A stretch of DNA of 64,000 nt, from contig NZ_CP009920.1 of NCBI RefSeq assembly GCF_000832985.1, positions 3,962,501 through 4,026,500 of the forward strand, written 5' to 3'. A program made the translations under genes and the position numbers. The notes beneath the pieces were generated by a model. It ran no database searches. It was not told where the DNA came from and saw only the letters and a list, made by a program, of their open reading frames with translations. The stretch comes from Priestia megaterium NBRC 15308 = ATCC 14581 (GTDB taxonomy: Bacteria; Bacillota; Bacilli; Bacillales; Bacillaceae_H). Positions 1 to 64,000 of this stretch are shown here, piece after piece (the first letter of the stretch is position 1; each line of letters begins with the position of its first letter).

Positions 1-1
1 A

Positions 2-1546
2 AAAGATAGATGGGATGTTAGGGTGTTAAATGCCAATTATGGAGTAGATTACAACGCCTCACTACCACTTTATTATATTGATTTCACAAAAATTGAAAAT
101 GTTACTTTTAGACAATATTTAAAAAAATATATTAAAACTAGATTACTAGGTGGCAGGAAATTTTCTTGGTCAACTGCTCAAAATTATGTGAGATGGGTTC
201 CCAAGTTCTTTAATTTTATTAATGAATTAGAACCTGAATGGGATGATTTAAAAGATCTTACAAGACAGCATATAGAAAAGTATGTAGAGTTTCTTCATCA
301 TTATGCCCAAAATAACTTAAAGAATAGAAATGCCAACCCGGATAAATTTATATATATAAACGTGGAGTGCACTTATTCATTTTTAAGAGATACCCAGCGT
401 TACGATTACAGTATTGCACCTAAGAAATCAACTACAAAGTTACTTTACTCTGAGGATTATCCTTCTCTTGATAAGAAATCAGATGATACTATTGATTACA
501 TTCCTGACTATGTATTAGAGCAATTATTTGACAATATAAACGACCTTCATTCAGATGTACAACCTGTCGTGTGGATTGCTTTTAAAACTGGATTGCGTAT
601 CAGCGATACATTAGGATTAACACAGGAGTGTTTGGTTCGGTTAAATGGCAAATATTCTATTCAAACCGATATTGAAAAAATATATGTGAATGGTCATAAA
701 ATCCCGATTGACGACCAATTAGCAAATATGATTGCCGTTTTAATCCATAAATCCAAGGAACTCAGTAACGATGATAACAACCCTAATAAATACATCTTCG
801 TTCGGTACAAAGGTTCCCGTAAGGGAAAACCATTTTCCCAGTTTTGGGTACGAGATCAACTTGGAAAACTAGCTTTCGAAAAGAACATTACTGACGAAGT
901 GGGCAATGTATTCCATTTCAAATCACACCAATTTCGACATACATATGCGGTCAAGATGTTGAATGGTGGCGCTGACATTTTAACCGTCCAGGAATTACTA
1001 GCTCATGCCTCGCCTGAAATGACCCTGCGATACGCCCGTTTATTGGACGATACAAAACGGAAAGCGTTTGAAAAGGTGGTTAAGCAAGGTGTATTTTCCT
1101 TTAACCTAAATGGGGAAATTCATCAAGTATCTGAAACAGAAGATATCCCTGAAGACATTCTAGATATGATGTGGAAAGATGAAAAGCTAAACGCTTTGGA
1201 CAACCCCTACGGAACTTGTCGTGCTAGAGTGAAAGGAAACTGCCCATTAGCAGCAGAACCTCCTTGTCTCACAGCCAACGATGGAAAGCCTTGTTTTGAT
1301 TTAGCTGTAGGTATGACGAGTTTTGACGTTAAAAAGTATGAACTTCTAATAGAAACCACTACAAAGTGGATTGAAGCCTCCAAAAAATATGGTCGCGAAG
1401 ATATGGTCAAAGCTAATGAAAAAAACTTGGAGAGATACCAGAGCATTTATGAAACAATCAAGGGTGGGAATGTAATTTTTGGAAAATTTGAACGTGTGAA
1501 GAAACAGTTAGAAAGAAAACAGAAGAAAGGTGTTAAACATGGCTAA
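2..1546 (+). CDS. tnpB: Tn554-type transposase B (tyrosine recombinase), 5' partial
   Basis: Tyrosine recombinase of the kind that, with TnpA and TnpC, moves Tn554-like transposons. The catalytic set is visible: Arg in TGLRISD (about residue 192 counted from the GTG at 23), HxxR in HQFRHTY (302-305), His in LLAHAS (328) and Tyr in LRYARL (337). A Cys-rich tail (CRARVKGNC, then PPC and CFDL) resembles the zinc-binding end of TnpB. The frame stays open to base 2 with no stop and no ribosome site at the GTG, and the family is about 630 aa, so the true start lies left of the window. It overlaps the next gene by 8 nt, as tnpB and tnpC do. Confident on family; the cargo of the element is not visible. 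Confidence 0.88.
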   Translation, partial: KDRWDVRVLNANYGVDYNASLPLYYIDFTKIENVTFRQYLKKYIKTRLLGGRKFSWSTAQNYVRWVPKFFNFINELEPEWDDLKDLTRQHIEKYVEFLHHYAQNNLKNRNANPDKFIYINVECTYSFLRDTQRYDYSIAPKKSTTKLLYSEDYPSLDKKSDDTIDYIPDYVLEQLFDNINDLHSDVQPVVWIAFKTGLRISDTLGLTQECLVRLNGKYSIQTDIEKIYVNGHKIPIDDQLANMIAVLIHKSKELSNDDNNPNKYIFVRYKGSRKGKPFSQFWVRDQLGKLAFEKNITDEVGNVFHFKSHQFRHTYAVKMLNGGADILTVQELLAHASPEMTLRYARLLDDTKRKAFEKVVKQGVFSFNLNGEIHQVSETEDIPEDILDMMWKDEKLNALDNPYGTCRARVKGNCPLAAEPPCLTANDGKPCFDLAVGMTSFDVKKYELLIETTTKWIEASKKYGREDMVKANEKNLERYQSIYETIKGGNVIFGKFERVKKQLERKQKKGVKHG

Positions 1547-1934
1547 TTTTGAACGTGAGGAGCAACTACGGCAACTACATAAACAGCGAAAACAAGCAAC
1601 TAAAGATAAAGTTGAGGAGGCTATTAAACGTCTTATAAAGAGTTCTAAAGCAATAAACTTTAATAGTGTGGCAAAAGAAGCAGGTGTAGCGAAAGCTACC
1701 CTATACAATCATATAGAACTCAAAGAGCGCATTGATTTCTTGCGAAATCAACAAGAAAAAGCATTTGTGGATGATAGAATTAAACGGGATGAAAATAATC
1801 AGAACGCGGTCATCTCTTCCCTCAAAAGAAGAATTGAAAAGTTAGAGAAAAAAAATCAACAATTAGAAAAAGAAAATAGAGAGTTGCGCCAAAAAGAAAA
1901 TGAAAAGCTCACCGATTACTTTACAAAGTTATAA
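1539..1934 (+). CDS. tnpC: Tn554-type transposition protein TnpC (DUF6262-like)
   Basis: A 131-aa basic accessory protein of the Tn554 transposase set. Residues about 20-60 form a helix-turn-helix-like segment (FNSVAKEAGVAKATLYNH), and residues about 85-125 are a charged coiled coil rich in Lys, Glu and Gln. The ATG at 1539 is chosen because AGAAAGG lies 8 nt upstream; the earlier in-frame GTG at 1530 has none. The start overlaps the end of tnpB, so translation is probably coupled. In the family TnpC influences orientation and efficiency of transposition. A terminator follows directly, so this is the right end of the transposition module. Confidence 0.82.
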   Translation: MANFEREEQLRQLHKQRKQATKDKVEEAIKRLIKSSKAINFNSVAKEAGVAKATLYNHIELKERIDFLRNQQEKAFVDDRIKRDENNQNAVISSLKRRIEKLEKKNQQLEKENRELRQKENEKLTDYFTKL

Positions 1935-1938
1935 AGTT

Positions 1939-1984
1939 AAGCCCTCACATATTAGACATATCTAAAATGTGAGGGCTTTTTATT
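1939..1984 (+). terminator. Rho-independent terminator after tnpC
   Basis: AGCCCTCACAT pairs with ATGTGAGGGCT around a short loop, followed by a T-run. It ends the tnpB-tnpC transcript. Confidence 0.85.
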
Positions 1985-2017
1985 TTCAACAGTTTTACTT
2001 GTCTAACCTAAATATAA

Positions 2018-2430
2018 TATAACAAACTAGCTTATTTTTACAATGGTTATATTGAAATTGTTGGTTCAGTAGCTACGGGTAAAACGTGGGATAAGACACC
2101 TGTTGGATTTTTAAAGTGGTAAACAAGATTAAAAACCGCCCTTATTATACAGGACATATTCCTAGTGACGACCCTCACAATCCATTAGGAAAACGGTGGT
2201 TACGATTAAATGCAAACGGTACGTATGGTGATACATACGGCATTCATGGTAACAACAATGAAAGCAGCATTGGAAAGTATGTGAGTCAAGGATGCGTAAG
2301 AATGCATAATGCAGATATTGAAAAGCTTTATGATAAAGTTCAAGTAGGAACACCGGTTACGATTACGTATTCCTATAAGAGCTTTGTTGATCTTACGAGC
2401 GTATATGGTTATAAAATGAAAAACAACTAA
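2018..2430 (+). pseudogene. L,D-transpeptidase (YkuD domain), truncated and frameshifted
   Basis: C-terminal half of a YkuD-fold L,D-transpeptidase, which cross-links peptidoglycan 3-3 using a catalytic Cys. The motif HG (YGIHGNNN) followed by SQGCVRMHN carries the active-site His and Cys. The upstream piece (GKTWDKTPVG) is in another frame and stops at 2119-2121. Comparing it with the continuing frame (VNKIKNRPYYTG) puts a one-base frameshift near 2108-2116. There is no start codon or ribosome site at the left end, where the frame opens at 2018 after a stop. The ORF from 2116 would lack the N-terminal half of the domain. I read it as a remnant next to the transposon end. Confidence 0.75.
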
Positions 2431-2475
2431 TACCTGAGCAGCATTCCCAAGTTCTTCTCATGCTCATGTGAGTAA

Positions 2476-2670
2476 GTATCTATTTGGGGTAACTTAACAC
2501 AATGGGAAAATGAAGATTTGTTCGGTACATTAACTGATTGGGAAACATCCGGTAATCCATTCGAGACTGAACAATTAGATTTGTTCGTCTTTGAAGAAGC
2601 AGAATCAGTTGAGTTTCCACCTATAAAACAAGAGGAAGACACAAGATCACTTTTTCTAGTAAGAGCATAG
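2476..2670 (+). pseudogene. Unidentified gene tail
   Basis: A 64-codon open frame with coding-like composition and no start codon or ribosome site. It is acidic and aromatic (WENEDLFGTLTDWE, EQLDLFVFEEAE) and ends at TAG 2668-2670. It directly follows the broken L,D-transpeptidase and looks like the 3' end of a deleted gene. I do not recognise the family. Confidence 0.35.
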
Positions 2671-2671
2671 G

Positions 2672-3160
2672 TTAACCCTCTTGTTTCTTTTCTATAATGT
2701 TAATAATTGCAATTACTAAACGACTAAATAAAGCTCTTACATTAAGGCTAATAAGGCTGTAATACCACTTCCATCCTTTTTGCCACTTAATTAGTTTCGT
2801 ATATTTTTCTGCCCATAACTCAACTAAAAATAGTGAACTGATGGTAAGTACAATCTTATATACAATCTTAAAAGGATTATCATTTTTTGTTAAATGATAA
2901 AGCCATAAAGAAACAGTTGGTAAACATAAGAAATCAAATAAAACATTCGATTTAAACTCTTTAGGTATAAAGCGTATAGGGTATTGAAGTATTTGACGGT
3001 TAACTAGAAACCTGTCAACGATAGCATTTGTATATCCATTCATAAATAAGACCAATAGTGAATCTTTGATAGGGGTTTTCTTTAAAACGAAGGGTAAGCT
3101 ACCTAAAAATATGACGGTTATACACTTTAGAAATCGTCTTTCTAATTTTTTACTTTTCAT
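2672..3160 (-). CDS. CBO0543-like integral membrane protein
   Basis: A 162-aa protein with about four hydrophobic segments (near residues 12-30, 35-50, 72-90 and 100-118) and a basic C-terminus. Spacing and residues such as VDRFLVNRQILQYPIRF and a late LVELWAEKYTKLI fit the CBO0543 family of small Bacillota membrane proteins, whose function is unknown. The ATG at 3160 has AAAGGAG about 8 nt upstream on the minus strand. It is convergent with the remnant ending at 2670. The assignment is by recall of family appearance, so moderate. Confidence 0.6.
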   Translation of the reverse strand: MKSKKLERRFLKCITVIFLGSLPFVLKKTPIKDSLLVLFMNGYTNAIVDRFLVNRQILQYPIRFIPKEFKSNVLFDFLCLPTVSLWLYHLTKNDNPFKIVYKIVLTISSLFLVELWAEKYTKLIKWQKGWKWYYSLISLNVRALFSRLVIAIINIIEKKQEG

Positions 3161-3840
3161 ATAGTTTCATCTCCTTTCTGAGTCGTAAAATTAGTATTAG
3201 CTGTTCTATGATTGACGATGCAACAGTTTTTCCTTTGTTATGAAAATGTAACAGAATAAACCAGATCAATTTTTTCAAATGGTTACATTCGTTCGGTGTC
3301 AAAAAACTGAATATTGTCCATTGAAGAAAAAGCTAATCCCTTCTTTTATGTATTTATTATTTCACACCTTATCTTTTCGTAAATATTTAGAATATGTGAT
3401 AGCGTTTTTACTAACTTAAAACCTCTTTAAGTCATTTAAGCAAATGATAAATTACTTTTGCTATAGATACTTTAGTATTTACATCCATTGTAGAAAAAGA
3501 CTCTATTTGTCGTCACTAAGTGTAAATAGTAAAACTATAATTTTTATAAGTTAGTTTATATATTTACATCTTTACATAAAAGAAATTAATTTTATATTTT
3601 TGTATAAAATTAATTGTTAATCACTATCATTTCTCTTTAATCAACTAGTTATTAATTATGTAGTGATATCTTATTTTATCTAATTGAAGACATATGAAAA
3701 ATATCTAAAAAGAATATAGAAGCGTAATCATGCATATTACATATTATTCTATGTCTCACTTCATCTATCAACCTTGCATAAAAAGAGTGCAAAAGGGAAT
3801 ACTGTTTGCAAAAGAGAAAAGATAAAGGGGTTGACGTTTT
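3161..3840. other. AT-rich intergenic region with a repeated block
   Basis: No gene seen on either strand. Positions 3488-3535 hold a block starting TTGTAGAAAAAGAC that recurs in diverged form at 22871-22918, again several hundred bases before a small + strand gene. Confidence 0.4.
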
Positions 3841-4038
3841 ATGAAAAATAATGCAATTAATGAAACGAATCGAGTTGATTCAAATTTACGCAATGAAATG
3901 TTGGCTGAACGGTTTTTGGATCAAATGATGAATGACTTCAACAGAAGTAAGATTCTCAAGGGAATTGATAAGTCCTTAAAGAATAAAGATAAAGAAGCTT
4001 TTTTACGTTTAACAGAGAAACTTAAATCTATGCCTTGA
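3841..4038 (+). CDS. IDEAL-domain small protein
   Basis: A 65-aa hydrophilic protein whose residues about 17-62 (LRNEMLAERFLDQMM, then KEAFLRLTEKLKSM) match the short helical IDEAL domain found in Bacillus proteins. That domain is thought to mediate protein contacts; no enzymatic residues are seen. AAAGGGG at 3824-3830 sits 10 nt before the ATG. It is a single-gene unit with its own terminator, preceded by 680 bp of AT-rich DNA that probably holds its promoter. Function unknown. Confidence 0.72.
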   Translation: MKNNAINETNRVDSNLRNEMLAERFLDQMMNDFNRSKILKGIDKSLKNKDKEAFLRLTEKLKSMP

Positions 4039-4071
4039 TCAAGGAGATATTATTATAATAGAAGAAACTTA

Positions 4072-4108
4072 TAAAAAAACCTTTACGTGTTTAGTAAAGG
4101 TTTTTTCT
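4072..4108 (+). terminator. Rho-independent terminator
   Basis: AAAACCTTTAC pairs with GTAAAGGTTTT around a 7-nt loop, followed by T residues. It ends the IDEAL-domain gene. Confidence 0.85.
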
Positions 4109-4225
4109 TAAAAAGAATTACTTTACATAATCCTTTTTAAATATTTAACTAAGACTTATTACAAGAAAAACAATTGTAAATCTGAATGCTTTTTTGTATT
4201 TTTTAAAACTTATTTAAGTTGAAAA

Positions 4226-5659
4226 TCATATACGAGATAAAATATCAGAGAATCGTAATACAGCATCCTTTATATGTTTTTTCTCTAATCGAGCATACGT
4301 AAAACGGACATATCCATCTGGAAAGCCATACACACTTCCAGGCATGAATAGAACATTATTTTTTATGCCTTCCTCTACAAGCTTTTCATCACTAATTTTT
4401 TGATTTATTTTGCACCAAATATGAAGTCCGCCATTCGGAGAAATAAAGCTAACTTTCTCTCCCAGAATCTCATGTAACGCAGAAATCATCGTATTTCTTC
4501 TATCCAATAATTCTTGGGTTAGGGCCTTACGGTGAGTTGTATAATCAGCTGATTGTAAAAACTGATTTGCTATTAACTGAGGAAAGATACTTAGTCCAAA
4601 ATCCATTTGTTGGCGGGCATCTGCTAAGCGACTAATAACCGATTGTGGACCAATTAGCCAACCAATTCGGAGACCGGAAGCAACCACTTTAGAAAGAGAA
4701 CCAATATATAATACATTACCATTGTAATCGAAAGATTTAATTGGAGAATGTTTTTCTTCTTTGAAGGAGAGCAAACCAAATGGATCATCTTCTACAATTG
4801 GAATTCCTAACCTTTCGGCAATCTCTATTACTTCTTTTCGACGCGTGTCAGTGAGTACAGTTCCAGTTGGATTCTGATATGTTGGATTTAGAAAAACCAT
4901 ACGAATTTGATGCTTATGATATAAATCCTCTATATCCTTAGGATTTATTCCATTAGGACCAACAGGTAGGCCAAATATACGTAGCCCAGCTGATTGAAAA
5001 AGTGGAAGCGAATAACAGTAAGAAGGAGATTCGATAGCAACAGCGTCACCAGGGCTTAGTAAACACTGAGTGATAAGATACAAAGCCTGTTGAGCACCTG
5101 ATGTGATAAGAATAGAAGAACTAGTGGTCTTGATATTGTAATTAGTCTTAACATAAGCAGATAATGTCTCACGTAGACCTAAGTGCCCTTGTGGATGCTC
5201 ATAACTTAAATCATTTGGAAAGGATTCATCAACTAGAGAAGATTGCAGTAATTGAGAGGGAAATAAATCAGATGATAATTCACCACTTGCTAAATCAAAT
5301 CCATTTTCTAGCTGTTTTGCTGCTTCACGGATACGTTTAATTAAGGGGTATGTAGGTAAAAATGTACTTCCTTCTACATATCTTCTCCAGTTTGTAGATC
5401 CTTTAGATAAAACTCCCCATTTATGGGTGCTGACACGTGTACCACTCCCACGTTTTCTTTCCACTAAACCAACTGCATGCAATTTATCATAGACATGTAC
5501 AATGGTCATGCGGTTAACATTTAATCGTTCAGCTAATTTACGTTCCGACGGTAACAAGGTTCCTAGTGGAAATTCACCATAAGAAATCTTTTGTTCAATG
5601 AAATCAAAGACTTGTTGGTACAAAGGCTTATTTGACTGACGATCTACTTTCCACTCCAT
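4226..5659 (-). CDS. MocR-type regulator (GntR winged helix + aminotransferase fold), copy 1
   Basis: Residues about 1-75 are a GntR winged helix (PLYQQVFDFIEQKI, LPSERKLAERLNVNRMT, ERKRGSGTRV). Residues about 110-477 are a fold-type I aminotransferase domain with the PLP-binding Lys in YIGSLSKVVASG (about K324) and the NPTYQNPTG loop. MocR proteins use PLP bound to an effector amine to switch transcription on or off. It is divergent from the nitrilase gene. The 160-bp gap carries a direct repeat (TTGGATTA at 5708, TTGGATGC at 5732) that matches three other promoters in this region. A close paralog lies at 10331-11770. The effector is unknown. Confidence 0.93.
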   Translation of the reverse strand: MEWKVDRQSNKPLYQQVFDFIEQKISYGEFPLGTLLPSERKLAERLNVNRMTIVHVYDKLHAVGLVERKRGSGTRVSTHKWGVLSKGSTNWRRYVEGSTFLPTYPLIKRIREAAKQLENGFDLASGELSSDLFPSQLLQSSLVDESFPNDLSYEHPQGHLGLRETLSAYVKTNYNIKTTSSSILITSGAQQALYLITQCLLSPGDAVAIESPSYCYSLPLFQSAGLRIFGLPVGPNGINPKDIEDLYHKHQIRMVFLNPTYQNPTGTVLTDTRRKEVIEIAERLGIPIVEDDPFGLLSFKEEKHSPIKSFDYNGNVLYIGSLSKVVASGLRIGWLIGPQSVISRLADARQQMDFGLSIFPQLIANQFLQSADYTTHRKALTQELLDRRNTMISALHEILGEKVSFISPNGGLHIWCKINQKISDEKLVEEGIKNNVLFMPGSVYGFPDGYVRFTYARLEKKHIKDAVLRFSDILSRI

Positions 5660-5707
5660 TTTTATTCACCTCATGTTAATAATTAATTCAGATTATATTT
5701 TTTAAAA

Positions 5708-5767
5708 TTGGATTAGTCAATATATATCCAATTGGATGCATACAAAGAACCTCTTTTTATTTATCAT
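5708..5767 (+). promoter_or_regulatory. Predicted MocR operator/promoter of the nitrilase gene
   Basis: TTGGATTA (5708-5715) and TTGGATGC (5732-5739) are direct repeats 24 bp apart start to start; a TATCAT -10-like box is at 5762. The second half-site also forms the palindrome ATCCAATTGGAT (5726-5737), which could give a minus-strand site for the mocR gene itself. This is the most diverged of the four copies. Confidence 0.6.
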
Positions 5768-5818
5768 CATATTTAAGATTTATATTAAATGGATTTATTA
5801 GAAAGAGGAGGATTTATC

Positions 5819-6775
5819 ATGACTACACAACAACATAATGTGCGAGTAGCTGTTATTCAAGCTGCTTCAGTTATTATGGATCGAGAAGCAAGTACAGAAA
5901 AAGCTATTTCATTAACTCTAGAAGCAGGAGAAAAAGGCGCTAATATCGTGGTATTTCCAGAAGCTTTTATCTCAGCTTATCCAAGGGGACTAGCATTTGG
6001 AGCTACAGTTGGAAGTCGTTCTGCAGAAGGAAGAAAAGATTGGCTGCGCTATTGGGAAAATTCGGTTCCAGTTCCTAGCGAAACTACGGACAAATTAGGA
6101 GAGGCAGCACGTAAAGCTGGTGTTTATCTCGTCATTGGTGTAATTGAAAGAGATAACGAATTTAGTGGTGGGACTCTCTATTGTTCAGTATTATTTTTTG
6201 GGCCAGATGGAACATTACTTGGCAAACATCGTAAATTAAAACCGACAGGTTCAGAAAGATTAATCTGGGGAGAGGGAGATGGAAGTACACTTCCTGTTTT
6301 TGATACACCACATGGCAAGATAGGAGCACTAATTTGTTGGGAGAATTACATGCCACTAGCAAGGGCAGCGATGTATGCAAAAGGAGTTCAAATTTATATT
6401 GCGCCTACAGCTGATTCTCGAGATGTATGGCAATCAACAATTCGTCACATTGCAGTAGAAGGAAGATGTTTTGTTTTATCTTGTAATCAATATGTAAATA
6501 AAGATATGTATCCTACTGATTTAGCATGCTATGATGATTTGGCTTCTTCTCCTGATGAGATGTGTCCAGGAGGAAGTGCTATCATCGGTCCTTTAGGCGA
6601 GTATATCAAGGAACCAGTTTTCGGGAAAGAGAAATTGTTAATTACAGATCTTGATTTACGTGAGATTGCCTACAGTCAGTTTGATTTTGATGTAGTAGGA
6701 CACTACTCAAGACCTGACGTATTTCAACTTGTGGTAAACGAGGAGAAGAAAGAAAATGTAAAGTGGAAAAACTAA
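5819..6775 (+). CDS. Nitrilase
   Basis: Carbon-nitrogen hydrolase that converts an organic nitrile to acid plus ammonia. The Glu-Lys-Cys triad is present: E48 in VVFPEAF, K139 in KHRKLKPT and C173 in LICWENYMPL. The CWENYMPLAR signature and the following IAPTADSRD mark a true nitrilase rather than an amidase. The ATG at 5819 is chosen because AAAGAGGAGG (5802-5811) lies 7 nt upstream; an earlier in-frame ATG at 5789 has no ribosome site. This gives 318 aa, normal for the family. It is the first gene right of the divergent MocR and is followed by a symporter remnant, suggesting an uptake-plus-hydrolysis unit. Substrate is unknown; an aryl-acetonitrile or beta-cyano compound are options. Confidence 0.9.
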   Translation: MTTQQHNVRVAVIQAASVIMDREASTEKAISLTLEAGEKGANIVVFPEAFISAYPRGLAFGATVGSRSAEGRKDWLRYWENSVPVPSETTDKLGEAARKAGVYLVIGVIERDNEFSGGTLYCSVLFFGPDGTLLGKHRKLKPTGSERLIWGEGDGSTLPVFDTPHGKIGALICWENYMPLARAAMYAKGVQIYIAPTADSRDVWQSTIRHIAVEGRCFVLSCNQYVNKDMYPTDLACYDDLASSPDEMCPGGSAIIGPLGEYIKEPVFGKEKLLITDLDLREIAYSQFDFDVVGHYSRPDVFQLVVNEEKKENVKWKN

Positions 6776-6787
6776 AAATATTTTAAA

Positions 6788-7088
6788 ATGCCACTATCCA
6801 AGCATTTTTTATTAAATCAAAGAACAGATTGGGCGGGTATTGGAAATACATTTTCAGTTATTATCTTATTAATTTTCTTCTGGAAGCGTGTTTCAGGTGT
6901 TGGTGTTATCGCAACGATTATTATAGGGTTTGTTAGTGCAATTGGTTGGTCACTTTCACCACTTGAAGCTATGGTATCTGCAAAAGCTGCAACATTCTTT
7001 ATTTGCTTAATTGTTGGTATTGTATTCTCTCTAAATTTATCCTGATACTGAAAAAGAAGTACAGATTAATTCTAAATTAGTAAAATAA
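6788..7088 (+). pseudogene. Sodium:solute symporter (SSS family) C-terminal remnant
   Basis: Three hydrophobic segments with the feature FFWKRVSGVGVIATIIIGF, typical of the last membrane segments of Na+/solute symporters. Full proteins are about 500 aa and only about 100 codons remain. The frame ends at TGA 7043-7045. The neighbouring frame continues with a plausible hydrophilic tail (PDTEKEVQINSKLVK) to TAA 7086-7088, so one base has been lost near 7040. It is 12 nt after the nitrilase with no good ribosome site. It probably once imported the nitrilase substrate. Confidence 0.65.
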
Positions 7089-7097
7089 CAAAAATAG

Positions 7098-7144
7098 GGA
7101 TGTAAGAATGGTGTTAAGTCAACGTTCTTACATCTCTTATTTTT
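7098..7144 (+). terminator. Terminator-like hairpin
   Basis: GATGTAAGAA (7099-7108) pairs with TTCTTACATC (7125-7134), followed by a T-rich stretch. It probably ends the nitrilase transcript. Confidence 0.65.
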
Positions 7145-7360
7145 ATTTCTTTAGAATTAATATTTATCTTTCAGACAGCTTTTCTCACTAACAATAAGGT
7201 AGGGGCTAGTCAAAACAAAGTTGAATTTATATATCAGTTGTTTCGAACTGAATAAACGATGTAGGTTTTCTGTCTTTATCAACGATACTTGAACCAGAGT
7301 TAAAAATTCAATCAGTCAATTTTCCTAGAGGAGTTTACTATTTTTAGAACTCTATTTTAA

Positions 7361-7419
7361 GTGGTTGGTAAAAACATCTCCTTATTGGATGGTCCATTTT
7401 ATTCCTTTTCTTTTATTAT
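7361..7419 (+). promoter_or_regulatory. Predicted MocR operator/promoter of cysI
   Basis: GTGGTTGG (7361-7368) and TTGGATGG (7385-7392), 24 bp apart, with TATTAT (7414-7419) as the -10. No TTGACA-like -35 is present; the second half-site abuts that position, which suits activator-dependent transcription. The leader to the cysI ATG is about 80 nt. Confidence 0.65.
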
Positions 7420-7504
7420 TTTAAGAGAAGGGGATATTGAAACTGAACAAAGAAAACGTTACTACGTGATTGACAGGCTACTTTAATGGAAGGGAGTTTT
7501 CAAT

Positions 7505-9217
7505 ATGGTAAATCAAATATTAAAAGTGCCAGATGGCCCACCAAGTGATGTAGAACGTATAAAAAAAGAGAGTAACTATTTGCGGGGATCTCTAGCACAA
7601 TCAATGTTAGAACCAATCAGCGCAGGAATTTCAGACGATGACAATCGTTTGATGAAATTTCATGGAAGCTATCTACAGGATGACAGGGATTTACGTAATG
7701 AGCGTCAAAAACAGAAACTTGAACCAGCGTATCAGTTTATGGTTCGTATCCGAAGACCAGGCGGCGTGGCGACACCAAAACAATGGTTGGTCTTAGACGA
7801 ACTTGCACAAAAGTATGGTAATGGAACCCTCAAATTATCAACACGCCAAGCATTTCAAATGCATGGGATTCTAAAATGGAATATGAAAAAAACGATTCAA
7901 GAAATTGATTCAGTTCTTATGGATACTATTGCAGCCTGTGGTGATGTAAATAGAAATGTAATGTGTGATCCAAATCCTTATCAATCTGAAATTCATGCTG
8001 AAGTTTATGAATGGGCTAAGCAATTAAGTGATAAACTACTACCTCGTACTAGAGCGTACCATGAAATTTGGCTTGATGAGGAAAAAGTTGCTGCTACACC
8101 AGATTTAGATGAAATAGAACCAATGTATGGTCCACTTTATTTACCAAGAAAATTCAAGATTGGTATTGCAGTCCCACCATCTAATGACATTGATGTTTTT
8201 TCACAAGATATTGGGCTTATTGCCATCGTTGAAAACGAGAAACTAGTAGGCTTTAATATAGCTATTGGTGGTGGAATGGGAATGTCGCATGGTGACACCA
8301 AAACATACCCTCAACTTGCAAAATTAATAGGTTTTTGTAAGCCAGAACAAATCTATGATGTAGCAGAGAAAGTCATTACAATTCAGCGTGACTATGGTAA
8401 TCGTTCTGAACGAAAAAATGCCCGATTCAAATATACAGTCGACCGCCTCGGATTAGAAACCGTTAAGAATGAGTTAGAAAATCGTCTTGGCTGGTCATTA
8501 GATAAGGTAAGGCCGTATAAATTTGATAGTAACGGTGATCGTTATGGATGGACAAAAGGTATACAAGAAAAATGGAATTTCACTCTGTTTGTTGAGGGTG
8601 GTCGTATTGGGGATTTTGAAGACTATAAACTAATGACTGGTTTGCGGGAAATTGCTAAGGTCCATACTGGGGATTTTCGCTTAACTGCTAATCAAAACCT
8701 AGTCATTGCTAATGTATCAAACAAGAAAGAAATTAACGAGTTGATTGAACAATATGGTTTAACAGACGGTAAGTATTTATCAGCACTTCGTCGTAGTTCC
8801 TTAGCATGCGTAGCACTCCCAACCTGTGGCTTAGCAATGGCCGAAGCCGAACGCTATTTACCAACTCTTCTCGATAAAATCGAGGTTATTGTTGATGAAA
8901 ATGGTTTGCGCAATGAAGAAATTACTATTCGTATGACTGGGTGTCCGAATGGATGTGCCCGTCATGCATTAGGGGAAATAGGGTTTATCGGTAAAGCACC
9001 AGGCAAATACAATATGTATCTCGGTGCTGCCTTTGACGGTAGTCGTCTAAGTAAAATCTATCGTGAAAATATTGGGGAAGAAGAGATTTTAAACGAATTA
9101 CGTGTACTTCTTTCTCATTACGCAAAGGAACGTAATGAGGGAGAGCACTTTGGGGACTTTGTTATTCGTGCAGGCATTGTTAAGGCAACTACAGATGGTA
9201 CTAATTTTCATATGTAA
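7505..9217 (+). CDS. cysI: Assimilatory sulfite reductase hemoprotein (beta subunit)
   Basis: Siroheme and 4Fe-4S enzyme that reduces sulfite to sulfide using six electrons from a flavoprotein partner. The cluster ligands are C435 and C441 (CVALPTC) and C480 and C484 (CPNGC), almost the same numbering as E. coli CysI, which also has 570 residues. Earlier landmarks are [12 protein letters not shown] and [23 protein letters not shown] lies before the ATG. The usual partner CysJ is absent; instead hemD, needed for siroheme, follows. It sits alone between a MocR-type operator and a terminator. A nitrite reductase role is possible but the length and N-terminus fit sulfite reductase better. Confidence 0.93.
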
Positions 9218-9225
9218 AATAAAGA

Positions 9226-9257
9226 AGAGACAGGATTGGAATCCTGCCTCTTTTTTA
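9226..9257 (+). terminator. Rho-independent terminator after cysI
   Basis: GAGACAGGATT pairs with AATCCTGCCTC (one mismatch), followed by six T. Confidence 0.82.
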
Positions 9258-9323
9258 CAATTCCACCTTATTTAAGAGGGATTTGGTATGTTCGTGAAAG
9301 TACTAACTAATGATATATATTAA

Positions 9324-9382
9324 GTGGATGGCTTATTAAAAGTAAAATTGGATGGTTATTTTTCTTATAAAGTCTTTAATAT
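9324..9382 (+). promoter_or_regulatory. Predicted MocR operator/promoter of hemD-mocR
   Basis: GTGGATGG (9324-9331) and TTGGATGG (9348-9355), 24 bp apart, with TAATAT (9377-9382) as the -10, exactly where it lies at cysI. If functional, the second MocR would control its own operon. Confidence 0.65.
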
Positions 9383-9471
9383 AAAAATAAAGGGCTAAAT
9401 AATTTTAGAGAATAAGAAAATATAAAGTAAATGTTAAAGGCAGAGAATTTAAAATGAGATGAGGAAAACAG

Positions 9472-10278
9472 GTGGTAAAAAAATTATCAGCTAAACGCGT
9501 AGTTATTGGAGCTTCGCGTAAAACAGAAGAAATAAGTATGTTAATTGAAAAGCAAGGTGGAACGCCTATTATAAGGTCTCTTCAAGGAACTGTATTTTTA
9601 GCAAAAAAGGAATTAGAAGTAGAATTACAGCAGGTTATAAGTGCAGGAGTAGATTGGGCCATTTTCACGACAGGAATTGGGGTTGAGACACTTTTAACTA
9701 CAACTGAAGAGTTGGGTATTCAAACTGAGTTTCTTAGAATGATTCGTCATGCTAATGTAGCAACGAGGGGCTACAAAACTTTATCTACCCTAAAAAAAAT
9801 GGGTATTAACCCAGCTGCAACAGATGAGGATGGTACCACTCAAAGCTTACTACACTCTTTAGAGGAGTTCGATTTTAAAGGAAAAAAAGTCATGGTACAA
9901 CTTCACGGTGAGAAGGCCCCTAGGTTAATTAAGTTTCTTGAAGATAAGGGAGCACATGTATTTAAAGTTTTACCATATCAACATATTGCTCCTAATTCAG
10001 AAATTGTAAAGAAACTATGTAATGAATTAATCAACAATGAAATAGATGCAGTTTGCTTTACCACAGCTATTCAAGTTCGATCTCTTTTTGATTTTGCTAA
10101 AGAACATGATTATCACCAAGAAATTCAGCAAGCATTTAAGGAACAAGTTGTAGCTGTTGCAGTTGGTAAAGTAACAGCTGAGGCATTAAGGGAAGAAGGG
10201 ATTCAAAGAATAATTGTTCCAGAAAAGGAAAGAATGGGTGCTATGATTATAGAACTGTCTCGGTTTTATGCAAACTAA
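9472..10278 (+). CDS. hemD: Uroporphyrinogen-III synthase
   Basis: Closes and rearranges hydroxymethylbilane to uroporphyrinogen III, the branch point to heme and siroheme. The protein (268 aa) has the two-lobed HemD layout: RVVIGASRKTEEIS at the N-terminus, WAIFTTGIGVETLL near residue 65, DEDGTTQSLL near 125, KVMVQLHGEKAPRL near 145 and DAVCFTTAIQVRSLF near 195. The start is GTG 9472 with GAGGAAA about 6 nt upstream; no in-frame ATG fits. It lies 52 nt ahead of the second MocR gene and probably shares its transcript. The placement beside the siroheme enzyme CysI suggests a dedicated siroheme supply; a normal chromosomal hemD is expected elsewhere. Confidence 0.87.
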   Translation: MVKKLSAKRVVIGASRKTEEISMLIEKQGGTPIIRSLQGTVFLAKKELEVELQQVISAGVDWAIFTTGIGVETLLTTTEELGIQTEFLRMIRHANVATRGYKTLSTLKKMGINPAATDEDGTTQSLLHSLEEFDFKGKKVMVQLHGEKAPRLIKFLEDKGAHVFKVLPYQHIAPNSEIVKKLCNELINNEIDAVCFTTAIQVRSLFDFAKEHDYHQEIQQAFKEQVVAVAVGKVTAEALREEGIQRIIVPEKERMGAMIIELSRFYAN

Positions 10279-10330
10279 TTATTATACAGTAGGGATTTAA
10301 TGGAGAACTAAAAGTAAGGATGAAGTAAAA

Positions 10331-11770
10331 ATGGATTGGAAACCAGATCGTTCAGATAAAAAACCTATTTATAAACAAATTGCTCATTATATAGAACATG
10401 GAATTGCTACAGGCATCTTCTCTCCAGATAGTACGTTACCATCAGAGAGAGCACTTGCGAGTGAATTAGGAGTAAATAGAAGTACTATTATATCAGCGTA
10501 CGAATACTTACACTCTTTAGGCATTGTTGAGCGAAAAAAAGGTAGTGGAACACGTATAAGTACAAATATTTGGGGGATTTCTCATAAACGAATTCCAAAT
10601 TGGGGAAGATATGTAGAAGATGGCTCATTTTTACCTAATCTCCCGTTAGTTCAAAAAATTCGTACAGAAACACAAAAAGATAATTTCATTAATTTGGCAA
10701 GTGGTGAGTTAGCACCTCAGTTATTTCCAACTATTCAATTTCGTGAAATTCTTACTCGACAACCATTCATGGAGAATTTAGGATATGACCACCCTCAGGG
10801 GAATGAACTTTTAAGGGAAACTATTTCTCAACATGTAAAACAGTATAAAAATATAGATACAAATTCTTCTTCTATTCTTATTACTTCGGGTGCACAACAA
10901 GCACTTCACCTTATTGTTCAGTGCTTATTAAAGCCTGGGGATGCTGTGGCAATTGAGGATCCGTCTTATTGCTTTTCTCTTCCTATTTTTCAATCCGCAG
11001 GGCTTCGAACTTTTTTATTACCTGTAGATAAGGACGGGGTGAATCCTAACGATCTTATATCATTGCATAAAAAGCATCGCATTCGAATGATTTTCTTAAA
11101 TCCTGATTATCAAAACCCAACAGGGACGGTTCTTTCTACACCTCGTCGTAAAAAAATATTAGAACTGTCATCTGAATTAGGTATTCCTATTGTTGAGGAT
11201 GATCCTTATACGTTAACCACTTTTGGTGGGGAAGTGAATCAAACATTGAAGTCAATGGACTCTAATGGAAATGTTCTTTATATTAGTTCTTTATCCAAAA
11301 TTGTTGCCTCAGGGCTAAGAATTGGTTGGATTATAGGTCCTCAGTCAGTGATTCAAAGACTCGCTGATGCTAAGCAACAAGTTGATTTTGGACACAGTGT
11401 TTTTCCACAATGGGTTGCAAACCAATTTTTAAGTTCATCATATTTTTCCGAGCATATTCTTACTATTAGAAAAAACCTTAAACTTCAAAGAGATGAACTA
11501 GCTAATAGTCTTCATGAACTTTTAAGTGATGAAATGGAATTTTATATGCCAAATGGTGGGATTCATATGTGGTGTAAAATAAATAAGCCCATCCATGAAG
11601 GGCGTCTGCTCGAAGAATCGCTAAAGAAAGGCATAGCTTTTGTTCCAGGGACTATTTTTGGTTCCCAAAAGGGATATGTACGCTTCACTTTTGGACGAGA
11701 AAAAGTTGAATCAATTAGAGAAGGTATTCTTAGGTTTGCAGATGCTTTAAAAAGCGTAACTAACACATAA
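10331..11770 (+). CDS. MocR-type regulator (GntR winged helix + aminotransferase fold), copy 2
   Basis: A 479-aa paralog of the regulator at 4226-5659, alike through both domains (for example PNWGRYVEDGSFLP against TNWRRYVEGSTFLP). The winged helix is residues 1-75 (LPSERALASELGVNRST, ERKKGSGTRIS). The aminotransferase domain has the PLP Lys in YISSLSKIVASG (about K323). It is translated after hemD and probably co-transcribed. The 24-bp-spaced TTGGATGG repeats before cysI, hemD and hisC are the natural candidates for its binding sites. Which of the two paralogs binds which promoter cannot be told from sequence. Confidence 0.93.
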   Translation: MDWKPDRSDKKPIYKQIAHYIEHGIATGIFSPDSTLPSERALASELGVNRSTIISAYEYLHSLGIVERKKGSGTRISTNIWGISHKRIPNWGRYVEDGSFLPNLPLVQKIRTETQKDNFINLASGELAPQLFPTIQFREILTRQPFMENLGYDHPQGNELLRETISQHVKQYKNIDTNSSSILITSGAQQALHLIVQCLLKPGDAVAIEDPSYCFSLPIFQSAGLRTFLLPVDKDGVNPNDLISLHKKHRIRMIFLNPDYQNPTGTVLSTPRRKKILELSSELGIPIVEDDPYTLTTFGGEVNQTLKSMDSNGNVLYISSLSKIVASGLRIGWIIGPQSVIQRLADAKQQVDFGHSVFPQWVANQFLSSSYFSEHILTIRKNLKLQRDELANSLHELLSDEMEFYMPNGGIHMWCKINKPIHEGRLLEESLKKGIAFVPGTIFGSQKGYVRFTFGREKVESIREGILRFADALKSVTNT

Positions 11771-11879
11771 ATTTTCTTAAGCATGTTACTTTTTAGATGA
11801 ACACTGGCTTGACCAATAATATTTTTATGTAAAGTATTAATCAAGCCAATAAATACGCCACGTAGAAATTATATAAAGA

Positions 11880-11920
11880 TAAAATGAGTCATGAGAAATT
11901 CATGGGTCATTTTTTATTCT
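11880..11920 (+). terminator. Terminator-like hairpin after mocR copy 2
   Basis: AAAATGAxTCATGA pairs with TTCATGxxTCATTTT around GAAA, followed by T residues. A further inverted pair, TGGCTTGA and TCAAGCCA, lies just upstream (about 11803-11848). Confidence 0.65.
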
Positions 11921-11955
11921 TGACATTGTTAATTTTGAGAAAGGATCTTTAGAAA

Positions 11956-12014
11956 GTGGTTGGTTAAATTAACTCATAATTGGATGGTTCTTTTTCTTTT
12001 ATATTCTTTATTAT
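11956..12014 (+). promoter_or_regulatory. Predicted MocR operator/promoter of the hisC operon
   Basis: GTGGTTGG (11956-11963) and TTGGATGG (11980-11987), 24 bp apart, with TATTAT (12009-12014) as the -10. The bases between half-site and -10 (TTCTTTTTCTTTTATATTCTT) resemble those at the hemD site. Confidence 0.63.
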
Positions 12015-12337
12015 AAAAAGAAAGGCCATAAATGTTTATTTACTATCGCTCCTCCCATAAGTAATTTACTGAGATTTAGCTAAATTGAAATAAAGGTAAC
12101 TATAGGTGATATCCAGTGATAGCAAATCCTGTTTATTTAGCTTATATAACTCTAGCGAGAGCTTTATTTAATCTGCGCTCGAACTTATGTTAAGTATGTT
12201 CCAAAGTATATCTTTCAAAATCATGTGAATTACTTCACATTGAAATTAGTTTAAAGATAATTTTATTCAAAAACGAAGTGAATTGTCTCTTATTTATGAA
12301 TTTAAAATGAGTAAATTTTCTATAAGGAGCTTTAAAT
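12015..12337 (+). other. Long untranslated leader before hisC
   Basis: About 320 nt lie between the predicted -10 and the hisC ATG, with no ORF that looks real. It contains the inverted repeat ATGTGAA-TTAC-TTCACAT near 12221-12238, a possible operator. A second promoter inside the leader is possible. No known riboswitch consensus recognised. Confidence 0.4.
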
Positions 12338-13450
12338 ATGCCTATTCATGAAACTATCCAAGCACGTAAAGTATTAGAACACATTCAGCCATATTTGCCA
12401 GGCAAACCTATCTGGGAAGTACAAGAAGAGCTAGGACTAGACCAAGTAATTAAAGTAGCCTCTAATGAAAATCCTTTAGGACCGTCTCCTAAAGCACTTG
12501 AAGCTATTTTAGTAAGCCTAACAGGAATTAACCGTTACCCAGACGCGAATGCTACAGATCTTAAGAGGCAAATTGCTGTTCGTTCTAATCTATCACCAGA
12601 GCAAATCATTGTTACAAATGGTGCTGATGAGTTAATTACCTTGATTTCTGAAACGTTCTTGAACTTAAATGATGAAATTATTGTTCCTTCTCCTTCTTTT
12701 AGTGAGTATGACTTCGGTGCCTACTTAATGGGAGCTAAGGTCGTGGGTGTCCCTTTTGGGGAAGACTACCAATATAATGTGGAAGCCATCCTTTCAGCTG
12801 TGACACAACGAACAAAAATTGTTTACCTTTGTTCTCCAAATAATCCAACAGGTACTTATCTATCAAAAAAGCATTTACACAAATTATTAGATTCTTTACC
12901 AAAGCACGTACTAGTTGTATTTGATGGAGCATATAGTCACTACGCGACAGCTGATGATTACACAGTTGGAATTGAATATGTTAAATTAGGCTATCCAATT
13001 ATTGTATTACAAACTTTTTCTAAGATATATGGTCTTGCAGGCGTTCGGATTGGTTTTGGACTTGCGTCAGAAGCTATTGTCCAAAATATTCTAAAAGTAA
13101 AAGAACCATTCAACGTTAATACTTTAGCTCAAGTAGCTGCTACAGCAGCTATAAATGACGATAAGCATGTTGAAGCCTCTCAAGAAGCCAACACACTAGG
13201 ACGCTTACAATTGTATGAAGGCTTTTCTAAACTTGGATTATCTTATACAGAGAGTATGAGTAATTTCGTACTTGTTAGGGTTGGACCAAAAGCAAAAGAC
13301 GTTTATGAAGAACTTCTTTCTAAAGGAATTATCGTTCGGTACGGAGACACATGGGGACTGGAGGAATATATCAGAATTTCAGTAGGTAACCCAAAAGAAA
13401 ATGATACTTTACTTAAAGCTATGGCTTCTGTTTTACAAGAGACGTGTTAA
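12338..13450 (+). CDS. hisC: Histidinol-phosphate aminotransferase-like enzyme
   Basis: PLP-dependent aminotransferase of the HisC group, which in histidine synthesis moves an amino group to imidazole-acetol phosphate. Landmarks are KVASNENPLGPSP near 40, TNGADELI near 93, CSPNNPTGT near 165 and the PLP Lys in LQTFSKIYGLAG (K229). The length of 370 aa is normal. AAGGAG is 8 nt before the ATG. It stands outside any his operon and heads a unit with a second aminotransferase, a broken hemQ and a decarboxylase. It may therefore act on another substrate such as an aromatic or cyano amino acid; the symbol marks the family, not proven function. Confidence 0.85.
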   Translation: MPIHETIQARKVLEHIQPYLPGKPIWEVQEELGLDQVIKVASNENPLGPSPKALEAILVSLTGINRYPDANATDLKRQIAVRSNLSPEQIIVTNGADELITLISETFLNLNDEIIVPSPSFSEYDFGAYLMGAKVVGVPFGEDYQYNVEAILSAVTQRTKIVYLCSPNNPTGTYLSKKHLHKLLDSLPKHVLVVFDGAYSHYATADDYTVGIEYVKLGYPIIVLQTFSKIYGLAGVRIGFGLASEAIVQNILKVKEPFNVNTLAQVAATAAINDDKHVEASQEANTLGRLQLYEGFSKLGLSYTESMSNFVLVRVGPKAKDVYEELLSKGIIVRYGDTWGLEEYIRISVGNPKENDTLLKAMASVLQETC

Positions 13451-13481
13451 CAATAATTTTATTTGTAAAGGGGAAGTTTTC

Positions 13482-14783
13482 ATGCACGATATTGCTAAAA
13501 ACCTAAACAACGTAATAAAAAATGAAAATCCTTTTATTTATGACATGCTGTCAGACTTAGGTAAAAACTTATATAACCAGAAAGGTATTTTGAGTCAAAG
13601 TGCTGAAGCAAGCAAGCGAGCTTATAGATTTAATGCCACGATTGGGATTGCAACTGAAGAACATGAACCTATGCATTTTCAACATATACAAGATCATTTT
13701 ATAGGATATGCTCCTGAAGATATCTATCCATATGCTCCCCCAGCTGGAAAGCAAGTATTGAGAGAGTTATGGAATGAAAAATTACTATTGGATAATCCAT
13801 CTTTACATCATCAAAATTTTGGACTTCCAATTGTCACAAACGCTTTGACTCATGGCCTTAGTATTGCGGCGGATTTATTTGCAAATCCAGAGGATTCTGT
13901 AATCGTTCCTGATAAGTATTGGGGGAATTATCAATCAATCTTTCATGTTCGAAGAGGGGCACACTTATTAACTTATAAATTATTTAACAAAGATAGAAAA
14001 TTTAATACAGCCTCCTTTAGAGAAGCTTTATTTAATCAAAAATCAAAAGGAAAAGCTATTGTCCTTTTAAATTTCCCTAACAACCCGACAGGTTATACAC
14101 CGGGTGCCAAGGAAGCTGAAGAAATCATTGCTGTTCTAAATGAAACAGCTGAAGCAGGGATTAGTATTGTTGCTATTTTAGATGATGCCTACTTCGGATT
14201 ATTTTATGAAAACTCTATTAAAGAATCTTTATTTGGTCAATTGGCTGGTCTACATCAAAAGATTTTGCCTATCAAGGTAGATGGAGCAACAAAAGAAAAC
14301 TATGTCTGGGGACTAAGAGTTGGTTTCATTACGTATGCCTCCCCTAGTTCTGTCATTCTAGATGCATTGGAGCAAAAAACAGTAGGTCTTATACGGGGAA
14401 CTATTTCAAGCAGTTCTCATTTATCCCAAACTGTTATCTTACAGTCTCTGCAGTCACATGAATTTGCAAAAGAGAAACAGCAGAAATTTCAATTGATGGA
14501 ACGAAGAGCCAAAAAAGTAAAAGAAGTATTGAATCAAAAAAAATATAATGATTACTGGTCTTATTATCCGTTTAATTCTGGTTACTTCATGTGTTTACAA
14601 CTTAAAAATATAAATGCAGAGACGCTTAGGATGCACTTATTAAATCAATATGGGGTAGGAACGGTTGCAATTAATCCCACAGATTTAAGAGTCGCTTTCT
14701 CTTGTGTAGAAGAACAAGAAATAGAGGAACTATTTAACCTTATATATAAAGGCGCTGAAGACATAGTTCATTCAAATCATTGA
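13482..14783 (+). CDS. Class I/II aminotransferase
   Basis: A 433-aa fold-type I PLP enzyme. Visible features are the substrate loop YAPPAGKQVLRELW near 84, LNFPNNPTGYTPG near 196, LDDAYFGLFY near 233 and the PLP Lys in VDGATKENYVWGLRVGF (K271). The ATG at 13482 follows AAAGGGGAAG by 8 nt; upstream in-frame codons overlap hisC and lack a ribosome site. The 31-nt gap to hisC indicates one operon. Substrate is not identifiable from the sequence. Related enzymes are annotated only as pyridoxal-phosphate-dependent aminotransferases. Confidence 0.82.
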   Translation: MHDIAKNLNNVIKNENPFIYDMLSDLGKNLYNQKGILSQSAEASKRAYRFNATIGIATEEHEPMHFQHIQDHFIGYAPEDIYPYAPPAGKQVLRELWNEKLLLDNPSLHHQNFGLPIVTNALTHGLSIAADLFANPEDSVIVPDKYWGNYQSIFHVRRGAHLLTYKLFNKDRKFNTASFREALFNQKSKGKAIVLLNFPNNPTGYTPGAKEAEEIIAVLNETAEAGISIVAILDDAYFGLFYENSIKESLFGQLAGLHQKILPIKVDGATKENYVWGLRVGFITYASPSSVILDALEQKTVGLIRGTISSSSHLSQTVILQSLQSHEFAKEKQQKFQLMERRAKKVKEVLNQKKYNDYWSYYPFNSGYFMCLQLKNINAETLRMHLLNQYGVGTVAINPTDLRVAFSCVEEQEIEELFNLIYKGAEDIVHSNH

Positions 14784-14812
14784 ATGGAATTCAGCCTAGG
14801 AGTGAAAGAACA

Positions 14813-15557
14813 ATGAATCAAGCAACTCAAACTTTAGACGGGTGGTACTGTTTACAAAATTTTTATAAGTTAAATTAGAAAACATAGAAACTGCTATCTA
14901 GTGATGAACGTCAAGTGGCTATTGACGAATTTATAAAACTGAAAGAGCAATGGAATATTACTCAAAACAAAAAAGAAGGCAGCTATGGTATATTTCAGAT
15001 TACTGGCCATAAAGCAGATCTTATGCTGATGATTCTCCGACCAACTATGGAAGAACTTCAAGATATCGAAACCTCGTTTAATAAGACTAAGTTAGCTGAA
15101 CACATGATACAAACTACCTCGTATGGTATCTGTAGTAGAACTAAGTAATTACTTAAGTAAAGGTGAAAACCCATATGAAAAACCTGAAATTCGTTCCCGG
15201 TTATATCCTCTTTTACCTGACGCGAAATATATATGTTTTTATCCAATGAATAAACGCCGTCAAGGGAACGATAATTGGTATTCACTACCTATAGATGAAC
15301 GTAATCAGATGATGCGAAGTCATAGTATGATTGGACGAAGTTACGCAGGAAAAGTCAAACAAATTATATTAGGTTCGATTGGTTTAGATGATTTTGAATG
15401 GGGAGTGGCGTTATTTGCTGATGATGTTCTTCAGTTCAAAAAATTAATATATGAAATGCGGTTTGATGAAGTAAGTGCCCGTTACGGTGAATTTGGTTCT
15501 TTTTTTGTGGGACAAACACTGTCTAAAGAAAAAATTACACGTCTATTGCACATATAA
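14813..15557 (+). pseudogene. hemQ: Coproheme decarboxylase HemQ, inactivated
   Basis: HemQ (chlorite-dismutase fold) makes heme b from coproheme in Bacillota. Recognised from the start MNQATQTLDGWYCL, the middle HKADLMLMILRPTMEEL, and the C-terminal part [16 protein letters not shown] and [13 protein letters not shown] with [16 protein letters not shown]. Two amber codons at 14876-14878 and 14885-14887 occupy positions where the family has Trp. One extra base near 15126 shifts the frame between the N- and C-terminal parts. The ribosome site AGGAG (14798-14802) is still present. It lies between an aminotransferase and speA in the same direction. A working hemQ must exist elsewhere in this cell. 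Confidence 0.9.
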
Positions 15558-15597
15558 TTAAAAACAACATTAGATAAACTAAGAGGTGTATTAAAGA

Positions 15598-17073
15598 TTG
15601 TATTCTCAATTTCAAACTCCATTATTTACAGCACTACTAGAACATGCAAACAAAAATCCAATCCAATTCCATATTCCAGGTCATAAAAAAGGAAATGGAA
15701 TGGATCCTGAATTCAAGGGATTTATCGGTGAAAATGCACTTTCTATCGATTTAATTAATATTGCTCCGTTGGATGATTTACATCAGCCAAGGGGAGTTAT
15801 TAAACAAGCACAGGATTTGGCGGCTGAAGCGTTTGGTGCGGATCATACATTCTTTTCTATCCAAGGTACGAGTGGTGTGATTATGGCAATGATTATGTCT
15901 GTATGTGGGCCTGGCGATAAAATTATTGTACCTCGTAACGTACACAAATCCATCATGAGTGGAATTGTACTTTCAGGTGCTACACCCATATTTATTCACC
16001 CTCAGGTAGATCCTGACCTTGGTATTTCACATGGGGTCCCGCCTGAATCTATCGAAGAAGCATTAAAACAACATCCAGATGCCAAAGCTGTACTTGTTAT
16101 TAATCCTACGTACTTTGGAATTGCGGGGGATTTGAGAAAAATTGTAGAAATTACTCATTCCTATAATATTCCTGTACTTGTGGACGAAGCGCATGGTGTG
16201 CATATTCATTTTCATGATGAATTGCCTCTTTCTGCAATGCAAGCAGGAGCTGATATGGCAGCTACCAGCGTGCATAAGCTAGGAGGGTCAATGACACAAA
16301 GTTCTATACTAAATGTACAGGGGACACTTGTTTCGCCAGAACGTGTACAAGCTATTTTAAGTATGTTGACAACAACTTCTACTTCTTATATATTACTTGC
16401 TTCACTTGATGCAGCAAGAAAATCCTTAGCAACAGAAGGACAAGCATTATTAGAAGAAACTATCCGTATGGCTGAAAAAATTCGTGGTCTAATTAATAGA
16501 ATTGAGCACCTTTATTGCGCAGGAAGTGAAATTTTAGGTACATCTGCAACCTTTGCCATAGATCAAACAAAACTTGTTATTTCAGTGAAAGAATTGGGTG
16601 TTACAGGGTATGCTGTAGAGAAATGGCTTCGTGAGAAGTTTAATATTGAGGTGGAACTATCTGATCTTTATAACATTCTTTGCATTATCACACCGGGTGA
16701 TAATGAAGAGGATGTCTTAAGACTTGTCCATGCTTTAAAAGAACTGTCGAGAGAGTTTAAGTATCAATCAGATACTAATATAAATACTGATGTTCTATTG
16801 CCAGAAATTCCATTACTTGCTTTAACACCTAGGGATGCTTTCTATGCAGAAACAGAAGTGGTTCCCTTCGAAGAATCAATTGGAAGAATTATTGCTGAAT
16901 TTGTGATGGTTTATCCACCAGGTATACCGATTTTTATCCCTGGTGAAATCATTACAGAAGAGAATGTACTATATACTAAAAAAAATATAGAAGCTGGTCT
17001 TCCTGTACAAGGTGCTGAAGACCTTAACTTGAAGTTCATACGTGTTTTAAAAGAGCATAGGGATCTTAAATAA
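15598..17073 (+). CDS. speA: Arginine/lysine/ornithine decarboxylase
   Basis: Fold-type I PLP decarboxylase of the Orn/Lys/Arg group; the Bacillus SpeA enzyme makes agmatine from arginine for polyamine synthesis. Landmarks are HIPGHKKGNGM at 25, the PLP Lys in SVHKLGGSMTQSS (K227), DEAHGVHIHF at 196 and the C-terminal YPPGIPIFIPGE. The length of 491 aa matches SpeA. The start is TTG 15598 with AGAGGTG about 9 nt upstream. It follows hemQ by 40 nt and is probably the last gene of the hisC unit. Lysine or ornithine cannot be excluded as substrate. Confidence 0.87.
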   Translation: MYSQFQTPLFTALLEHANKNPIQFHIPGHKKGNGMDPEFKGFIGENALSIDLINIAPLDDLHQPRGVIKQAQDLAAEAFGADHTFFSIQGTSGVIMAMIMSVCGPGDKIIVPRNVHKSIMSGIVLSGATPIFIHPQVDPDLGISHGVPPESIEEALKQHPDAKAVLVINPTYFGIAGDLRKIVEITHSYNIPVLVDEAHGVHIHFHDELPLSAMQAGADMAATSVHKLGGSMTQSSILNVQGTLVSPERVQAILSMLTTTSTSYILLASLDAARKSLATEGQALLEETIRMAEKIRGLINRIEHLYCAGSEILGTSATFAIDQTKLVISVKELGVTGYAVEKWLREKFNIEVELSDLYNILCIITPGDNEEDVLRLVHALKELSREFKYQSDTNINTDVLLPEIPLLALTPRDAFYAETEVVPFEESIGRIIAEFVMVYPPGIPIFIPGEIITEENVLYTKKNIEAGLPVQGAEDLNLKFIRVLKEHRDLK

Positions 17074-17180
17074 TATTAACGTTAACCTTTTTAGATTCTA
17101 TAGAGTTTACAACACTAAATGAGAAACTTACCAGAAAATAAGTCATGTAATAACATTTAGAATGTAATTAATGGAGATGA

Positions 17181-17618
17181 ATGAAGATGACATGGATTGT
17201 AGTACTTTCAATAATTGTTGCAAGTGCTCTAAAATTATTAATAACAACTATGCCAACCCCAGTAGTTAAGTGGTTTCTCCGGAAGTTTGAACTACACTCT
17301 AAACTTGACTCCTCCCATGTGAGTATTAAAAAGGACGGGAAAATATTAGAGGGTGAAGAGAAAGAGAAATTTATTGCTAATTTCAATGAAGCAACTTTTC
17401 TAGAGAAATATTATGTGCATTCAGGTAACGAACAATACTTTTTACATCCTGAAAACGCTAAATCCCCTTATGTTATTGATGCGAAAAGAGGGAAAAACAA
17501 TGTTAAATTGTCTGTCTATAGTTATAAAGACCGTGTAGACGTAGTTAAGCAATATAAAAAGAAAATAGAAGCGTATAGCTTGCTTTCTGATCCTCTTCAG
17601 CAAGAATCCGTGTCTTAA
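17181..17618 (+). CDS. YfmQ-like protein of unknown function
   Basis: A 145-aa protein with one N-terminal membrane segment (WIVVLSIIVASALKLLI) and a soluble, charged remainder (EEKEKFIANFNEATFLEKYY, then SVYSYKDRVDVVKQYKKK). The layout matches the Bacillus YfmQ family as I remember it; function unknown. GGAG at 17173-17176 suits either ATG 17181 or ATG 17187, so the start is uncertain by two codons. It is a stand-alone gene 107 nt after speA. Confidence 0.65.
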   Translation: MKMTWIVVLSIIVASALKLLITTMPTPVVKWFLRKFELHSKLDSSHVSIKKDGKILEGEEKEKFIANFNEATFLEKYYVHSGNEQYFLHPENAKSPYVIDAKRGKNNVKLSVYSYKDRVDVVKQYKKKIEAYSLLSDPLQQESVS

Positions 17619-17693
17619 CTTAAAAAGATCGCCTTTGATTTAGTTAGGCATCAATCTAATTCTTATTCTATTTGCAACAACCTCACAACTAGC

Positions 17694-17839
17694 AGAAAAA
17701 ACTACCCCTCCCCTTGAACTGCACCTCCAATTATTAGTTTTTGTCTAACAATTGGGGTGCAGTTCAGGAGCAGTAGGTTTTTCTATTTGTTGACTATAGT
17801 TGACTATATATGATATACACTCTTAGTTAACATAATGTA
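17694..17839. repeat. Nested hairpin plus TATATGATAT repeat (copy A)
   Basis: TGAACTGCACC... (17715) pairs with ...GGTGCAGTTCA (to 17766) around a 7-nt loop, a stem of about 22 bp. AGAAAAAACTAC and GTAGGTTTTTCT extend it outward. TATATGATAT at 17807-17816 and TTAGTTAACATAATGT follow; the same tail recurs near 18632 and 19884. The inner hairpin looks like an insertion into the loop of a simpler hairpin such as that at 19838. It may double as terminator of the gene at 17181. Confidence 0.6.
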
Positions 17840-17920
17840 CATTCTAAATACATACATAAATCACTTAGATATGATATCGTAAGTATAAGGAACCATTAAC
17901 TAATGTAAAGGAGTTAGAAC

Positions 17921-18340
17921 ATGAATACTAGTAGAACTAAATGGCTTCCTGTGCCTTATTTTCAACTCAATCAGGAAGGTACAATTCTAAATGTTTCACA
18001 CATAACCCATTCATATTTTCCACCTACATCGAATATATGGACGATCATTTATAAAGAAGACCGAAATAAAGCCATAGTAATGTTTTCACAGAGTCCTAAT
18101 TCTCATCCTATAACAAAACAGCTCATTTTACAGACAAGTAACAAGTTATTTGGGAATTTTAAATGTACGATCCAATGGAAAGATGGTATAGGTCACCTCG
18201 TATGTACAGAAGTGAAAAGTAGTAAAGTTCTTGCACCTTTATCTATTCAAAACTCTTTAGTCAACACTCAAAAACGGTTAGAGGAATCAGAAAAACATTT
18301 AACCAAAGTTGCTAAAATAGTAAGTATAAAAAAACACTAA
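17921..18340 (+). CDS. N-terminal part of a STAS-type stress regulator, probably truncated
   Basis: A 139-aa protein opening with WLPVPYFQLNQEGTILNVSH, a PAS-like sensor domain. As I recall, it resembles the N-terminus of Bacillus RsbR-like proteins that end in a STAS domain. Here it ends after a short coiled coil (TQKRLEESEKHLTKVAKI) with no STAS domain, so it is probably a cut-off copy. AAAGGAG is 8 nt before the ATG, so it may still be made as a free sensor domain. The family link is from recall and moderate. Confidence 0.5.
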   Translation: MNTSRTKWLPVPYFQLNQEGTILNVSHITHSYFPPTSNIWTIIYKEDRNKAIVMFSQSPNSHPITKQLILQTSNKLFGNFKCTIQWKDGIGHLVCTEVKSSKVLAPLSIQNSLVNTQKRLEESEKHLTKVAKIVSIKKH

Positions 18341-18576
18341 TTATTTTGTTTTTGCCTCACAGAATTTTTTGAATTTCAAAGATGTATTTCATATAAATCT
18401 TTAGTTGTAATCATGTTGATTTCTATGATAAGGGTATAGTATTATGCTGGATTGAATTTTCAAGAAACATTCTTTTTTAAGTTTGTTTCTTTTTTTTTTG
18501 ATAATTATAGAACGAATCATAAAAAGTAAATTGAGCAAACTACTAAAGTCAACGTAATCTGTTCTTTATAAGAATA

Positions 18577-18662
18577 GATCACAAAAAGCCACTGACCCCA
18601 TGTGTCAGTGGCTTTTTGTGATTTTAAGCTGTATATGATTCAAATCTTTAATTAACATAATT
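18577..18662. repeat. Hairpin/terminator plus TATATGATT repeat (copy B)
   Basis: ATCACAAAAAGCCACTGAC pairs with GTCAGTGGCTTTTTGTGAT around 6 nt, a very stable bidirectional terminator. It is followed by TTTTAAGCTGTATATGATT and TTAACATAAT, the same tail as copies A and C. Confidence 0.75.
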
Positions 18663-18757
18663 GACGTTGTACCAAATCACATGCTAAAAACCTTTTTTGT
18701 TAAGAAAAGATTCATATCCATTAATAAATTAGTAAATATTATCCATGAGGTGATCAT

Positions 18758-19762
18758 ATGGATAAGAATAAGTTAAAACTCACATCTTCCGAAATAGGGA
18801 CGCTATGGGGAGAGTATGTAAACGGAACAATGACAGATGTAGTAAATCGATATATGTTCTCTATTATTGAGGATGAGTCAATAAAGGCTGTTTTTGAAGA
18901 TGCTATCAAGACTTCCGGAAAACAAAAGAAACAAATTATAGCTTTTATAGAAAACGAAGGGTTTCCAGTACCAATTGGATTTACTGAGTCTGACCTCAAT
19001 AAAGGTACCAAGAGATTGTTCACGGACATATTCTGCTTGAATTATTTACATATCATGACGTTACATGGCTTGCTAGGACATACAACCTCATTAGGTGTTT
19101 CTGTCAGAGAAGACTTACGCCACTTCTACGATTCATGTGATAATGATGCTAAAAGGATGTATCATCAAACGATTGAATTATTACTTGAAAAAGGGGAGTT
19201 TCAGAGGGACCCTTATTTTTATCCTGCTACGAACCCTGAATATATTTCTAGCCAGGATTTTACGGATGGGTTTTTCGGGAAAGGCAGACGGTTAACGGCA
19301 TTAGAAATCATAAGTATTTCTTTCAACCTTAAAAAAAGCATTATGGCTAAAACTCTTTCTATTGGATTTAGCCAGGTCTCTCAATCAAAAGAAGTAAGAA
19401 AATTTTTAGAGGATTCGGAGAAAACAGCTGATGATCAAATACAAGCCTTTTCAAAAATAATGCACGCAGATAATTTACCAGTTCCTAAATCGTGGGAGAC
19501 AGAAGTAACAACTTCAACAGACGCTCCTTTTTCTGATAAATTAATGATGTATCATATTGGTTTCTTATTCCAAGCTGCACAAGCGTATCATGGAACAGGG
19601 TTAGCATCAGCCATGCGAACAGATCTTGTAGCTGCTTACGAAAGTGTTATTCTAAAGAATTTAATGGTAACAAAAAAATGGTTTGATATTATGGTGAAAA
19701 ATAAATGGTTAGAACAGCCACCACTTGCTCCTAACAGAAAAGAAATAACAAAAGAAAAATAA
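18758..19762 (+). CDS. DUF3231 family protein
   Basis: A 334-aa protein made of two similar halves of about 165 aa, each with the pattern LTSSEIGTLWGEYVNG...(first) and LTALEIISISFNLKKS...(second), rich in long helices. This is the DUF3231 layout, predicted as paired ferritin-like four-helix bundles; function unknown though common in spore formers. GAGGTGATC lies about 6 nt before the ATG. It is flanked on both sides by copies of the hairpin plus TATATGATAT repeat, so the gene sits as a cassette between repeats. Confidence 0.8.
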   Translation: MDKNKLKLTSSEIGTLWGEYVNGTMTDVVNRYMFSIIEDESIKAVFEDAIKTSGKQKKQIIAFIENEGFPVPIGFTESDLNKGTKRLFTDIFCLNYLHIMTLHGLLGHTTSLGVSVREDLRHFYDSCDNDAKRMYHQTIELLLEKGEFQRDPYFYPATNPEYISSQDFTDGFFGKGRRLTALEIISISFNLKKSIMAKTLSIGFSQVSQSKEVRKFLEDSEKTADDQIQAFSKIMHADNLPVPKSWETEVTTSTDAPFSDKLMMYHIGFLFQAAQAYHGTGLASAMRTDLVAAYESVILKNLMVTKKWFDIMVKNKWLEQPPLAPNRKEITKEK

Positions 19763-19837
19763 TAAAATCTAATATTTTGAGCAAACTACTCAAGATGCTC
19801 TGCAACGTCAACTGACTATTGACCATTCAAGAAACAG

Positions 19838-19917
19838 AAAAAACTACTGATCCCTGTTCAGTAGTTTTTTCGATTTTTAAGCTGTATACGATATGCATTG
19901 CTAGTTAACATAATGTC
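19838..19917. repeat. Hairpin/terminator plus TATACGATAT repeat (copy C)
   Basis: AAAAAACTACTGA pairs with TCAGTAGTTTTTT around 7 nt and ends the DUF3231 transcript. Then TTTTTAAGCTGTATACGATAT and TAGTTAACATAATGT repeat the tail of copies A and B. Confidence 0.75.
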
Positions 19918-19989
19918 TCTTCCGGTACACATCAAAAAAGAGAACCCTTATGGGAGTAAGGGTTCGAACAGAGTCACTTTTATAGAATA

Positions 19990-20152
19990 TGCATCTTTTT
20001 ATACATCGTTGATACAACTGATATCTCCTTACAGGAAGTTGAAGAGATCATGCATAAAAAAAGCACCTTTTATGCATATGTTAGACACATCAAAAATAGT
20101 ATTTATATTGAAAAACATGTTATAATTCTGCTATCGTTCGTACTTGGATACG
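19990..20152 (+). pseudogene. Possible remnant of a small gene
   Basis: The frame containing IVDTTDISLQEVEEIMHK then STFYAYVRHIKNSIYI has coding-like composition but no start codon or ribosome site, and ends at TGA 20150-20152. A 9-bp hairpin with stems GAACCCTTA and TAAGGGTTC (about 19941-19966) lies just upstream. Family not recognised. Confidence 0.25.
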
Positions 20153-20177
20153 TATGAATGAACCCTTACATGAAGCA

Positions 20178-20216
20178 ACCTCGCCTGCCAATGCTGAGGT
20201 TGCTTTTTATTTTGTT
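20178..20216 (+). terminator. Terminator-like hairpin
   Basis: AGCAACCTC pairs with GAGGTTGCT, followed by T-rich sequence. It would end any transcript of the remnant before it. Confidence 0.7.
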
Positions 20217-20313
20217 ATTGTTAATTAAAATCTTTTATATACCACGTATCCATAGCAGAATGTTCAAAACCTGATAGTGGTTTAGGTAAAAGTGTAAATA
20301 CAAATTTTTCATT

Positions 20314-20375
20314 GTGTTAACTAAGTTTGTATATGATATTCAGAGGAAAAGAGCAGGCTTAAGCCTGCTCTTATA
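20314..20375. repeat. TATATGATAT repeat (copy D) with adjoining terminator
   Basis: TGTTAACTAAG at 20314 and TATATGATAT at 20330-20339 match the repeat tail in inverted order. Next to it, AAGAGCAGGC/GCCTGCTCTT forms a perfect hairpin whose minus-strand T-run would terminate the DUF1450-like gene. Confidence 0.6.
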
Positions 20376-20396
20376 ACCTTTAAGGCTATTTTTAAT

Positions 20397-20621
20397 TTAA
20401 ACATTTTCTAGTATTTTTTTCACCAAAGTGTCTACGTCATTATCTTGAAGTGTGGTTAGTTGTACACGACAAAATGGGGTCACTCTACACTCTAGACATC
20501 GTCTGAAGCAATCCACAACACAAACCTCTATATCTTGCTGATAATTTTGTTGAAGAATATCTAAGACTATATTTGCTTTAGTTACTTTAATGTTCCTTTC
20601 ACAAAATTTAGCTACCCTCAT
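20397..20621 (-). CDS. DUF1450-like Cys-rich small protein
   Basis: A 74-aa protein beginning MRVAKFCERN with further Cys in EVCVVDCFRRCLECRVTPFC, the layout of the DUF1450 (YuzB-like) family, suggesting a metal or FeS site. The start at 20621 is preferred because GGGAG lies 8 nt upstream on the minus strand; the longer frame to 20648 has no ribosome site. It lies just downstream of the cupin gene but is separated from it by a terminator. Function unknown. Confidence 0.7.
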   Translation of the reverse strand: MRVAKFCERNIKVTKANIVLDILQQNYQQDIEVCVVDCFRRCLECRVTPFCRVQLTTLQDNDVDTLVKKILENV

Positions 20622-20638
20622 ATTCAGTCTCCCATTCG

Positions 20639-20668
20639 CAAAAAGCACCCCAAAAGGTGCTTTTTTAT
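20639..20668 (-). terminator. Terminator between cupin and DUF1450 genes
   Basis: AAAAAGCACC pairs with GGTGCTTTTT around CCAAAA; T-runs on both strands. It ends the cupin gene transcript. Confidence 0.85.
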
Positions 20669-20669
20669 T

Positions 20670-21632
20670 TTAAACATAGTGAGTGAATTGTATATCTAAT
20701 GTACGAAGGTACGTTTGAAGGCCTGCGTCTTGAATTGGGATAATAAATGCAGGCTCTTCAGATTCGTTGTGGTGAGAATGCCACAATCCTGGAGGAGTAA
20801 CAAATGCTTTTCCTGTTACCCAATCAATGCGAACGGGATCAATTATCTTTTTAGTAACGGGATCAATCTTATCTCCGACTAAAGTATAAGTACCGGGTGC
20901 AGCATAAGCAACAAAATCAAGGGCAACTGACTTATGACTATGAGCTGCTTGGTTAGATCCTACAGGAACAATTCCGAACATCGCCCATAATACGTGTGTA
21001 ATGGTTAGAGTTTGTTTGAATTCTAGATTGTTTAATAAAATAGAAATACGATTTTTTAGGTGAGCATCAGGAGCGTTTGCTACTTCCTCCAATTTCGCAG
21101 TAGCTTGTTCAGCTGTAAAAAGTGTCGGTTTAAAACGAGTTTCTGTTGCTTTAACTCCTAAATAATTAAGAAGTGGAGTATCGAGAATATAATAGATGGT
21201 TGCATCTTCTGTTGCAGTGTGCCTGCTAGTCGAGCCGGATGGAAGAGTTAAAAAATCACCTTTTTTCCAAGTGATTATCTCACCATTTAATTCTGTGTGG
21301 CCTACACCAGAAATAATATAATATAATTCACTGGTTGCATTGGGTTGTGTAGTAATGCTGTCATTCGCATTAATTCGAATGAAGTGAGCAAGAAGTGATG
21401 GACTTGTTGCCGGATATTCAGTTTTGAGTTCATTTGAAAGGTCCAACGTAACAATACGAGTTTCTCCTGAGTTATATAATTCAGAGGAAAATTCTTTAGG
21501 GGGAATTGCACTTATGATACCACTTCCGATTGGATCAGCAGCAGTAGTATATTCATAAAAAAGGGCATCTTTAGTGCAGTCTTTATTCACTTTTCCATTA
21601 GATAAGTTTGCTTGTTTTTCATTTATAGTCAT
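20670..21632 (-). CDS. Bicupin, gentisate 1,2-dioxygenase-like
   Basis: A 320-aa protein with two cupin barrels. The first holds SELYYIISGVGHTELNGE and WKKGDFLTLPSG (about 100-140); the second holds GSNQAAHSHKSVALDF and TPPGLWHSHHNES (about 220-305), with metal-ligand His. The layout matches gentisate dioxygenase-like ring-cleaving enzymes; metal and substrate cannot be fixed here. AGGAGG is 7 nt before the ATG. It is divergent from a LysR regulator 116 bp away, the usual arrangement for an inducible aromatic-compound enzyme. A regulatory or sugar-isomerase cupin is a less likely reading. Confidence 0.7.
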   Translation of the reverse strand: MTINEKQANLSNGKVNKDCTKDALFYEYTTAADPIGSGIISAIPPKEFSSELYNSGETRIVTLDLSNELKTEYPATSPSLLAHFIRINANDSITTQPNATSELYYIISGVGHTELNGEIITWKKGDFLTLPSGSTSRHTATEDATIYYILDTPLLNYLGVKATETRFKPTLFTAEQATAKLEEVANAPDAHLKNRISILLNNLEFKQTLTITHVLWAMFGIVPVGSNQAAHSHKSVALDFVAYAAPGTYTLVGDKIDPVTKKIIDPVRIDWVTGKAFVTPPGLWHSHHNESEEPAFIIPIQDAGLQTYLRTLDIQFTHYV

Positions 21633-21748
21633 GTATAAACCTCCTATTATCTTTATGGTCTTATCTTATCTTGATAAAAGACAATAGTGAAATATATAAT
21701 ATAAACTGCTGTAATATATTTTATATATAACTGATTAGGAGGGGAAAA

Positions 21749-22621
21749 ATGATGGAGCTTCGACAATTACAATATTTTATTGCTGTAGCAGAAGAATTAA
21801 ACTTTAGTCGTGCAGCAGAGCGTGTCAAGATTACGCAACCTCCTTTAAGTTTACAAATTCAGAATTTAGAAAAAGAATTAGATATTGTTCTTTTTTATCG
21901 AAATAAACGTCAAGTTAAATTAACAGATGCAGGAAAATTATTTTATACGGAAGTTTGTAAGATTTTTAATCATCTTGAACGTGCTGTTGAAGATGCGAAA
22001 CGTACTCAACATGGAGAAATCGGGACAATTAGAGTTGGGTTCGTAGGATCGGCTACTTACGATATTCTTCCCTCAATCCTAAGAGAATTTCGAAATTTGT
22101 ATTCAGAAGTTGAAGTTCATCTATTCGAAATGTCTACGCCTATGCAATTAGAAGCTTTACGTGAAGGGGAAATTGATATAGGAGTATTAAGACCACCTGT
22201 AAATGATGAGATAGTACATACCGAAATCGTTTCTACAGTCCCATGCGTACTGGCAGTTCCAAAACAGCATCCGTTATTAAAAATAAAAAACGTCTCTCTT
22301 TCTGATCTTAAAACCTATCCTTTTGTAATGTTGTCTAGAAAAACATGGTCAAATCTCTATGATGAAATCTTAGGATTATGTAATCCAATCATCCAACAAG
22401 AGGCTTTAGAATTCCAAACTGTAATCGGTCTAGTTGCAGCTAAATTGGGTATTGCCGTAGTTCCACAATCCGCCGTGAATTTACATACCCAAGATGTTGT
22501 ATATTTGGACCTTGACGATCAATTACCTGTAGCTTCTATGGGTATTGCTTGGCGACAAAAAGATCAATCACCTTTAGTGCAATCTTTTATCCAGTTAGCA
22601 AGAGAGACTTGTTTATTTTAA
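21749..22621 (+). CDS. LysR-type transcriptional regulator
   Basis: A 290-aa protein: winged helix at 1-62 (LRQLQYFIAVAEELNFSRAA, ITQPPLSLQIQNLEKEL) and a periplasmic-binding-like effector domain at about 90-290 (IRVGFVGSATYDILP). It closely resembles activators of aromatic catabolism such as the BenM/CatR type. AGGAGGGG precedes the ATG at 21749. The divergent cupin gene is the likely target. The shared 116-bp AT-rich gap holds several imperfect dyads, and I cannot single out a T-N11-A site. Confidence 0.88.
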   Translation: MMELRQLQYFIAVAEELNFSRAAERVKITQPPLSLQIQNLEKELDIVLFYRNKRQVKLTDAGKLFYTEVCKIFNHLERAVEDAKRTQHGEIGTIRVGFVGSATYDILPSILREFRNLYSEVEVHLFEMSTPMQLEALREGEIDIGVLRPPVNDEIVHTEIVSTVPCVLAVPKQHPLLKIKNVSLSDLKTYPFVMLSRKTWSNLYDEILGLCNPIIQQEALEFQTVIGLVAAKLGIAVVPQSAVNLHTQDVVYLDLDDQLPVASMGIAWRQKDQSPLVQSFIQLARETCLF

Positions 22622-22718
22622 TTAGATAAAGTACAAAATAGTATATGTCCATGGGAAACTATAATTAAAAGTAAAAAAGTTTTAATAGCTGATTTTATTG
22701 CGAAAGTAATAGGGTTTT

Positions 22719-22746
22719 AAAAGGTGTATCTTAAGATACACCTTTT
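22719..22746 (+). terminator. Perfect palindromic terminator after lysR
   Basis: AAAAGGTGTATCTT pairs with AAGATACACCTTTT with no unpaired spacer; a T-run forms its end. Confidence 0.8.
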
Positions 22747-22870
22747 ATATTATGTAAGAAGTATAAGAATAAATCTGAGTTTGGATATATAAGTAAATGT
22801 AATTTGATTTTATCTATTTACGTAATATTTAACGCATTAAATATCTATATAGTTTTAAATATTAGTTATA

Positions 22871-22918
22871 TTGTAGAAAAGACGGCTATTTGATGTCTCT
22901 AAATGTAAGAGGTAAACC
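22871..22918 (+). repeat. Block shared with 3488-3535
   Basis: TTGTAGAAAAGAC...CTATTTG..GTC.CTAA.TGTAA aligns with the block before the IDEAL-domain gene at roughly four bases in five by eye. It may be a promoter or operator, or an old mobile fragment. Confidence 0.45.
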
Positions 22919-23024
22919 TTAAATTACAAAAAGTAAACTTGTTCAATTACTTATAAGAATGAAGAATGTTCAAAAAAGTATACCTTTACGGACATGATGT
23001 TTTAAAAATGAAACTACCAATTTT

Positions 23025-23061
23025 AACGTTCGTTTACATTTTAAATCAAATTACGAACGTT
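23025..23061. promoter_or_regulatory. Perfect 9-bp inverted repeat
   Basis: AACGTTCGT (23025-23033) and ACGAACGTT (23053-23061) face each other across 19 bp, about 145 bp before the small gene at 23207. It is a candidate dimer-binding site. It lacks the GAAC-N4-GTTC spacing of a LexA box. Confidence 0.4.
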
Positions 23062-23206
23062 CACTTAATCGCATATACTTATACGAACTGTTTTACTCCA
23101 CTAAAAAATTAAAAGCCTTTTCATGAGTAGTTGTATTAGTAATTTCCTCATACTACCTCTTATTTTATCTTCAAACTTTCAAATAATACGTCTAGGAGGT
23201 GTTTTT

Positions 23207-23380
23207 ATGCCAGAATACGGTTCAACACAAAATAATAACCATAGCAATAGTTATGATACTAATGGTGGAAATATCCAACCAGTAGATGTACCAAAATCAA
23301 ATAGTAAAAAGATTCCTGCTAATAATGATGGTCTAAGTGGAAAAGTAAATGCAAACCTCGGCTACCATCCAGAAAAATAG
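23207..23380 (+). CDS. Small Asn-rich hydrophilic protein
   Basis: A 57-aa protein (MPEYGSTQNNNHSNSYD, ending NANLGYHPEK), rich in Asn, Ser and Lys, with no membrane segment. The ATG at 23207 is set by TAGGAGGTG 6-7 nt upstream; the frame upstream of it is not protein-like. A hairpin with stems ACCACC and GGTGGT follows at about 23388-23415. Probably a small cytosolic or spore protein; family unknown. Confidence 0.55.
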   Translation: MPEYGSTQNNNHSNSYDTNGGNIQPVDVPKSNSKKIPANNDGLSGKVNANLGYHPEK

Positions 23381-23384
23381 CATG

Positions 23385-23700
23385 AAAAAACCACCCTACA
23401 GAAGTAAGGTGGTTCTCCGAAAAGTTTTATCTTACAAAACTAAAACCATGTAGAATCTTTTTTATTTTGTAAATTATACCATTTAATGAGAAAGAGAGCA
23501 ACCCTAAAGCTACTCTCTCTCCAACAAAAAAAACACAAAATTTGTGTGTGGTGATGCTTAGGGTACCATCTTTGTATATTTGTTGGAAGACCTTCTATCT
23601 ATATCATGCCATCATATAGAAGGTTATTCACCTGAACTACCCTCGGAAGGTATAACAACATTCTTATCAAATAAATCGTATTTTAAACCACTTACATAAA
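23385..23700. other. Intergenic region with hairpins
   Basis: Holds the weak terminator after the 57-aa gene and a second imperfect hairpin (GAGAGAGCAAC/ACTCTCTC near 23490-23520). No gene seen. Confidence 0.35.
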
Positions 23701-23709
23701 TAACCTCTT

Positions 23710-24336
23710 ATGATTTTTTTATCGATATTGATTATGATTACATTAGGTCTCTTCGCTATCGGACCAGTCTTTCATTCATTAGAAAACGTAATTCTAACAA
23801 GCACAAAAGCAATTTTAGATTTACCGTTTGGTTTAGCTGGTATTATTATTGGTGGCCTACAACAAGTTGTTGTAATTACTGGCGTTCATCATATATTTAA
23901 TTTACTTGAAATTCAATTATTAGCTGATACAAAATTTAATCCATTCAATCCATTAATTACTAGCGCAATCGTAGCTCAAGGGGCTGCAACGCTAGCAGTT
24001 GGATTGAAATCTAAAAATAAAAAAGTGAAAGCATTAGCATTCCCATCAGCATTTTCAGCCTTTTTAGGAATGACAGAACCGGCTATATTGGGAGTGAACC
24101 TAAGGTTCTTTAAACCCTTTATAATGGGCCTTATAGGAGGAGCAGTAGGGGGATTCTTAGCCTCGATTTTTCATCTAAAAGCAATAGGAATGTCTGTTAC
24201 AGCTATTCCAGGATTATTATTGTACTTGAATAATCAGATTTTTATCTATATTTTTGTTAATTTGATTGCCTTTGCTGTATCATTTATTCTGACATGGCTG
24301 TTTGGTTATAACGACAAGATGCTTAAGAATCGGTAA
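23710..24336 (+). pseudogene. PTS permease EIIC C-terminal fragment (sucrose/beta-glucoside type)
   Basis: A 208-aa stretch with about five membrane segments and the motif FLGMTEPAILGVNLRF, a hallmark of the second half of sugar EIIC domains in the glucose superfamily. The EIIB domain and the first half of EIIC are absent; full EIIBC proteins are about 450-480 aa. A stop lies a few codons upstream and there is no ribosome site at the apparent ATG. No sugar hydrolase is next to it. Read as a 5'-deleted remnant. Confidence 0.72.
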
Positions 24337-24387
24337 TTATATATAAATTATAAATTGTAATTAATAAACTACAATGAATGACATTAG

Positions 24388-24425
24388 AAAAAGCCTTATA
24401 TCTAGATCCAGTATAAGGCCTTTTT
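24388..24425 (+). terminator. Rho-independent terminator after the EIIC remnant
   Basis: AAAAGCCTTATA pairs with TATAAGGCCTTTT around an 11-nt loop, then T-run. Confidence 0.8.
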
Positions 24426-24659
24426 AGCAAAGCTTAATCATTGATGTTGTAGGAAAAGAGAAGATTAAAGCCCTTCTCTTTTTTATATAATTTTATTTAC
24501 TTATTTTTAAAATCTGAAATATACAATCCTTCACGCTACCACTATTGCTCATTATGTTCTACTTTAGACGGTATATGTTAACTTTCTCGCATGGTATATA
24601 ATTACATTTTCATCATACAAATGACCTTCTACCGGAAAGGAGTAAAAGGTTTTTTGTTA

Positions 24660-24779
24660 TCAATTATCATTAACATCTATACTAATTGCTAAATTAACTA
24701 CATTATTTAAAGTAGTTTTATTTTTACTGTCTAACTTATTGCGCAAACGAAATAATATGTAGCTTTGTTGATTTTTCAA
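24660..24779 (-). CDS. Possible 39-aa small ORF
   Basis: Starts at TTG 24779 (MKNQQSYILFRLRNKLDS...) and ends at TGA 24660-24662, just downstream of the M50-like gene. Composition is coding-like, but GGAG is only one base from the start codon, so it may instead be a remnant. The rest of 24337-24802 holds only hairpins. Confidence 0.25.
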   Translation of the reverse strand: MKNQQSYILFRLRNKLDSKNKTTLNNVVNLAISIDVNDN

Positions 24780-24802
24780 TCTCCATCATTATTTCAGCCT
24801 TA

Positions 24803-25282
24803 TTAATCAGGGTTACATGTTATTTTTCCATACCTCAATGCATCGTAAATAGCACGTCCATCGCTTGAATTTGTTTCTGTATATTTGATCGGCAGTAGCG
24901 AGAAGACAATATAATAAACAGAAAAATAGACAAACTGGTAAGAAAAGAGACTTGCTGAAAGGATATCATCCATAACTAAACCATTTATAAGGAAAATAGA
25001 AGCTAAATTAGCAATGGCACCTCCAGCATAGACACAAGCATGGGTAAATCGGTTGTCGTATTTTAGTTTTTCATATACACAAAAAGAATCCAAAAAGTAA
25101 ACAGATTTTATTTTAATTTTCTTCCATTTAAAAATCGTTTTTCCTTTTCCAATGGTAAAATCCACTCTCCCTCCGAAAAAGATCGCCATGATAGAATGAC
25201 CTAATTGATGAACAAGAGACACAAGTGGTAGTACAAGTAAGAAAGAAAACAAGAACTTAGGCATATCACTGAATCCAAACAC
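24803..25282 (-). CDS. M50-like membrane protein with altered metal motif
   Basis: A 159-aa protein with about four hydrophobic segments. Residues 20-35 read PLVSLVHQLGHSIMAIFFGG, the position of the HExxH zinc motif of site-2 type proteases, but Glu is replaced by Gln (HQLGH). A late SSDGRAIYD resembles the second M50 motif. If the family link is right, it is probably not an active protease. The start is GTG 25282 with AAAGGAG about 8-9 nt upstream. It is a single gene in an accessory region; role unknown. Confidence 0.6.
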   Translation of the reverse strand: MFGFSDMPKFLFSFLLVLPLVSLVHQLGHSIMAIFFGGRVDFTIGKGKTIFKWKKIKIKSVYFLDSFCVYEKLKYDNRFTHACVYAGGAIANLASIFLINGLVMDDILSASLFSYQFVYFSVYYIVFSLLPIKYTETNSSDGRAIYDALRYGKITCNPD

Positions 25283-25660
25283 ACTTCCATCTCCTTTACC
25301 ATGAAATGATTTAATAAATCGTTGGCTTATTAAAATAGATAAAATCTATTTAATAATGGACAGACTTTTCTCAACAGAGGTTGTGCCTTTTTAATCATAT
25401 GTACAATCATCCGTTTGGCACCATGAAAGGCCTTTAGTCGGAGGCTAGGACCAACCGTTTTTTAATAAAGCAGTAGGTAAAGTGATCAATAATCTTCAAC
25501 AGGGCCTATTAAGAAGAATAGCTTCACTTTATTTTCAAACATTCTCCATAACAATAAACGACCCTATGTATCGTAAACAAAGTTACTAAGGTCGCTTATG
25601 TTATATTCTGATTTATTATTCTTTTCTCTTTTTCTTTATAATAAAATATTTGGTTTGTCA
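25283..25660. other. Intergenic region, nothing clear
   Basis: No gene or strong hairpin supported. A weak inverted pair, CGACC and GGTCG, lies near 25558-25600. Confidence 0.3.
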
Positions 25661-25786
25661 TTAAGTTTCTAACAGAATTTCGTTATCATGATTAATTTGA
25701 TCGAACAAATAAGTAAGATAAGATTCTAATTCAAATTGATCGTCTTCAACAAAATCATCTAACACAGGCTTACTTTCTTCTCCCAT
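25661..25786 (-). CDS. Acidic 41-aa small protein
   Basis: Too short for routine calling. The frame MGEESKPVLDDFVEDDQF... runs 41 aa to TAA 25661-25663, with GGAGTG about 8 nt before the ATG at 25786. It is strongly acidic with regular aromatic residues, as in real small proteins. It lies 31 nt downstream of the GlsB-like gene in the same direction, so the two probably share a transcript. Family unknown. Confidence 0.5.
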   Translation of the reverse strand: MGEESKPVLDDFVEDDQFELESYLTYLFDQINHDNEILLET

Positions 25787-25817
25787 TTTTAATCACTCCA
25801 ACTTAATTTTTTTCGAT

Positions 25818-26093
25818 TTATTTTGCATGATGCCCGTGATTGTTTTTTTGTCCCATCTTTCTTAGAACAAAGCTTACAATTAACACCAGAATGATTGCTC
25901 CAATAATGGCTGGAATGATGGCAAAACCACCAATGACTGGTCCCCAACTTCCCAAGATCAGACCACCTAACCAAGAACCAATAAAACCAGCAATAATATT
26001 ACCAATAATGCCTCCCGGAACGTCACGCCCTGTAATTAAACCGGCAAGCCAACCGATAATTCCACCTACAATTAGCATCCATAGAATACTCAT
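25818..26093 (-). CDS. GlsB/YeaQ/YmgE-type stress membrane protein
   Basis: A 91-aa protein with three Gly-rich membrane helices (ILWMLIVGGIIGWLAGLI, IIGNIIAGFIGSWLGGLIL, IIPAIIGAIILVLIVSFVL) and a short His/Lys tail. This is the transglycosylase-associated or GlsB family, small membrane proteins linked to general stress. No enzymatic residues are seen. AAAGGAGAG is about 7 nt before the ATG. It is followed in the same direction by the acidic 41-aa ORF. Confidence 0.85.
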   Translation of the reverse strand: MSILWMLIVGGIIGWLAGLITGRDVPGGIIGNIIAGFIGSWLGGLILGSWGPVIGGFAIIPAIIGAIILVLIVSFVLRKMGQKNNHGHHAK

Positions 26094-26369
26094 ACATCAT
26101 TCTCTCCTTTTGAAATAGTTAGTTGACTTTACCCCAGGTTAAAACCTATTAATCCTGTTATTTTTTTCCACAACAAAGTTTTCTTCTTATGTACTAAGAT
26201 CATATAGCTTTGCTTGCAATCTTTTTTTGTTCTTTTGGACACCTTCTAATGTCTCGTCCATTTTATGAAAAATATAAGTGACTAGACTAACCCCAGCGTA
26301 TAAATTGCTATCTTATAAACAATGACATTAATATAGGTTTTTTTCATACTATATTTTGGGGGTGAGTAA

Positions 26370-26810
26370 ATGGCAAGAGTAAGTTACCGAAGTGCAGACA
26401 TTAACTTAATGGCAAGGATGATGCGAGCAGAAGCTGAAGGTGAAGGAAGACTAGGGATGTTATATGTCGGAAATGTAATTGTTAATCGTCTTGCAGCAAA
26501 TTGTATAGACTTTAAAAATTTAAGAACCGTTTCACAAGTCATTTATCAAGTACAGGGGGGGAACTTTTCGTTTGAAGCTGTTCAAAAAGGCAATGTATTT
26601 TATCAAAGAGCGAGAGGTGTTGAAAAAAGATTAGCAAAGCAAAATTTGGATTATTGGAGACAACACCCAGCGAAATTTGCTCTTTGGTATTTTAATCCAC
26701 ATGCTCCGTGCCCTCCAACATGGTACGGTCAACCTGCATCTGGTCAATTTAAAAATCATTGTTATTACGAACCAAAACCTGATACATGTGCTAGTGTTTA
26801 TAGAGGTTAG
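26370..26810 (+). CDS. cwlJ: Spore cortex-lytic cell wall hydrolase CwlJ
   Basis: A 146-aa SleB-domain hydrolase that degrades spore cortex during germination; in Bacillus it is placed in the spore coat and needs GerQ. The family signature is clear: LMARMMRAEAEGEG, where the Glu is the likely catalytic residue, then GMLYVGNVIVNRL, FYQRARGVEKRLA and KFALWYFNPHAPCPPTWYGQP. No signal peptide, as expected for CwlJ and unlike SleB. GGGGGTG is 6-7 nt before the ATG. CATACTAT at 26345-26352 resembles a sigma-E -10, though the leader would be short. No gerQ is adjacent. Confidence 0.9.
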   Translation: MARVSYRSADINLMARMMRAEAEGEGRLGMLYVGNVIVNRLAANCIDFKNLRTVSQVIYQVQGGNFSFEAVQKGNVFYQRARGVEKRLAKQNLDYWRQHPAKFALWYFNPHAPCPPTWYGQPASGQFKNHCYYEPKPDTCASVYRG

Positions 26811-27110
26811 ATTATCAAGGAGCTATGATTAATTCTGGAGTAGTATGGGGGAGCTGGAAATACAACATTTTAGTCGTAGGTGCTGATAGCTAGCCCTATT
26901 TATTCTATGCAACTCTTATAAATCATGTGACAATAGTCCGTTTTAAAAAAATTTTCCCCTCACTGTAGCCTATTTCTTTAATCTTTGTTTTGATGTATTT
27001 TTATCTAGCGAAATAAAAAGGGCACTTCCTGGTTAGTAGGTGTTCCTTTGTTTCGCATAAGCAGTTAATCAAATGGAACAAGAAATAGTACTAATAAGGT
27101 AAATAAATCA
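26811..27110. other. Intergenic region with one imperfect hairpin
   Basis: GCGAAATAAA at about 27007 and TTTGTTTCGC near 27050 can pair around a GC-rich middle. No gene seen. Confidence 0.35.
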
Positions 27111-27112
27111 TA

Positions 27113-27146
27113 AAAAAGAGGAAGAGAGTTCTCTTCCTCTTTTTTA
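27113..27146. terminator. Bidirectional terminator
   Basis: AAAAGAGGAAGAGAG pairs with CTCTTCCTCTTTT almost without a loop, with A- and T-runs on the flanks. It serves the minus-strand gene at 27211. Confidence 0.82.
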
Positions 27147-27210
27147 TAGCTTTATCATTAATATTCCCTGTAATAAACATATTAAATAATGTAACTACGC
27201 GATGATATAC

Positions 27211-27393
27211 TTAATGAATTTCAGTAATGCCCGATAGACGAATAGAGAATATATTGTGTTTTTCATCCTCTAGAGAAAGAGTTTGATCATGAAGATTAAG
27301 ATCATTTACACGTCCCTTACATGTTTGTAATAAACCGTTTTGATAATAGTTAATCGTAATGACACCTTTCTTTCTCAATGCTTTCAATATCAT
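27211..27393 (-). CDS. Small YolD-like beta protein
   Basis: A 60-aa protein (KGVITINYYQNGLLQTCKG, then LSLEDEKHNIFSIRLSGI) whose alternating beta pattern resembles the YolD-like domain also seen intact at 45300-45632. AAAGGAGAAC lies before the ATG at 27393. YolD proteins usually accompany UvrX-type polymerases, but none adjoins this one. It has its own terminator. The family match is by pattern only. Confidence 0.5.
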   Translation of the reverse strand: MILKALRKKGVITINYYQNGLLQTCKGRVNDLNLHDQTLSLEDEKHNIFSIRLSGITEIH

Positions 27394-27900
27394 GCTCCGT
27401 TCTCCTTTCTTCCTATATAACTAATGTAGAAATGTGTTATTCAAATAAATAATTATCATGCAGAATTTGCGAGAAAATCATACAAGTTAAAAGTTATATT
27501 GTTTTATATTATTTAGTATACAACAAACTTATAGGAAACGCTTACATTTTATTGTGTAAACTTTGTGAACTTTCAACAGGAAGAAAGCTCAAAGAATAAA
27601 AGAGGAAAAGAAATATATGTCTAGAATCTATATCTATGTTTCAATCCATCTATTGTACCTTCTTGTAAATGAGCTTTTATTTAATGCTTAAAATATCATT
27701 TCGATTTTTAGCACAAATTCTTTTTAATTGTTTAACAGGTGGGAATTCCCTGTGCTTAATTCGTTTTAACTTCCATACTTTATGTATGTAGCATACCCTT
27801 GTCAATTTACCTCATTGCTTTAACTCGTAAGAGCATTAGTTTTGGAATCCTTCTAATGGATACGCAAATTAATAATTGTACTTGGAAACGGAGCGATACG
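27394..27900. other. Intergenic region with possible gene tail
   Basis: On the minus strand a short coding-like frame (FPPVKQLKRICAKNRNDIL) ends near 27684 and may be the tail of a lost gene. Otherwise AT-rich with no clear promoter. Confidence 0.25.
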
Positions 27901-29130
27901 ATGAATAAGACGTATGATGTCATCATTACCGGTGCTAGAGTTGCCGGCTCTACCCTTGCTATTTATCTTGGAAAGGCAGGTTTCCATGTGTTGTTAGTAG
28001 ACCAAGCGACCTTTCCAAAGGATACATTATCAACCCATACTTTTTTCAATAATACTGTCGCTCTTCTTCGAGAAATCGGTGTCATGGACAAATTATTGAA
28101 AACAAACGCCCCACCGGTACAGGATATTAAATTTCAATTTGAGGATACCGCGATAGAAGGACGCATCCCTAAGGTTGACGGAGAAGAAAGTTGTTACTGC
28201 ATTAGAAGAACTTATCTCGATCAGATCCTACTTGAACAAGCCAAATCACAAATGAATGTAACCGTTCTAGAAAGGTTTCGTGTGACGGATGTTATTCATG
28301 ATGACGATACAGTAGTAGGGGTGGAAGGTATAGATGGCAATAACGAGAAACAAGAATTTTTAGCTCGCATGGTAGTCGGGGCAGACGGCCGATCCTCAAT
28401 TATCCGCAGGCTGGTAAAAAGTGAAATCAAAATAAGCATTTCGGCAAAAGTCGGCATCTATTTCGGGTACTTCTCTGAATTTCGCCATGACAATGTCCCT
28501 AAATTTGAAGTATACAAGATAAAAGATAACACAGCCATTCTCTTTCCAACAAATGATAATTTATATGTTATTGCCGGCATTTTCCCATTAGAAAACAAGG
28601 AATTGATAGGACGATTGAAATTAAATCCAGAAAGCTGTCTACGCAATTTTTTAACAGATAACTTTCCGAATACAACAATAGGGACGCGTTTAAAAAATGC
28701 AGAACTAGTAGAACCGGTTAAAGGCATTCTCGGATATGATAATTACTGGTATAAAGGGATGGGAAAAGGGTGGGCGTTAGTTGGAGATGCAGTTTGTTTT
28801 AAAGATCCTGGCATGGCACAAGGTATCCATGATGCTATATGTGGAGCACGTATATTATCCAATATTCTCTCAAAATATAAGGGGCAATCTGAACAATCAA
28901 ATCAAATATCTGAAGAATATCAAAAGGCAATAGAAGACGAGTTTATGGTTCGGTTTCACATGGGATGTCAAATTTCGCAGAATGAACGCATCTCTGAACA
29001 ACAGAATGCTGTCAATAAGCTAATCAGTTCTCATCCAGTGGCTATAGAGAAATTTTTAGGGATTTATAATTACTCAAACGAGCCCGATGCTTTAGAAAAA
29101 GAACTCACACGAATTATGCAGTCAATCTAG
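27901..29130 (+). CDS. FAD-dependent oxidoreductase/monooxygenase
   Basis: A 409-aa flavoprotein of the p-hydroxybenzoate-hydroxylase/geranylgeranyl-reductase superfamily. The N-terminal FAD fold reads VIITGARVAGSTLAIYLGKAG, with the second strand acid in VLLVDQ. The middle ARMVVGADGRSSIIR is the DG motif, and GWALVGDAVCFKDPGMAQGI is the FAD ribityl motif. The usual GxGxxG is varied to GARVAGS. The ATG at 27901 is chosen for GGAG 7 nt upstream; the frame is open further but without a ribosome site. It is a single gene with a terminator. Substrate unknown. Confidence 0.8.
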   Translation: MNKTYDVIITGARVAGSTLAIYLGKAGFHVLLVDQATFPKDTLSTHTFFNNTVALLREIGVMDKLLKTNAPPVQDIKFQFEDTAIEGRIPKVDGEESCYCIRRTYLDQILLEQAKSQMNVTVLERFRVTDVIHDDDTVVGVEGIDGNNEKQEFLARMVVGADGRSSIIRRLVKSEIKISISAKVGIYFGYFSEFRHDNVPKFEVYKIKDNTAILFPTNDNLYVIAGIFPLENKELIGRLKLNPESCLRNFLTDNFPNTTIGTRLKNAELVEPVKGILGYDNYWYKGMGKGWALVGDAVCFKDPGMAQGIHDAICGARILSNILSKYKGQSEQSNQISEEYQKAIEDEFMVRFHMGCQISQNERISEQQNAVNKLISSHPVAIEKFLGIYNYSNEPDALEKELTRIMQSI

Positions 29131-29269
29131 CAAAAATTTTGAAATTGACCTAAGAGTTTTCAAGAATTAGCAATGAGGGGAAGGTAAACCGAGAGCAGAA
29201 AGGGATATATTGAAAACAAAGATAATATTCTGTTACGATTAGCACATTTTATCTAAAACATACTCAATA

Positions 29270-29306
29270 TAAAAAGCCACTTGTATGCAACAAGTGGCTC
29301 TTTGTT
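29270..29306 (+). terminator. Terminator after the FAD oxidoreductase
   Basis: AAAAGCCACTTGT pairs with ACAAGTGGCTCTTT around ATGCA. Confidence 0.8.
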
Positions 29307-29314
29307 ACGTTGAA

Positions 29315-29455
29315 TACATTAAATTATTCCCATCACTATTAGAGAAGTTTATGAATCTGCAAAGGATGGTGTTAGCTAATAATAGTCAGATAGAAATGGA
29401 AGAGAAATAACGGCAAGAAATAGCAAGAGCAAATGTGTATGTGTGTGATTTATAG
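29315..29455 (+). pseudogene. Unidentified gene tail with internal stop
   Basis: The frame YIKLFPSLLEKFMNLQRMV...IEMEEK is interrupted by TAA, then continues RQEIARANVYVCDL to TAG 29453-29455. Composition is coding-like; no start or ribosome site. Family unknown. Confidence 0.3.
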
Positions 29456-29529
29456 GATGGCATATACACACATAACAATAAAGATAGCCAATACATAAAG
29501 TTCCACCATGTAAATATAGCATTTTCTCA

Positions 29530-30609
29530 TTATTTCATATAATAAGTAACTAGCTCGTAGCAACGTTCTCTAGTCATTTCGTGTAAAATACGGGCTTCTT
29601 CAGCATAAGCTAAAGTTCCGCCTCCAGCTTCTTTCAACTCTTTTTGAGAAGCAGCATCTCTATCTTTAATCCATTGACGTTGTTTAATTTTTAGATCATT
29701 CATCTCTGATGCAGATAATTGTTTTTTTAATTCGCCATAGATGTCGTTCAACACTTGGTCCCACATTTGATAATTTGCTCCAGAAGCTTGTCTTCTGTCA
29801 CCATCGATTTGGTCATTAACTGGTTGTACTTCACTAGTTCTAGTCTGTTCTAATAAATCTAAATAATAAGCTTTTTTGCTATTAGTTATGGTTGTAGCTG
29901 GACTATTTGTTGATGGAGTGCTTGAAGTTGGACCAGTCTTTGATACAGTAGTAATCGGTCCATTCTTAGCTATATCAGTTAAGTATAATTGGTTATTGAT
30001 AAGCACGGCTGTGTACATCCAATTATATTTATTTGTTTTTTGAGATCCATCTGGTTGTATAACAGATACAGTCTCTACAGTTTGTATGTTATAAAGAGGC
30101 CCATCAGAAGAGTTACCTGCTTTTGTAAAATTTACTACAGAATAATCTACCCAGTTCTCTTTAATACCCTTCTTATATAAGTTGCTTACTAATGATTGTT
30201 GGTCACTATATAACGAACCTTTTAAAACCTGTGCAACGTTACTGAACTGGCCTGTATTAATTGCAGTTGTTAGTCCATTTATGTAATCAGCCATTACTAG
30301 AGCTGCTGTATCTTTAGTAACAAAAGCGTCATCGGAGACTGTATTTGAATTAGTTGGGTTTTGCTGATTACTATTTTTGTGAACAGCACTCCCATGATCA
30401 CTACCTTTTATAGTTGAAGGTTCCCCAGTATTATTGTCTGTAGCATTATTACTATCTTGATTCGCTTTATTAGCACTATTATCACTGGTCTCCTGGCTAC
30501 TAACCTCTCCAGTTTCCCTTGATTTTGAATCGACTTTTTCTTCTTGTTGACAGCCAGAAACCAGTAAAGAAATTGCCGTAATTAATAAAAAAACACCTTT
30601 TTTATACAT
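29530..30609 (-). CDS. Lipoprotein with TcaA/NTF2-like and LprI-like domains
   Basis: Starts MYKKGVFLLITAISLLVSGC, a lipoprotein signal with lipobox LVSGC; the ATG at 30609 has GAGGGGG about 7 nt upstream. A low-complexity Asn/Ser/Thr linker (about 25-95) follows. Residues about 100-225 (VMADYINGLTTAINTGQF, KGIKENWVDYSVVNF) resemble the TcaA NTF2-like domain. Residues about 275-359 (YQMWDQVLNDIYGEL, LKIKQRQWIKDRD) match the LprI/DUF1311 lysozyme-inhibitor type domain. It is therefore a surface-anchored protein that may sense or resist wall-active agents. It is a single minus-strand gene. Confidence 0.75.
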   Translation of the reverse strand: MYKKGVFLLITAISLLVSGCQQEEKVDSKSRETGEVSSQETSDNSANKANQDSNNATDNNTGEPSTIKGSDHGSAVHKNSNQQNPTNSNTVSDDAFVTKDTAALVMADYINGLTTAINTGQFSNVAQVLKGSLYSDQQSLVSNLYKKGIKENWVDYSVVNFTKAGNSSDGPLYNIQTVETVSVIQPDGSQKTNKYNWMYTAVLINNQLYLTDIAKNGPITTVSKTGPTSSTPSTNSPATTITNSKKAYYLDLLEQTRTSEVQPVNDQIDGDRRQASGANYQMWDQVLNDIYGELKKQLSASEMNDLKIKQRQWIKDRDAASQKELKEAGGGTLAYAEEARILHEMTRERCYELVTYYMK

Positions 30610-30759
30610 AGCTGTTCCCCCTCTAAAAGTTGTTAATTTCATGTGTATTTTACCAATATTAAAAGATAGTATAACAACGTTTTATTCCTTAGTAATGATA
30701 TTATTTAGCAGTGAAATATTATAATTTTTTCAAAACAGTTTATTAATAATTAATTCGTA

Positions 30760-30788
30760 AAAAACAGTCTCAAAGTAAGAGACTGACA
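30760..30788 (-). terminator. Terminator, minus strand
   Basis: CAGTCTC pairs with GAGACTG around 7 nt; the minus strand then reads TTTTTT. It serves the ComEC-like remnant at 30834. Confidence 0.75.
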
Positions 30789-30833
30789 TCTTATTCATTA
30801 TGCTAGAGCAAGAATACTTTATTTAGCACATTA

Positions 30834-30995
30834 TTATAACGACATCATCTGCCGCCCAATACTATCTCCTTGACCAACATCAATGTAATGAACTTTCATG
30901 GTTTTAGGCGTTGCAGCGTATGAGGAAGCTGGAGCTGCAACAATTCCTATTCCTATAGCGAGTGAAGAAACAATTTTGATAACACGACTTTTCAT
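30834..30995 (-). pseudogene. Secreted ComEC-like metallo-hydrolase, N-terminal remnant
   Basis: A signal peptide (MKSRVIKIVSSLAIGIG...ASSYA) followed by MKVHYIDVGQGDSI, the opening of the metallo-beta-lactamase fold seen in secreted ComEC-like hydrolases. After GDSI the frame runs into eight unrelated codons and stops, so nearly all of the catalytic domain (usually 250 aa or more) is missing. AAAGGGG is 8 nt before the ATG at 30995. Read as an internal deletion leaving both the start and a terminator. Confidence 0.65.
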
Positions 30996-31034
30996 TGTTT
31001 TATCCCCTTTTGATAAATGTATTTTTATTTGCAT

Positions 31035-31557
31035 TGTTCATTTATAGCAAAATTAATTTTACTACACGAAATCATAAGTTAATATAAAGTAAATTGAATA
31101 TTTTTACTTATAAAGGTGTAAAAAGTCGTGTTATACATGAGAATTAGTAGTAAAATGGAGGTAAATAGTAATGAAATGTACTGTTTTAGGAATTTTAGTA
31201 GATTGACATTTTAAAATGACCTTATCTTTTCACCTCTAAGATACAGAAACATTAGTTTCAAACAGTCATTCTTAGCTTTTTTTATATTGAGACCGAAACT
31301 CAGAACAAAGAGTTGTTTGCCTTTCTCAAGATGATGTTGATCACCTTATTAAGTTCTTGCAGCACTTAAACAAAAAGAAAGTCCCTTTATTATTTATCTA
31401 ATTATATTCAATTAATGGGTTATTAAAAATATCTTGTACCTAACAGGAGTAACAAGTTTTTCAATGTGAACGTATCGAATTAGAACGCGTGATATAGGAA
31501 GAAGAAATCTAGTCGTGATATATACTAATAACAAACATAAATATGATGGAGGGCATT
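31035..31557. other. Degenerate, coding-like region
   Basis: GGAGG before ATG 31171 opens an 11-codon frame (MKCTVLGILVD) that stops at once. Downstream to about 31510 are several short frames with protein-like runs (for example QCERIELERVI) broken by stops. It is probably a decayed gene. Confidence 0.3.
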
Positions 31558-32435
31558 ATGACGAAACGATTAGATTTACGTGTCGACTTTGCGTTTAAAT
31601 CGTTATTTGGCACCCATGGAAATGAATCCATTTTAGCTGCCTTTTTAAATGCGGCACTTCGCTTTCCAGATGAGAAGAAGATTCAAACGGTTCAGTTATT
31701 AGATCCGCATTTTAATAAAGAAAACCAAGAAGATAAACGTTCGATTTTAGATGTACACGCGCAATTAGAGGATGGAAGCCGCGTTAATATTGAAATTCAA
31801 CTTAATAATAAGCTGATATGGAAAAGCGAACACTCTATTATTGGTCCAAAATGTATAGTAGCCAAATGAAGGAAGGCATGGATTACGGAGAGCTTTGTAA
31901 AACCATTACAATTAATATTGTTAACTTCCGTTATTTGTCCCACATTCATGATTATCACTCAACTTTCTAGCTTTATGAGCGTGAACAAAAATTACTCTTA
32001 ACTGATATGCTGGAAATTCATTTTATGGAGCTACCTAAGTTATTAATTAAATGGCGTAATAGAGAGGTAGATCCTCGAAAAGATCAACTTGTGCGATGGT
32101 TATTATTACTTGAAGCATCTGAAGATGAAGAAATCACTCAAGTATTGGAGGAGATTGCGATGCAAGAAGATCAGGTATTAAAGAAAGCAATGGATGAATG
32201 GGAACGTGTGAGCCAAGATCCAGAAGTATTACTTGCTTATGAAGCAAGACGAAAAGCTCTTTTAGATGAAAAATCTGCTTTAAAAAGAGCAGAGAAACTG
32301 GGAGAAGAGCGAGGAGAAAAAAAGGGGATTCAGAAGGTTGCTTTAGGCATGATTCAAGAAGGTATAGACAGTAAAATGATAAGTAAATTGACAGGTCTTA
32401 CAATAGAAGACGTGGAGAAACTTCGTTACCAATAA
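31558..32435 (+). pseudogene. Rpn/PD-(D/E)XK nuclease family transposase-like protein, broken
   Basis: The N-terminal part (MTKRLDLRVDFAFKSLFGTH, then RSILDVHAQLEDGSRVNIEIQL) carries the PD-(D/E)XK-type D and E-x-Q residues of the Rpn nuclease family. The frame shifts near 31806-31818; the correct continuation (YYWSKMYSSQMKEGMDYGEL) is in another frame. An in-frame TAG at 31968-31970 interrupts it again before the C-terminal part, which has LLLLEASEDEE and the EERGEKKGIQK helix. GGAGG lies 6 nt before ATG 31558. At least two inactivating changes are present. Confidence 0.82.
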
Positions 32436-32442
32436 ATATCAA

Positions 32443-32479
32443 TAAAAAGAGCTGTATCGTAAGATACAGCTCTTTTTAT
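32443..32479 (+). terminator. Rho-independent terminator
   Basis: AAAAAGAGCTGTATC pairs with GATACAGCTCTTTTT around GTAA. Confidence 0.88.
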
Positions 32480-32609
32480 TATAGATTAGGTACTTATTTT
32501 TCGTTACTCAGATAAAATAACAAACCTCTTGTTCTAGAAGGAATTTTGTACTATTTCATAGAAAGTGGCCCCTTGGTGCAACTATAAGTACAAGATTAAA
32601 AAATAAATC

Positions 32610-33434
32610 TTACTGTTCCTTTAAATCTTTCTCCACCTGTATGCTAATTTTAGTAAGGTATTCTTCTTCGTTATTAGTTTTCATCGAATCGTACAAGTAC
32701 TCTTCATACGCGTCACCTACAATAGAATAGCCTTCTGTCTTAATAAAATTAGTTACATGGAGGTAGGAAGACTCAATATTTTTATAAGGTCCTTCGTGAT
32801 AATAAATGGCATAAAGACCTTCTGGCCTTGATTGTCCTGTGTCCAACTCACTATAAGAAAATAAATAATCAACCCTCTCAAACCTCTCTTGAATTAGGGT
32901 ATCTTTTGTTAGTAAAGATCCAATAGGTACCGGAACTTGCAAACCTATCTGTTTTCCAAAATGATTATATTGCTCTGACCATTCTTCTACAGTATTCATG
33001 CCCTCATTTGAGGTTTTATTGCTTAGAAGGATGTACTTTTTCTCCGTTTTTTGGACATAAACTTTTCCAAATTCGACACCTTTCAGTTCCTCTTCCGTTG
33101 AAATAATCTGCTTAAAGAAACGTTGAATTTGAAGCAATTTTTCAATTTCTTTTTCTACTATAACGGTTTGCTGATTTGCCATTTGAATAAATTTATGAGT
33201 GTTTTGGGAACTAAGATATTCTTTTAGCTCCTCGATTGATACACCTAATTTCCGAAGAGACTGGAGTGTAGAGAATGATTTAATTTGATCATAGGTATAA
33301 TAGCGATAACCATTTAAAAGTTTCCCCGCAGGTTTGAAAAGATTAATTTTATCGTAATAAAATAATGTATCTTTCTTCACTCCCACGTAGCTAGCAAATT
33401 CTCCTGTAGTTAAAGTTTTAGTTTTTCTCTCCAA
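32610..33434 (-). CDS. MerR-family regulator with effector-binding domain (BmrR-like)
   Basis: A 274-aa protein: residues 1-75 are a MerR winged helix (LTTGEFASYVGVKKDTLFYYD, then GYRYYTYDQI), followed by the dimer coiled coil (about 80-115) and a GyrI-like drug-binding domain (about 125-270, EGLYAIYYHEGPYKNI). This is the BmrR architecture, in which lipophilic cations trigger expression of a multidrug pump. The start is TTG 33434 with AGAGGAG about 8 nt upstream. It is divergent from an MFS pump whose promoter has the 19-bp spacer MerR proteins act on. Confidence 0.85.
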   Translation of the reverse strand: MERKTKTLTTGEFASYVGVKKDTLFYYDKINLFKPAGKLLNGYRYYTYDQIKSFSTLQSLRKLGVSIEELKEYLSSQNTHKFIQMANQQTVIVEKEIEKLLQIQRFFKQIISTEEELKGVEFGKVYVQKTEKKYILLSNKTSNEGMNTVEEWSEQYNHFGKQIGLQVPVPIGSLLTKDTLIQERFERVDYLFSYSELDTGQSRPEGLYAIYYHEGPYKNIESSYLHVTNFIKTEGYSIVGDAYEEYLYDSMKTNNEEEYLTKISIQVEKDLKEQ

Positions 33435-33448
33435 GTTGAAAACTCCTC

Positions 33449-33479
33449 TTGACTATAGACTAACTCCATACTTCATACT
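33449..33479 (+). promoter_or_regulatory. MerR-type promoter of the efflux gene
   Basis: TTGACT (33449-33454) and CATACT (33474-33479) are separated by exactly 19 bp, the over-long spacer that MerR activators untwist. No perfect dyad is visible in the spacer, so the operator half-sites are uncertain. Confidence 0.55.
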
Positions 33480-33572
33480 CTACCATAAGCAAACGCTATA
33501 TCATATGACATGGAAGGTACATCAAGCTATATAAGCTTTTGCATAGCAATCTATACAGACGGAGGTTTCCAT

Positions 33573-34772
33573 ATGAGTAAGACAAAAAGAAGTACACTAT
33601 ACCTCTTACTTATAAACATATTTATTGTTTTTTTAGGAATTGGTTTAGTCATACCTGTACTACCGAGTATTATGAATGAATTGAACATTAGTGGTACAAC
33701 TGTTGGTTATTTAACAGCAATATTTGCCCTAACACAATTAATTATTTCTCCATTTGCGGGGAAAGCAGCTGATAAATTTGGCCGTAAAATCATGATAGTA
33801 ATAGGATTATTTATCTTCAGTCTATCAGAATTATTATTTGGAATAGGGGAAACAATCGAGTTATTGTTCGTATCACGTATTTTAGGCGGTGTTAGTGGTG
33901 CTTGTATTATGCCTGCTGTGACAGCTTTTATTGCAGATATAACAACATTAGAAACACGCCCAAAGATGCTAGGATATATGTCAGCAGCTATTACTACTGG
34001 ATTAATTATAGGGCCAGGCGTAGGTGGCTTCTTAGCTGAGATTGGCACGCGAGTACCCTTTTACTCAGCTTCAGTTCTTGGATTTGTTGCTGCAATCTTA
34101 TCCGTTAAGCTGTTAAAAGAACCCGCGTCTCCTCAAGAAGAAGTAGAGGTCAAAGGACTAATAGAAAAAAAGATGGGCTTAAAGAAGATATTCATGCCTA
34201 TGTTCTTTATTGCTTTTGTAGTCATTTTTGTATCGACATTTGGGTTAACAGCATTTGAGTCATTCTTCAGTTTATACGTTGATCATAAATTCGCGTTTAG
34301 TCCATTGGATATTGCTATTTCAATCACAGGCGGTGCCATTATAGGTGCAATATTTCAGATTGTACTATTCGAACCGTTAGTAAAGTACATGGGTGAAATT
34401 AATATGATTCGTTGGTCATTGGTAGTATCTGCGATTTTAGTTTTTACAATGACATTAGTGAGCTCTTACTGGACGGTTATGACAGTCACATTTACCGTAT
34501 TTATAGGTGCGGATCTCATTCGCCCAGCCGTAACAACGTACTTATCACGCATTGCTGGTAACGAACAAGGCTTTGTTGGAGGAATGAACTCTTTTTTCAC
34601 TTCCCTGGCCAACGTATTTAGCCCCATCTTAGGTGGCATTTTATTTGATATTAATATTAATTACCCCTACTATTTCAGTACAGTTGTCATTATCATTGGT
34701 TTAGCCATCACTATACTATGGAAAAAACCTAAGACTGAAGAGTTAAACCTATCTAAAAAGAGTACCTTGTAA
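33573..34772 (+). CDS. MFS multidrug efflux transporter (Bmr/NorA type)
   Basis: A 399-aa, 12-segment major facilitator. Motif A is AGKAADKFGRKIMIVIG (about 60-76), and motif C, typical of drug/H+ antiporters, is GLIIGPGVGGFLAE (about 140-153). Near-identity of layout to Bmr, Blt and NorA (LLINIFIVFLGIGLVIPVLP at the start) indicates proton-driven drug export. The ATG at 33573 follows GGAGG by 7 nt; earlier in-frame codons lack one. Control by the divergent BmrR-like protein is likely. Confidence 0.88.
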   Translation: MSKTKRSTLYLLLINIFIVFLGIGLVIPVLPSIMNELNISGTTVGYLTAIFALTQLIISPFAGKAADKFGRKIMIVIGLFIFSLSELLFGIGETIELLFVSRILGGVSGACIMPAVTAFIADITTLETRPKMLGYMSAAITTGLIIGPGVGGFLAEIGTRVPFYSASVLGFVAAILSVKLLKEPASPQEEVEVKGLIEKKMGLKKIFMPMFFIAFVVIFVSTFGLTAFESFFSLYVDHKFAFSPLDIAISITGGAIIGAIFQIVLFEPLVKYMGEINMIRWSLVVSAILVFTMTLVSSYWTVMTVTFTVFIGADLIRPAVTTYLSRIAGNEQGFVGGMNSFFTSLANVFSPILGGILFDININYPYYFSTVVIIIGLAITILWKKPKTEELNLSKKSTL

Positions 34773-35428
34773 ACTCTTATATGTAAATCTGATTTCTCAT
34801 CTATTTCATGAAAAATGGGCTATTAAGACAACTACCAGCATATAAAAACCCATTACTTCTTACATAATTAGCTCCCCCTTACTTACTGGGGTAAGAGTTC
34901 TTTTTATTTTTCGATTGGACAGGCAAGCTTACTGCAGTAGCTACATAGTATCTAAAGGCTATCTACTTCGTTAGCGTTACTGCGTTAATACAAGCTTTAT
35001 GTATGATTGGAGCTAATTTCGAAAGGAGGTTATTGTTAATTTGTTTTTGATAATAGTCTTGATAACAAATCATCAAAGATTTTACGATCAAAAAATGAGA
35101 AAATAAAACTTATTAAATACATTCGTTTTTGAGATTGGTAACACAGAAAAATGTCATTCTTCAACTTACTTAAGGTGGCTTTTTATTTCGAGAACCGAAT
35201 ATTTAAGAAACTCGCTTGATTATTGAATATCATTGCAAAGCCTTATTGAACAAAGGCTTCCTCTACCTTCTAATAATTAAGCGATTAAAAATTTTTAGCT
35301 TTTCTATACTAGGGGTCACGTCACCAAAAGTAAAAAGTTACACGTTTAGATACATTTTATGCGGTTACCTGTATGTTAAGGAACTAGATATTGTTATTTT
35401 ATTATTCTTTTACCTTTACTTAGTAATT
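34773..35428. other. Gene-free region with repeat pieces
   Basis: A weak hairpin (CCCC/GGGG with T-run, about 34868-34915) follows the efflux gene. TAGCTACATA at 34938 and the following 60 nt are similar to 46153-46215. The 71-codon frame at 35216 is not supported as a gene. Confidence 0.4.
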
Positions 35429-35458
35429 TAAAAATACTGCTATTATAGCAGTATTTTT
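35429..35458. terminator. Bidirectional terminator
   Basis: AAAAATACTGCTA pairs with TAGCAGTATTTTT. It can end the minus-strand permease gene at 35525. Confidence 0.78.
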
Positions 35459-35524
35459 GTTAATGTAAAAAATCTAGAAATACGCAAAAAATAATATTAT
35501 TACTCTCATCTTCAAGCAATAATA

Positions 35525-36937
35525 TTATTTTTTATTTTTGTCTAAGGACTTCAATGCGTTTCGATACTCATTATCATTCATTTCCTGTTTCTCTTTATTA
35601 CTGCCTTTAGCTAAATTAGACACTGCTTGACGAAACATTCCATCTTTTTCTCCTGTATGGAGACTTTTCCTTTGCTCGTGAGTAGGTGGTTCATGAGGAA
35701 TTTCATTTCCTACTTCTACTTCAATTTTCTTTCCACTTTCATCAACAACTGCTTCTTTATATTTTTTAGTAAGACTAATGAATACAATAAGAATTGCTAA
35801 TGTCAAAACAAAATAGATGGAGAGTGCCAATAAGGCTAGTCCAAGTCCTGCCTCCAATCTTCCATCATAATAAAGTAATGCCCTTATTCCATCCACAATA
35901 TATCTTGTAGGTAGAATATAACTGAACAGTCGATGGACGGTAGGTAATGTTGATAGAGGAAATGCTCCGCCACTAGAAAATATCCCCATAAAATTCACCG
36001 GGAACATTACTAACATTCCCCATCCACCTAAAAATACTGCTATCGTTTTAAATAACAAAAACATGGTTGTACAACTAAAGAAAGTAAACAGGAATATCGT
36101 CCAAATGTTTGAAGCATGTGCACTCCCAAAAATTCCAAATACCCCTAGTTGAATAAAAATTGAAACACAGAAAGTTAAAATGATACCAAAAATTATTTCT
36201 GATGTAAGGACTTCAGATTCACTTAATGCAGATCCCCTTTTCTTCAAAATGCCATTACTTCGCAAAAGATATCCATGTATCATATTTGCACCCAACATTC
36301 CAGTAATAGATGATATAAGGGCCATGACAAACGGTGTCATTCCTTTATTAAGATTAACCGGCAGCCTCAGTACATTTTTGGAAACAACCTGTACGGGGTT
36401 TTCTAATAATGAAGCATTCTCTGGTGCTACTCTCATTCCTTTTTGCAGTAATTCATTTTTTAGTTGGCTACTAATTCCTTTAGAAGCAGTTAAAGCGACT
36501 GTCTGAAGGGTATTACTCGCAATCATGGATGCAGTTTGCCCAATCCCTTCGTTCAATAAAATTTCTAAATCAGCAGGTTTATCATTTGTAAGACCGGAAA
36601 TAAGCGTATCATGGACTCGATCAAGACTTTTTGAATAGTCTGAAGGGATAATTAATGCGCCATATGCCTTGTTATTTCTTATATCAGTGAATGCTTGTTT
36701 CCTACTTTTATCAACTTCCCATTTAAAAGAGTTCCCATTTTGCTTTTCGATAAGATTTAATAATATGGCATCGCCAACTTTTCCCTTATCTTCATTTACA
36801 ACAATTAGAGGAACATCAGACATGTTTTGTTTTGCACCTTTAAATATAGGCAGATATACAAATACCATGACTAACATTAATAATGATATTAACCAAATTG
36901 GAAACCATGAGGAGCTTAATTTAAACAATTGCTTCAC
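35525..36937 (-). CDS. YhgE/Pip-like ABC-2 type permease
   Basis: A 470-aa protein: one membrane helix near 12-30, an extracellular domain with VPLIVVNEDKGKVGDAI (about 42-60) and YGALIIPSDYSKSL, then five helices between about 200 and 400 and a charged cytosolic tail. This is the YhgE/Pip and SNG1-like branch of ABC-2 permeases, which includes phage-receptor and secretion-related proteins. The start is GTG 36937 with AGGGGA about 8 nt upstream. No ATPase gene adjoins. Transport substrate unknown. Confidence 0.72.
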   Translation of the reverse strand: MKQLFKLSSSWFPIWLISLLMLVMVFVYLPIFKGAKQNMSDVPLIVVNEDKGKVGDAILLNLIEKQNGNSFKWEVDKSRKQAFTDIRNNKAYGALIIPSDYSKSLDRVHDTLISGLTNDKPADLEILLNEGIGQTASMIASNTLQTVALTASKGISSQLKNELLQKGMRVAPENASLLENPVQVVSKNVLRLPVNLNKGMTPFVMALISSITGMLGANMIHGYLLRSNGILKKRGSALSESEVLTSEIIFGIILTFCVSIFIQLGVFGIFGSAHASNIWTIFLFTFFSCTTMFLLFKTIAVFLGGWGMLVMFPVNFMGIFSSGGAFPLSTLPTVHRLFSYILPTRYIVDGIRALLYYDGRLEAGLGLALLALSIYFVLTLAILIVFISLTKKYKEAVVDESGKKIEVEVGNEIPHEPPTHEQRKSLHTGEKDGMFRQAVSNLAKGSNKEKQEMNDNEYRNALKSLDKNKK

Positions 36938-37157
36938 GATTCAATTCCCCTAACAATGGATATTTTTTATTCATTTTATTATGTCCAGTTTGGTATCGAT
37001 TATTAGGTTATAAAAAGACACCTTTCATAGTTACAGGAACGTTTCTTTTGTTGGAGAAAATTAATATTTCTTCAGTCTTTTATTTTCAAAAAGACTTTCT
37101 GAGTTGTCGCATTTGAAACATCGTAGAAGAACAGAGGAGCATACCAACGAGTTGTCC

Positions 37158-37728
37158 ATATATGTGTGTTTTCGTGTATGCATGCATCAAGTAGTAGCTT
37201 AAACGATTCATTTGTTGATTGGCTACAGCAAACAAACAGGTGGAGGCTTGTCCAGACAAAAGAAAATGGGGAGAGCCTCGAACTTAAGCCAAGATATCTT
37301 TCCATATTGTTTAACCATTTTACATACATTTGATAGTGGGATGCCGATTCGCTCCATTGGCATTTCCTTATCAAACACTAGCATTCAAGAAGAGGAGCAA
37401 ATGAGCTTATTTGAGGATATCGATCAGCGTGAAAGAGCCTATGCTTTTGCTAAAACGATTGATGACATTCGGCTGCGTTATGGCAAGAATAGTGTACTAC
37501 GTGAGTCTAGTCACCTTCCTCACTCGACAGATCGTTATCGAAATAGTCTTACAGATTAATTTCACCTTAATTGAAGCCTTACATATTATAAAAAAGGGCA
37601 GTACATAACAGAGACAAGGTTCATTCAGTTTGTCGATTCCCTTAGTAATTGATTTTTTTATTGATAACGTATTTGAGTTAAAGAATAAAATGAGATTAAG
37701 CGAATTCATTGATGCTCGTTTTATGTAA
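37158..37728 (+). pseudogene. Deleted second copy of uvrX-yolD
   Basis: Positions 37158-37555 match the 3' part of uvrX at 44880-45265 (WLQQTNRWR frame upstream broken, then RKMGRASNLSQDIFPYCLT, MSLFEDIDQRERAYAF). The match then jumps from uvrX codons RYRNSL straight into yolD (INFTLIEALH), losing the uvrX end and the first ~40 codons of yolD. A second deletion removed the bases between two CTTACATA repeats that are both present in the intact yolD. The remainder ends at TAA 37726-37728. Nothing functional is expected from it. Confidence 0.88.
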
Positions 37729-37750
37729 GGATAAAATAAAAACGTATTTA

Positions 37751-37797
37751 AAATAAGCACTAACTAAAATAGGAAATAGTCAGTGCTTATTTAGATA
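37751..37797. terminator. Terminator-like hairpin
   Basis: AAATAAGCACT..ACTA pairs with TAGT..AGTGCTTATTT; the minus-strand side serves the gene at 37879. Confidence 0.7.
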
Positions 37798-37878
37798 AAG
37801 TATTAGTTATTTTTTTCTACTGTATGGCGTTATGTTTATTATCGATTTCATAACTGTTTTCTTTTATATTATTACATT

Positions 37879-38319
37879 TTAAAATTTTTGAATGATAATA
37901 ACTCCGACAATGATTAAAACTACTCCTATTACTCTAGGAATGCTTAAAGAGTGCACATGCACTCCTATTAATCCAAAATGGTCAATTAAAGTAGAAGCAA
38001 CCATTTGACCTGCAAGAATGTAAGCAACTGTAGCAGTAGCTCCTAGACGAGGTATAAGTACAATAGAAGCAACTACATAAAAAGCTCCTAACAGGCCTCC
38101 GGTCCATACCCACCACGGTGCTGCGAACCATTCTTTATTTACACTCATACCTTTTCCAAATAAAGATATAATAAGCAAAATAATTGCACCAACTATAAAA
38201 GAAATAGTCGAAGCAATGATAGGGGAATGTACGACAGATCTCAATTGAGCATTGACACTAAATTGAGTAGGTAAAGCCATGCCAGCTAATATTGCAAATA
38301 TAATTAAAAAAATTATCAT
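37879..38319 (-). CDS. DMT-family transporter (YdcZ/DUF606 type)
   Basis: A 146-aa integral membrane protein with five predicted helices and the YdcZ/DUF606 pattern (AGMALPTQFSVNAQLR, PWWVWTGGLLGAFYVVAS, GATATVAYILAGQMVAS). Members are half-size drug/metabolite transporters that may work as dimers. GGGAGG lies about 6 nt before the ATG. It is a lone minus-strand gene with a terminator downstream. Substrate unknown. Confidence 0.83.
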   Translation of the reverse strand: MIIFLIIFAILAGMALPTQFSVNAQLRSVVHSPIIASTISFIVGAIILLIISLFGKGMSVNKEWFAAPWWVWTGGLLGAFYVVASIVLIPRLGATATVAYILAGQMVASTLIDHFGLIGVHVHSLSIPRVIGVVLIIVGVIIIQKF

Positions 38320-38664
38320 TATATTCCTCCCACACCTCTTTTATATTCAACAGAGCTGATTGCTACTGAGAATTGTTACTATTTATCCTATGTTTAATCT
38401 GTAAATAAACGTAAATTATTAATGTCTATTTCAGTATTTAAGATATCTCTTCATTAAGAATTTTATTTACTTCTTCAATAATTTTAAAATATGACGGTTA
38501 GCTATACCTCATTACTTGTCTGGCAATGTTCATTTATTCAACAAATAAGGTATACGGTTACTATTTCAACAAACAAAAAGCGCATTCCTATGTTGATTTA
38601 TAGAAATGCAGCTTTTTAAGTTGTTATTTTATGTTTTAAATATAAACACCCACCAGATTATCTA
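38320..38664. other. Intergenic region, nothing clear
   Basis: AT-rich; no gene or strong hairpin supported. Confidence 0.3.
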
Positions 38665-38808
38665 TTAAGGTGTGAAACGTTTTGCTTCACTCTCTTCTGG
38701 ATAATCTAATTCATTTGGTGTATAGCTAATGAGTTGGATTAACATTCCCCAAGGTGCACGATCATATACAAAATGTGCATTTTTCCCACTAAGGAATTTC
38801 CAGTAATA
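38665..38808 (-). pseudogene. VOC (glyoxalase-fold) protein, C-terminal remnant
   Basis: The minus-strand frame YWKFLSGKNAHFVYDRAPWG then MLIQLISYTPNELDY ends at TAA 38665-38667. The segment VYDRAPWGMLIQLISY is typical for the last strand of vicinal-oxygen-chelate proteins. No start codon; the N-terminal two-thirds is absent. A terminator hairpin (38807-38860) lies at its broken end. Confidence 0.6.
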
Positions 38809-38860
38809 AAAAGCCCAATTACTCAATTTATTGACTGAGAAACTGGGCTTTTTCGTTACT
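38807..38860. terminator. Terminator-like hairpin
   Basis: AAAAAGCCCA pairs with TGGGCTTTTT with an inner CTCAAT/TGACTGAG pair. On the minus strand it would end the MFS remnant. Confidence 0.72.
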
Positions 38861-38947
38861 ACATAAAAGTGTCCAATCGTTGAAGTTTATTACTAAAATC
38901 TTCTTGCAGATAAGCATGCCTAAGTGTAAATACAGCATTTTAAACGG

Positions 38948-39258
38948 TCATCTGTTTTTTAAAATTTTACTCAGAGATTGATCGAATAGGGTAACAATCA
39001 GAATAAAACAAATGATTAAACTAAATAGTGCTAGATGATGGATTCCTTTTGTATTTGCTTCAGATTTAAAAAACAATCCGTTTGTGGCAGAAGAAAGTAT
39101 AGTTCCCATGTACATAAAGGTTCTTAATAAACCAGCTGAAGCACCAATGTGTTTGGGCGAAGCCTGAAAATAGACAGCATTTTGGTTAGCTAAATTCAAT
39201 ATCCCTTGGGGAATTCCAAATAGAATAGCAATGATAACAAGATAAACCAGACTGCAAA
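38948..39258 (-). pseudogene. MFS transporter, C-terminal remnant
   Basis: The minus-strand frame from about 39258 (SLVYLVIIAILFGIPQGIL, NLANQNAVYFQASPKHIGAS, GLLRTFMYMGTILSSATNGL) is the end of a 12- or 14-segment drug-transporter-like MFS protein. Only about 100 of the usual 400-500 codons are left and there is no start. It points the same way as the VOC remnant. Confidence 0.62.
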
Positions 39259-39408
39259 ATGACTATCTATCCTCGTATTTCTAGATTTCGAGCTGTTAAA
39301 TAGGTCTTACAAAGGATACCCTTGACTTCTTTTAGGTTGGGCGTTGAAATAAAAGGAGAATACATTTATTGTTAAATAGGTGAACATATTAACATTTTTA
39401 GTAAATAG

Positions 39409-39597
39409 GTGGTAGAGAAATTGCAGGGGGATAAAGGTGTTTTACAACAAACTTTACTTATAGAGATAGAAAAAGAGAGGGAAAAGATGATTCAAGTAGC
39501 ACGAGAAGAAGGTATAACAAGTGATGGCACACTTCAAGTGAGCCGATCCATTGATCAATTGTTGAATGAATTACAGAAGGTAAGCTTAACGAAGTAA
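39409..39597 (+). CDS. Spo0E-family aspartyl-phosphatase
   Basis: A 62-aa helical-hairpin protein. EIEKEREKMIQVAREEGI then SDGTLQVSRSIDQLLNELQ fits Spo0E-type phosphatases, which remove phosphate from Spo0A and delay sporulation. The family core SxxLDxLLNxY appears as SRSIDQLLNEL, with Arg/Ile at usually Gln/Leu positions. The start is unclear: GTG 39409 and TTG 39421 are both possible and neither has an ideal ribosome site. It has its own terminator. A second Spo0E-like gene lies at 56800. Confidence 0.72.
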   Translation: MVEKLQGDKGVLQQTLLIEIEKEREKMIQVAREEGITSDGTLQVSRSIDQLLNELQKVSLTK

Positions 39598-39627
39598 GTA
39601 TTCGTCTCTTTATAAATAAGAAACGAT

Positions 39628-39675
39628 CGCTTTCTCTCAGCATTGGCCTAGCAAGAGAAAGCGATAGCTTTTTAG
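39628..39675 (+). terminator. Terminator after the Spo0E-like gene
   Basis: ATCGCTTTCTCT pairs with AGAGAAAGCGAT, followed by AGCTTTTT. Confidence 0.75.
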
Positions 39676-39765
39676 TAAGTGGTGATTAACTTACTAATCG
39701 ACTTGTAAATTATAAATAATTTGGATAATAAAGTAAAGGTGTTTTTATATTTTTATTTATATATA

Positions 39766-39805
39766 AAAAGCTATCTCGACATTAACAAACGAGATAGCTT
39801 TTTAG
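39766..39805. terminator. Orphan terminator-like hairpin
   Basis: AAAAAGCTATCTCG pairs with CGAGATAGCTTTTT around 11 nt, 90 nt beyond the previous terminator and with no gene between them. Confidence 0.75.
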
Positions 39806-40005
39806 TAGGAATGCTAATTATAAAGTACCAAAATATAACCGCATGTACACAACAGCACATTTTTGCTATAAGGACTAATGGTTAGGTACACTGCCATATG
39901 TATAAAAGGTAGGTTTTTTATACATTATCCTCTCAACTGATAAACGGAAAAAATCAGTTATACCAAAGACGTATAAGAAACTGTATATCCAATAAAAAAA
40001 ACTTC

Positions 40006-40087
40006 CAAGAACCCTTATCTATAAGGGTTCTTTCGCTTGCTTGGTTCCTTGAAGAGTGATTATGATAACTAAGATTGTATATGATAT
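40006..40087. repeat. Hairpin plus TATATGATAT repeat (copy E)
   Basis: AAGAACCCTTAT pairs with ATAAGGGTTCTTT. Then TGATAACTAAG (40063-40073) and TATATGATAT (40078-40087) match copy D at 20314-20339. Confidence 0.6.
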
Positions 40088-40105
40088 TTATAGCGTTTGC
40101 TTGTT

Positions 40106-40576
40106 TTAATCCCATATTCTAGGGCGATCAACCCCCATGATCCTTAGATATTGTAAGAGTTGTCCAGCATGTACGGATTCATGATAGCCTATCCGCATCA
40201 ACATATCACCTAGGGAACGAACGTAGCCCACATCTGAACGGTCTATTTGAATAGTTGTTAAATCTTCTTCAGAAAAAGTACTAATCATTTCTAAAAATTG
40301 TTGGTGGTATGATTTTGCAAATTCTAATTCATCTTTTACAGAATTTAATGGTCTCTTTTCGAAAGGAGAATTAAATTCCCTTAGACTACCTGAATTTTTA
40401 ATAGCTAAGTGGTAGTAATATTCTGATTCTAAAACATGACGGATCATTTCTAAACATGGCATAGCCCCTTTATCCGGATTCCAATCGAGTTTATCTTCAG
40501 GAATTGCTTCCCAAACCTTTATACTTCTTCTTCTAATCTCTTTTAAATTTATTAATATTATATCTGTTACATTCAT
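40106..40576 (-). CDS. DinB-family (DinB_2) protein
   Basis: A 156-aa four-helix-bundle protein. A metal site of three His is likely: MIRHVLESEYYYH (near 45) and GYHESVHAGQLLQYL (near 132). DinB-like proteins include thiol-dependent transferases and DNA-damage-inducible proteins; the substrate is not readable. The ATG at 40576 has GGGGGAG about 6 nt upstream; the longer reading to 40597 lacks one. A second, unrelated DinB member is at 63307. Confidence 0.8.
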   Translation of the reverse strand: MNVTDIILINLKEIRRRSIKVWEAIPEDKLDWNPDKGAMPCLEMIRHVLESEYYYHLAIKNSGSLREFNSPFEKRPLNSVKDELEFAKSYHQQFLEMISTFSEEDLTTIQIDRSDVGYVRSLGDMLMRIGYHESVHAGQLLQYLRIMGVDRPRIWD

Positions 40577-40597
40577 CTGTGCTCCCCCTTTTATCAA

Positions 40598-40991
40598 TAT
40601 TTTGCATAATTTCTCTAAAATAAAAATGTGAATTTCTAGCTAAACTTATTTCGAGTACTTCTGGTTCTTATAAAATCAATTATGATAACTAGAACTATTC
40701 TATTAGGAATAATAAACGGTTATAAAAATTAATTAAATACTATTTGTTTCTTGATTAATTTACATTTAATGTTAAAAATGATCATTTTTAACTAAAATTA
40801 AATTTAGTGATTTTAGCATTTTATTACATTTTAAATATTTATTATATTTATGGTATAGGGGATTTAGAGTAACCAGCTATAACATTTGACAAAAAAACTG
40901 TTATTTCATCTGGATTTTACACATGGGTACTAACACCGGTTCGCTTGTTCAACCATATTACCAAAATGTAAATAATAAGGGAGTGAAGGAC
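40598..40991. other. AT-rich intergenic region
   Basis: No gene seen; the promoter for the secreted protein at 40992 must lie here but no clear -35/-10 pair stands out. Confidence 0.3.
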
Positions 40992-41594
40992 TTGCAAGTA
41001 AAACGTTGCCTTTCCGCATTGTGTTTTCTTTTTGTTATGATGGGATTTATAGCAGTGCCCACGAACGGGGCGTATGCAGAAAAAGAGTATACAATTAAAA
41101 CATTTGATTATGTAACTGTCGATGGAAAAGATGTAGATTCTCAGGTCAAAATGAATAGCATTTCTAACAAAGATATACAAGTAACCATGGTTCTACCTAA
41201 ACAGAATAAAGAAGGCGCTTGGTTGGCATATGGGTTTACGAGCCGGGAGGCTTTGAACGCATTTATTGAGAAAGATAAACAGAGACTTCAAAACAAAGTC
41301 ACCATGATGGGCAGTGGTGCTTGTTGTACGGATTTCTACGAGTCTAAAAATAAAGGAGGCCAGTACATTTATTGGAGAGACGGTTTTAAAAACTTGCCTT
41401 CCAGCTGGAACGACAGAATTTCGTCTTTAAGCACGGCATCACCTTCTTCAAGCTATTCAACGACTCTCTGGGAGCATACTTCATCTCAAGGGTATGGCAA
41501 AGGAGTCTCTTTTAGACACTCTGATTGGTATGGTAAAACTGCCAATATGGCTTCAGATTGGGATAACAAAGCTTCGGCAATTGAAATAAAATAA
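40992..41594 (+). CDS. Secreted beta/gamma-crystallin-like protein
   Basis: A 200-aa protein with a signal peptide (VKRCLSALCFLFVMMGFIAV ... GAYA-EK). Residues about 120-200 (YIYWRDGFKNLPSSWNDRIS, then TTLWEHTSSQGYGKG) have the Trp and Gly spacing and SSWND motif of the beta/gamma-crystallin or peptidase-inhibitor I36 fold, often Ca2+-binding. The N-terminal mature domain (35-110) is unrecognised. The start is TTG 40992 with GGAG 8-9 nt upstream; the longer in-frame ATG at 40923 has no ribosome site. Role is unknown, perhaps an exported inhibitor or toxin. Confidence 0.6.
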   Translation: MQVKRCLSALCFLFVMMGFIAVPTNGAYAEKEYTIKTFDYVTVDGKDVDSQVKMNSISNKDIQVTMVLPKQNKEGAWLAYGFTSREALNAFIEKDKQRLQNKVTMMGSGACCTDFYESKNKGGQYIYWRDGFKNLPSSWNDRISSLSTASPSSSYSTTLWEHTSSQGYGKGVSFRHSDWYGKTANMASDWDNKASAIEIK

Positions 41595-41629
41595 ACAAGA
41601 GATTATGAGCGAATAAGTAAAGATTTCTT

Positions 41630-41683
41630 AAAACCACTATTCTCTCACTTATTTAGAAAAAGCGAGGGAATAGTGGTTTTTTA
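41630..41683. terminator. Bidirectional terminator
   Basis: AAAACCACTATTC pairs with GAATAGTGGTTTT, with CTC/GAG continuing inside. It lies between convergent genes. Confidence 0.8.
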
Positions 41684-41723
41684 TGGACTTTGTCTCAATC
41701 TGAGCAAAGGTTTCTTTTAGAAT

Positions 41724-43076
41724 TTATTTATTTAACCTTGTTGATTTAGAAGTAAATTTCTCTTTATTTTTAAACAAGTTAACTCCATAACCTGCAAGAC
41801 CTCCAATAATTGCAGGGAATATCCAACCCAATCCAATATGGTAAAGAGGAAGATAGTAAGTAAATAATTGGTCAATACCAGGGATGTGTAAGCCAAAATC
41901 ATTTAATCCATCTACCAGGCTTACAACAAACGTTAAGAATAGGCTACCTTGGTATACCTCAGCACATCCTTTAAATAAAGAATGAAGGAATGTCAAAAAG
42001 ATTAGCACAATTGCTAATGGATAGAGAACTGTTAAAACAGGTACTGAAAAAGAAATTAATTGATTTAATCCGACATTTGCGATTATTGCGCTAAATATGG
42101 ATAGGCTAATCGCAATTTTCTTATAAGAAATAGATGGTAATAATTTATGGAAATAAGAAGAGCATGCAGTAATAAGTCCTACGCTAGTTGTCAGACAAGC
42201 TACTGTAATCATTAAGCCTAGCAGTACGCCTCCGTATTCTCCAAAATAATAATTAGATACTTTTGCTAAGACCGCACCTCCGTTATCTAAATGCCCAAGC
42301 TTTTCTACACTTGAAGCACCCATATATGAAAGGGCAGAATAGATAGTTGCAAGAATAATAGCAGCAATTCCCGTAGCTTTTAGGCAAACAGTTATAATTT
42401 GCTTCTTTGTTTTAGCGCCTTTTTCTTTAATTGCATTGATAATAATGATTCCGAAAACGAAAGATGCAAGAGTATCCATTGTTAGGTATCCTTCTTGGAA
42501 TCCATTAAAAAAAGAGTTTGTTACATATTTTTCTGTAGGTGCTTGAAATTTTCCAATAGGATGAATAAAAGCTACTAGAACTAGAATTCCAATGAATGTT
42601 AATTTAATTGGCGTTAAGAATTTTCCGACAATATCGACAATTTTCGCCGGATTGAGAGAAAAAAAGCATGTAATACTGAAAAATATAATAGTAAATATGA
42701 GTAAAGCTATAGAACTAGAGCCTTCAGAAATGAAAGGTTTAAGTCCAATTTCAAAAGAGACATTACCTGTTCGTGGGATAGCAAATAAAGGTCCAATAGC
42801 TAGATAAAGAACAGTTGTAAATACTAAACCAAAGATAGGATGTACGCGACTTGCTAATGATTGTAAATCTTCCTTTCCGGAGAATCCAAAAGCTAGTACA
42901 CCAAGTAAAGGCAAGCCTACTCCAGTAACTAAAAAACCCGCATTTGCTGACCAGATATTTGCTCCCGCTGACTGACCGAGCATGGCAGGGAATATTAAAT
43001 TTCCAGCTCCAAAAAATAATGCAAATAACATTAAACCAATGATTACTATAAAAGAAAACGGTACTTTGTGTGACAC
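41724..43076 (-). CDS. brnQ: Branched-chain amino acid carrier
   Basis: A 450-aa, 12-segment LIVCS-family symporter that imports Leu, Ile and Val with a cation. Family marks are LMLFALFFGAGNLIFPAMLGQ near the N-terminus and FGFSGKEDLQSLASRVHP near 75. The start is GTG 43076, preceded by GGGGG 7 nt away; the ATG at 43106 lies ahead of that ribosome site. Upstream at 43116-43130 a sequence close to the CodY box would link it to nutrient status. It is a single gene convergent with the crystallin-like gene. Confidence 0.92.
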   Translation of the reverse strand: MSHKVPFSFIVIIGLMLFALFFGAGNLIFPAMLGQSAGANIWSANAGFLVTGVGLPLLGVLAFGFSGKEDLQSLASRVHPIFGLVFTTVLYLAIGPLFAIPRTGNVSFEIGLKPFISEGSSSIALLIFTIIFFSITCFFSLNPAKIVDIVGKFLTPIKLTFIGILVLVAFIHPIGKFQAPTEKYVTNSFFNGFQEGYLTMDTLASFVFGIIIINAIKEKGAKTKKQIITVCLKATGIAAIILATIYSALSYMGASSVEKLGHLDNGGAVLAKVSNYYFGEYGGVLLGLMITVACLTTSVGLITACSSYFHKLLPSISYKKIAISLSIFSAIIANVGLNQLISFSVPVLTVLYPLAIVLIFLTFLHSLFKGCAEVYQGSLFLTFVVSLVDGLNDFGLHIPGIDQLFTYYLPLYHIGLGWIFPAIIGGLAGYGVNLFKNKEKFTSKSTRLNK

Positions 43077-43115
43077 GGTGAAACCCCCATTAATAATATT
43101 CTTCATAAAAAATTA

Positions 43116-43130
43116 AATTTTCAGACAACT
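43116..43130 (-). promoter_or_regulatory. CodY-box-like site upstream of brnQ
   Basis: AATTTTCAGACAACT matches the CodY consensus AATTTTCWGAAAATT at 13 of 15 positions. It lies 40 bp before the GTG start. BrnQ genes are often under CodY in Bacillus. Confidence 0.45.
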
Positions 43131-43519
43131 TAAACTACAAATAACTTATCTTTTTTGTATTATAAACAGTCAAATTACATATTTCAATATAAAAAATAAA
43201 CTTTTTTGATAAAATTTAAAAAATTATCAATTTTCCGTTCATTATGCATTGTTAAAATAAAAATAATATTAAAAACCAAAATCTTTATTCAAATCGCGTA
43301 CATTAAGTAGTTTAATATGGTTATTATCTTTTGAGAAGACCATAAATAATATTCAAAACGCGTATATTATTCTGTTAACTAATGAGATTTAATTACATGC
43401 AAGAAAGTTTATAAATATAGTACTACGAAACTTATAAAGCTTTTGAAAATGGGCTAAATATCTAAAAGTAAAATCAATTATTTAATATCTATAAAATACA
43501 TAATAAATTTTATAGATAC
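43131..43519. other. AT-rich intergenic region
   Basis: Very AT-rich with AATT-type runs that could hold further CodY sites (for example AATTATCAATTTTCC near 43225). No gene or T-box-like GC-rich leader seen. Confidence 0.3.
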
Positions 43520-43558
43520 TGAAAAGACCTTATTAACATATTAATTAAGGTCTTTTTA
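43520..43558. terminator. Terminator, minus-strand gene at 43623
   Basis: AAAAGACCTTA pairs with TAAGGTCTTTTT around an AT-rich loop. Confidence 0.75.
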
Positions 43559-43622
43559 TCATTATTTCTTATTCCGATTAAAGCCAACGATGTATATTAC
43601 TTTCAAAGCACTTGATTTGACC

Positions 43623-43865
43623 TTATCTTTTTCTTTTGAATCCAAAACTCACTATATAAGCTATTGCTAATGAGATAAAAGCAGCAATACTAGACTTTAT
43701 GTAAGAAATCTCTAAAGCCCAAAGGCCGTATTTGTCTGCATTTAAACGATACATAGACCACCACTGTCCATTTTCACCTTTAAAAAATGAGAAGATAATC
43801 CATAAAAGAACTAAAAACAAAAACCATGAAAAAAAGATAATATAGTTAGTCATTTTCTTATTCAT
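43623..43865 (-). CDS. Small two-TM membrane protein
   Basis: An 80-aa protein with two hydrophobic helices (YIIFFSWFLFLVLLWIIFSF and SSIAAFISLAIAYIVSFGF) joined by a WWSMYRLNAD loop and ending in a basic tail. It somewhat resembles Bacillus YfzA-like proteins, but I am not sure. AAAGGAG is about 7 nt before the ATG. It is divergent from uvrX and 155 bp from it, so the LexA boxes there might affect it as well. Confidence 0.6.
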   Translation of the reverse strand: MNKKMTNYIIFFSWFLFLVLLWIIFSFFKGENGQWWSMYRLNADKYGLWALEISYIKSSIAAFISLAIAYIVSFGFKRKR

Positions 43866-43953
43866 TTGCTATCTCCTTTATCTTCCAAATTTACTCGTGA
43901 TATTCTTGTCTTCTATTATATTAACAATAATCGGGAAAACTTTAGAGTTTTTA

Positions 43954-43998
43954 TTGAATAAAGAACGTTTGTTCGTATATAATAGAGAACAAACGTTC
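43954..43998 (+). promoter_or_regulatory. SOS promoter of uvrX with two LexA boxes
   Basis: GAACGTTTGTTC (43963-43974) and GAACAAACGTTC (43987-43998) both fit the Bacillus LexA box GAAC-N4-GTTC and are mirror images. They flank the -10 TATAAT (43978-43983) of a promoter with -35 TTGAAT (43954-43959) and an 18-bp spacer. Confidence 0.87.
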
Positions 43999-44019
43999 TT
44001 TATTTGAGGAGTTATTCCA

Positions 44020-45285
44020 ATGGATTATGAATATCTACCAAACAGGGTCATTATTTGTATTGATATGAAAGCATTCTTTGCTTCGGTTTCATGCGTGATA
44101 CGTAGGCTAGATCCATTAAAAACAAGGTTGGCAGTTGTAGGAGATACAAAGCGGTCGGGATCAGTTGTGTTAGCTGCCACACCCTTATTAAAGAAAGAAG
44201 GGATCAAAACAGGCAGCCGTCTTTTCGACATTCCTAGAAGGAAAGATATCCATGTCGTAAATCCATCCATGGAAAGGTATGTCAAGGCTTCGAACTATGT
44301 TTCTAGTTTGGTATTACAGTATGTGGCTCCTGAGGATTTTCATGCGTATAGCATTGATGAGTTGTTTATTGATGCCACAGCTTCTTTGCATTTATTCGCT
44401 CCCACACCAAAAGAATTAGCCCGTAAAATCATTAAAGAGATTTATCGCAAAACACGGCTGACAGCTACTGCAGGCATAGGTCCCAATCTCTTACTGGCTA
44501 AGGTGAGCTTAGATCATGAGGCCAAGAATAGCACAACAGGGGTAGCTTATTGGCGATACGAAGATATTCCTTTCAAATTATGGTCGATTCACCCAATGAA
44601 GGATTTCTGGGGAATCTCGTCCGCTACGGAAAGACGCTTAAATCGTTTAGGTATTCACTCCATAAAAGAACTCGCTCTTTCTTCTGTAGAGATGATACGT
44701 AAAGAATTTGGTGTCTTAGGAGAGGAAATCCACCAACATGCAAATGGAATTGATTTTAGTCGCATTTCTGACGTGTATATTCCGAGCTCTCGATCATTCG
44801 GGAAGAGTCAAATTCTGTTTCGAGACTATACAAATCGAAAAGAAGTAGAATTGCTGCTATTAGAACTATTAGACGATGTGTGCTTTCGTTTACGTATGCA
44901 TCAAGTCGTGGCACAAACTATTCATTTATCCATTGGCTACAGCAAACAAACAGGTGGCGGCTTCTCAAGACAAAAGAAGATGGGGCGGGCCTCGAGTCTA
45001 AGTCAAGATATCTTTCCTTATTGTTTAACCATCCTACACACATTTGATAGCGGAATGCCCATTCGATCGATTGGAATTTCTTTATCGAACACTAGTATTC
45101 AAGAAGAAGAGCAAATGAGCTTATTTGAAGATATTGACCAGCGTGAAAGAGCCTATGCGCTTGCTAAAACAATTGATGAAATTCGTATGCGTTATGGGAA
45201 GAATAGCGTTCTGCGAGCTTCAAGCCATCTCGAGCATTCAACAGCTCGTTATCGAAACGGCCTTTTAGGAGGTCATAAAGCATAA
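44020..45285 (+). CDS. uvrX: Y-family DNA polymerase UvrX
   Basis: A 421-aa translesion polymerase of the UmuC/DinB type. Metal-binding acids are D15 in CIDMKAFFASV and D113-E114 in AYSIDELFID. Residues about 145-160 (TATAGIGPNLLLAKVSLDHE) are the palm and fingers region, and an SSRSFGKSQIL segment marks the little finger. GAGGAG precedes the ATG. LexA control from two boxes predicts DNA-damage induction. It is translated with yolD, the usual pair on Bacillus phages, plasmids and chromosomes. A deleted duplicate of the pair lies 7 kb to the left. Confidence 0.93.
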   Translation: MDYEYLPNRVIICIDMKAFFASVSCVIRRLDPLKTRLAVVGDTKRSGSVVLAATPLLKKEGIKTGSRLFDIPRRKDIHVVNPSMERYVKASNYVSSLVLQYVAPEDFHAYSIDELFIDATASLHLFAPTPKELARKIIKEIYRKTRLTATAGIGPNLLLAKVSLDHEAKNSTTGVAYWRYEDIPFKLWSIHPMKDFWGISSATERRLNRLGIHSIKELALSSVEMIRKEFGVLGEEIHQHANGIDFSRISDVYIPSSRSFGKSQILFRDYTNRKEVELLLLELLDDVCFRLRMHQVVAQTIHLSIGYSKQTGGGFSRQKKMGRASSLSQDIFPYCLTILHTFDSGMPIRSIGISLSNTSIQEEEQMSLFEDIDQRERAYALAKTIDEIRMRYGKNSVLRASSHLEHSTARYRNGLLGGHKA

Positions 45286-45299
45286 AGGAGGAAGATGAC

Positions 45300-45632
45300 A
45301 TGCAAAACAGAGGAATGAAAAAATGGCGACCGTTTGCCACTATGCCCGAGCAATACAGAGGATTACAGGAAATGATAAAAAAACAAGCAGAGGTACCTCA
45401 ACCTTTTTTAACAGAAGATCAAATGGAACAGATTAATTTCATCTTGGTTGAAGCCTTACATACAAATAAACAAGTCTACCTTACATATTACAAGAAAGGT
45501 CAATGCATAACAGAGACAGGATTCATTCAGTTTATTGACTCCCAAGGGAAACTAATTGTCTTCATTGATGATGCATTTGAGTTAAAGAATAAAATGAGAT
45601 TAAACGTACTTATCGATGTTCGGTTCGTATAG
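45300..45632 (+). CDS. yolD: YolD-like protein
   Basis: A 110-aa partner of UvrX. It opens with RGMKKWRPFATMPEQYRGLQ, the conserved YolD N-terminus, and ends in a beta-rich domain (VYLTYYKKGQCITETGFIQF). AAAGGAGG is 8-9 nt before the ATG and the gap to uvrX is 14 nt, so it shares the SOS promoter. The exact role of YolD is not established; it is thought to work with the polymerase much as UmuD does with UmuC. Confidence 0.9.
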   Translation: MQNRGMKKWRPFATMPEQYRGLQEMIKKQAEVPQPFLTEDQMEQINFILVEALHTNKQVYLTYYKKGQCITETGFIQFIDSQGKLIVFIDDAFELKNKMRLNVLIDVRFV

Positions 45633-46267
45633 GTTAGATGCATGAAGGCAGTAAATTATAAACGATTATTAGAAGCCAGCTTTCTCTTTGAGCGTCCCCA
45701 ACTATGCTGTTACTTTATTGAGAAGAAATCAAATTCATAAGCGTCCTTTCTTAACAAACATAAGATTTACGTATTAGTGTTTTTATGAAAAATTAGGCCT
45801 AAACTTTTACTAATCATTAATTTATAACAAAGGGGAAAAACCGTTTTTTCTTTTATTGGATCATACAGGAAATATAATGCATGCATAATCTAAAATTAGT
45901 TTTTTAGGGGAGAAACAACAATGAGTTCTACATACAACCATTTAGAAAATACTAAAAAAGGAGTTACCGAGGGGTAACTTCTTTTTTAGTTATGGTTACT
46001 CACGTCATTCTTATCTTTCATAAGGAGTTGCTTTAACCGTTAAGGAATATTATAACTTCTCGTCCAATTTATAAAGAGATATGTGAAGACCATCATAAGC
46101 ATATAAAAGACAGGTACAACTTGCATCACTAACTACTCTTTATTTACCTAAATAGCTACATATTATCTGAAAAATTACGACTTCGTTACCTACTCATTCG
46201 GCCTTTATAGTGGCTAGAGTTCTATATCATATACAGAACTAATTTAAATAAAGACATTATCAAATTA
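45633..46267. other. Gene-poor region with a leader-like hairpin and repeat copy F
   Basis: AGGGGAG before ATG 45921 opens an 18-codon frame (MSSTYNHLENTKKGVTEG). Its end overlaps a terminator hairpin (GAGTTACC/GGTAACTTC plus T-run, about 45959-45987), as in a leader peptide or a cut-off gene. TAGCTACATA (46153) and ATATCATATA (46224-46233, the repeat core inverted) are copies of dispersed repeats. Confidence 0.4.
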
Positions 46268-46304
46268 AAATAAAAAGCCACCTCTAATTACTATAGAGAG
46301 GTAG
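46268..46304 (-). terminator. Terminator, minus strand
   Basis: On the minus strand GCTACCTCT pairs with AGAGGTGGC, followed by TTTTT. It serves the aldo/keto reductase remnant. Confidence 0.75.
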
Positions 46305-46338
46305 CACATAATGAAAGTTTAATAAAGATAGAAACATG

Positions 46339-46683
46339 TTAATTATGGCCAACTACTGAGTGTGGTACATATGGCTCTTTAAGAAACGCAATTTCCTCAG
46401 CTGTTAGCTTAACCGATAAAGCACCTACAGCACCTTCAAGATGTGATATTTTTGTAGCACCAATTATAGGGGCTGTTACTGGTTCTTTCTGCAGTAACCA
46501 GGCAAGTGCGATTTGTGTACGAGGTATACCATATTTTTCTGCCATGAACGTTACTCTCTCTACAACCAATCGATCTGCGTCCACAGTCGCATCATATTTA
46601 GATTTTTGAATTTGATCTGTCTCAGAACGATGTGTTGTTACTGACCAGTCACGTGTTAATCTCCCGGAAGCAAGAGGGCTATA
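46339..46683 (-). pseudogene. Aldo/keto reductase, C-terminal remnant
   Basis: The frame YSPLASGRLTRDW..., EKYGIPRTQIALAWLLQK, PIIGATKISHLEGAVGAL is the last third of an aldo/keto reductase (TIM barrel, NADPH-binding end). The codons upstream of YSPLASG belong to the antisense of the next gene, so the enzyme is cut at about 46683. The Asp-Tyr-Lys-His catalytic residues are gone; the full length would be about 310-330 aa. Confidence 0.78.
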
Positions 46684-47105
46684 ATGATTGGATTTTAGAA
46701 ATTGATGTTGAAGAAACAAAAACACAGTATTTGAAAAAAGGGGATTTGTGCGATTGTCTATATTGTCTAAACTTCTATGAAGCTATGAAGTCACGATCAG
46801 AGATAGAGTTTCAGTTTTTTAACCGACTAGGTATTAATCCTTCTCAATGTAATCTCTTATCACATTTTGACCCTCAAGAAAATGGACTCCACTTCTATAT
46901 TGGCTGCTATCATATGGTAGGTAAGGTATCTAACAAAACACCTCTTAACATTATGAATTCAGATGGTGCAATTGAAATAAGCAATAACTTACATATTGGC
47001 TTTTCCAACGATTTAGAATTTGTCCCTGGCGGATTTACCAGACCCGTACTTCAACTTGATTTTGAGATAGAAGTCCCTTGGGTACTTGTTGAAAAGCCAA
47101 ATTAA
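46682..47105 (+). pseudogene. 5'-truncated gene of unknown function
   Basis: The frame YNDWILEIDVEETKTQYLKK... to TAA 47103-47105 is about 140 codons, with a CDCLYC pair and a beta-rich end (RPVLQLDFEIEVPWVLVEKP). The codons before it are antisense aldo/keto reductase, so its start was lost in the same rearrangement. As I recall, similar Bacillus cereus-group proteins carry about 20 more N-terminal residues. The in-frame ATG at 46632 has no ribosome site. It could survive as a fusion but probably does not. Confidence 0.55.
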
Positions 47106-47270
47106 AGTAATGTCAAATCTAATAAATTTGTTTCTTAAAAAACCTATTCATTACGGTAACTAGAGTTAGTATTTTTATTCCAGTATAGGATAATCCAAAT
47201 TTAGCCATATTAAATTGTAGTATTAAAAAAGGTTAATACATATGAAAAATTCTTAAAAGGTGGATGTTAT

Positions 47271-48491
47271 ATGCTTGATTCTAAAACGATTGAAATTGTC
47301 CAATCAACAGTGCCAGTTTTGAAAGAACATAGTAAACAAATAGGAAAGAGATTTTATGAATTGTTATTTGAAAAAGCGCCAGATTTATATAATATGTTCA
47401 ATCAAACAAATCAAAAAAGAGGAATTCAACAGGAAGCGTTAGGATATGCCGTGTATGCTGCAGGGGAACATATTACAAACTTAGAAGCCATTAAACCTGT
47501 AATTGAACGGATTTCACAAAAGCATCGTGCGATAGGGGTGAAGGCAGAACAATATCCAGTCGTTGGTGAAACTTTACTTCAAGCAGTAAAGGATGTTTTG
47601 GGAGATACAGCTTCAGATGAGATTATTGAAGCATGGGGAAAAGCGTACGGATATATTGCCAATGCTTTTATTGAGCTAGAAGAAGCTCTCTACGAAGAGA
47701 CAGAGAGTCAACCTGGAGGTTGGGAAGGATATCAAAGCTTTTATATAGATAAGAAAGTAGAAGAAAGTGATAATGTAACATCTTTTTATTTAAAAGCTAA
47801 AAATGAGAAAGAAATTGCCTCTTATAAAGCAGGACAATACCTTACATTAGCAGCAAATGTTCCGGGAGAGAAATACACGCATATTCGCCACTATAGTCTT
47901 TCTGAAGCCCCTGGAAAGGATTATTATCGAATCAGTGTAAAACGAGAAGATGGGCATGACGGTGCGCCAGCAGGAATCGTGTCAAACTATTTACATAAAC
48001 AAGTTCAGACAGGAGATACTCTTAAGTTCTCAGCTCCCGCTGGAGATTTTGTACTTGATCGCAGTGAACTTCCGGTTGTGCTAATTAGTGGAGGTATAGG
48101 TATTACACCTTTGCTTAGTATGCTGAATACCATCGTAGAAAACCAACCTACACGTAAGGTTACCTTTCTTCATGCAAGTATTAATGGGAAAACGCATGCT
48201 TTTAAAGAACATGTGGCTCAACTAAATAGAAATAACGAAAATGTTACCTCCTTCATCTGTTATAGCTCGCCTAATGAAGGGGATCGACTTGGCACTGATT
48301 TTGATAAAGAGGGTTATATTGATTTAGAATTGTTACAATCCGTTGTTCCTTCAAAAGAAGCTGTCTTTTATTTCTGCGGATCGATTCCGTTTATGGAAGC
48401 TATTCTTAAAGCATTACATAGATGGGATATACCAAACGAACGTATTCATTACGAGGTATTTAGCCCTGTAGCCATTTTAGGAGAAAAATAA
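47271..48491 (+). CDS. hmp: Flavohemoglobin (nitric oxide dioxygenase)
   Basis: A 406-aa protein that oxidises NO to nitrate. The globin domain covers 1-140, with proximal His H85 (SQKHRAIGV) and Tyr in KRFYELLF (Y29). The FAD domain (about 150-265) has RHYSLSEAP and GIVSNYLH, and the NAD domain (about 266-400) has LISGGIGITPLLSML and a C-terminal EVFSP. AAAGGTGG is about 7 nt before the ATG. It is a single gene with a terminator; no NsrR box was recognised upstream. All domains are intact, in contrast to the neighbours on the left. Confidence 0.93.
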   Translation: MLDSKTIEIVQSTVPVLKEHSKQIGKRFYELLFEKAPDLYNMFNQTNQKRGIQQEALGYAVYAAGEHITNLEAIKPVIERISQKHRAIGVKAEQYPVVGETLLQAVKDVLGDTASDEIIEAWGKAYGYIANAFIELEEALYEETESQPGGWEGYQSFYIDKKVEESDNVTSFYLKAKNEKEIASYKAGQYLTLAANVPGEKYTHIRHYSLSEAPGKDYYRISVKREDGHDGAPAGIVSNYLHKQVQTGDTLKFSAPAGDFVLDRSELPVVLISGGIGITPLLSMLNTIVENQPTRKVTFLHASINGKTHAFKEHVAQLNRNNENVTSFICYSSPNEGDRLGTDFDKEGYIDLELLQSVVPSKEAVFYFCGSIPFMEAILKALHRWDIPNERIHYEVFSPVAILGEK

Positions 48492-48558
48492 AGAAGTAAT
48501 TGTTACCAGTAAACGGAAAATGTTCGATTAAAACACACGTCCTGTTTAAATAAATATG

Positions 48559-48592
48559 CTGTAAAAAAGCACTCATAAGCGTGCTTTTTTAC
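48559..48592 (+). terminator. Terminator after hmp
   Basis: GTAAAAAAGCAC pairs with GTGCTTTTTTAC around 7-8 nt. Confidence 0.85.
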
Positions 48593-48740
48593 TTTGCCCT
48601 AAGGAATGATTCTACAAACGATCATGATACATATAAGTATTTCTACACTCTCTGCGTACAAAAAACTGGAAAAAATTCTCTTCGGTAATTTATAATAATA
48701 GAGAACTATGTCGAATCCTAAATATTGGAGAGATTACTAT

Positions 48741-49124
48741 ATGAGAAGACTACTTCCTTTTATAATTTTTACCATTTACTGCATTCCATATGTTTATTTA
48801 TCTATGCGAAAAGATTTTGAGGATGATTCAAAGGTAAGCTATATAATCATGGCCATAGTTACACTAGCACTGTCTTATCTAAGTGGGCTTATTAGAGCGG
48901 ATTTATCACTTATTTTAGGGAATATAATTTCTTTTAGTACTTCATATTTTTATAACGCATTAAGGCTTCCGGATTCTAAATGGGAGAAATATTTTTCGCC
49001 CTTTAATTCTGTCGAACAAGTAGTACTGATAAGCCTTGCGGCGCTTGTGCTGCAGGTGATTATTTATACACTTGCTAGAAAACGAGCGAAGAGATACATT
49101 CGTAATACTATGGTTTCGGAATAA
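48741..49124 (+). CDS. Hypothetical four-TM membrane protein
   Basis: A 127-aa protein (MRRLLPFIIFTIYCIPYVYL...) with about four hydrophobic helices and a basic end (ARKRAKRYIR). ATG 48741 has GGAG 10 nt upstream; an earlier in-frame ATG at 48708 lacks one. Family not recognised. It is a single gene between the hmp terminator and the frameshifted small gene at 49194. Confidence 0.55.
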   Translation: MRRLLPFIIFTIYCIPYVYLSMRKDFEDDSKVSYIIMAIVTLALSYLSGLIRADLSLILGNIISFSTSYFYNALRLPDSKWEKYFSPFNSVEQVVLISLAALVLQVIIYTLARKRAKRYIRNTMVSE

Positions 49125-49193
49125 TTCAAAAAAAGAGAGTTAATCATCTAATGAACTAGACTCTTCAGGTGACCAAATGAAAGAAGGGTTAAA

Positions 49194-49338
49194 ATGAGGA
49201 GAGATGTTGAAATTTTATTCTCTAAAAAGAAAGTGTTAAATGAGGCAGAACAACAAATCCTTCAAACGTGTACTTACTTGCTTTAAAAAGGATGCGAATC
49301 AATTAGATAAGTTAGTTATACAACTTTTAAAAATGTAA
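49194..49338 (+). pseudogene. Frameshifted small gene
   Basis: The frame MRRDVEILFSKKKVLNEAEQ ... TYLL stops at TAA. With one base added, the neighbouring frame continues KKDANQLDKLVIQLLKM to TAA 49336-49338, giving about 47 aa. AAGAAGGG lies upstream. Either a recent frameshift or coincidence; family unknown. Confidence 0.4.
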
Positions 49339-49470
49339 CCGCAAACAAAAAGGTATGTATTTCTCTTCCTACTTTAATTATACCACATAAAAAAACGCCG
49401 ATATAGACTGTTTATTCTCATTTACTGCTGGTAAAATCAATAAAACATTACCGGTTAGGAGAGATGTTGA

Positions 49471-52077
<2,607 letters not shown>

Positions 52078-52158
52078 AAGCTAAAGATGCTTGCGCTGTT
52101 TTTCTTCTTTATTAATAGATGAAAATTTGTGTAGATTCCTATACGTATCTTCAGTCAA

Positions 52159-52197
52159 TACAAAAAGGCAGGCCATTATAACGGCCTGCCTTTCTCA
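52159..52197 (+). terminator. Terminator after rph
   Basis: AAAGGCAGGCC pairs with GGCCTGCCTTT around 8 nt. Confidence 0.87.
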
Positions 52198-52277
52198 AAA
52201 TAACCCTTACTAACCTACCTATCCTAATATATGGAGATATGAAAACAAAACGTGTTATGATAGTATCGGTGATAATT

Positions 52278-52760
52278 ATGGGTAAAAAAGCAGATAAGAC
52301 GAATGTCATGCGAATTTTAGATCAGAAAAAAATTGAGTACAACTATTATTCTTATGACACTAAAAAGCTGAGTGGGGTACAGGTAGCTACTTCGCTTGGA
52401 GAGGACCTTGCTAAAGTCTTTAAGACACTGGTGACCGTAGGGAAATCAAAAGAACATTATGTCTTCATGGTACCGGTTGAAAAGGAGCTTGATTTAAAGA
52501 AAGCGGCAAAAGCAGCTGGTGAAAAGTCTTTGGAAATGATTCCTCAAAGAGAGCTGTTGCCTCTTACAGGATATGTTCACGGCGGGTGTTCTCCTATCGG
52601 AATGAAAAAGCAGTTCACAACCTTCATTGACTCTACAGCAGAAGACTGCGAAACGATTTACTTTTCAGGCGGGCGTGTAGGTCACCAGATACAGTTAACA
52701 TTAAGTGACTTATCAAAAGCAATTCGTATATGTCCGGCAGATATCACAAAAGAGAGTTAA
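52278..52760 (+). CDS. ybaK: Cys-tRNA(Pro)/Cys-tRNA(Cys) deacylase YbaK
   Basis: A 160-aa editing-domain protein that hydrolyses mischarged Cys-tRNA(Pro). Conserved parts are KADKTNVMRILDQKKI at the start, VFKTLVTVG with the key Lys, and TGYVHGGCSPIGMKKQF, the GGxSPxG loop of the family. ATG 52278 is preferred, since family members begin near MGKKADKTN; GGTGAT lies about 4 nt upstream and the longer frame from 52239 gains nothing. Single gene, followed by a strong terminator. Confidence 0.88.
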   Translation: MGKKADKTNVMRILDQKKIEYNYYSYDTKKLSGVQVATSLGEDLAKVFKTLVTVGKSKEHYVFMVPVEKELDLKKAAKAAGEKSLEMIPQRELLPLTGYVHGGCSPIGMKKQFTTFIDSTAEDCETIYFSGGRVGHQIQLTLSDLSKAIRICPADITKES

Positions 52761-52776
52761 AATGTATTTCCCTTGA

Positions 52777-52815
52777 GCGAAACGCTTTTAGACATAAGCG
52801 TTTCGCTTTTTTTAA
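52777..52815 (+). terminator. Terminator after ybaK
   Basis: GCGAAACGCTT pairs with AAGCGTTTCGC, followed by six T. Confidence 0.88.
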
Positions 52816-52899
52816 ATGGCTTTAATTGCTGTCTTTTTATCGGTTGGGATAACAGAAATAAAAGTAAAAATATAGAAAAAATGATATTATATAGTTAAT

Positions 52900-53223
52900 G
52901 TGTGGAAACTTTATAAAAAGGCTAGGAGGAAAGCAAAAATAATTAAATCAATTATTGGAGGATTCATCTTATCTTTTATTCTTTTATTAGGATGTACAAT
53001 AGCAAACGTAAATTCAGAAACAGTATTTTTTGCCGTTTTCATTCTATTAGTAGGGCTAGCCATCATTATATCTGGAGTAGCTGTAAGCGGTGATCGAATG
53101 AGAGCTAATCTGGCCACGGAATCAAAAACAGACAAGAAGTGGAGAATTACAAATTCTATAAACCTTATGTTAGCTGCTGCTCCAGTTCTCGGGGTATTTC
53201 TTCTCATTCATTATTTTATATAG
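52900..53223 (+). CDS. DUF5316-like small membrane protein
   Basis: A protein of up to 107 aa with three hydrophobic helices (FILSFILLLGCTIANV, FFAVFILLVGLAIIISGVAV, LMLAAAPVLGVFLLIHYF), matching the DUF5316 pattern of small Bacillus membrane proteins as I recall it. The start is unclear: GTG 52900 is possible, yet the only strong ribosome site, AGGAGG near 52924, lies inside the frame. A shorter protein from a rare ATA or ATT codon near 52940 is conceivable. Function unknown. Confidence 0.55.
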   Translation: MWKLYKKARRKAKIIKSIIGGFILSFILLLGCTIANVNSETVFFAVFILLVGLAIIISGVAVSGDRMRANLATESKTDKKWRITNSINLMLAAAPVLGVFLLIHYFI

Positions 53224-53879
53224 TTTGGTTTCCAAACAACAAGCTTAGGTGAAAAATATCTCGGGATAGAACGCTTTTTATGTGAATTTAAAATCAAATG
53301 AGCCAAATTAAGGTCGCCAATGCAACAAAATTATAGAGCATCCATGGCTGTATATATAATAAGGGATAAGATTAAAATTCGATAATTATCTTAAATTTAG
53401 GTTAGAGCTTAGTACAAGTTATGTTTATTCTACATATTATGTAAATGTAAGCAGCTTACACTCACAAGTTGATAAGAATATTTTCTTAACCATGTTCTCA
53501 CTTAAAGAACATGGCTTTTTTTCTGTTTGTCATATAAATTAGAAAGCCGAACTTTGTAAAATTTTTGTATAAATAATTAGAAAATATTATATTTTCTAAT
53601 AAATCAATAGTACAATATATAAATGGAAGGGAGGATTAACACTACATATGTAATAGACAGCCGCCGCTTTTAAAACCGCTTATTTTATTATCTATAGATG
53701 ATATTGAAATCAATTACCCAACCTTTTTTAAGCGCTCTCATTATATAAGTAATTGGTTGAACAGGTTTTATAAAAAGCAATACAGTCTAGCTGTTTAAAA
53801 AGATTTGCTGGTAAATTACTTGCTACTTCATGTTACAGGAGAATCAACATTAAACACTCAAAGAAAAGAGGGATCACTC
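53224..53879. other. Intergenic region with terminator
   Basis: AACCATGTTCT/AGAACATGG plus T-run at about 53490-53523 is a good terminator. The remaining 350 bp holds the promoter of the permease but no clear -35/-10 was fixed. Confidence 0.5.
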
Positions 53880-55226
53880 ATGGCTCATACCAGTGAAGCT
53901 GCAAACAACAGGCGTGTTACAAGTAATATTTTTAAAGGATCTGTTGGGAACTTAATTGAATGGTACGATTGGTATGTTTACTCTGCTTTTGCCGTCTATT
54001 TTTCATCGCAATTCTTCCCGGAAGGTGACCCAACAAGTCAACTGCTTAACACAGCGGCAATCTTTGCTGTCGGTTTCTTAATGCGTCCAATCGGTAGTTT
54101 ATTAATGGGGCGCTATGCGGATCGATATGGTCGCCGGGCTGCGCTTACCTTATCTATTACCATTATGGCGAGCGGTTCTTTTATTATCGCTTGTACTCCT
54201 AGCTATGGCACGATAGGGTTATTATCTCCTATTATTCTAGTACTAGCGCGTTTACTGCAAGGAATCTCCTTAGGAGGAGAATACGGAACTTCTGCAACTT
54301 ACCTTTCTGAAATGGCAAGCAGCGGGCGAAGAGGATTTTATTCAAGCTTTCAGTATGTGACGCTTGTTGCTGGTCAGCTGGTGGCATTAGGTGTTCAAAT
54401 TATTCTGCAAAACGTTCTTAGTGAAGCAGATATGATTTCATGGGGCTGGCGTATTCCTTTTGTTATTGGAGCAATCGGCGCGCTAAGCGTTTTATGGCTG
54501 CGCCGTACAATGGATGAGTCAGAACAATTTTCTAAAATGGACTCTGAAAGCCGTGAAAATGCAGGGACTATTAAAGCACTTATGAAGCATCCTAAAGCAG
54601 TGTTGACCGTTATTGGCTTAACATTAGGAGGAACGGTCGCTTTTTATACGTATACGACGTATTTGCAAAAATTTATGGTAAACAGTGTAGGGCTGGATAA
54701 AGGAGTTGTAAGCTGGATTAACTTCTGTGCACTGCTTGTATTTGTTGTCATCCAGCCAATAGCAGGTATGCTATCTGATAAAATTGGACGCAGACCGCTG
54801 TTAATGAGCTTTGGTATTTTGGGAACATTGCTGACTGTACCGCTGTTTCTTTTTATGAAACAAGCACATAACCCAGTCATGGCTTTTTTATTAATGACAG
54901 TTGGACTTATCATTGTAACAGGTTATACATCGATTAACGCTATTGTAAAAGCTGAGCTTTTCCCAACAGAAATTCGAGCTCTTGGTGTTGGGTTACCGTA
55001 CGGACTTACAGTTGCCATATTTGGAGGTACTGCAGAATTTATTGCCCTATGGCTGAAAAGTATCGGCCATGAATCACTTTTCTTTTTCTATGTAGCAGGG
55101 TGTATTGCCATCAGCTTTCTTGTTTATTGGCGTATGGGAGAGTCCTCTAAAGATTCATACATAGAATCTGAGCTCAAGAAAGAGGACAAAGGAGACAATG
55201 TACCGCCAAATAATATCAGTTTTTAA
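53880..55226 (+). CDS. kgtP: Alpha-ketoglutarate permease (MHS family)
   Basis: A 448-aa, 12-helix metabolite:H+ symporter of the MFS. NLIEWYDWYVYSAFAVYFSS near the N-terminus, motif A MGRYADRYGRRAALT (about 75-90) and RLLQGISLGGEYGTSATYLSE (about 120-140) are typical of KgtP/ShiA-type carriers. AAGAGGGA is about 7 nt before ATG 53880; the longer frame from 53805 lacks a ribosome site. Dicarboxylates such as 2-oxoglutarate are the likely substrate; shikimate or proline/betaine carriers look similar. Single gene. Confidence 0.82.
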   Translation: MAHTSEAANNRRVTSNIFKGSVGNLIEWYDWYVYSAFAVYFSSQFFPEGDPTSQLLNTAAIFAVGFLMRPIGSLLMGRYADRYGRRAALTLSITIMASGSFIIACTPSYGTIGLLSPIILVLARLLQGISLGGEYGTSATYLSEMASSGRRGFYSSFQYVTLVAGQLVALGVQIILQNVLSEADMISWGWRIPFVIGAIGALSVLWLRRTMDESEQFSKMDSESRENAGTIKALMKHPKAVLTVIGLTLGGTVAFYTYTTYLQKFMVNSVGLDKGVVSWINFCALLVFVVIQPIAGMLSDKIGRRPLLMSFGILGTLLTVPLFLFMKQAHNPVMAFLLMTVGLIIVTGYTSINAIVKAELFPTEIRALGVGLPYGLTVAIFGGTAEFIALWLKSIGHESLFFFYVAGCIAISFLVYWRMGESSKDSYIESELKKEDKGDNVPPNNISF

Positions 55227-55258
55227 TTTTGGTTAAATAAATAATCGTTTGATAACAT

Positions 55259-55295
55259 AAAAAAGGACGGGCTTTTATAGCCAGTCCTTTTCTAG
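55259..55295 (+). terminator. Terminator after kgtP
   Basis: AAAGGACGGGC pairs with CCAGTCCTTT (with wobble), then TTTT. Confidence 0.78.
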
Positions 55296-55386
55296 TATTC
55301 CGCGCGTATATTCGTATTAAACGTATTAAGGACTGTTCTTACTATAGAATTCTTTTTTCTATAGTTTTATATTATGAATTTGTACA

Positions 55387-55458
55387 CTATTTGGTGATAA
55401 TAAGGCCTCGTATAATCTCATTCCAGTAATGTTTAAAACTAGGCTTTGCTTTCGTCAT
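55387..55458 (-). CDS. Possible 23-aa peptide
   Basis: MTKAKPSFKHYWNEIIRGLI... ends at TAG 55387-55389. AAAGGAGTG stands 8 nt before ATG 55458, better than chance for a random short frame. Basic and amphipathic. No family known; unconfirmed. Confidence 0.33.
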   Translation of the reverse strand: MTKAKPSFKHYWNEIIRGLIITK

Positions 55459-55697
55459 TATGAACACTCCTTTTTTAAATTTTTTGATTGGCTAGTTGTT
55501 ATACTAAGTTTAATAAAATTACCTAAAGTTGTTATCCAACGCAGAGCGTAACTTAGTATATGAATTTGTACGACTAAAGAATGAAGAACAAAATAATTAG
55601 AGGCATATAAAAAGATCAGCTACATAATAAAAGGATTATTTTGTGATATAACGAAATAAAGAGTATATACATCAGAAATAGAGAGAGGGTAAACTCC

Positions 55698-56666
55698 GTG
55701 AATACTTTATATTCCTTTTTTGCGAACCCAGTTTTAACTGTTTCTACGTTTTTAATAGAATTACAGAGCGTGTTCTTTCAACCTATTTGGAAAGAGTATA
55801 ATTATGATGATTATTTTACTTACAAGGTGTATGTTCCAAGTACATATACTGGATTAAGCAAAGTACCATTAATCGTTATGCTTCATGGATGTCAACAAGA
55901 TGCAGATGATTTTGCCGCAGGTACGGAGATGAATAAACTAGCGGAAGAAAAAGGCTTTATTGTTCTCTATCCTCAAATGAACTACTTTGCTAATTCCAAC
56001 GGGTGCTGGAATTGGTTTTATGAGTATAACCAGTTTCGCGGTAATGGAGAGCCAGACATAATAAAAGATATGATTGATCACATAACCGCTAAGTATGCGA
56101 TTGATTCTACTAATATATACCTTGCTGGTATGTCAGCTGGAGGCTTTATGGCAAATGTGATGGCTATTGCTTATCCTGATGTATTCAAAGCAGTAGGCAT
56201 TCATTCAGCAGGCAGTAATGCGTATGCTGTAGACCTCATCACAGCTGGAGAAGTCATGCTATACGGCTCTTTAAATCCTGAACTTGACGGTGATGAAGCT
56301 TATAAAAAAATGGGACCTTATGCACGGCCTGTTCCCATCATTACGTTTCATGGTCAATCAGATACAACAGTCACTCCAGTTAATGCGTCTACATTAATTC
56401 AGCAGTGGATTTATACATATAAGAATTTCGGTATAAACCTACATGAAAATGCTGCTTTTTATACGTCACAAGACAACGGAAATCATTATAGCTACATAAT
56501 GTCTGACTACATAGATGCAGAAAATAAAATCTGGATGAAAAAAATTATGGTAGAGGATATGGGGCATGCATGGTCAGGAGGAAATAACAATGGATCAGAC
56601 ACTGATTCAAAAGGTCCTAATGCTTCAAAAATGATGTGGGACTTTTTTGAAGCACAGAATGATTAA
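55698..56666 (+). CDS. phaZ: PHB depolymerase family esterase
   Basis: A 322-aa alpha/beta hydrolase that should cut poly(3-hydroxybutyrate) or short esters. The oxyanion region is VMLHGCQQDADDFAAGT, the nucleophile S146 is in LAGMSAGG, then D222 in FHGQSDTTV and H290 in EDMGHAWSGG complete the triad. The first ~25 residues form a weak hydrophobic stretch but no clear cleavable signal, so it may be intracellular. The start is GTG 55698 with GAGAGGG about 8 nt upstream. It is a single gene with a terminator; no phaC or phasin adjoins. Confidence 0.84.
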   Translation: MNTLYSFFANPVLTVSTFLIELQSVFFQPIWKEYNYDDYFTYKVYVPSTYTGLSKVPLIVMLHGCQQDADDFAAGTEMNKLAEEKGFIVLYPQMNYFANSNGCWNWFYEYNQFRGNGEPDIIKDMIDHITAKYAIDSTNIYLAGMSAGGFMANVMAIAYPDVFKAVGIHSAGSNAYAVDLITAGEVMLYGSLNPELDGDEAYKKMGPYARPVPIITFHGQSDTTVTPVNASTLIQQWIYTYKNFGINLHENAAFYTSQDNGNHYSYIMSDYIDAENKIWMKKIMVEDMGHAWSGGNNNGSDTDSKGPNASKMMWDFFEAQND

Positions 56667-56747
56667 ATAGAGTATGAACGCGCGATCAAGATGTACTGCT
56701 AAATAACATCAGCCTTCATTTTTTTAAAACAAATAATTGTCTACCAA

Positions 56748-56786
56748 CAGAAAAAGGATCTTATCGAAAGATCCTTTTTCTGTTAT
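56748..56786 (+). terminator. Terminator after phaZ
   Basis: ACAGAAAAAGGATCTT pairs with AAGATCCTTTTTCTGT around ATCG; perfect, works in both directions. Confidence 0.9.
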
Positions 56787-56799
56787 CAACGAACATTTT

Positions 56800-56955
56800 T
56801 TAACAAGTAGCTTCAAACCGATTTAACAATACATCGAGATCCTGACTAATTTTAATCGTATTACTACTTGTAAACCCTTCTTCTAGGGCAATCATCATCA
56901 TCATTTTTCGTATAAATTCTATCTTTATCAGCAGTAGTCTACATTTGAAACACAT
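56800..56955 (-). CDS. Spo0E-family aspartyl-phosphatase (51 aa)
   Basis: A short gene found by eye. The minus-strand frame MCFKCRLLLIKIEFIRKMMM..., then TIKISQDLDVLLNRFEATC, has the Spo0E core SQDLDVLLNRF and the preceding IALEEGF helix. GGAGG is 7 nt before ATG 56955. Such proteins dephosphorylate Spo0A and hold back sporulation. The MMMM run is unusual but in frame. It is the second family member in this window, after 39409-39597, and closer to consensus. It is convergent with phaZ, sharing the perfect terminator. Confidence 0.78.
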   Translation of the reverse strand: MCFKCRLLLIKIEFIRKMMMMIALEEGFTSSNTIKISQDLDVLLNRFEATC

Positions 56956-57281
56956 TAAGTTTCCTCCACTTGCCACGTCATTTTAAAGGCTTAAATTGTT
57001 AAATTATTTATGTAAAAATGGTTCCAATCTAAAAATAGAACCTAAAAAATATAGTAACAAATAGATAGTGTCGAAGTCTGTCGTATTTTGAATTAAGATA
57101 TTTTCATTTAAAAAGAATTAGCTCTTAAACGTTATGCTAGAAGCTATGCTATGTCTTAATTATGATTGTTCCACCGGTTGTAAATAACTCACAGAGCAAT
57201 AGAGCTTATCCGGTTTTTTGGATATAGGCATAATCCGATTACATTTAGGCATGTTAACATAAGAAAGGAGAATTTACTAAT
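56956..57281. other. Intergenic region, nothing clear
   Basis: Divergent gap between the Spo0E-like gene and the membrane protein at 57282; must hold both promoters but none is distinct. Confidence 0.3.
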
Positions 57282-57728
57282 ATGCCCAACGTCATCAGAA
57301 TTCTTCAATTGTTTCTTCCATGGATTTCCCTTGTTTTTATGCCAAAAAAATCAATGAGAACCTATTTTCCCGCTTCTCTATTTGCCTCATCTTTAGTAAT
57401 TGGAATGTGCTCATTAGCTATTCCTTACAAGTGGTGGAGTGTAAAAGGAGGGTGGAAAGGAAAAATTTTAAACGATAGCAGCTTTATTTTTGGCCCCTTT
57501 TTGATAGGGACACTGTGGATCTTTCATTTTACGTTTGGCAGCTTTAAGAGATTTTTTTTCGTTAATTTACTTATGGATTCACTATTTGCTTTTCCGCTAA
57601 GCTACTTGTATCAAAAATTGGACTTATTTAAGTTAGTTAACTTTAAGCCAAAACATATCTTTTTTTCGTTTATTAGTTTCTGCTTAACTATTTATGGCTA
57701 TCAGGCACTGACAAATAAAGATAAATGA
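57282..57728 (+). CDS. Hypothetical membrane protein
   Basis: A 148-aa protein with about four hydrophobic helices and the conserved-looking stretch IPYKWWSVKGGWKGKILND followed by FGPFLIGTLWIFHFTFGSFK. AAAGGAG is about 10 nt before the ATG. I do not recognise the family with confidence; it resembles small Bacillus membrane proteins of the CBO0543 kind in size and Trp content. A hairpin (AAAGCGTCT/AGACGCTTT, 57778-57802) follows. Confidence 0.55.
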   Translation: MPNVIRILQLFLPWISLVFMPKKSMRTYFPASLFASSLVIGMCSLAIPYKWWSVKGGWKGKILNDSSFIFGPFLIGTLWIFHFTFGSFKRFFFVNLLMDSLFAFPLSYLYQKLDLFKLVNFKPKHIFFSFISFCLTIYGYQALTNKDK

Positions 57729-57777
57729 TAGGTGAGGGCCGTTTCTAACCGCTATAGACTTTGTAAAAATCGCAACA

Positions 57778-57802
57778 AAAAAGCGTCTGTTAAGACGCTT
57801 TA
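57778..57802. terminator. Bidirectional hairpin between convergent genes
   Basis: AAAGCGTCT pairs with AGACGCTTT around GTTA. It overlaps the stop codon of the 46-aa gene on the minus strand. Confidence 0.7.
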
Positions 57803-57940
57803 TATATAATACATATCCTGCTCTTCTTTATTAACATTTGTTGTTTCATGGATTATTTCTTCCGGGATATTGGACGTCCGATTAGTAAAAAGCATAAACA
57901 AAGCAATAATTGATGCCGCAAAACCTAAAGTAACAATCAC
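57800..57940 (-). CDS. 46-aa single-TM protein
   Basis: Too short for routine calling. Starts GTG 57940 with AAAGGGAGGG about 7 nt upstream, a strong ribosome site. The frame VIVTLGFAASIIALFMLFTN is one membrane helix, followed by an acidic cytosolic tail (IPEEIIHETTNVNKEEQDM) to TAA 57800-57802. The clean layout argues for a real small membrane protein. Family unknown. Confidence 0.6.
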   Translation of the reverse strand: MIVTLGFAASIIALFMLFTNRTSNIPEEIIHETTNVNKEEQDMYYI

Positions 57941-58451
57941 AATAAATCCCTCCCTTTAGAATATATATTCTACTTTTATCTTCATTTTCCTATATTTATT
58001 ATATACCCTTATTTTATTTTCTCAACACATAGAATAAAAAGAGTAGGGCATCTCCTCAATATCTCCCTCAAAATAAATATAATCAAGGGAGCTTAAAACT
58101 CCCATTTTCCCTAAAAAAGTAGGAATCTATAAATTTTTTTCGTATGGGGACATAAATCATTAACATTATTAATCGTTGAGATAACTTTTTTGTATTGTAC
58201 GAATGAAAGAAATTTATATATATTAAAAATACAAAATATTCATTAAATTATATGATGCTTTGGTTTTGAGTCGAAAAGAGAAAAGCTGCTGCTTTAAAGG
58301 CAACAAGTTTAAGGAAGTTACAAGCGATATAAAAAGTTATAGAAATAGATGCATCTAGAATTCTTTTTGCTCAAATATTCACAGAGTTTTCATTCATAAA
58401 AAAGACTGAAAATTTTGATAATAATTTCACTTTTATTAAGGGGGACTTTTT
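57941..58451. other. Intergenic region upstream of gapN
   Basis: A small GGGAG/CTCCC hairpin lies near 58087-58103. No gene seen; gapN promoter not fixed. Confidence 0.3.
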
Positions 58452-59903
58452 ATGACAACAACGGTATTAAATGTATCAACTTATTCTTTTTATCTTAACG
58501 GTGAGTGGAAAGAAAGTAAATCAGGGCAGACAATTGACATTGTTTCTCCATACCGTCATGACGTGATTGGAAAAGTGCAGGCTATCACAAAAGAAGAGGT
58601 CGATGAAGCAGTACATGCCGCGCAAAAAGCTCAGAAAGGGTGGGCAGAAATTTCTCTGCAAGAACGTGCCAAGTATTTATACAACTGGGCGGATGAGCTG
58701 GTAAGAATGCAGAGTGAAATTGCCGAAATTATTATGAAGGAAGTTGGAAAAAGCTTAAAAGATGCAAGGAATGAAGTAGTGCGCACAGCAGATTTCATTC
58801 GCTATACAGTTGAAGAAGCCCTTCATATGAACGGAGAAAGCATGAAGGGAGATAGTTTTCCTGGCGGTTCTAAGTCTAAAGTTGCTATTGTTGAACGCGT
58901 GCCTTTAGGGGTTGTACTCGCAATTCCTCCTTTTAATTATCCGGTAAATTTAGCAGCTGCTAAACTGGCGCCTGCGCTTATTTCAGGAAATGCAGTTATC
59001 TTCAAACCCGCAACGCAAGGAGCGATCAGCGGTATTAAGATGATTGAAGCTCTTCATCAAGCAGGTATTCCACAAGGTCTTGTAAACGTCGTAACGGGCC
59101 GCGGATCTGTTATTGGGGATTATTTAGTTGAACATAAAGGCATTAACATGATTTCATTTACCGGGGGAACAAATACGGGTACTCAATTAGCTAAAAAGGC
59201 AGGCATGATTCCTCTTGTACTAGAACTTGGAGGAAAAGACCCGGGTATTGTATGTGAAGATGCAGATTTACAAGAAGCAGCAAAACATATTATAAGCGGA
59301 GCATTTTCTTATTCCGGTCAGCGCTGTACAGCTATTAAACGTGTACTTGTGCATGAAAAAGTGGCAAACGAGCTCGTAAATATTTTAAAAGAAGAAGTAC
59401 ATAAACTATCAGTCGGTTCTCCTGAAGATGGATGTACGATCGTTCCATTAATTGATAGCAAAGCAGCGGACTTTATTCAGATTTTAATTGCAGACGCGCT
59501 CGGAAAAGGTGCAGAAGTTGTGACTGGAAACAAGCGTGAAGGAAACCTTATCTATCCTACGCTTTTAGATGACGTGAATGATACTATGCGCGTGGCATGG
59601 GAAGAACCATTCGGTCCTGTGTTACCAATTATCCGCGTCTCTTCTGATCAAGAAGCCGTTGATATAGCAAACGAATCAGAATTTGGCTTACAAGCAAGTG
59701 TTTTTACAAAAGATATTAATAAAGCCTTCTCAATTGCAAATAAAATTGAAGTCGGATCCGTTCAAATCAACGGCCGCACGGAACGCGGTCCTGATCATTT
59801 TCCTTTTATCGGCGTAAAAGGATCTGGTATGGGCGCTCAAGGCATTCGTAAAAGTATTGAATCGATGACTCGTGAAAAAGTAACGGTATTAAATCTTCAA
59901 TGA
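58452..59903 (+). CDS. gapN: NADP-dependent non-phosphorylating GAPDH
   Basis: A 483-aa aldehyde-dehydrogenase-fold enzyme that oxidises glyceraldehyde-3-phosphate straight to 3-phosphoglycerate and yields NADPH. Catalytic E258 is in LVLELGGKDPG and C292 in YSGQRCTAIKRV. The substrate-phosphate region (NGRTERGPDHFPFIGVKGSG) near the end is diagnostic for GapN. AGGGGG is about 8 nt before the ATG. Single gene with terminator. It offers a bypass that gives NADPH instead of ATP. Confidence 0.93.
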   Translation: MTTTVLNVSTYSFYLNGEWKESKSGQTIDIVSPYRHDVIGKVQAITKEEVDEAVHAAQKAQKGWAEISLQERAKYLYNWADELVRMQSEIAEIIMKEVGKSLKDARNEVVRTADFIRYTVEEALHMNGESMKGDSFPGGSKSKVAIVERVPLGVVLAIPPFNYPVNLAAAKLAPALISGNAVIFKPATQGAISGIKMIEALHQAGIPQGLVNVVTGRGSVIGDYLVEHKGINMISFTGGTNTGTQLAKKAGMIPLVLELGGKDPGIVCEDADLQEAAKHIISGAFSYSGQRCTAIKRVLVHEKVANELVNILKEEVHKLSVGSPEDGCTIVPLIDSKAADFIQILIADALGKGAEVVTGNKREGNLIYPTLLDDVNDTMRVAWEEPFGPVLPIIRVSSDQEAVDIANESEFGLQASVFTKDINKAFSIANKIEVGSVQINGRTERGPDHFPFIGVKGSGMGAQGIRKSIESMTREKVTVLNLQ

Positions 59904-59958
59904 TTGAATTCCAAGAGCTCTCCAAATCAAGCCAGTAGAGTGTAGAGAATCTCAAAGG

Positions 59959-59996
59959 AAAAAGCCTGTGCTCCAAAAAGCACAGGCTTTTAAACG
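59959..59996. terminator. Bidirectional terminator
   Basis: AAAAGCCTGTGCT pairs with AGCACAGGCTTTT around CCAAAA, between gapN and the convergent gene at 60010. Confidence 0.87.
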
Positions 59997-60009
59997 TTTT
60001 ATTTACCTA

Positions 60010-60306
60010 TCACTCGATTCCATCTTTATAGTTCTTATGCCAGTTTTTATCACCTTTATGCTCGATATCCTCAACGGTTTTTTCAAGCTCTGACATAATG
60101 AGTGTTTTCACTTGATAAATGGTATCAAAAAAAGCTTTCTCTTCATCCGGATTCGGCTTTATTTTGGCTGCTGCCGAAATATCAACATATCTGCGATGTT
60201 CAGTTGTTAATTTATCAAGCGCATCAAAAATATGAGAGGTCAGAACAGCAACCTCCTTATGATTATCAGGCAGCTTTTCTTTTAATGTTTCAATTCTCTT
60301 ATCCAT
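60010..60306 (-). CDS. Hypothetical helical protein
   Basis: A 98-aa soluble, charged, mostly helical protein (MDKRIETLKEKLPDNHKEVA, then LTTEHRRYVDISAAAKIKP) with no membrane segment. GGGGGA is about 8 nt before the ATG. Family not recognised. Convergent with gapN. Confidence 0.65.
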   Translation of the reverse strand: MDKRIETLKEKLPDNHKEVAVLTSHIFDALDKLTTEHRRYVDISAAAKIKPNPDEEKAFFDTIYQVKTLIMSELEKTVEDIEHKGDKNWHKNYKDGIE

Positions 60307-60600
60307 GTTAAAGTCCCCCTATAACGTGTTGTATTTATGTAACTTTCCCACTAATAAAAATGAATAACCTTAAATAGTAAAAAATCATGGGAATTAGCAC
60401 GTGAAACAAAAGTATACTACAGGATATCATGTTAAAGTGAAAAAACGGTGAAACGAATGAGTATATTTTTCCAGAAAGGGTATGTAATAAAAGTGGTTTT
60501 TTTGGAAAAGGTAATTCCCTTAAGAAACATTGAAGCACGCAATCAACGTAAAAGTTCATCTATTTTTAATGAACAATGACCTTTTTTGACTATTTTTTAC

Positions 60601-60681
60601 GTTTTTATGACTTTTTTTGAATGAATTTGATTGTTTTTGATGATTTTTCGAATAATCTGATATATAATGAAAGCGTAAACA
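60601..60681 (+). promoter_or_regulatory. 10-bp phased TTTTTGA array with cre-like site
   Basis: Four successive 10-mers, GTTTTTATGA, CTTTTTTTGA, ATGAATTTGA and TTGTTTTTGA (60601-60640), place TGA exactly once per 10 bp. TATAAT (60663-60668) follows and TGAAAGCGTAAACA (60668-60681) matches the CcpA cre consensus with one mismatch. This would be the control region of the next gene and possibly of transaldolase. Confidence 0.55.
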
Positions 60682-60796
60682 GTAAAACATGTCGGTTGGT
60701 TAAGAAAAACATCCACAAAAATGGGATTCGTTATTACATAAAATCAGACCTCTGTTTTTATAAAAATAAATAGAATTTGAGAAAAGGAGAATGAGG

Positions 60797-61306
60797 ATGG
60801 ACATATTGGATGCAAAAGTAGTGAATACAAAGTACGGTTTAGAAACATATCTAGATGTGTCAGAAAGCGTAGAAATAAAAGAAATTCATATGCCTAGTTC
60901 AGAGAACCAATCTCATAAAATTAAATTTGGAATCAAGTATTTTCTTTTAAGAGAAGGAAAGTATTACGATAGCCAAAAAGGTTATTTTTGGCTTTGTATG
61001 AATCACGATTTTAGCAGCTTTATGCTGAGTGAAACGGAAACAGAGAGTTTGTTTGCAGTTAAAAGTGAAGAAGAAAGAGAAGCAACAAAAACGCTGTTAG
61101 CAGAATGGTTTATCCAAACGAATGCGTACAAAGAAGTCATCAACGAATGTATCCATCAGATTAAAACGGAGAATATTCGTACAGAAGAAGACATTGAAGA
61201 CCGAGTGGACGCTATACAATTTTTAGAAAAATTAAAGGTATTAACTGCAAAAGAGATTGAAAACGCTTCTATAGAAAATCTATATGCCCTGCAGCAAATT
61301 GGCTAG
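60797..61306 (+). CDS. Conserved-looking hypothetical protein upstream of transaldolase
   Basis: A 169-aa acidic soluble protein (MDILDAKVVNTKYGLETYL, then IKYFLLREGKYYDSQKGYFW) with a helical C-terminal half. AAGGAG (60784-60789) is 7 nt before ATG 60797, which beats the ATG at 60791. No family recognised. It sits 60 nt before the transaldolase gene in the same direction and behind a cre-like site and a phased operator array, so it may belong to a carbon-controlled unit. Confidence 0.68.
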   Translation: MDILDAKVVNTKYGLETYLDVSESVEIKEIHMPSSENQSHKIKFGIKYFLLREGKYYDSQKGYFWLCMNHDFSSFMLSETETESLFAVKSEEEREATKTLLAEWFIQTNAYKEVINECIHQIKTENIRTEEDIEDRVDAIQFLEKLKVLTAKEIENASIENLYALQQIG

Positions 61307-61366
61307 GCTATAGCTCAAGCAAGTTGAAATGCAGATTGATGTATAACAATAAGGAGGAATAGTGAG

Positions 61367-62035
61367 ATGAAATTTTTTATTGATACAGCAAACCTTGAGG
61401 ATATTAAGAAAGCATACAAAGTAGGTGTTCTAGCTGGTGTGACAACCAATCCATCTTTAGTAGCAAAAGAAGGCGTAAGATTTGAAGACCGCATCGAAGA
61501 AATCCTTCAAATGGTACCGGAAGTTGAATCCGTTTCCGCTGAGGTAACGCCTGACGCACTTTCTGCTGAAGACATGATCGCTCAAGCAGAAGAACTGATT
61601 AAAATTAACGACGGAGATAAAAATATTACGATTAAGCTGCCTATGACATTGGCTGGCTTGGAAGCGACGCGCTATCTTGCAAAAAAAGGCGTAAAAACAA
61701 ATGTAACCCTAATCTTTACAGTAAACCAAGCACTTTTAGCAGCTCGTGCTGGAGCGACGTATGTTTCTCCATTTTTAGGACGTCTTGATGATATTTCAGA
61801 AGACGGGGTACAGCTAGTATCTAAAATTGCTGAGTTATTCCGCGTTCAAAACATCGACTCTCAAATTATCGCCGCATCTGTAAGACATCCGGATCATGTA
61901 ACGCGCGTAGCACTTGCAGGGGCTCATATTGCCACAATTCCATACGCTGTTATTGAGCAATTAGCAAAACACCCGTTAACTGACCAAGGAATGGAAAAAT
62001 TTGCAGCAGATTGGAAAAAAGCAGTTAAAGCTTAA
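61367..62035 (+). CDS. tal: Transaldolase (FSA/TalC subfamily)
   Basis: A 222-aa TIM-barrel enzyme that moves a dihydroxyacetone unit between sugar phosphates in the pentose phosphate pathway. The Schiff-base Lys is K90 in NITIKLPMT; the start [16 protein letters not shown] and [12 protein letters not shown] are typical. Bacillus enzymes of this short type have transaldolase activity although close relatives are fructose-6-phosphate aldolases. AAGGAGG is about 8 nt before the ATG. It is followed by a strong terminator. Confidence 0.92.
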
Positions 62036-62049
62036 CAAAAAATCATATC

Positions 62050-62098
62050 AATAAAAACAGCTTGGAATAAGCTATGCTTACTCCAAGCTGTTTTTATT
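62050..62098. terminator. Bidirectional terminator
   Basis: AAAACAGCTTGGA pairs with TCCAAGCTGTTTTT; it separates tal from the convergent SANT/Myb-like gene. Confidence 0.87.
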
Positions 62099-62992
62099 TT
62101 AACTAGCTAGTTTCTTTTTACGTAAACGCTCTAAGCGTCGCTGCACGCTATTTCTCGAACGCCCGAGCAACTCTCCAATTTCTCGCTGATTGCGCTTTTC
62201 CTGATAGAACATACCCCACAACCTGGCATCTTCTTCTGCTGTCCACTTTTTATGCTCATATTTAGGGCGCTTTACATAGTCTAGCTTTCTTTGTTCCTCC
62301 ACCCACGCTGGTTCTGGAATAAGCGTATTTTTAGGTATTTTAAAAAAGTTAAGGCACGATTTATTTTGTTCAGCCCACTTCCAAAAAGATTGAATGTCAA
62401 TTCCCATGAATGTTCTTGTCTTGGCGATGATCATTTTATACGGTAGATTCTCTTTATGAATCCACTTGTAAATTGTATGAACATCTGCTTCAAGGCAGGC
62501 TGCTAATTCACACGCTGTAATATGTCCTACGTGTGATTTAGCTCCATACACCTCTAAACGACTTAACCTCGATTCTAGTGCTTGCACACTTCGCTGCAAT
62601 TTCGCTGATATGCGCGAAAGGGATTTTACTCCGTAATACCTTAGCAAATATTCGTCTTCTTGTACTGTCCATCTTCGCATCGCAGTTTTTCGTGTTAGTC
62701 CCAAAACTTTTATGCGCGTAGCAATAGAAGAAGGACTTCTGCCTAAGGAGTGTGCCATTTCACGGTTATTCATGAGATCAATGTTCTCCTGTAAAAAAGC
62801 ATCTTGTTCAAGCGTCCATTTTTTACGTAAAGCTGTATCTGAATCACGAAGATTTAATCGAGTAAGCCGTTTGTTAACTGATTCTTTGCTTCTATGTAAA
62901 TGCTCACCCATTTTTTGAAGCGTCATCACGCCGTAATGTTCAATGAGAAATCTATCTTCTTCTTGTGTCCATTGCTTTTGATTTTTACTCAC
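62099..62992 (-). CDS. DNA-binding protein with four SANT/Myb-like repeats
   Basis: A 297-aa basic protein with four similar helix-turn-helix units, each opening with W-T-x-E/Q-x-D: QWTQEEDRFL (about 7), KWTLEQDAFL (about 58), RWTVQEDEYL (about 107) and KWTAEEDARL (about 247). Each closes with a helix like RSKESVNKRL. Between units three and four lies a MerR/excisionase-like helix pair (ITACELAACLEADVHTIYKW). GTG 62992 is preferred, with GGAG about 10 nt upstream; TTG 63013 lacks a ribosome site. It is probably a transcription or chromosome-binding factor; sporulation regulators of the RsfA kind are distant analogues. Target unknown. Confidence 0.72.
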   Translation of the reverse strand: MSKNQKQWTQEEDRFLIEHYGVMTLQKMGEHLHRSKESVNKRLTRLNLRDSDTALRKKWTLEQDAFLQENIDLMNNREMAHSLGRSPSSIATRIKVLGLTRKTAMRRWTVQEDEYLLRYYGVKSLSRISAKLQRSVQALESRLSRLEVYGAKSHVGHITACELAACLEADVHTIYKWIHKENLPYKMIIAKTRTFMGIDIQSFWKWAEQNKSCLNFFKIPKNTLIPEPAWVEEQRKLDYVKRPKYEHKKWTAEEDARLWGMFYQEKRNQREIGELLGRSRNSVQRRLERLRKKKLAS

Positions 62993-63306
62993 TGTTGTCT
63001 CACTCCAATTCAAACGGAAAGCTCAAGATGAAAAAGTCGCTAGCAATCTATTTTACCAATGAGCAGTACCCATCCAGACTGATACTCACTGCGTTCTAGC
63101 CTATGTATATTTTATCATATTTCTAAACAAAAACCAAACATGTGTTCTTCTTTTGTTTTAGTAAATCTTAAAGTAAGTAGAGGATTAGCTTCTTCCTTTA
63201 ATAGCAGTCAATTGTGGTAAAATTGACTATAATCGAAAGAATTTTCACATAACTGACAGCTCTTATTATTACGTTAAAAGTCATATTTGTCGAAAGGGGA
63301 ATTTAC
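62993..63306. other. Divergent intergenic region
   Basis: Shared upstream region of the SANT/Myb-like gene and the DinB gene; no clear operator seen. Confidence 0.3.
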
Positions 63307-63831
63307 ATGAATTTTAATTTAAAAGAAGCGATTGAAATACTTGAGCATACGCCACAAACGCTTGAAAAACTTTTGTCTGGTCTATCTGCAGGGTGGCTGC
63401 AATGCAATGAAGGAGAAGGAACGTGGAATACCTCCGAAGTCATAGAACATTTAATAGAAGCAGAAAAAAACAATTGGATACCAAGGCTAGAATTCATCCT
63501 TCAAGAAGGAAAAGAGGGAGCTTTTCCTCCGTTTGACCGCTATGCCCATTTAAACAAGGAATCTGCTAATTCTATTGAAGAGAAGCTTCTTGAATTCAAA
63601 AAGGTAAGAATACAGAATTTACATCAACTAAAGCTGCTAGTTAAGCATGAAAAGCACCTTGAAGTGAGAGGAGAACACCCTGAGTTTGGGGAAGTAAAAG
63701 TCAGAGAGCTGCTCTCGACTTGGGTTGCTCATGATTTAACCCATATTGCGCAAATTGTTCGAGTAATGGCAGAACGATATAGAGAAGATGTAGGACCTTG
63801 GGAAGAATACTTAGGAATACTAAAGAAATAG
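63307..63831 (+). CDS. DinB-family (DinB_2) protein
   Basis: A 174-aa four-helix-bundle protein. Likely metal His are in [14 protein letters not shown] (about 45) and [20 protein letters not shown] (about 140), the usual three-His layout. This is the DinB_2 group; enzymatic role unknown. AAAGGGG is about 7 nt before the ATG. The remaining 169 bases to the right edge hold no supported gene. Confidence 0.82.
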
Positions 63832-64000
63832 CAATGACACACAGTGGCCAGCCTTTATCATTCAAGCTTGAATTAAGAAATGTACACGATTACAATAAAA
63901 TGAGAATAATGAAGATTCAGGAAGGATTGCAGAGGGAACTATAACAACATATCCGATGTTTATAACATGTAGGGTCCGTTAAGCAATTTACGAATAAAAA

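Follow-up and report, generated by a model that had tools for sequence, protein, structure and literature searches.

In Pseudomonas pseudoalcaligenes CECT5344, a MocR-linked cio cyanide-resistance cluster is described as containing CysI, HisC, SerC, ArgD, DapA, and Nit4 (PMC8567248, PMC11049912), and MpaR of Pseudomonas aeruginosa is presented as a regulator of MocR type that, depending on cyanide, activates nirA and a gene for an oxidase subunit (PMC10790758, PMC12688703). More generally, MocR operators are summarized as repeated boxes with conserved TGG or TGT, often arranged as direct repeats, and PLP enzymes and transporters are named as frequent members of MocR regulons (PMC5320631). According to a 2019 survey, GabR is characterised and the functions of six further B. 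subtilis MocRs are unknown (PMC6522883), and the cyanide assimilation of B. megaterium is stated to run via 3-cyanoalanine (PMC8567248). Among the titles and abstract beginnings listed, we recognised no Bacillales MocR cyanide regulon, though the supplements of PMC5320631 list predicted MocR regulons and may include some of the operators discussed here; a search on the motif letters together with MocR returned unrelated work only, among the matches listed. Among the matches, publications on MocR together with a nitrilase, a sulfite reductase, HemD, LrgA, or YfmQ were the Pseudomonas ones.

Here, we describe four neighbouring operons of the soil bacterium Priestia megaterium that carry the same likely MocR control site and could represent a Gram-positive cyanide-defence programme. 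They lie in a window of 64,000 nucleotides (NZ_CP009920.1, positions 3,962,501 to 4,026,500), and their features are collected in Table 1. The explanation that we consider best, and rather probable, is a MocR-activated regulon that protects against cyanide, with the repeats as its MocR sites. That the four repeats are MocR operators is, as a prediction from sequence, near certain, and the cyanide part of the reading, which draws on gene content, may hold. We infer direct MocR binding and activation at the four repeats, along with cyanide as the signal and cyanide tolerance of the spare enzymes.

Table 1. Operators, promoter elements, and genes of the cluster, in window coordinates
Feature	Coordinates	Strand	Remarks
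MocR1	4229..5659	-	PF00392 + PF00155; recognition helix VNRMTIV; predicted PLP lysine K324 in SLSK
Operator 1	5708..5739	+	TTGGATTA-N16-TTGGATGC; predicted MocR1 type
-10 of operator 1	5762..5767	+	TATCAT; 22-nt gap after box 2
NIT4-type nitrilase	5819..6775	+	PF00795; best solved relative NIT4 6i00
Operator 2	7361..7392	+	GTGGTTGG-N16-TTGGATGG; -10 TATTAT at 7414-7419
CysI, second copy	7505..9217	+	siroheme sulfite reductase subunit; TIGR02041 920.6 bits, cut-off 756.55
Operator 3	9324..9355	+	GTGGATGG-N16-TTGGATGG; -10 TAATAT at 9377-9382
HemD	9472..10278	+	uroporphyrinogen-III synthase; PF02602; NF004584 413 bits, cut-off 233
MocR2	10331..11770	+	PF00392 + PF00155; recognition helix VNRSTII; predicted PLP lysine K323 in SLSK
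Operator 4	11956..11987	+	GTGGTTGG-N16-TTGGATGG; -10 TATTAT at 12009-12014
HisC, second copy	12338..13450	+	TIGR01141 344 bits, cut-off 276.55
AT2	13482..14783	+	PRK08637-type aminotransferase; NF006388 654 bits, cut-off 301
Interrupted HemQ/chlorite-dismutase-like gene	14814..15557	+	PF06778, matched only over model positions 69-188 of 189
ODC	15598..17073	+	Orn/Lys/Arg decarboxylase family, PLP enzyme family; PF01276
YfmQ family protein	17181..17618	+	PF10787

All eight half-sites described in the initial annotation were found where it had placed them, with a start-to-start spacing of exactly 24 bp, and, counting from the end of box 2, its -10 boxes begin at base 22 for sites 2-4 and at base 23 for site 1. 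Its claim that no consensus -35 is present also holds, the hexamers 17 nt 5' of the -10s being CATACA, GGTCCA, GGTTAT, and GGTTCT, none of them TTGACA-like. Operator 1 has an extra inverted box that creates the palindrome ATCCAATTGGAT. By their description, the GabR and PdxR operators of Bacilli are likewise direct repeats, in some cases accompanied by an additional inverted box like the one at site 1 (PMC5320631). They differ in their targets, and MocR2, the protein scanned, falls short of both NCBIfam cut-offs (317.5 bits against 320 for the PdxR equivalog NF052282 and 129.2 against 600 for GabR NF052285).

The four sites had been taken for one co-regulated set; their assignment to MocR is supported, but a single set is less certain, as site 1 and sites 2-4 differ in form. 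Judged by that form, site 1 is a predicted MocR1-type operator, matching MocR1-nitrilase divergons in four genomes, with the same form in G001, G014, and G015. Sites 2-4 look like MocR2-type operators, their form being that seen at MocR2 relatives; a counterpart of operator 2 precedes cysI in G067, and a site similar to operator 4 precedes yfmQ in G001. Cross-binding of MocR1 and MocR2 among the sites is likely.

Many random matches of equal score, which would have spoken against the MocR reading, were not seen in the genome: the pattern KTGGWTKR-N16-TTGGATGS has six exact matches in 5.75 Mb, four of them in the window, and the reversed pattern has none. All six lie no more than about 1.75 kb from a MocR gene (two judged on loci centred on MocR, with L005 and L006 as a check, and four in the window). 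Beyond the cluster, the operator is present at a LysE divergon and the mocR3 promoter, the two exact matches outside the window, both of which adjoin MocR genes, and, with one mismatch and no MocR alongside, at an EamA transporter gene (C6:5118268). Allowing two mismatches made the scan uninformative (84 matches vs 62 for the control), and freeing the spacer to 6-36 gave 13 matches (reversed control 6), six at the 24-bp spacing and seven at other lengths. By hand counts, the 397 genomes of the order hold 118 exact matches vs 21 for the reversed pattern. Fifty-six of the 118 fall outside ORFs of more than 115 aa, 48 of them with a MocR gene in the fetched locus. Of the 118, eight were judged with 1.5-kb flanks and the remainder, apart from the own-genome sites, with as much as 4 kb if the contig was long enough; L150, with a 21.5% aminotransferase-fold match only, was left out of the order-wide MocR count, in which 53 remain. 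The other 62 fall within such ORFs, and since 56 of these have no MocR in the locus, matches inside ORFs are mostly chance. This ORF-borne fraction is what speaks for chance resemblance as an explanation of the repeats; set against the empty own-genome control, the MocR genes adjoining both outside matches, and the conserved -10, its probability is negligible, and the conservation tests described below rule it out.

The same repeat occurs beside MocR genes in many related genomes, with the -10 in the same place: of the 49 distinct sites linked to MocR, 48 have a hexamer that begins 21-22 nt after box 2. We derived a weight matrix from 42 distinct sites linked to MocR; because its sources were exact-pattern sites with MocR alongside, it is not independent on those. 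Of the 30 best-matching MocR2-like loci covered, 29 have a site of at least 15 bits, 21 of them exact (these fed the matrix) and eight independent; a wider chosen set of 51 MocR loci, which overlaps the first, has 49 with a site of at least 17 bits, 25 of them exact. The conserved TGG of MocR operators is present in both boxes at the eight non-exact loci of the best MocR2-like set; the 49 exact sites say nothing about this feature, since the search pattern itself prescribes TGG. As background, we scanned 50 loci or stretches (446,137 bases) chosen for neither motif nor MocR, including the hemD loci L183, L190, and L192. Sites of at least 12 bits appeared in four of the 50 (L183, L190, L192, and L203), all of them cysI- or hemD-chosen loci in which the site precedes a cysI, hemD, or yfmQ gene, and three of the four also carry a MocR gene. 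The reading of the repeats as MocR direct-repeat operators thus gains support from MocR adjacency, conservation in relatives, and the constant place of the -10.

Both regulators have the architecture of the MocR subfamily, in which a GntR wHTH and an aminotransferase class I/II domain form one protein, and the SLSK lysine of each is the predicted PLP-binding lysine; the SK of MocR2 aligns with the SK of solved aminotransferases. The helix VNR(S/M)T is found in all five own-genome MocRs with the repeat and in none of the six without it, and NRST is found in all six OppA-linked MocRs, which are only 25-38% identical to MocR1. The VNRST MocRs of L314 and L336 have no site of at least 8 bits within 19.5 kb, so the helix alone does not predict a site. 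These two proteins, together with the sites that have no MocR in the locus (eight of the 56 intergenic ones, the EamA site, and hemD of L190), would fit operators of a non-MocR regulator that travels with these genes. We regard this as very improbable, as four of the eight MocR-less sites precede MocR-linked target families (LysE, YfmQ twice, and LrgA) and the own-genome repeat tracks the MocR recognition helix.

The cyanide part of the preferred reading draws on the genes behind these sites. Among solved nitrilases, the window nitrilase scores 347 bits with 6i00 and 181 with the next, 3wuy; it is NIT4-like and a predicted beta-cyanoalanine nitrilase. Extra genome copies are confirmed for CysI, HemD, and HisC. 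The window CysI has no cysJ-like ORF adjoining it, and the other copy (C6:23287-25002, 83% identical) stands beside a 607-aa ORF that we take for CysJ. Two HemD-like places elsewhere in the genome are 48% and 27% identical to the window HemD, and the other HisC (C6:1139511-1140587) is 39% identical. A mocR gene, an extra siroheme reductase, an extra HisC, and a Nit4-type nitrilase together give the locus a cio-type gene content, like that of CECT5344, where mocR stands beside CysI, HisC, other PLP enzymes, and Nit4. In place of the DapA of that cluster, the related locus in G258 has DeoC. DapA and DeoC are both Schiff-base aldolases. An oxidase is a further likeness, as some relatives have an additional one near MocR, but it is CioAB in CECT5344 and an aa3-type quinol oxidase in the relatives, and no terminal oxidase was recognised at 1-20000 of the window. 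CECT5344 also differs in having one long cluster, as against several separate promoters with one operator in Bacillales, in lacking the HemD and YfmQ added in the Bacillales set, and in a MocR described as a repressor, whereas we propose activation.

In relatives, MocR is repeatedly accompanied by one subset or another of the nitrilase, CysI, HemD, HisC, aminotransferase, decarboxylase, and YfmQ: nitrilase-CysI-YfmQ-MocR2 in G067, nitrilase-HemD-MocR2-YfmQ with CtaG and Sco1 in L183, nitrilase-ODC-QoxABC-MocR2 in G145, and, with the HisC-AT2-ODC order of the window, MocR2-HisC-AT2-ODC-DeoC-nitrilase-CtaG beside QoxABC in G258. An additional quinol oxidase joins the MocR gene set in three genera, with QoxABC no more than 5 kb from MocR at eight loci in seven other genomes, and this QoxB is an additional copy in all seven. 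Six of the eight sites at these loci lie between qoxA and mocR and face mocR, the other two lie elsewhere or face away, and none faces qox. Counting against the preferred reading, 11 of the 21 genomes with a nitrilase relative have no site or MocR nearby (five viewed with about 8 kb each side where the contig allowed, six with 1.5 kb), and neither 10 of 13 hemD loci nor 28 of 29 further cysI loci have a site.

The combination of CysI with HemD, which points to siroheme, and the additional quinol oxidase with CtaG/Sco1 in relatives would also suit a different poison of respiration or siroheme as the signal, such as sulfite, nitrite, or nitric oxide, and the MpaR cluster is described as coupling nitrite and cyanide protection (PMC12688703). 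Such a signal is improbable, given that we recognised none of the annotated cluster genes as dedicated to nitrite or NO and that the NIT4-type nitrilase and the extra PLP-family enzymes match cyanide better. No role in cyanide metabolism or defence is evident for other targets of the operator (LysE, LrgAB, EamA, OppA-like, and YfmQ genes, the last a frequent target in relatives), and the operator family therefore extends beyond cyanide. The repeats might be MocR operators that answer to an amino acid or to a metabolite related to PLP, with general PLP and sulfur metabolism behind the cyanide-like gene content. LysE, EamA, and YfmQ among the targets fit this alternative, as do the barely missed PdxR cut-off of MocR2 and the PLP enzymes and transporters reported in MocR regulons (PMC5320631). 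We nevertheless find it unlikely, if worth keeping in mind: it leaves unexplained why a NIT4-type nitrilase, extra CysI and HemD, and, together with CtaG/Sco1, an additional quinol oxidase keep recurring next to one MocR clade, and no pdx gene was recognised among the annotated targets, which are part of all targets.

On the cyanide reading that we prefer, cyanide or a nitrile would react with MocR-bound PLP, and a head-to-tail MocR dimer would read the two direct boxes 24 bp apart, MocR1 acting at site 1 and MocR2 at sites 2-4, probably with cross-talk. The spacing of 24 bp is a non-integer number of helical turns, which we counted against this explanation. If the -10 is taken as -12 to -7, box 2 would span about -42 to -35, with box 1 further upstream at about -66 to -59, and by this placement bound MocR would replace the missing -35 and recruit RNA polymerase in a class-II-like activation. 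Site 1 is divergent, and MocR bound there may repress mocR1 as well. The NIT4-type nitrilase would hydrolyse beta-cyanoalanine, the extra siroheme-bearing CysI and PLP-bearing HisC would serve in the protection set against cyanide, with AT2 and ODC as two more PLP-family enzymes, and the extra HemD would supply tetrapyrrole precursor. The MpaR regulon (PA4129-PA4134) is alike, by description, in its MocR-type regulator, siroheme reductase target, and autoregulated operon, and the MpaR promoter element precedes the start site by about 60 bp, close to where we place box 1. It differs in its motif (a palindromic ATCTGAT rather than a 24-bp direct repeat), in its target (a cbb3 subunit rather than a quinol oxidase), and in that the cyanide response was shown for MpaR and is deduced here.

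More broadly, and as a good possibility rather than a likelihood, a VNR(S/M)T clade of Bacillales MocRs may sense cyanide or nitrile via PLP and use the 24-bp repeat operator, at about -66 to -35, to switch on extra cyanide-exposed enzymes and a NIT4 nitrilase. The VNR(S/M)T helix, the boxes 24 bp apart, and the fixed -10 distance offer a testable DNA code for many Bacillales MocRs. If the cyanide reading is true, PLP-bearing regulators sense cyanide in two phyla, the regulon is a Gram-positive counterpart of the Pseudomonas MocR and MpaR cyanide responses, and its genes, including the nitrilase, are candidates for the pathway, reported from B. megaterium in 1969, by which cyanide is used via beta-cyanoalanine.

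For a possible RNA leader ahead of hisC, an Rfam scan of 4000-20000 gave no match up to E 0.5. A pyruvate or overflow function, drawn from a pyruvate-oxidase-like gene upstream of mocR3 and the LrgAB targets, is weaker because the nitrilase, CysI, and HemD are unexplained by it. In the cluster, the HemQ-like gene is open only over 15123-15557, with a stop, read by eye, near 14877.

The four direct repeats that the initial annotation had read as MocR binding sites are present in the window with half-site starts exactly 24 bp apart, upstream of the nitrilase gene, cysI, hemD-mocR2 and hisC, and, as it had also noted, nothing resembling a consensus −35 (TTGACA) lies 17 nt upstream of any of the four −10 hexamers. 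A scan of the P. megaterium genome with the pattern KTGGWTKR-N16-TTGGATGS returned 6 exact matches vs 0 for the reversed pattern used as control, and both matches outside the window adjoin MocR genes, one in a divergon of MocR and LysE genes and the other in a third MocR gene's promoter region. With the spacer left free at 6–36, 13 matches were found vs 6 for the control, 6 of the 13 having the 24-bp spacing, while permitting 2 mismatches gave only noise (84 vs 62). A seventh likely operator in this genome has one mismatch, scores 31 bits on a weight matrix built from MocR-linked exact sites and has its −10 at +22; it lies upstream of an EamA transporter gene with no MocR adjoining, and the adjoining gene is presumably LysR-like.

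Predicted operators and other located features. Positions of sites are box 1 starts unless a range is given.
Feature	Location	−10 start	Context
Site 1	window 5708	5762	nitrilase gene, divergent to mocR1
Site 2	window 7361	7414	cysI
Site 3	window 9324	9377	hemD-mocR2
Site 4	window 11956	12009	hisC
Seventh likely operator	L256:3769-3800 (G000 C6:5118268)		EamA transporter gene
Weaker 24-bp repeat, GTGGTTGG-N16-CTGGTTGA	L258:4410-4441 (minus strand)		between MocR and EamA-like gene
HemQ/chlorite-dismutase-like gene	window 14814-15557		hisC operon
Phage-type integrase and DUF6262 genes	window 23-1934		upstream of cluster

The repeat is kept in relatives, with exact matches in 6/10 genus, 10/16 family and 92/397 order genomes, and a hand count across the 397 gave 118 exact matches vs 21 for the control. 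All 118 were inspected in fetched stretches or the window: a MocR gene was in the locus for 48 of the 56 outside ORFs over 115 aa and for 6 of the 62 within such ORFs, five of these six being read as upstream frame extensions of MocR or target gene and the sixth, a weak aminotransferase-fold match (L150), being dropped. For 48 of the 49 distinct sites linked to MocR, the distance from box 2 to the start of a TA...T hexamer is 21 or 22 nt; any other offset is seen in at most 8. Among the stored MocR2 relatives, the best 30 include 29 with a site of at least 15 bits, of which 21 are exact matches that had fed into the matrix and 8 are independent of it. Sites of at least 17 bits occur in 49 of 51 MocR loci of a wider chosen set that overlaps these 30 (exact in 25). 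In 50 background loci or stretches chosen without motif or MocR (446,137 bases), sites of at least 12 bits appeared in four: before cysI (L203, genome G067), before yfmQ (L183) and before hemD in two Paenibacillus loci (L190, L192). A MocR gene is divergent to this hemD in L192. Direct repeats, to which an inverted box may be added, are described as common MocR operators (PMC5320631). We consider it nearly certain that the repeat is an operator and that it belongs to MocR.

By our reading of genome-wide matches, P. megaterium has eleven fused MocRs. The loci of the five most like MocR1 each contain a 24-bp direct repeat, weak in one case (15 bits, L012), and these five share the recognition helix VNR(S/M)T; the remaining six have other helices and no site. 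NRST also occurs in six MocRs only 25–38% identical to MocR1, with the same operator adjoining divergent genes for OppA-like lipoproteins, as judged by eye (L107-L111, L115). Two VNRST MocRs whose loci have no site (L314, L336) count against a simple rule equating helix with site.

Although MocR operators were thus borne out, their assignment to one co-regulated set was not. Site 1 has the form seen in divergons of MocR1 and nitrilase genes (4 genomes), at which an inverted box completes ATCCAATTGGAT, and sites 2–4 have that of MocR2 relatives, so that, judged from sequence, two overlapping regulons would be as likely as a single one. The missing −35 box and the constant distance to the −10 suggest that bound MocR is most likely an activator contacting RNA polymerase: with the −10 placed at −12 to −7, box 2 would fall at about −42 to −35 and box 1 at about −66 to −59. 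At divergent site 1, MocR may also repress mocR1.

As to function, we lean moderately toward the four-promoter set being a putative cyanide-protection regulon. Plant NIT4 is by far the closest solved structure to the nitrilase (347 vs 181 bits), CysI and HisC each have another copy in the genome (83% and 39% identical, respectively), and HemD has two further HemD-like places in the genome (48% and 27%). MocR regulators with direct-repeat operators are already known, as are, in Pseudomonas, MocR-linked cyanide clusters. The cyanide resistance cluster cio of P. pseudoalcaligenes CECT5344 includes mocR, cysI, oxidase genes, serC, hisC, argD, dapA, metF, cysM, maeB and nit4, and is constitutive in a mocR mutant according to its authors' unpublished data (PMC8567248, PMC11049912). 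In P. aeruginosa, the MocR-type MpaR is a cyanide-responsive driver of an oxidase subunit gene and its neighbours, with cyanide-modified PLP as the proposed signal (PMC10790758); the cluster also encodes NirA, a siroheme reductase that tolerates cyanide (PMC12688703). B. megaterium is described as producing cyanide (PMC7283520) and as assimilating it through 3-cyanoalanine (PMC8567248, citing Castric and Strobel 1969). That the window comes from this species agrees with a 4,335-base stretch of the genome's contig C7, which matches plasmid NZ_CP035095.1 at 100% identity. Against the cyanide reading, the CECT5344 MocR is described as a repressor, the MpaR motif differs from our operator, the window cluster has no recognised oxidase, and LysE, EamA, LrgAB, YfmQ and OppA-like genes are also targets of the operator family. 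Sites were likewise absent from 10 of the 13 hemD loci and from 28 of the 29 additional cysI loci, many of which are probably housekeeping copies. The authors of PMC11049912 found no cluster homologous to cio in the databases, and in the literature searched we found no earlier description of such an operator-defined MocR set in Bacillales. In four loci (L322, L324, L329, L330), the operator lies upstream of lrgAB with a MocR2-like gene downstream.

Parts of the window cluster recur in relatives in varying subsets. Gene orders include MocR2-CysI-YfmQ-nitrilase with sites before MocR2 and CysI (G067); CtaG-Sco1-nitrilase-HemD-MocR2-YfmQ with a site before YfmQ (L183, a Bacillus MAG); HisC-nitrilase with a site before HisC and a Sco1 gene nearby (G307); MocR2-HisC-AT2-ODC-DeoC-nitrilase-CtaG, with sites before MocR2 and HisC and QoxABC divergent (G258; AT2, PRK08637-type aminotransferase; ODC, Orn/Lys/Arg decarboxylase family protein); and nitrilase, ODC, a HisC-like stretch and QoxABC, with MocR2 4.7 kb on (G145). 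QoxABC lies within 5 kb of MocR at 8 loci in 7 genomes (labelled by the tool as belonging to three genera), QoxB there being an additional copy in the genome. None of these 8 loci has a site pointing to qox, six sites lying between qoxA and mocR and pointing to mocR, so control of qox by the operator is at most putative. Also against the cyanide reading, a nitrilase relative is present in 21 genomes and in 11 of them no MocR or site was nearby, 6 of the 11 having been viewed with 1.5-kb flanks only. Since integrase and DUF6262 genes lie upstream and, of nine further sampled genomes from the genus, G001 alone contains a relative of the nitrilase at E≤1e-90, the window cluster may be an acquired island. 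The HemQ/chlorite-dismutase-like gene is interrupted, its later part alone being open.
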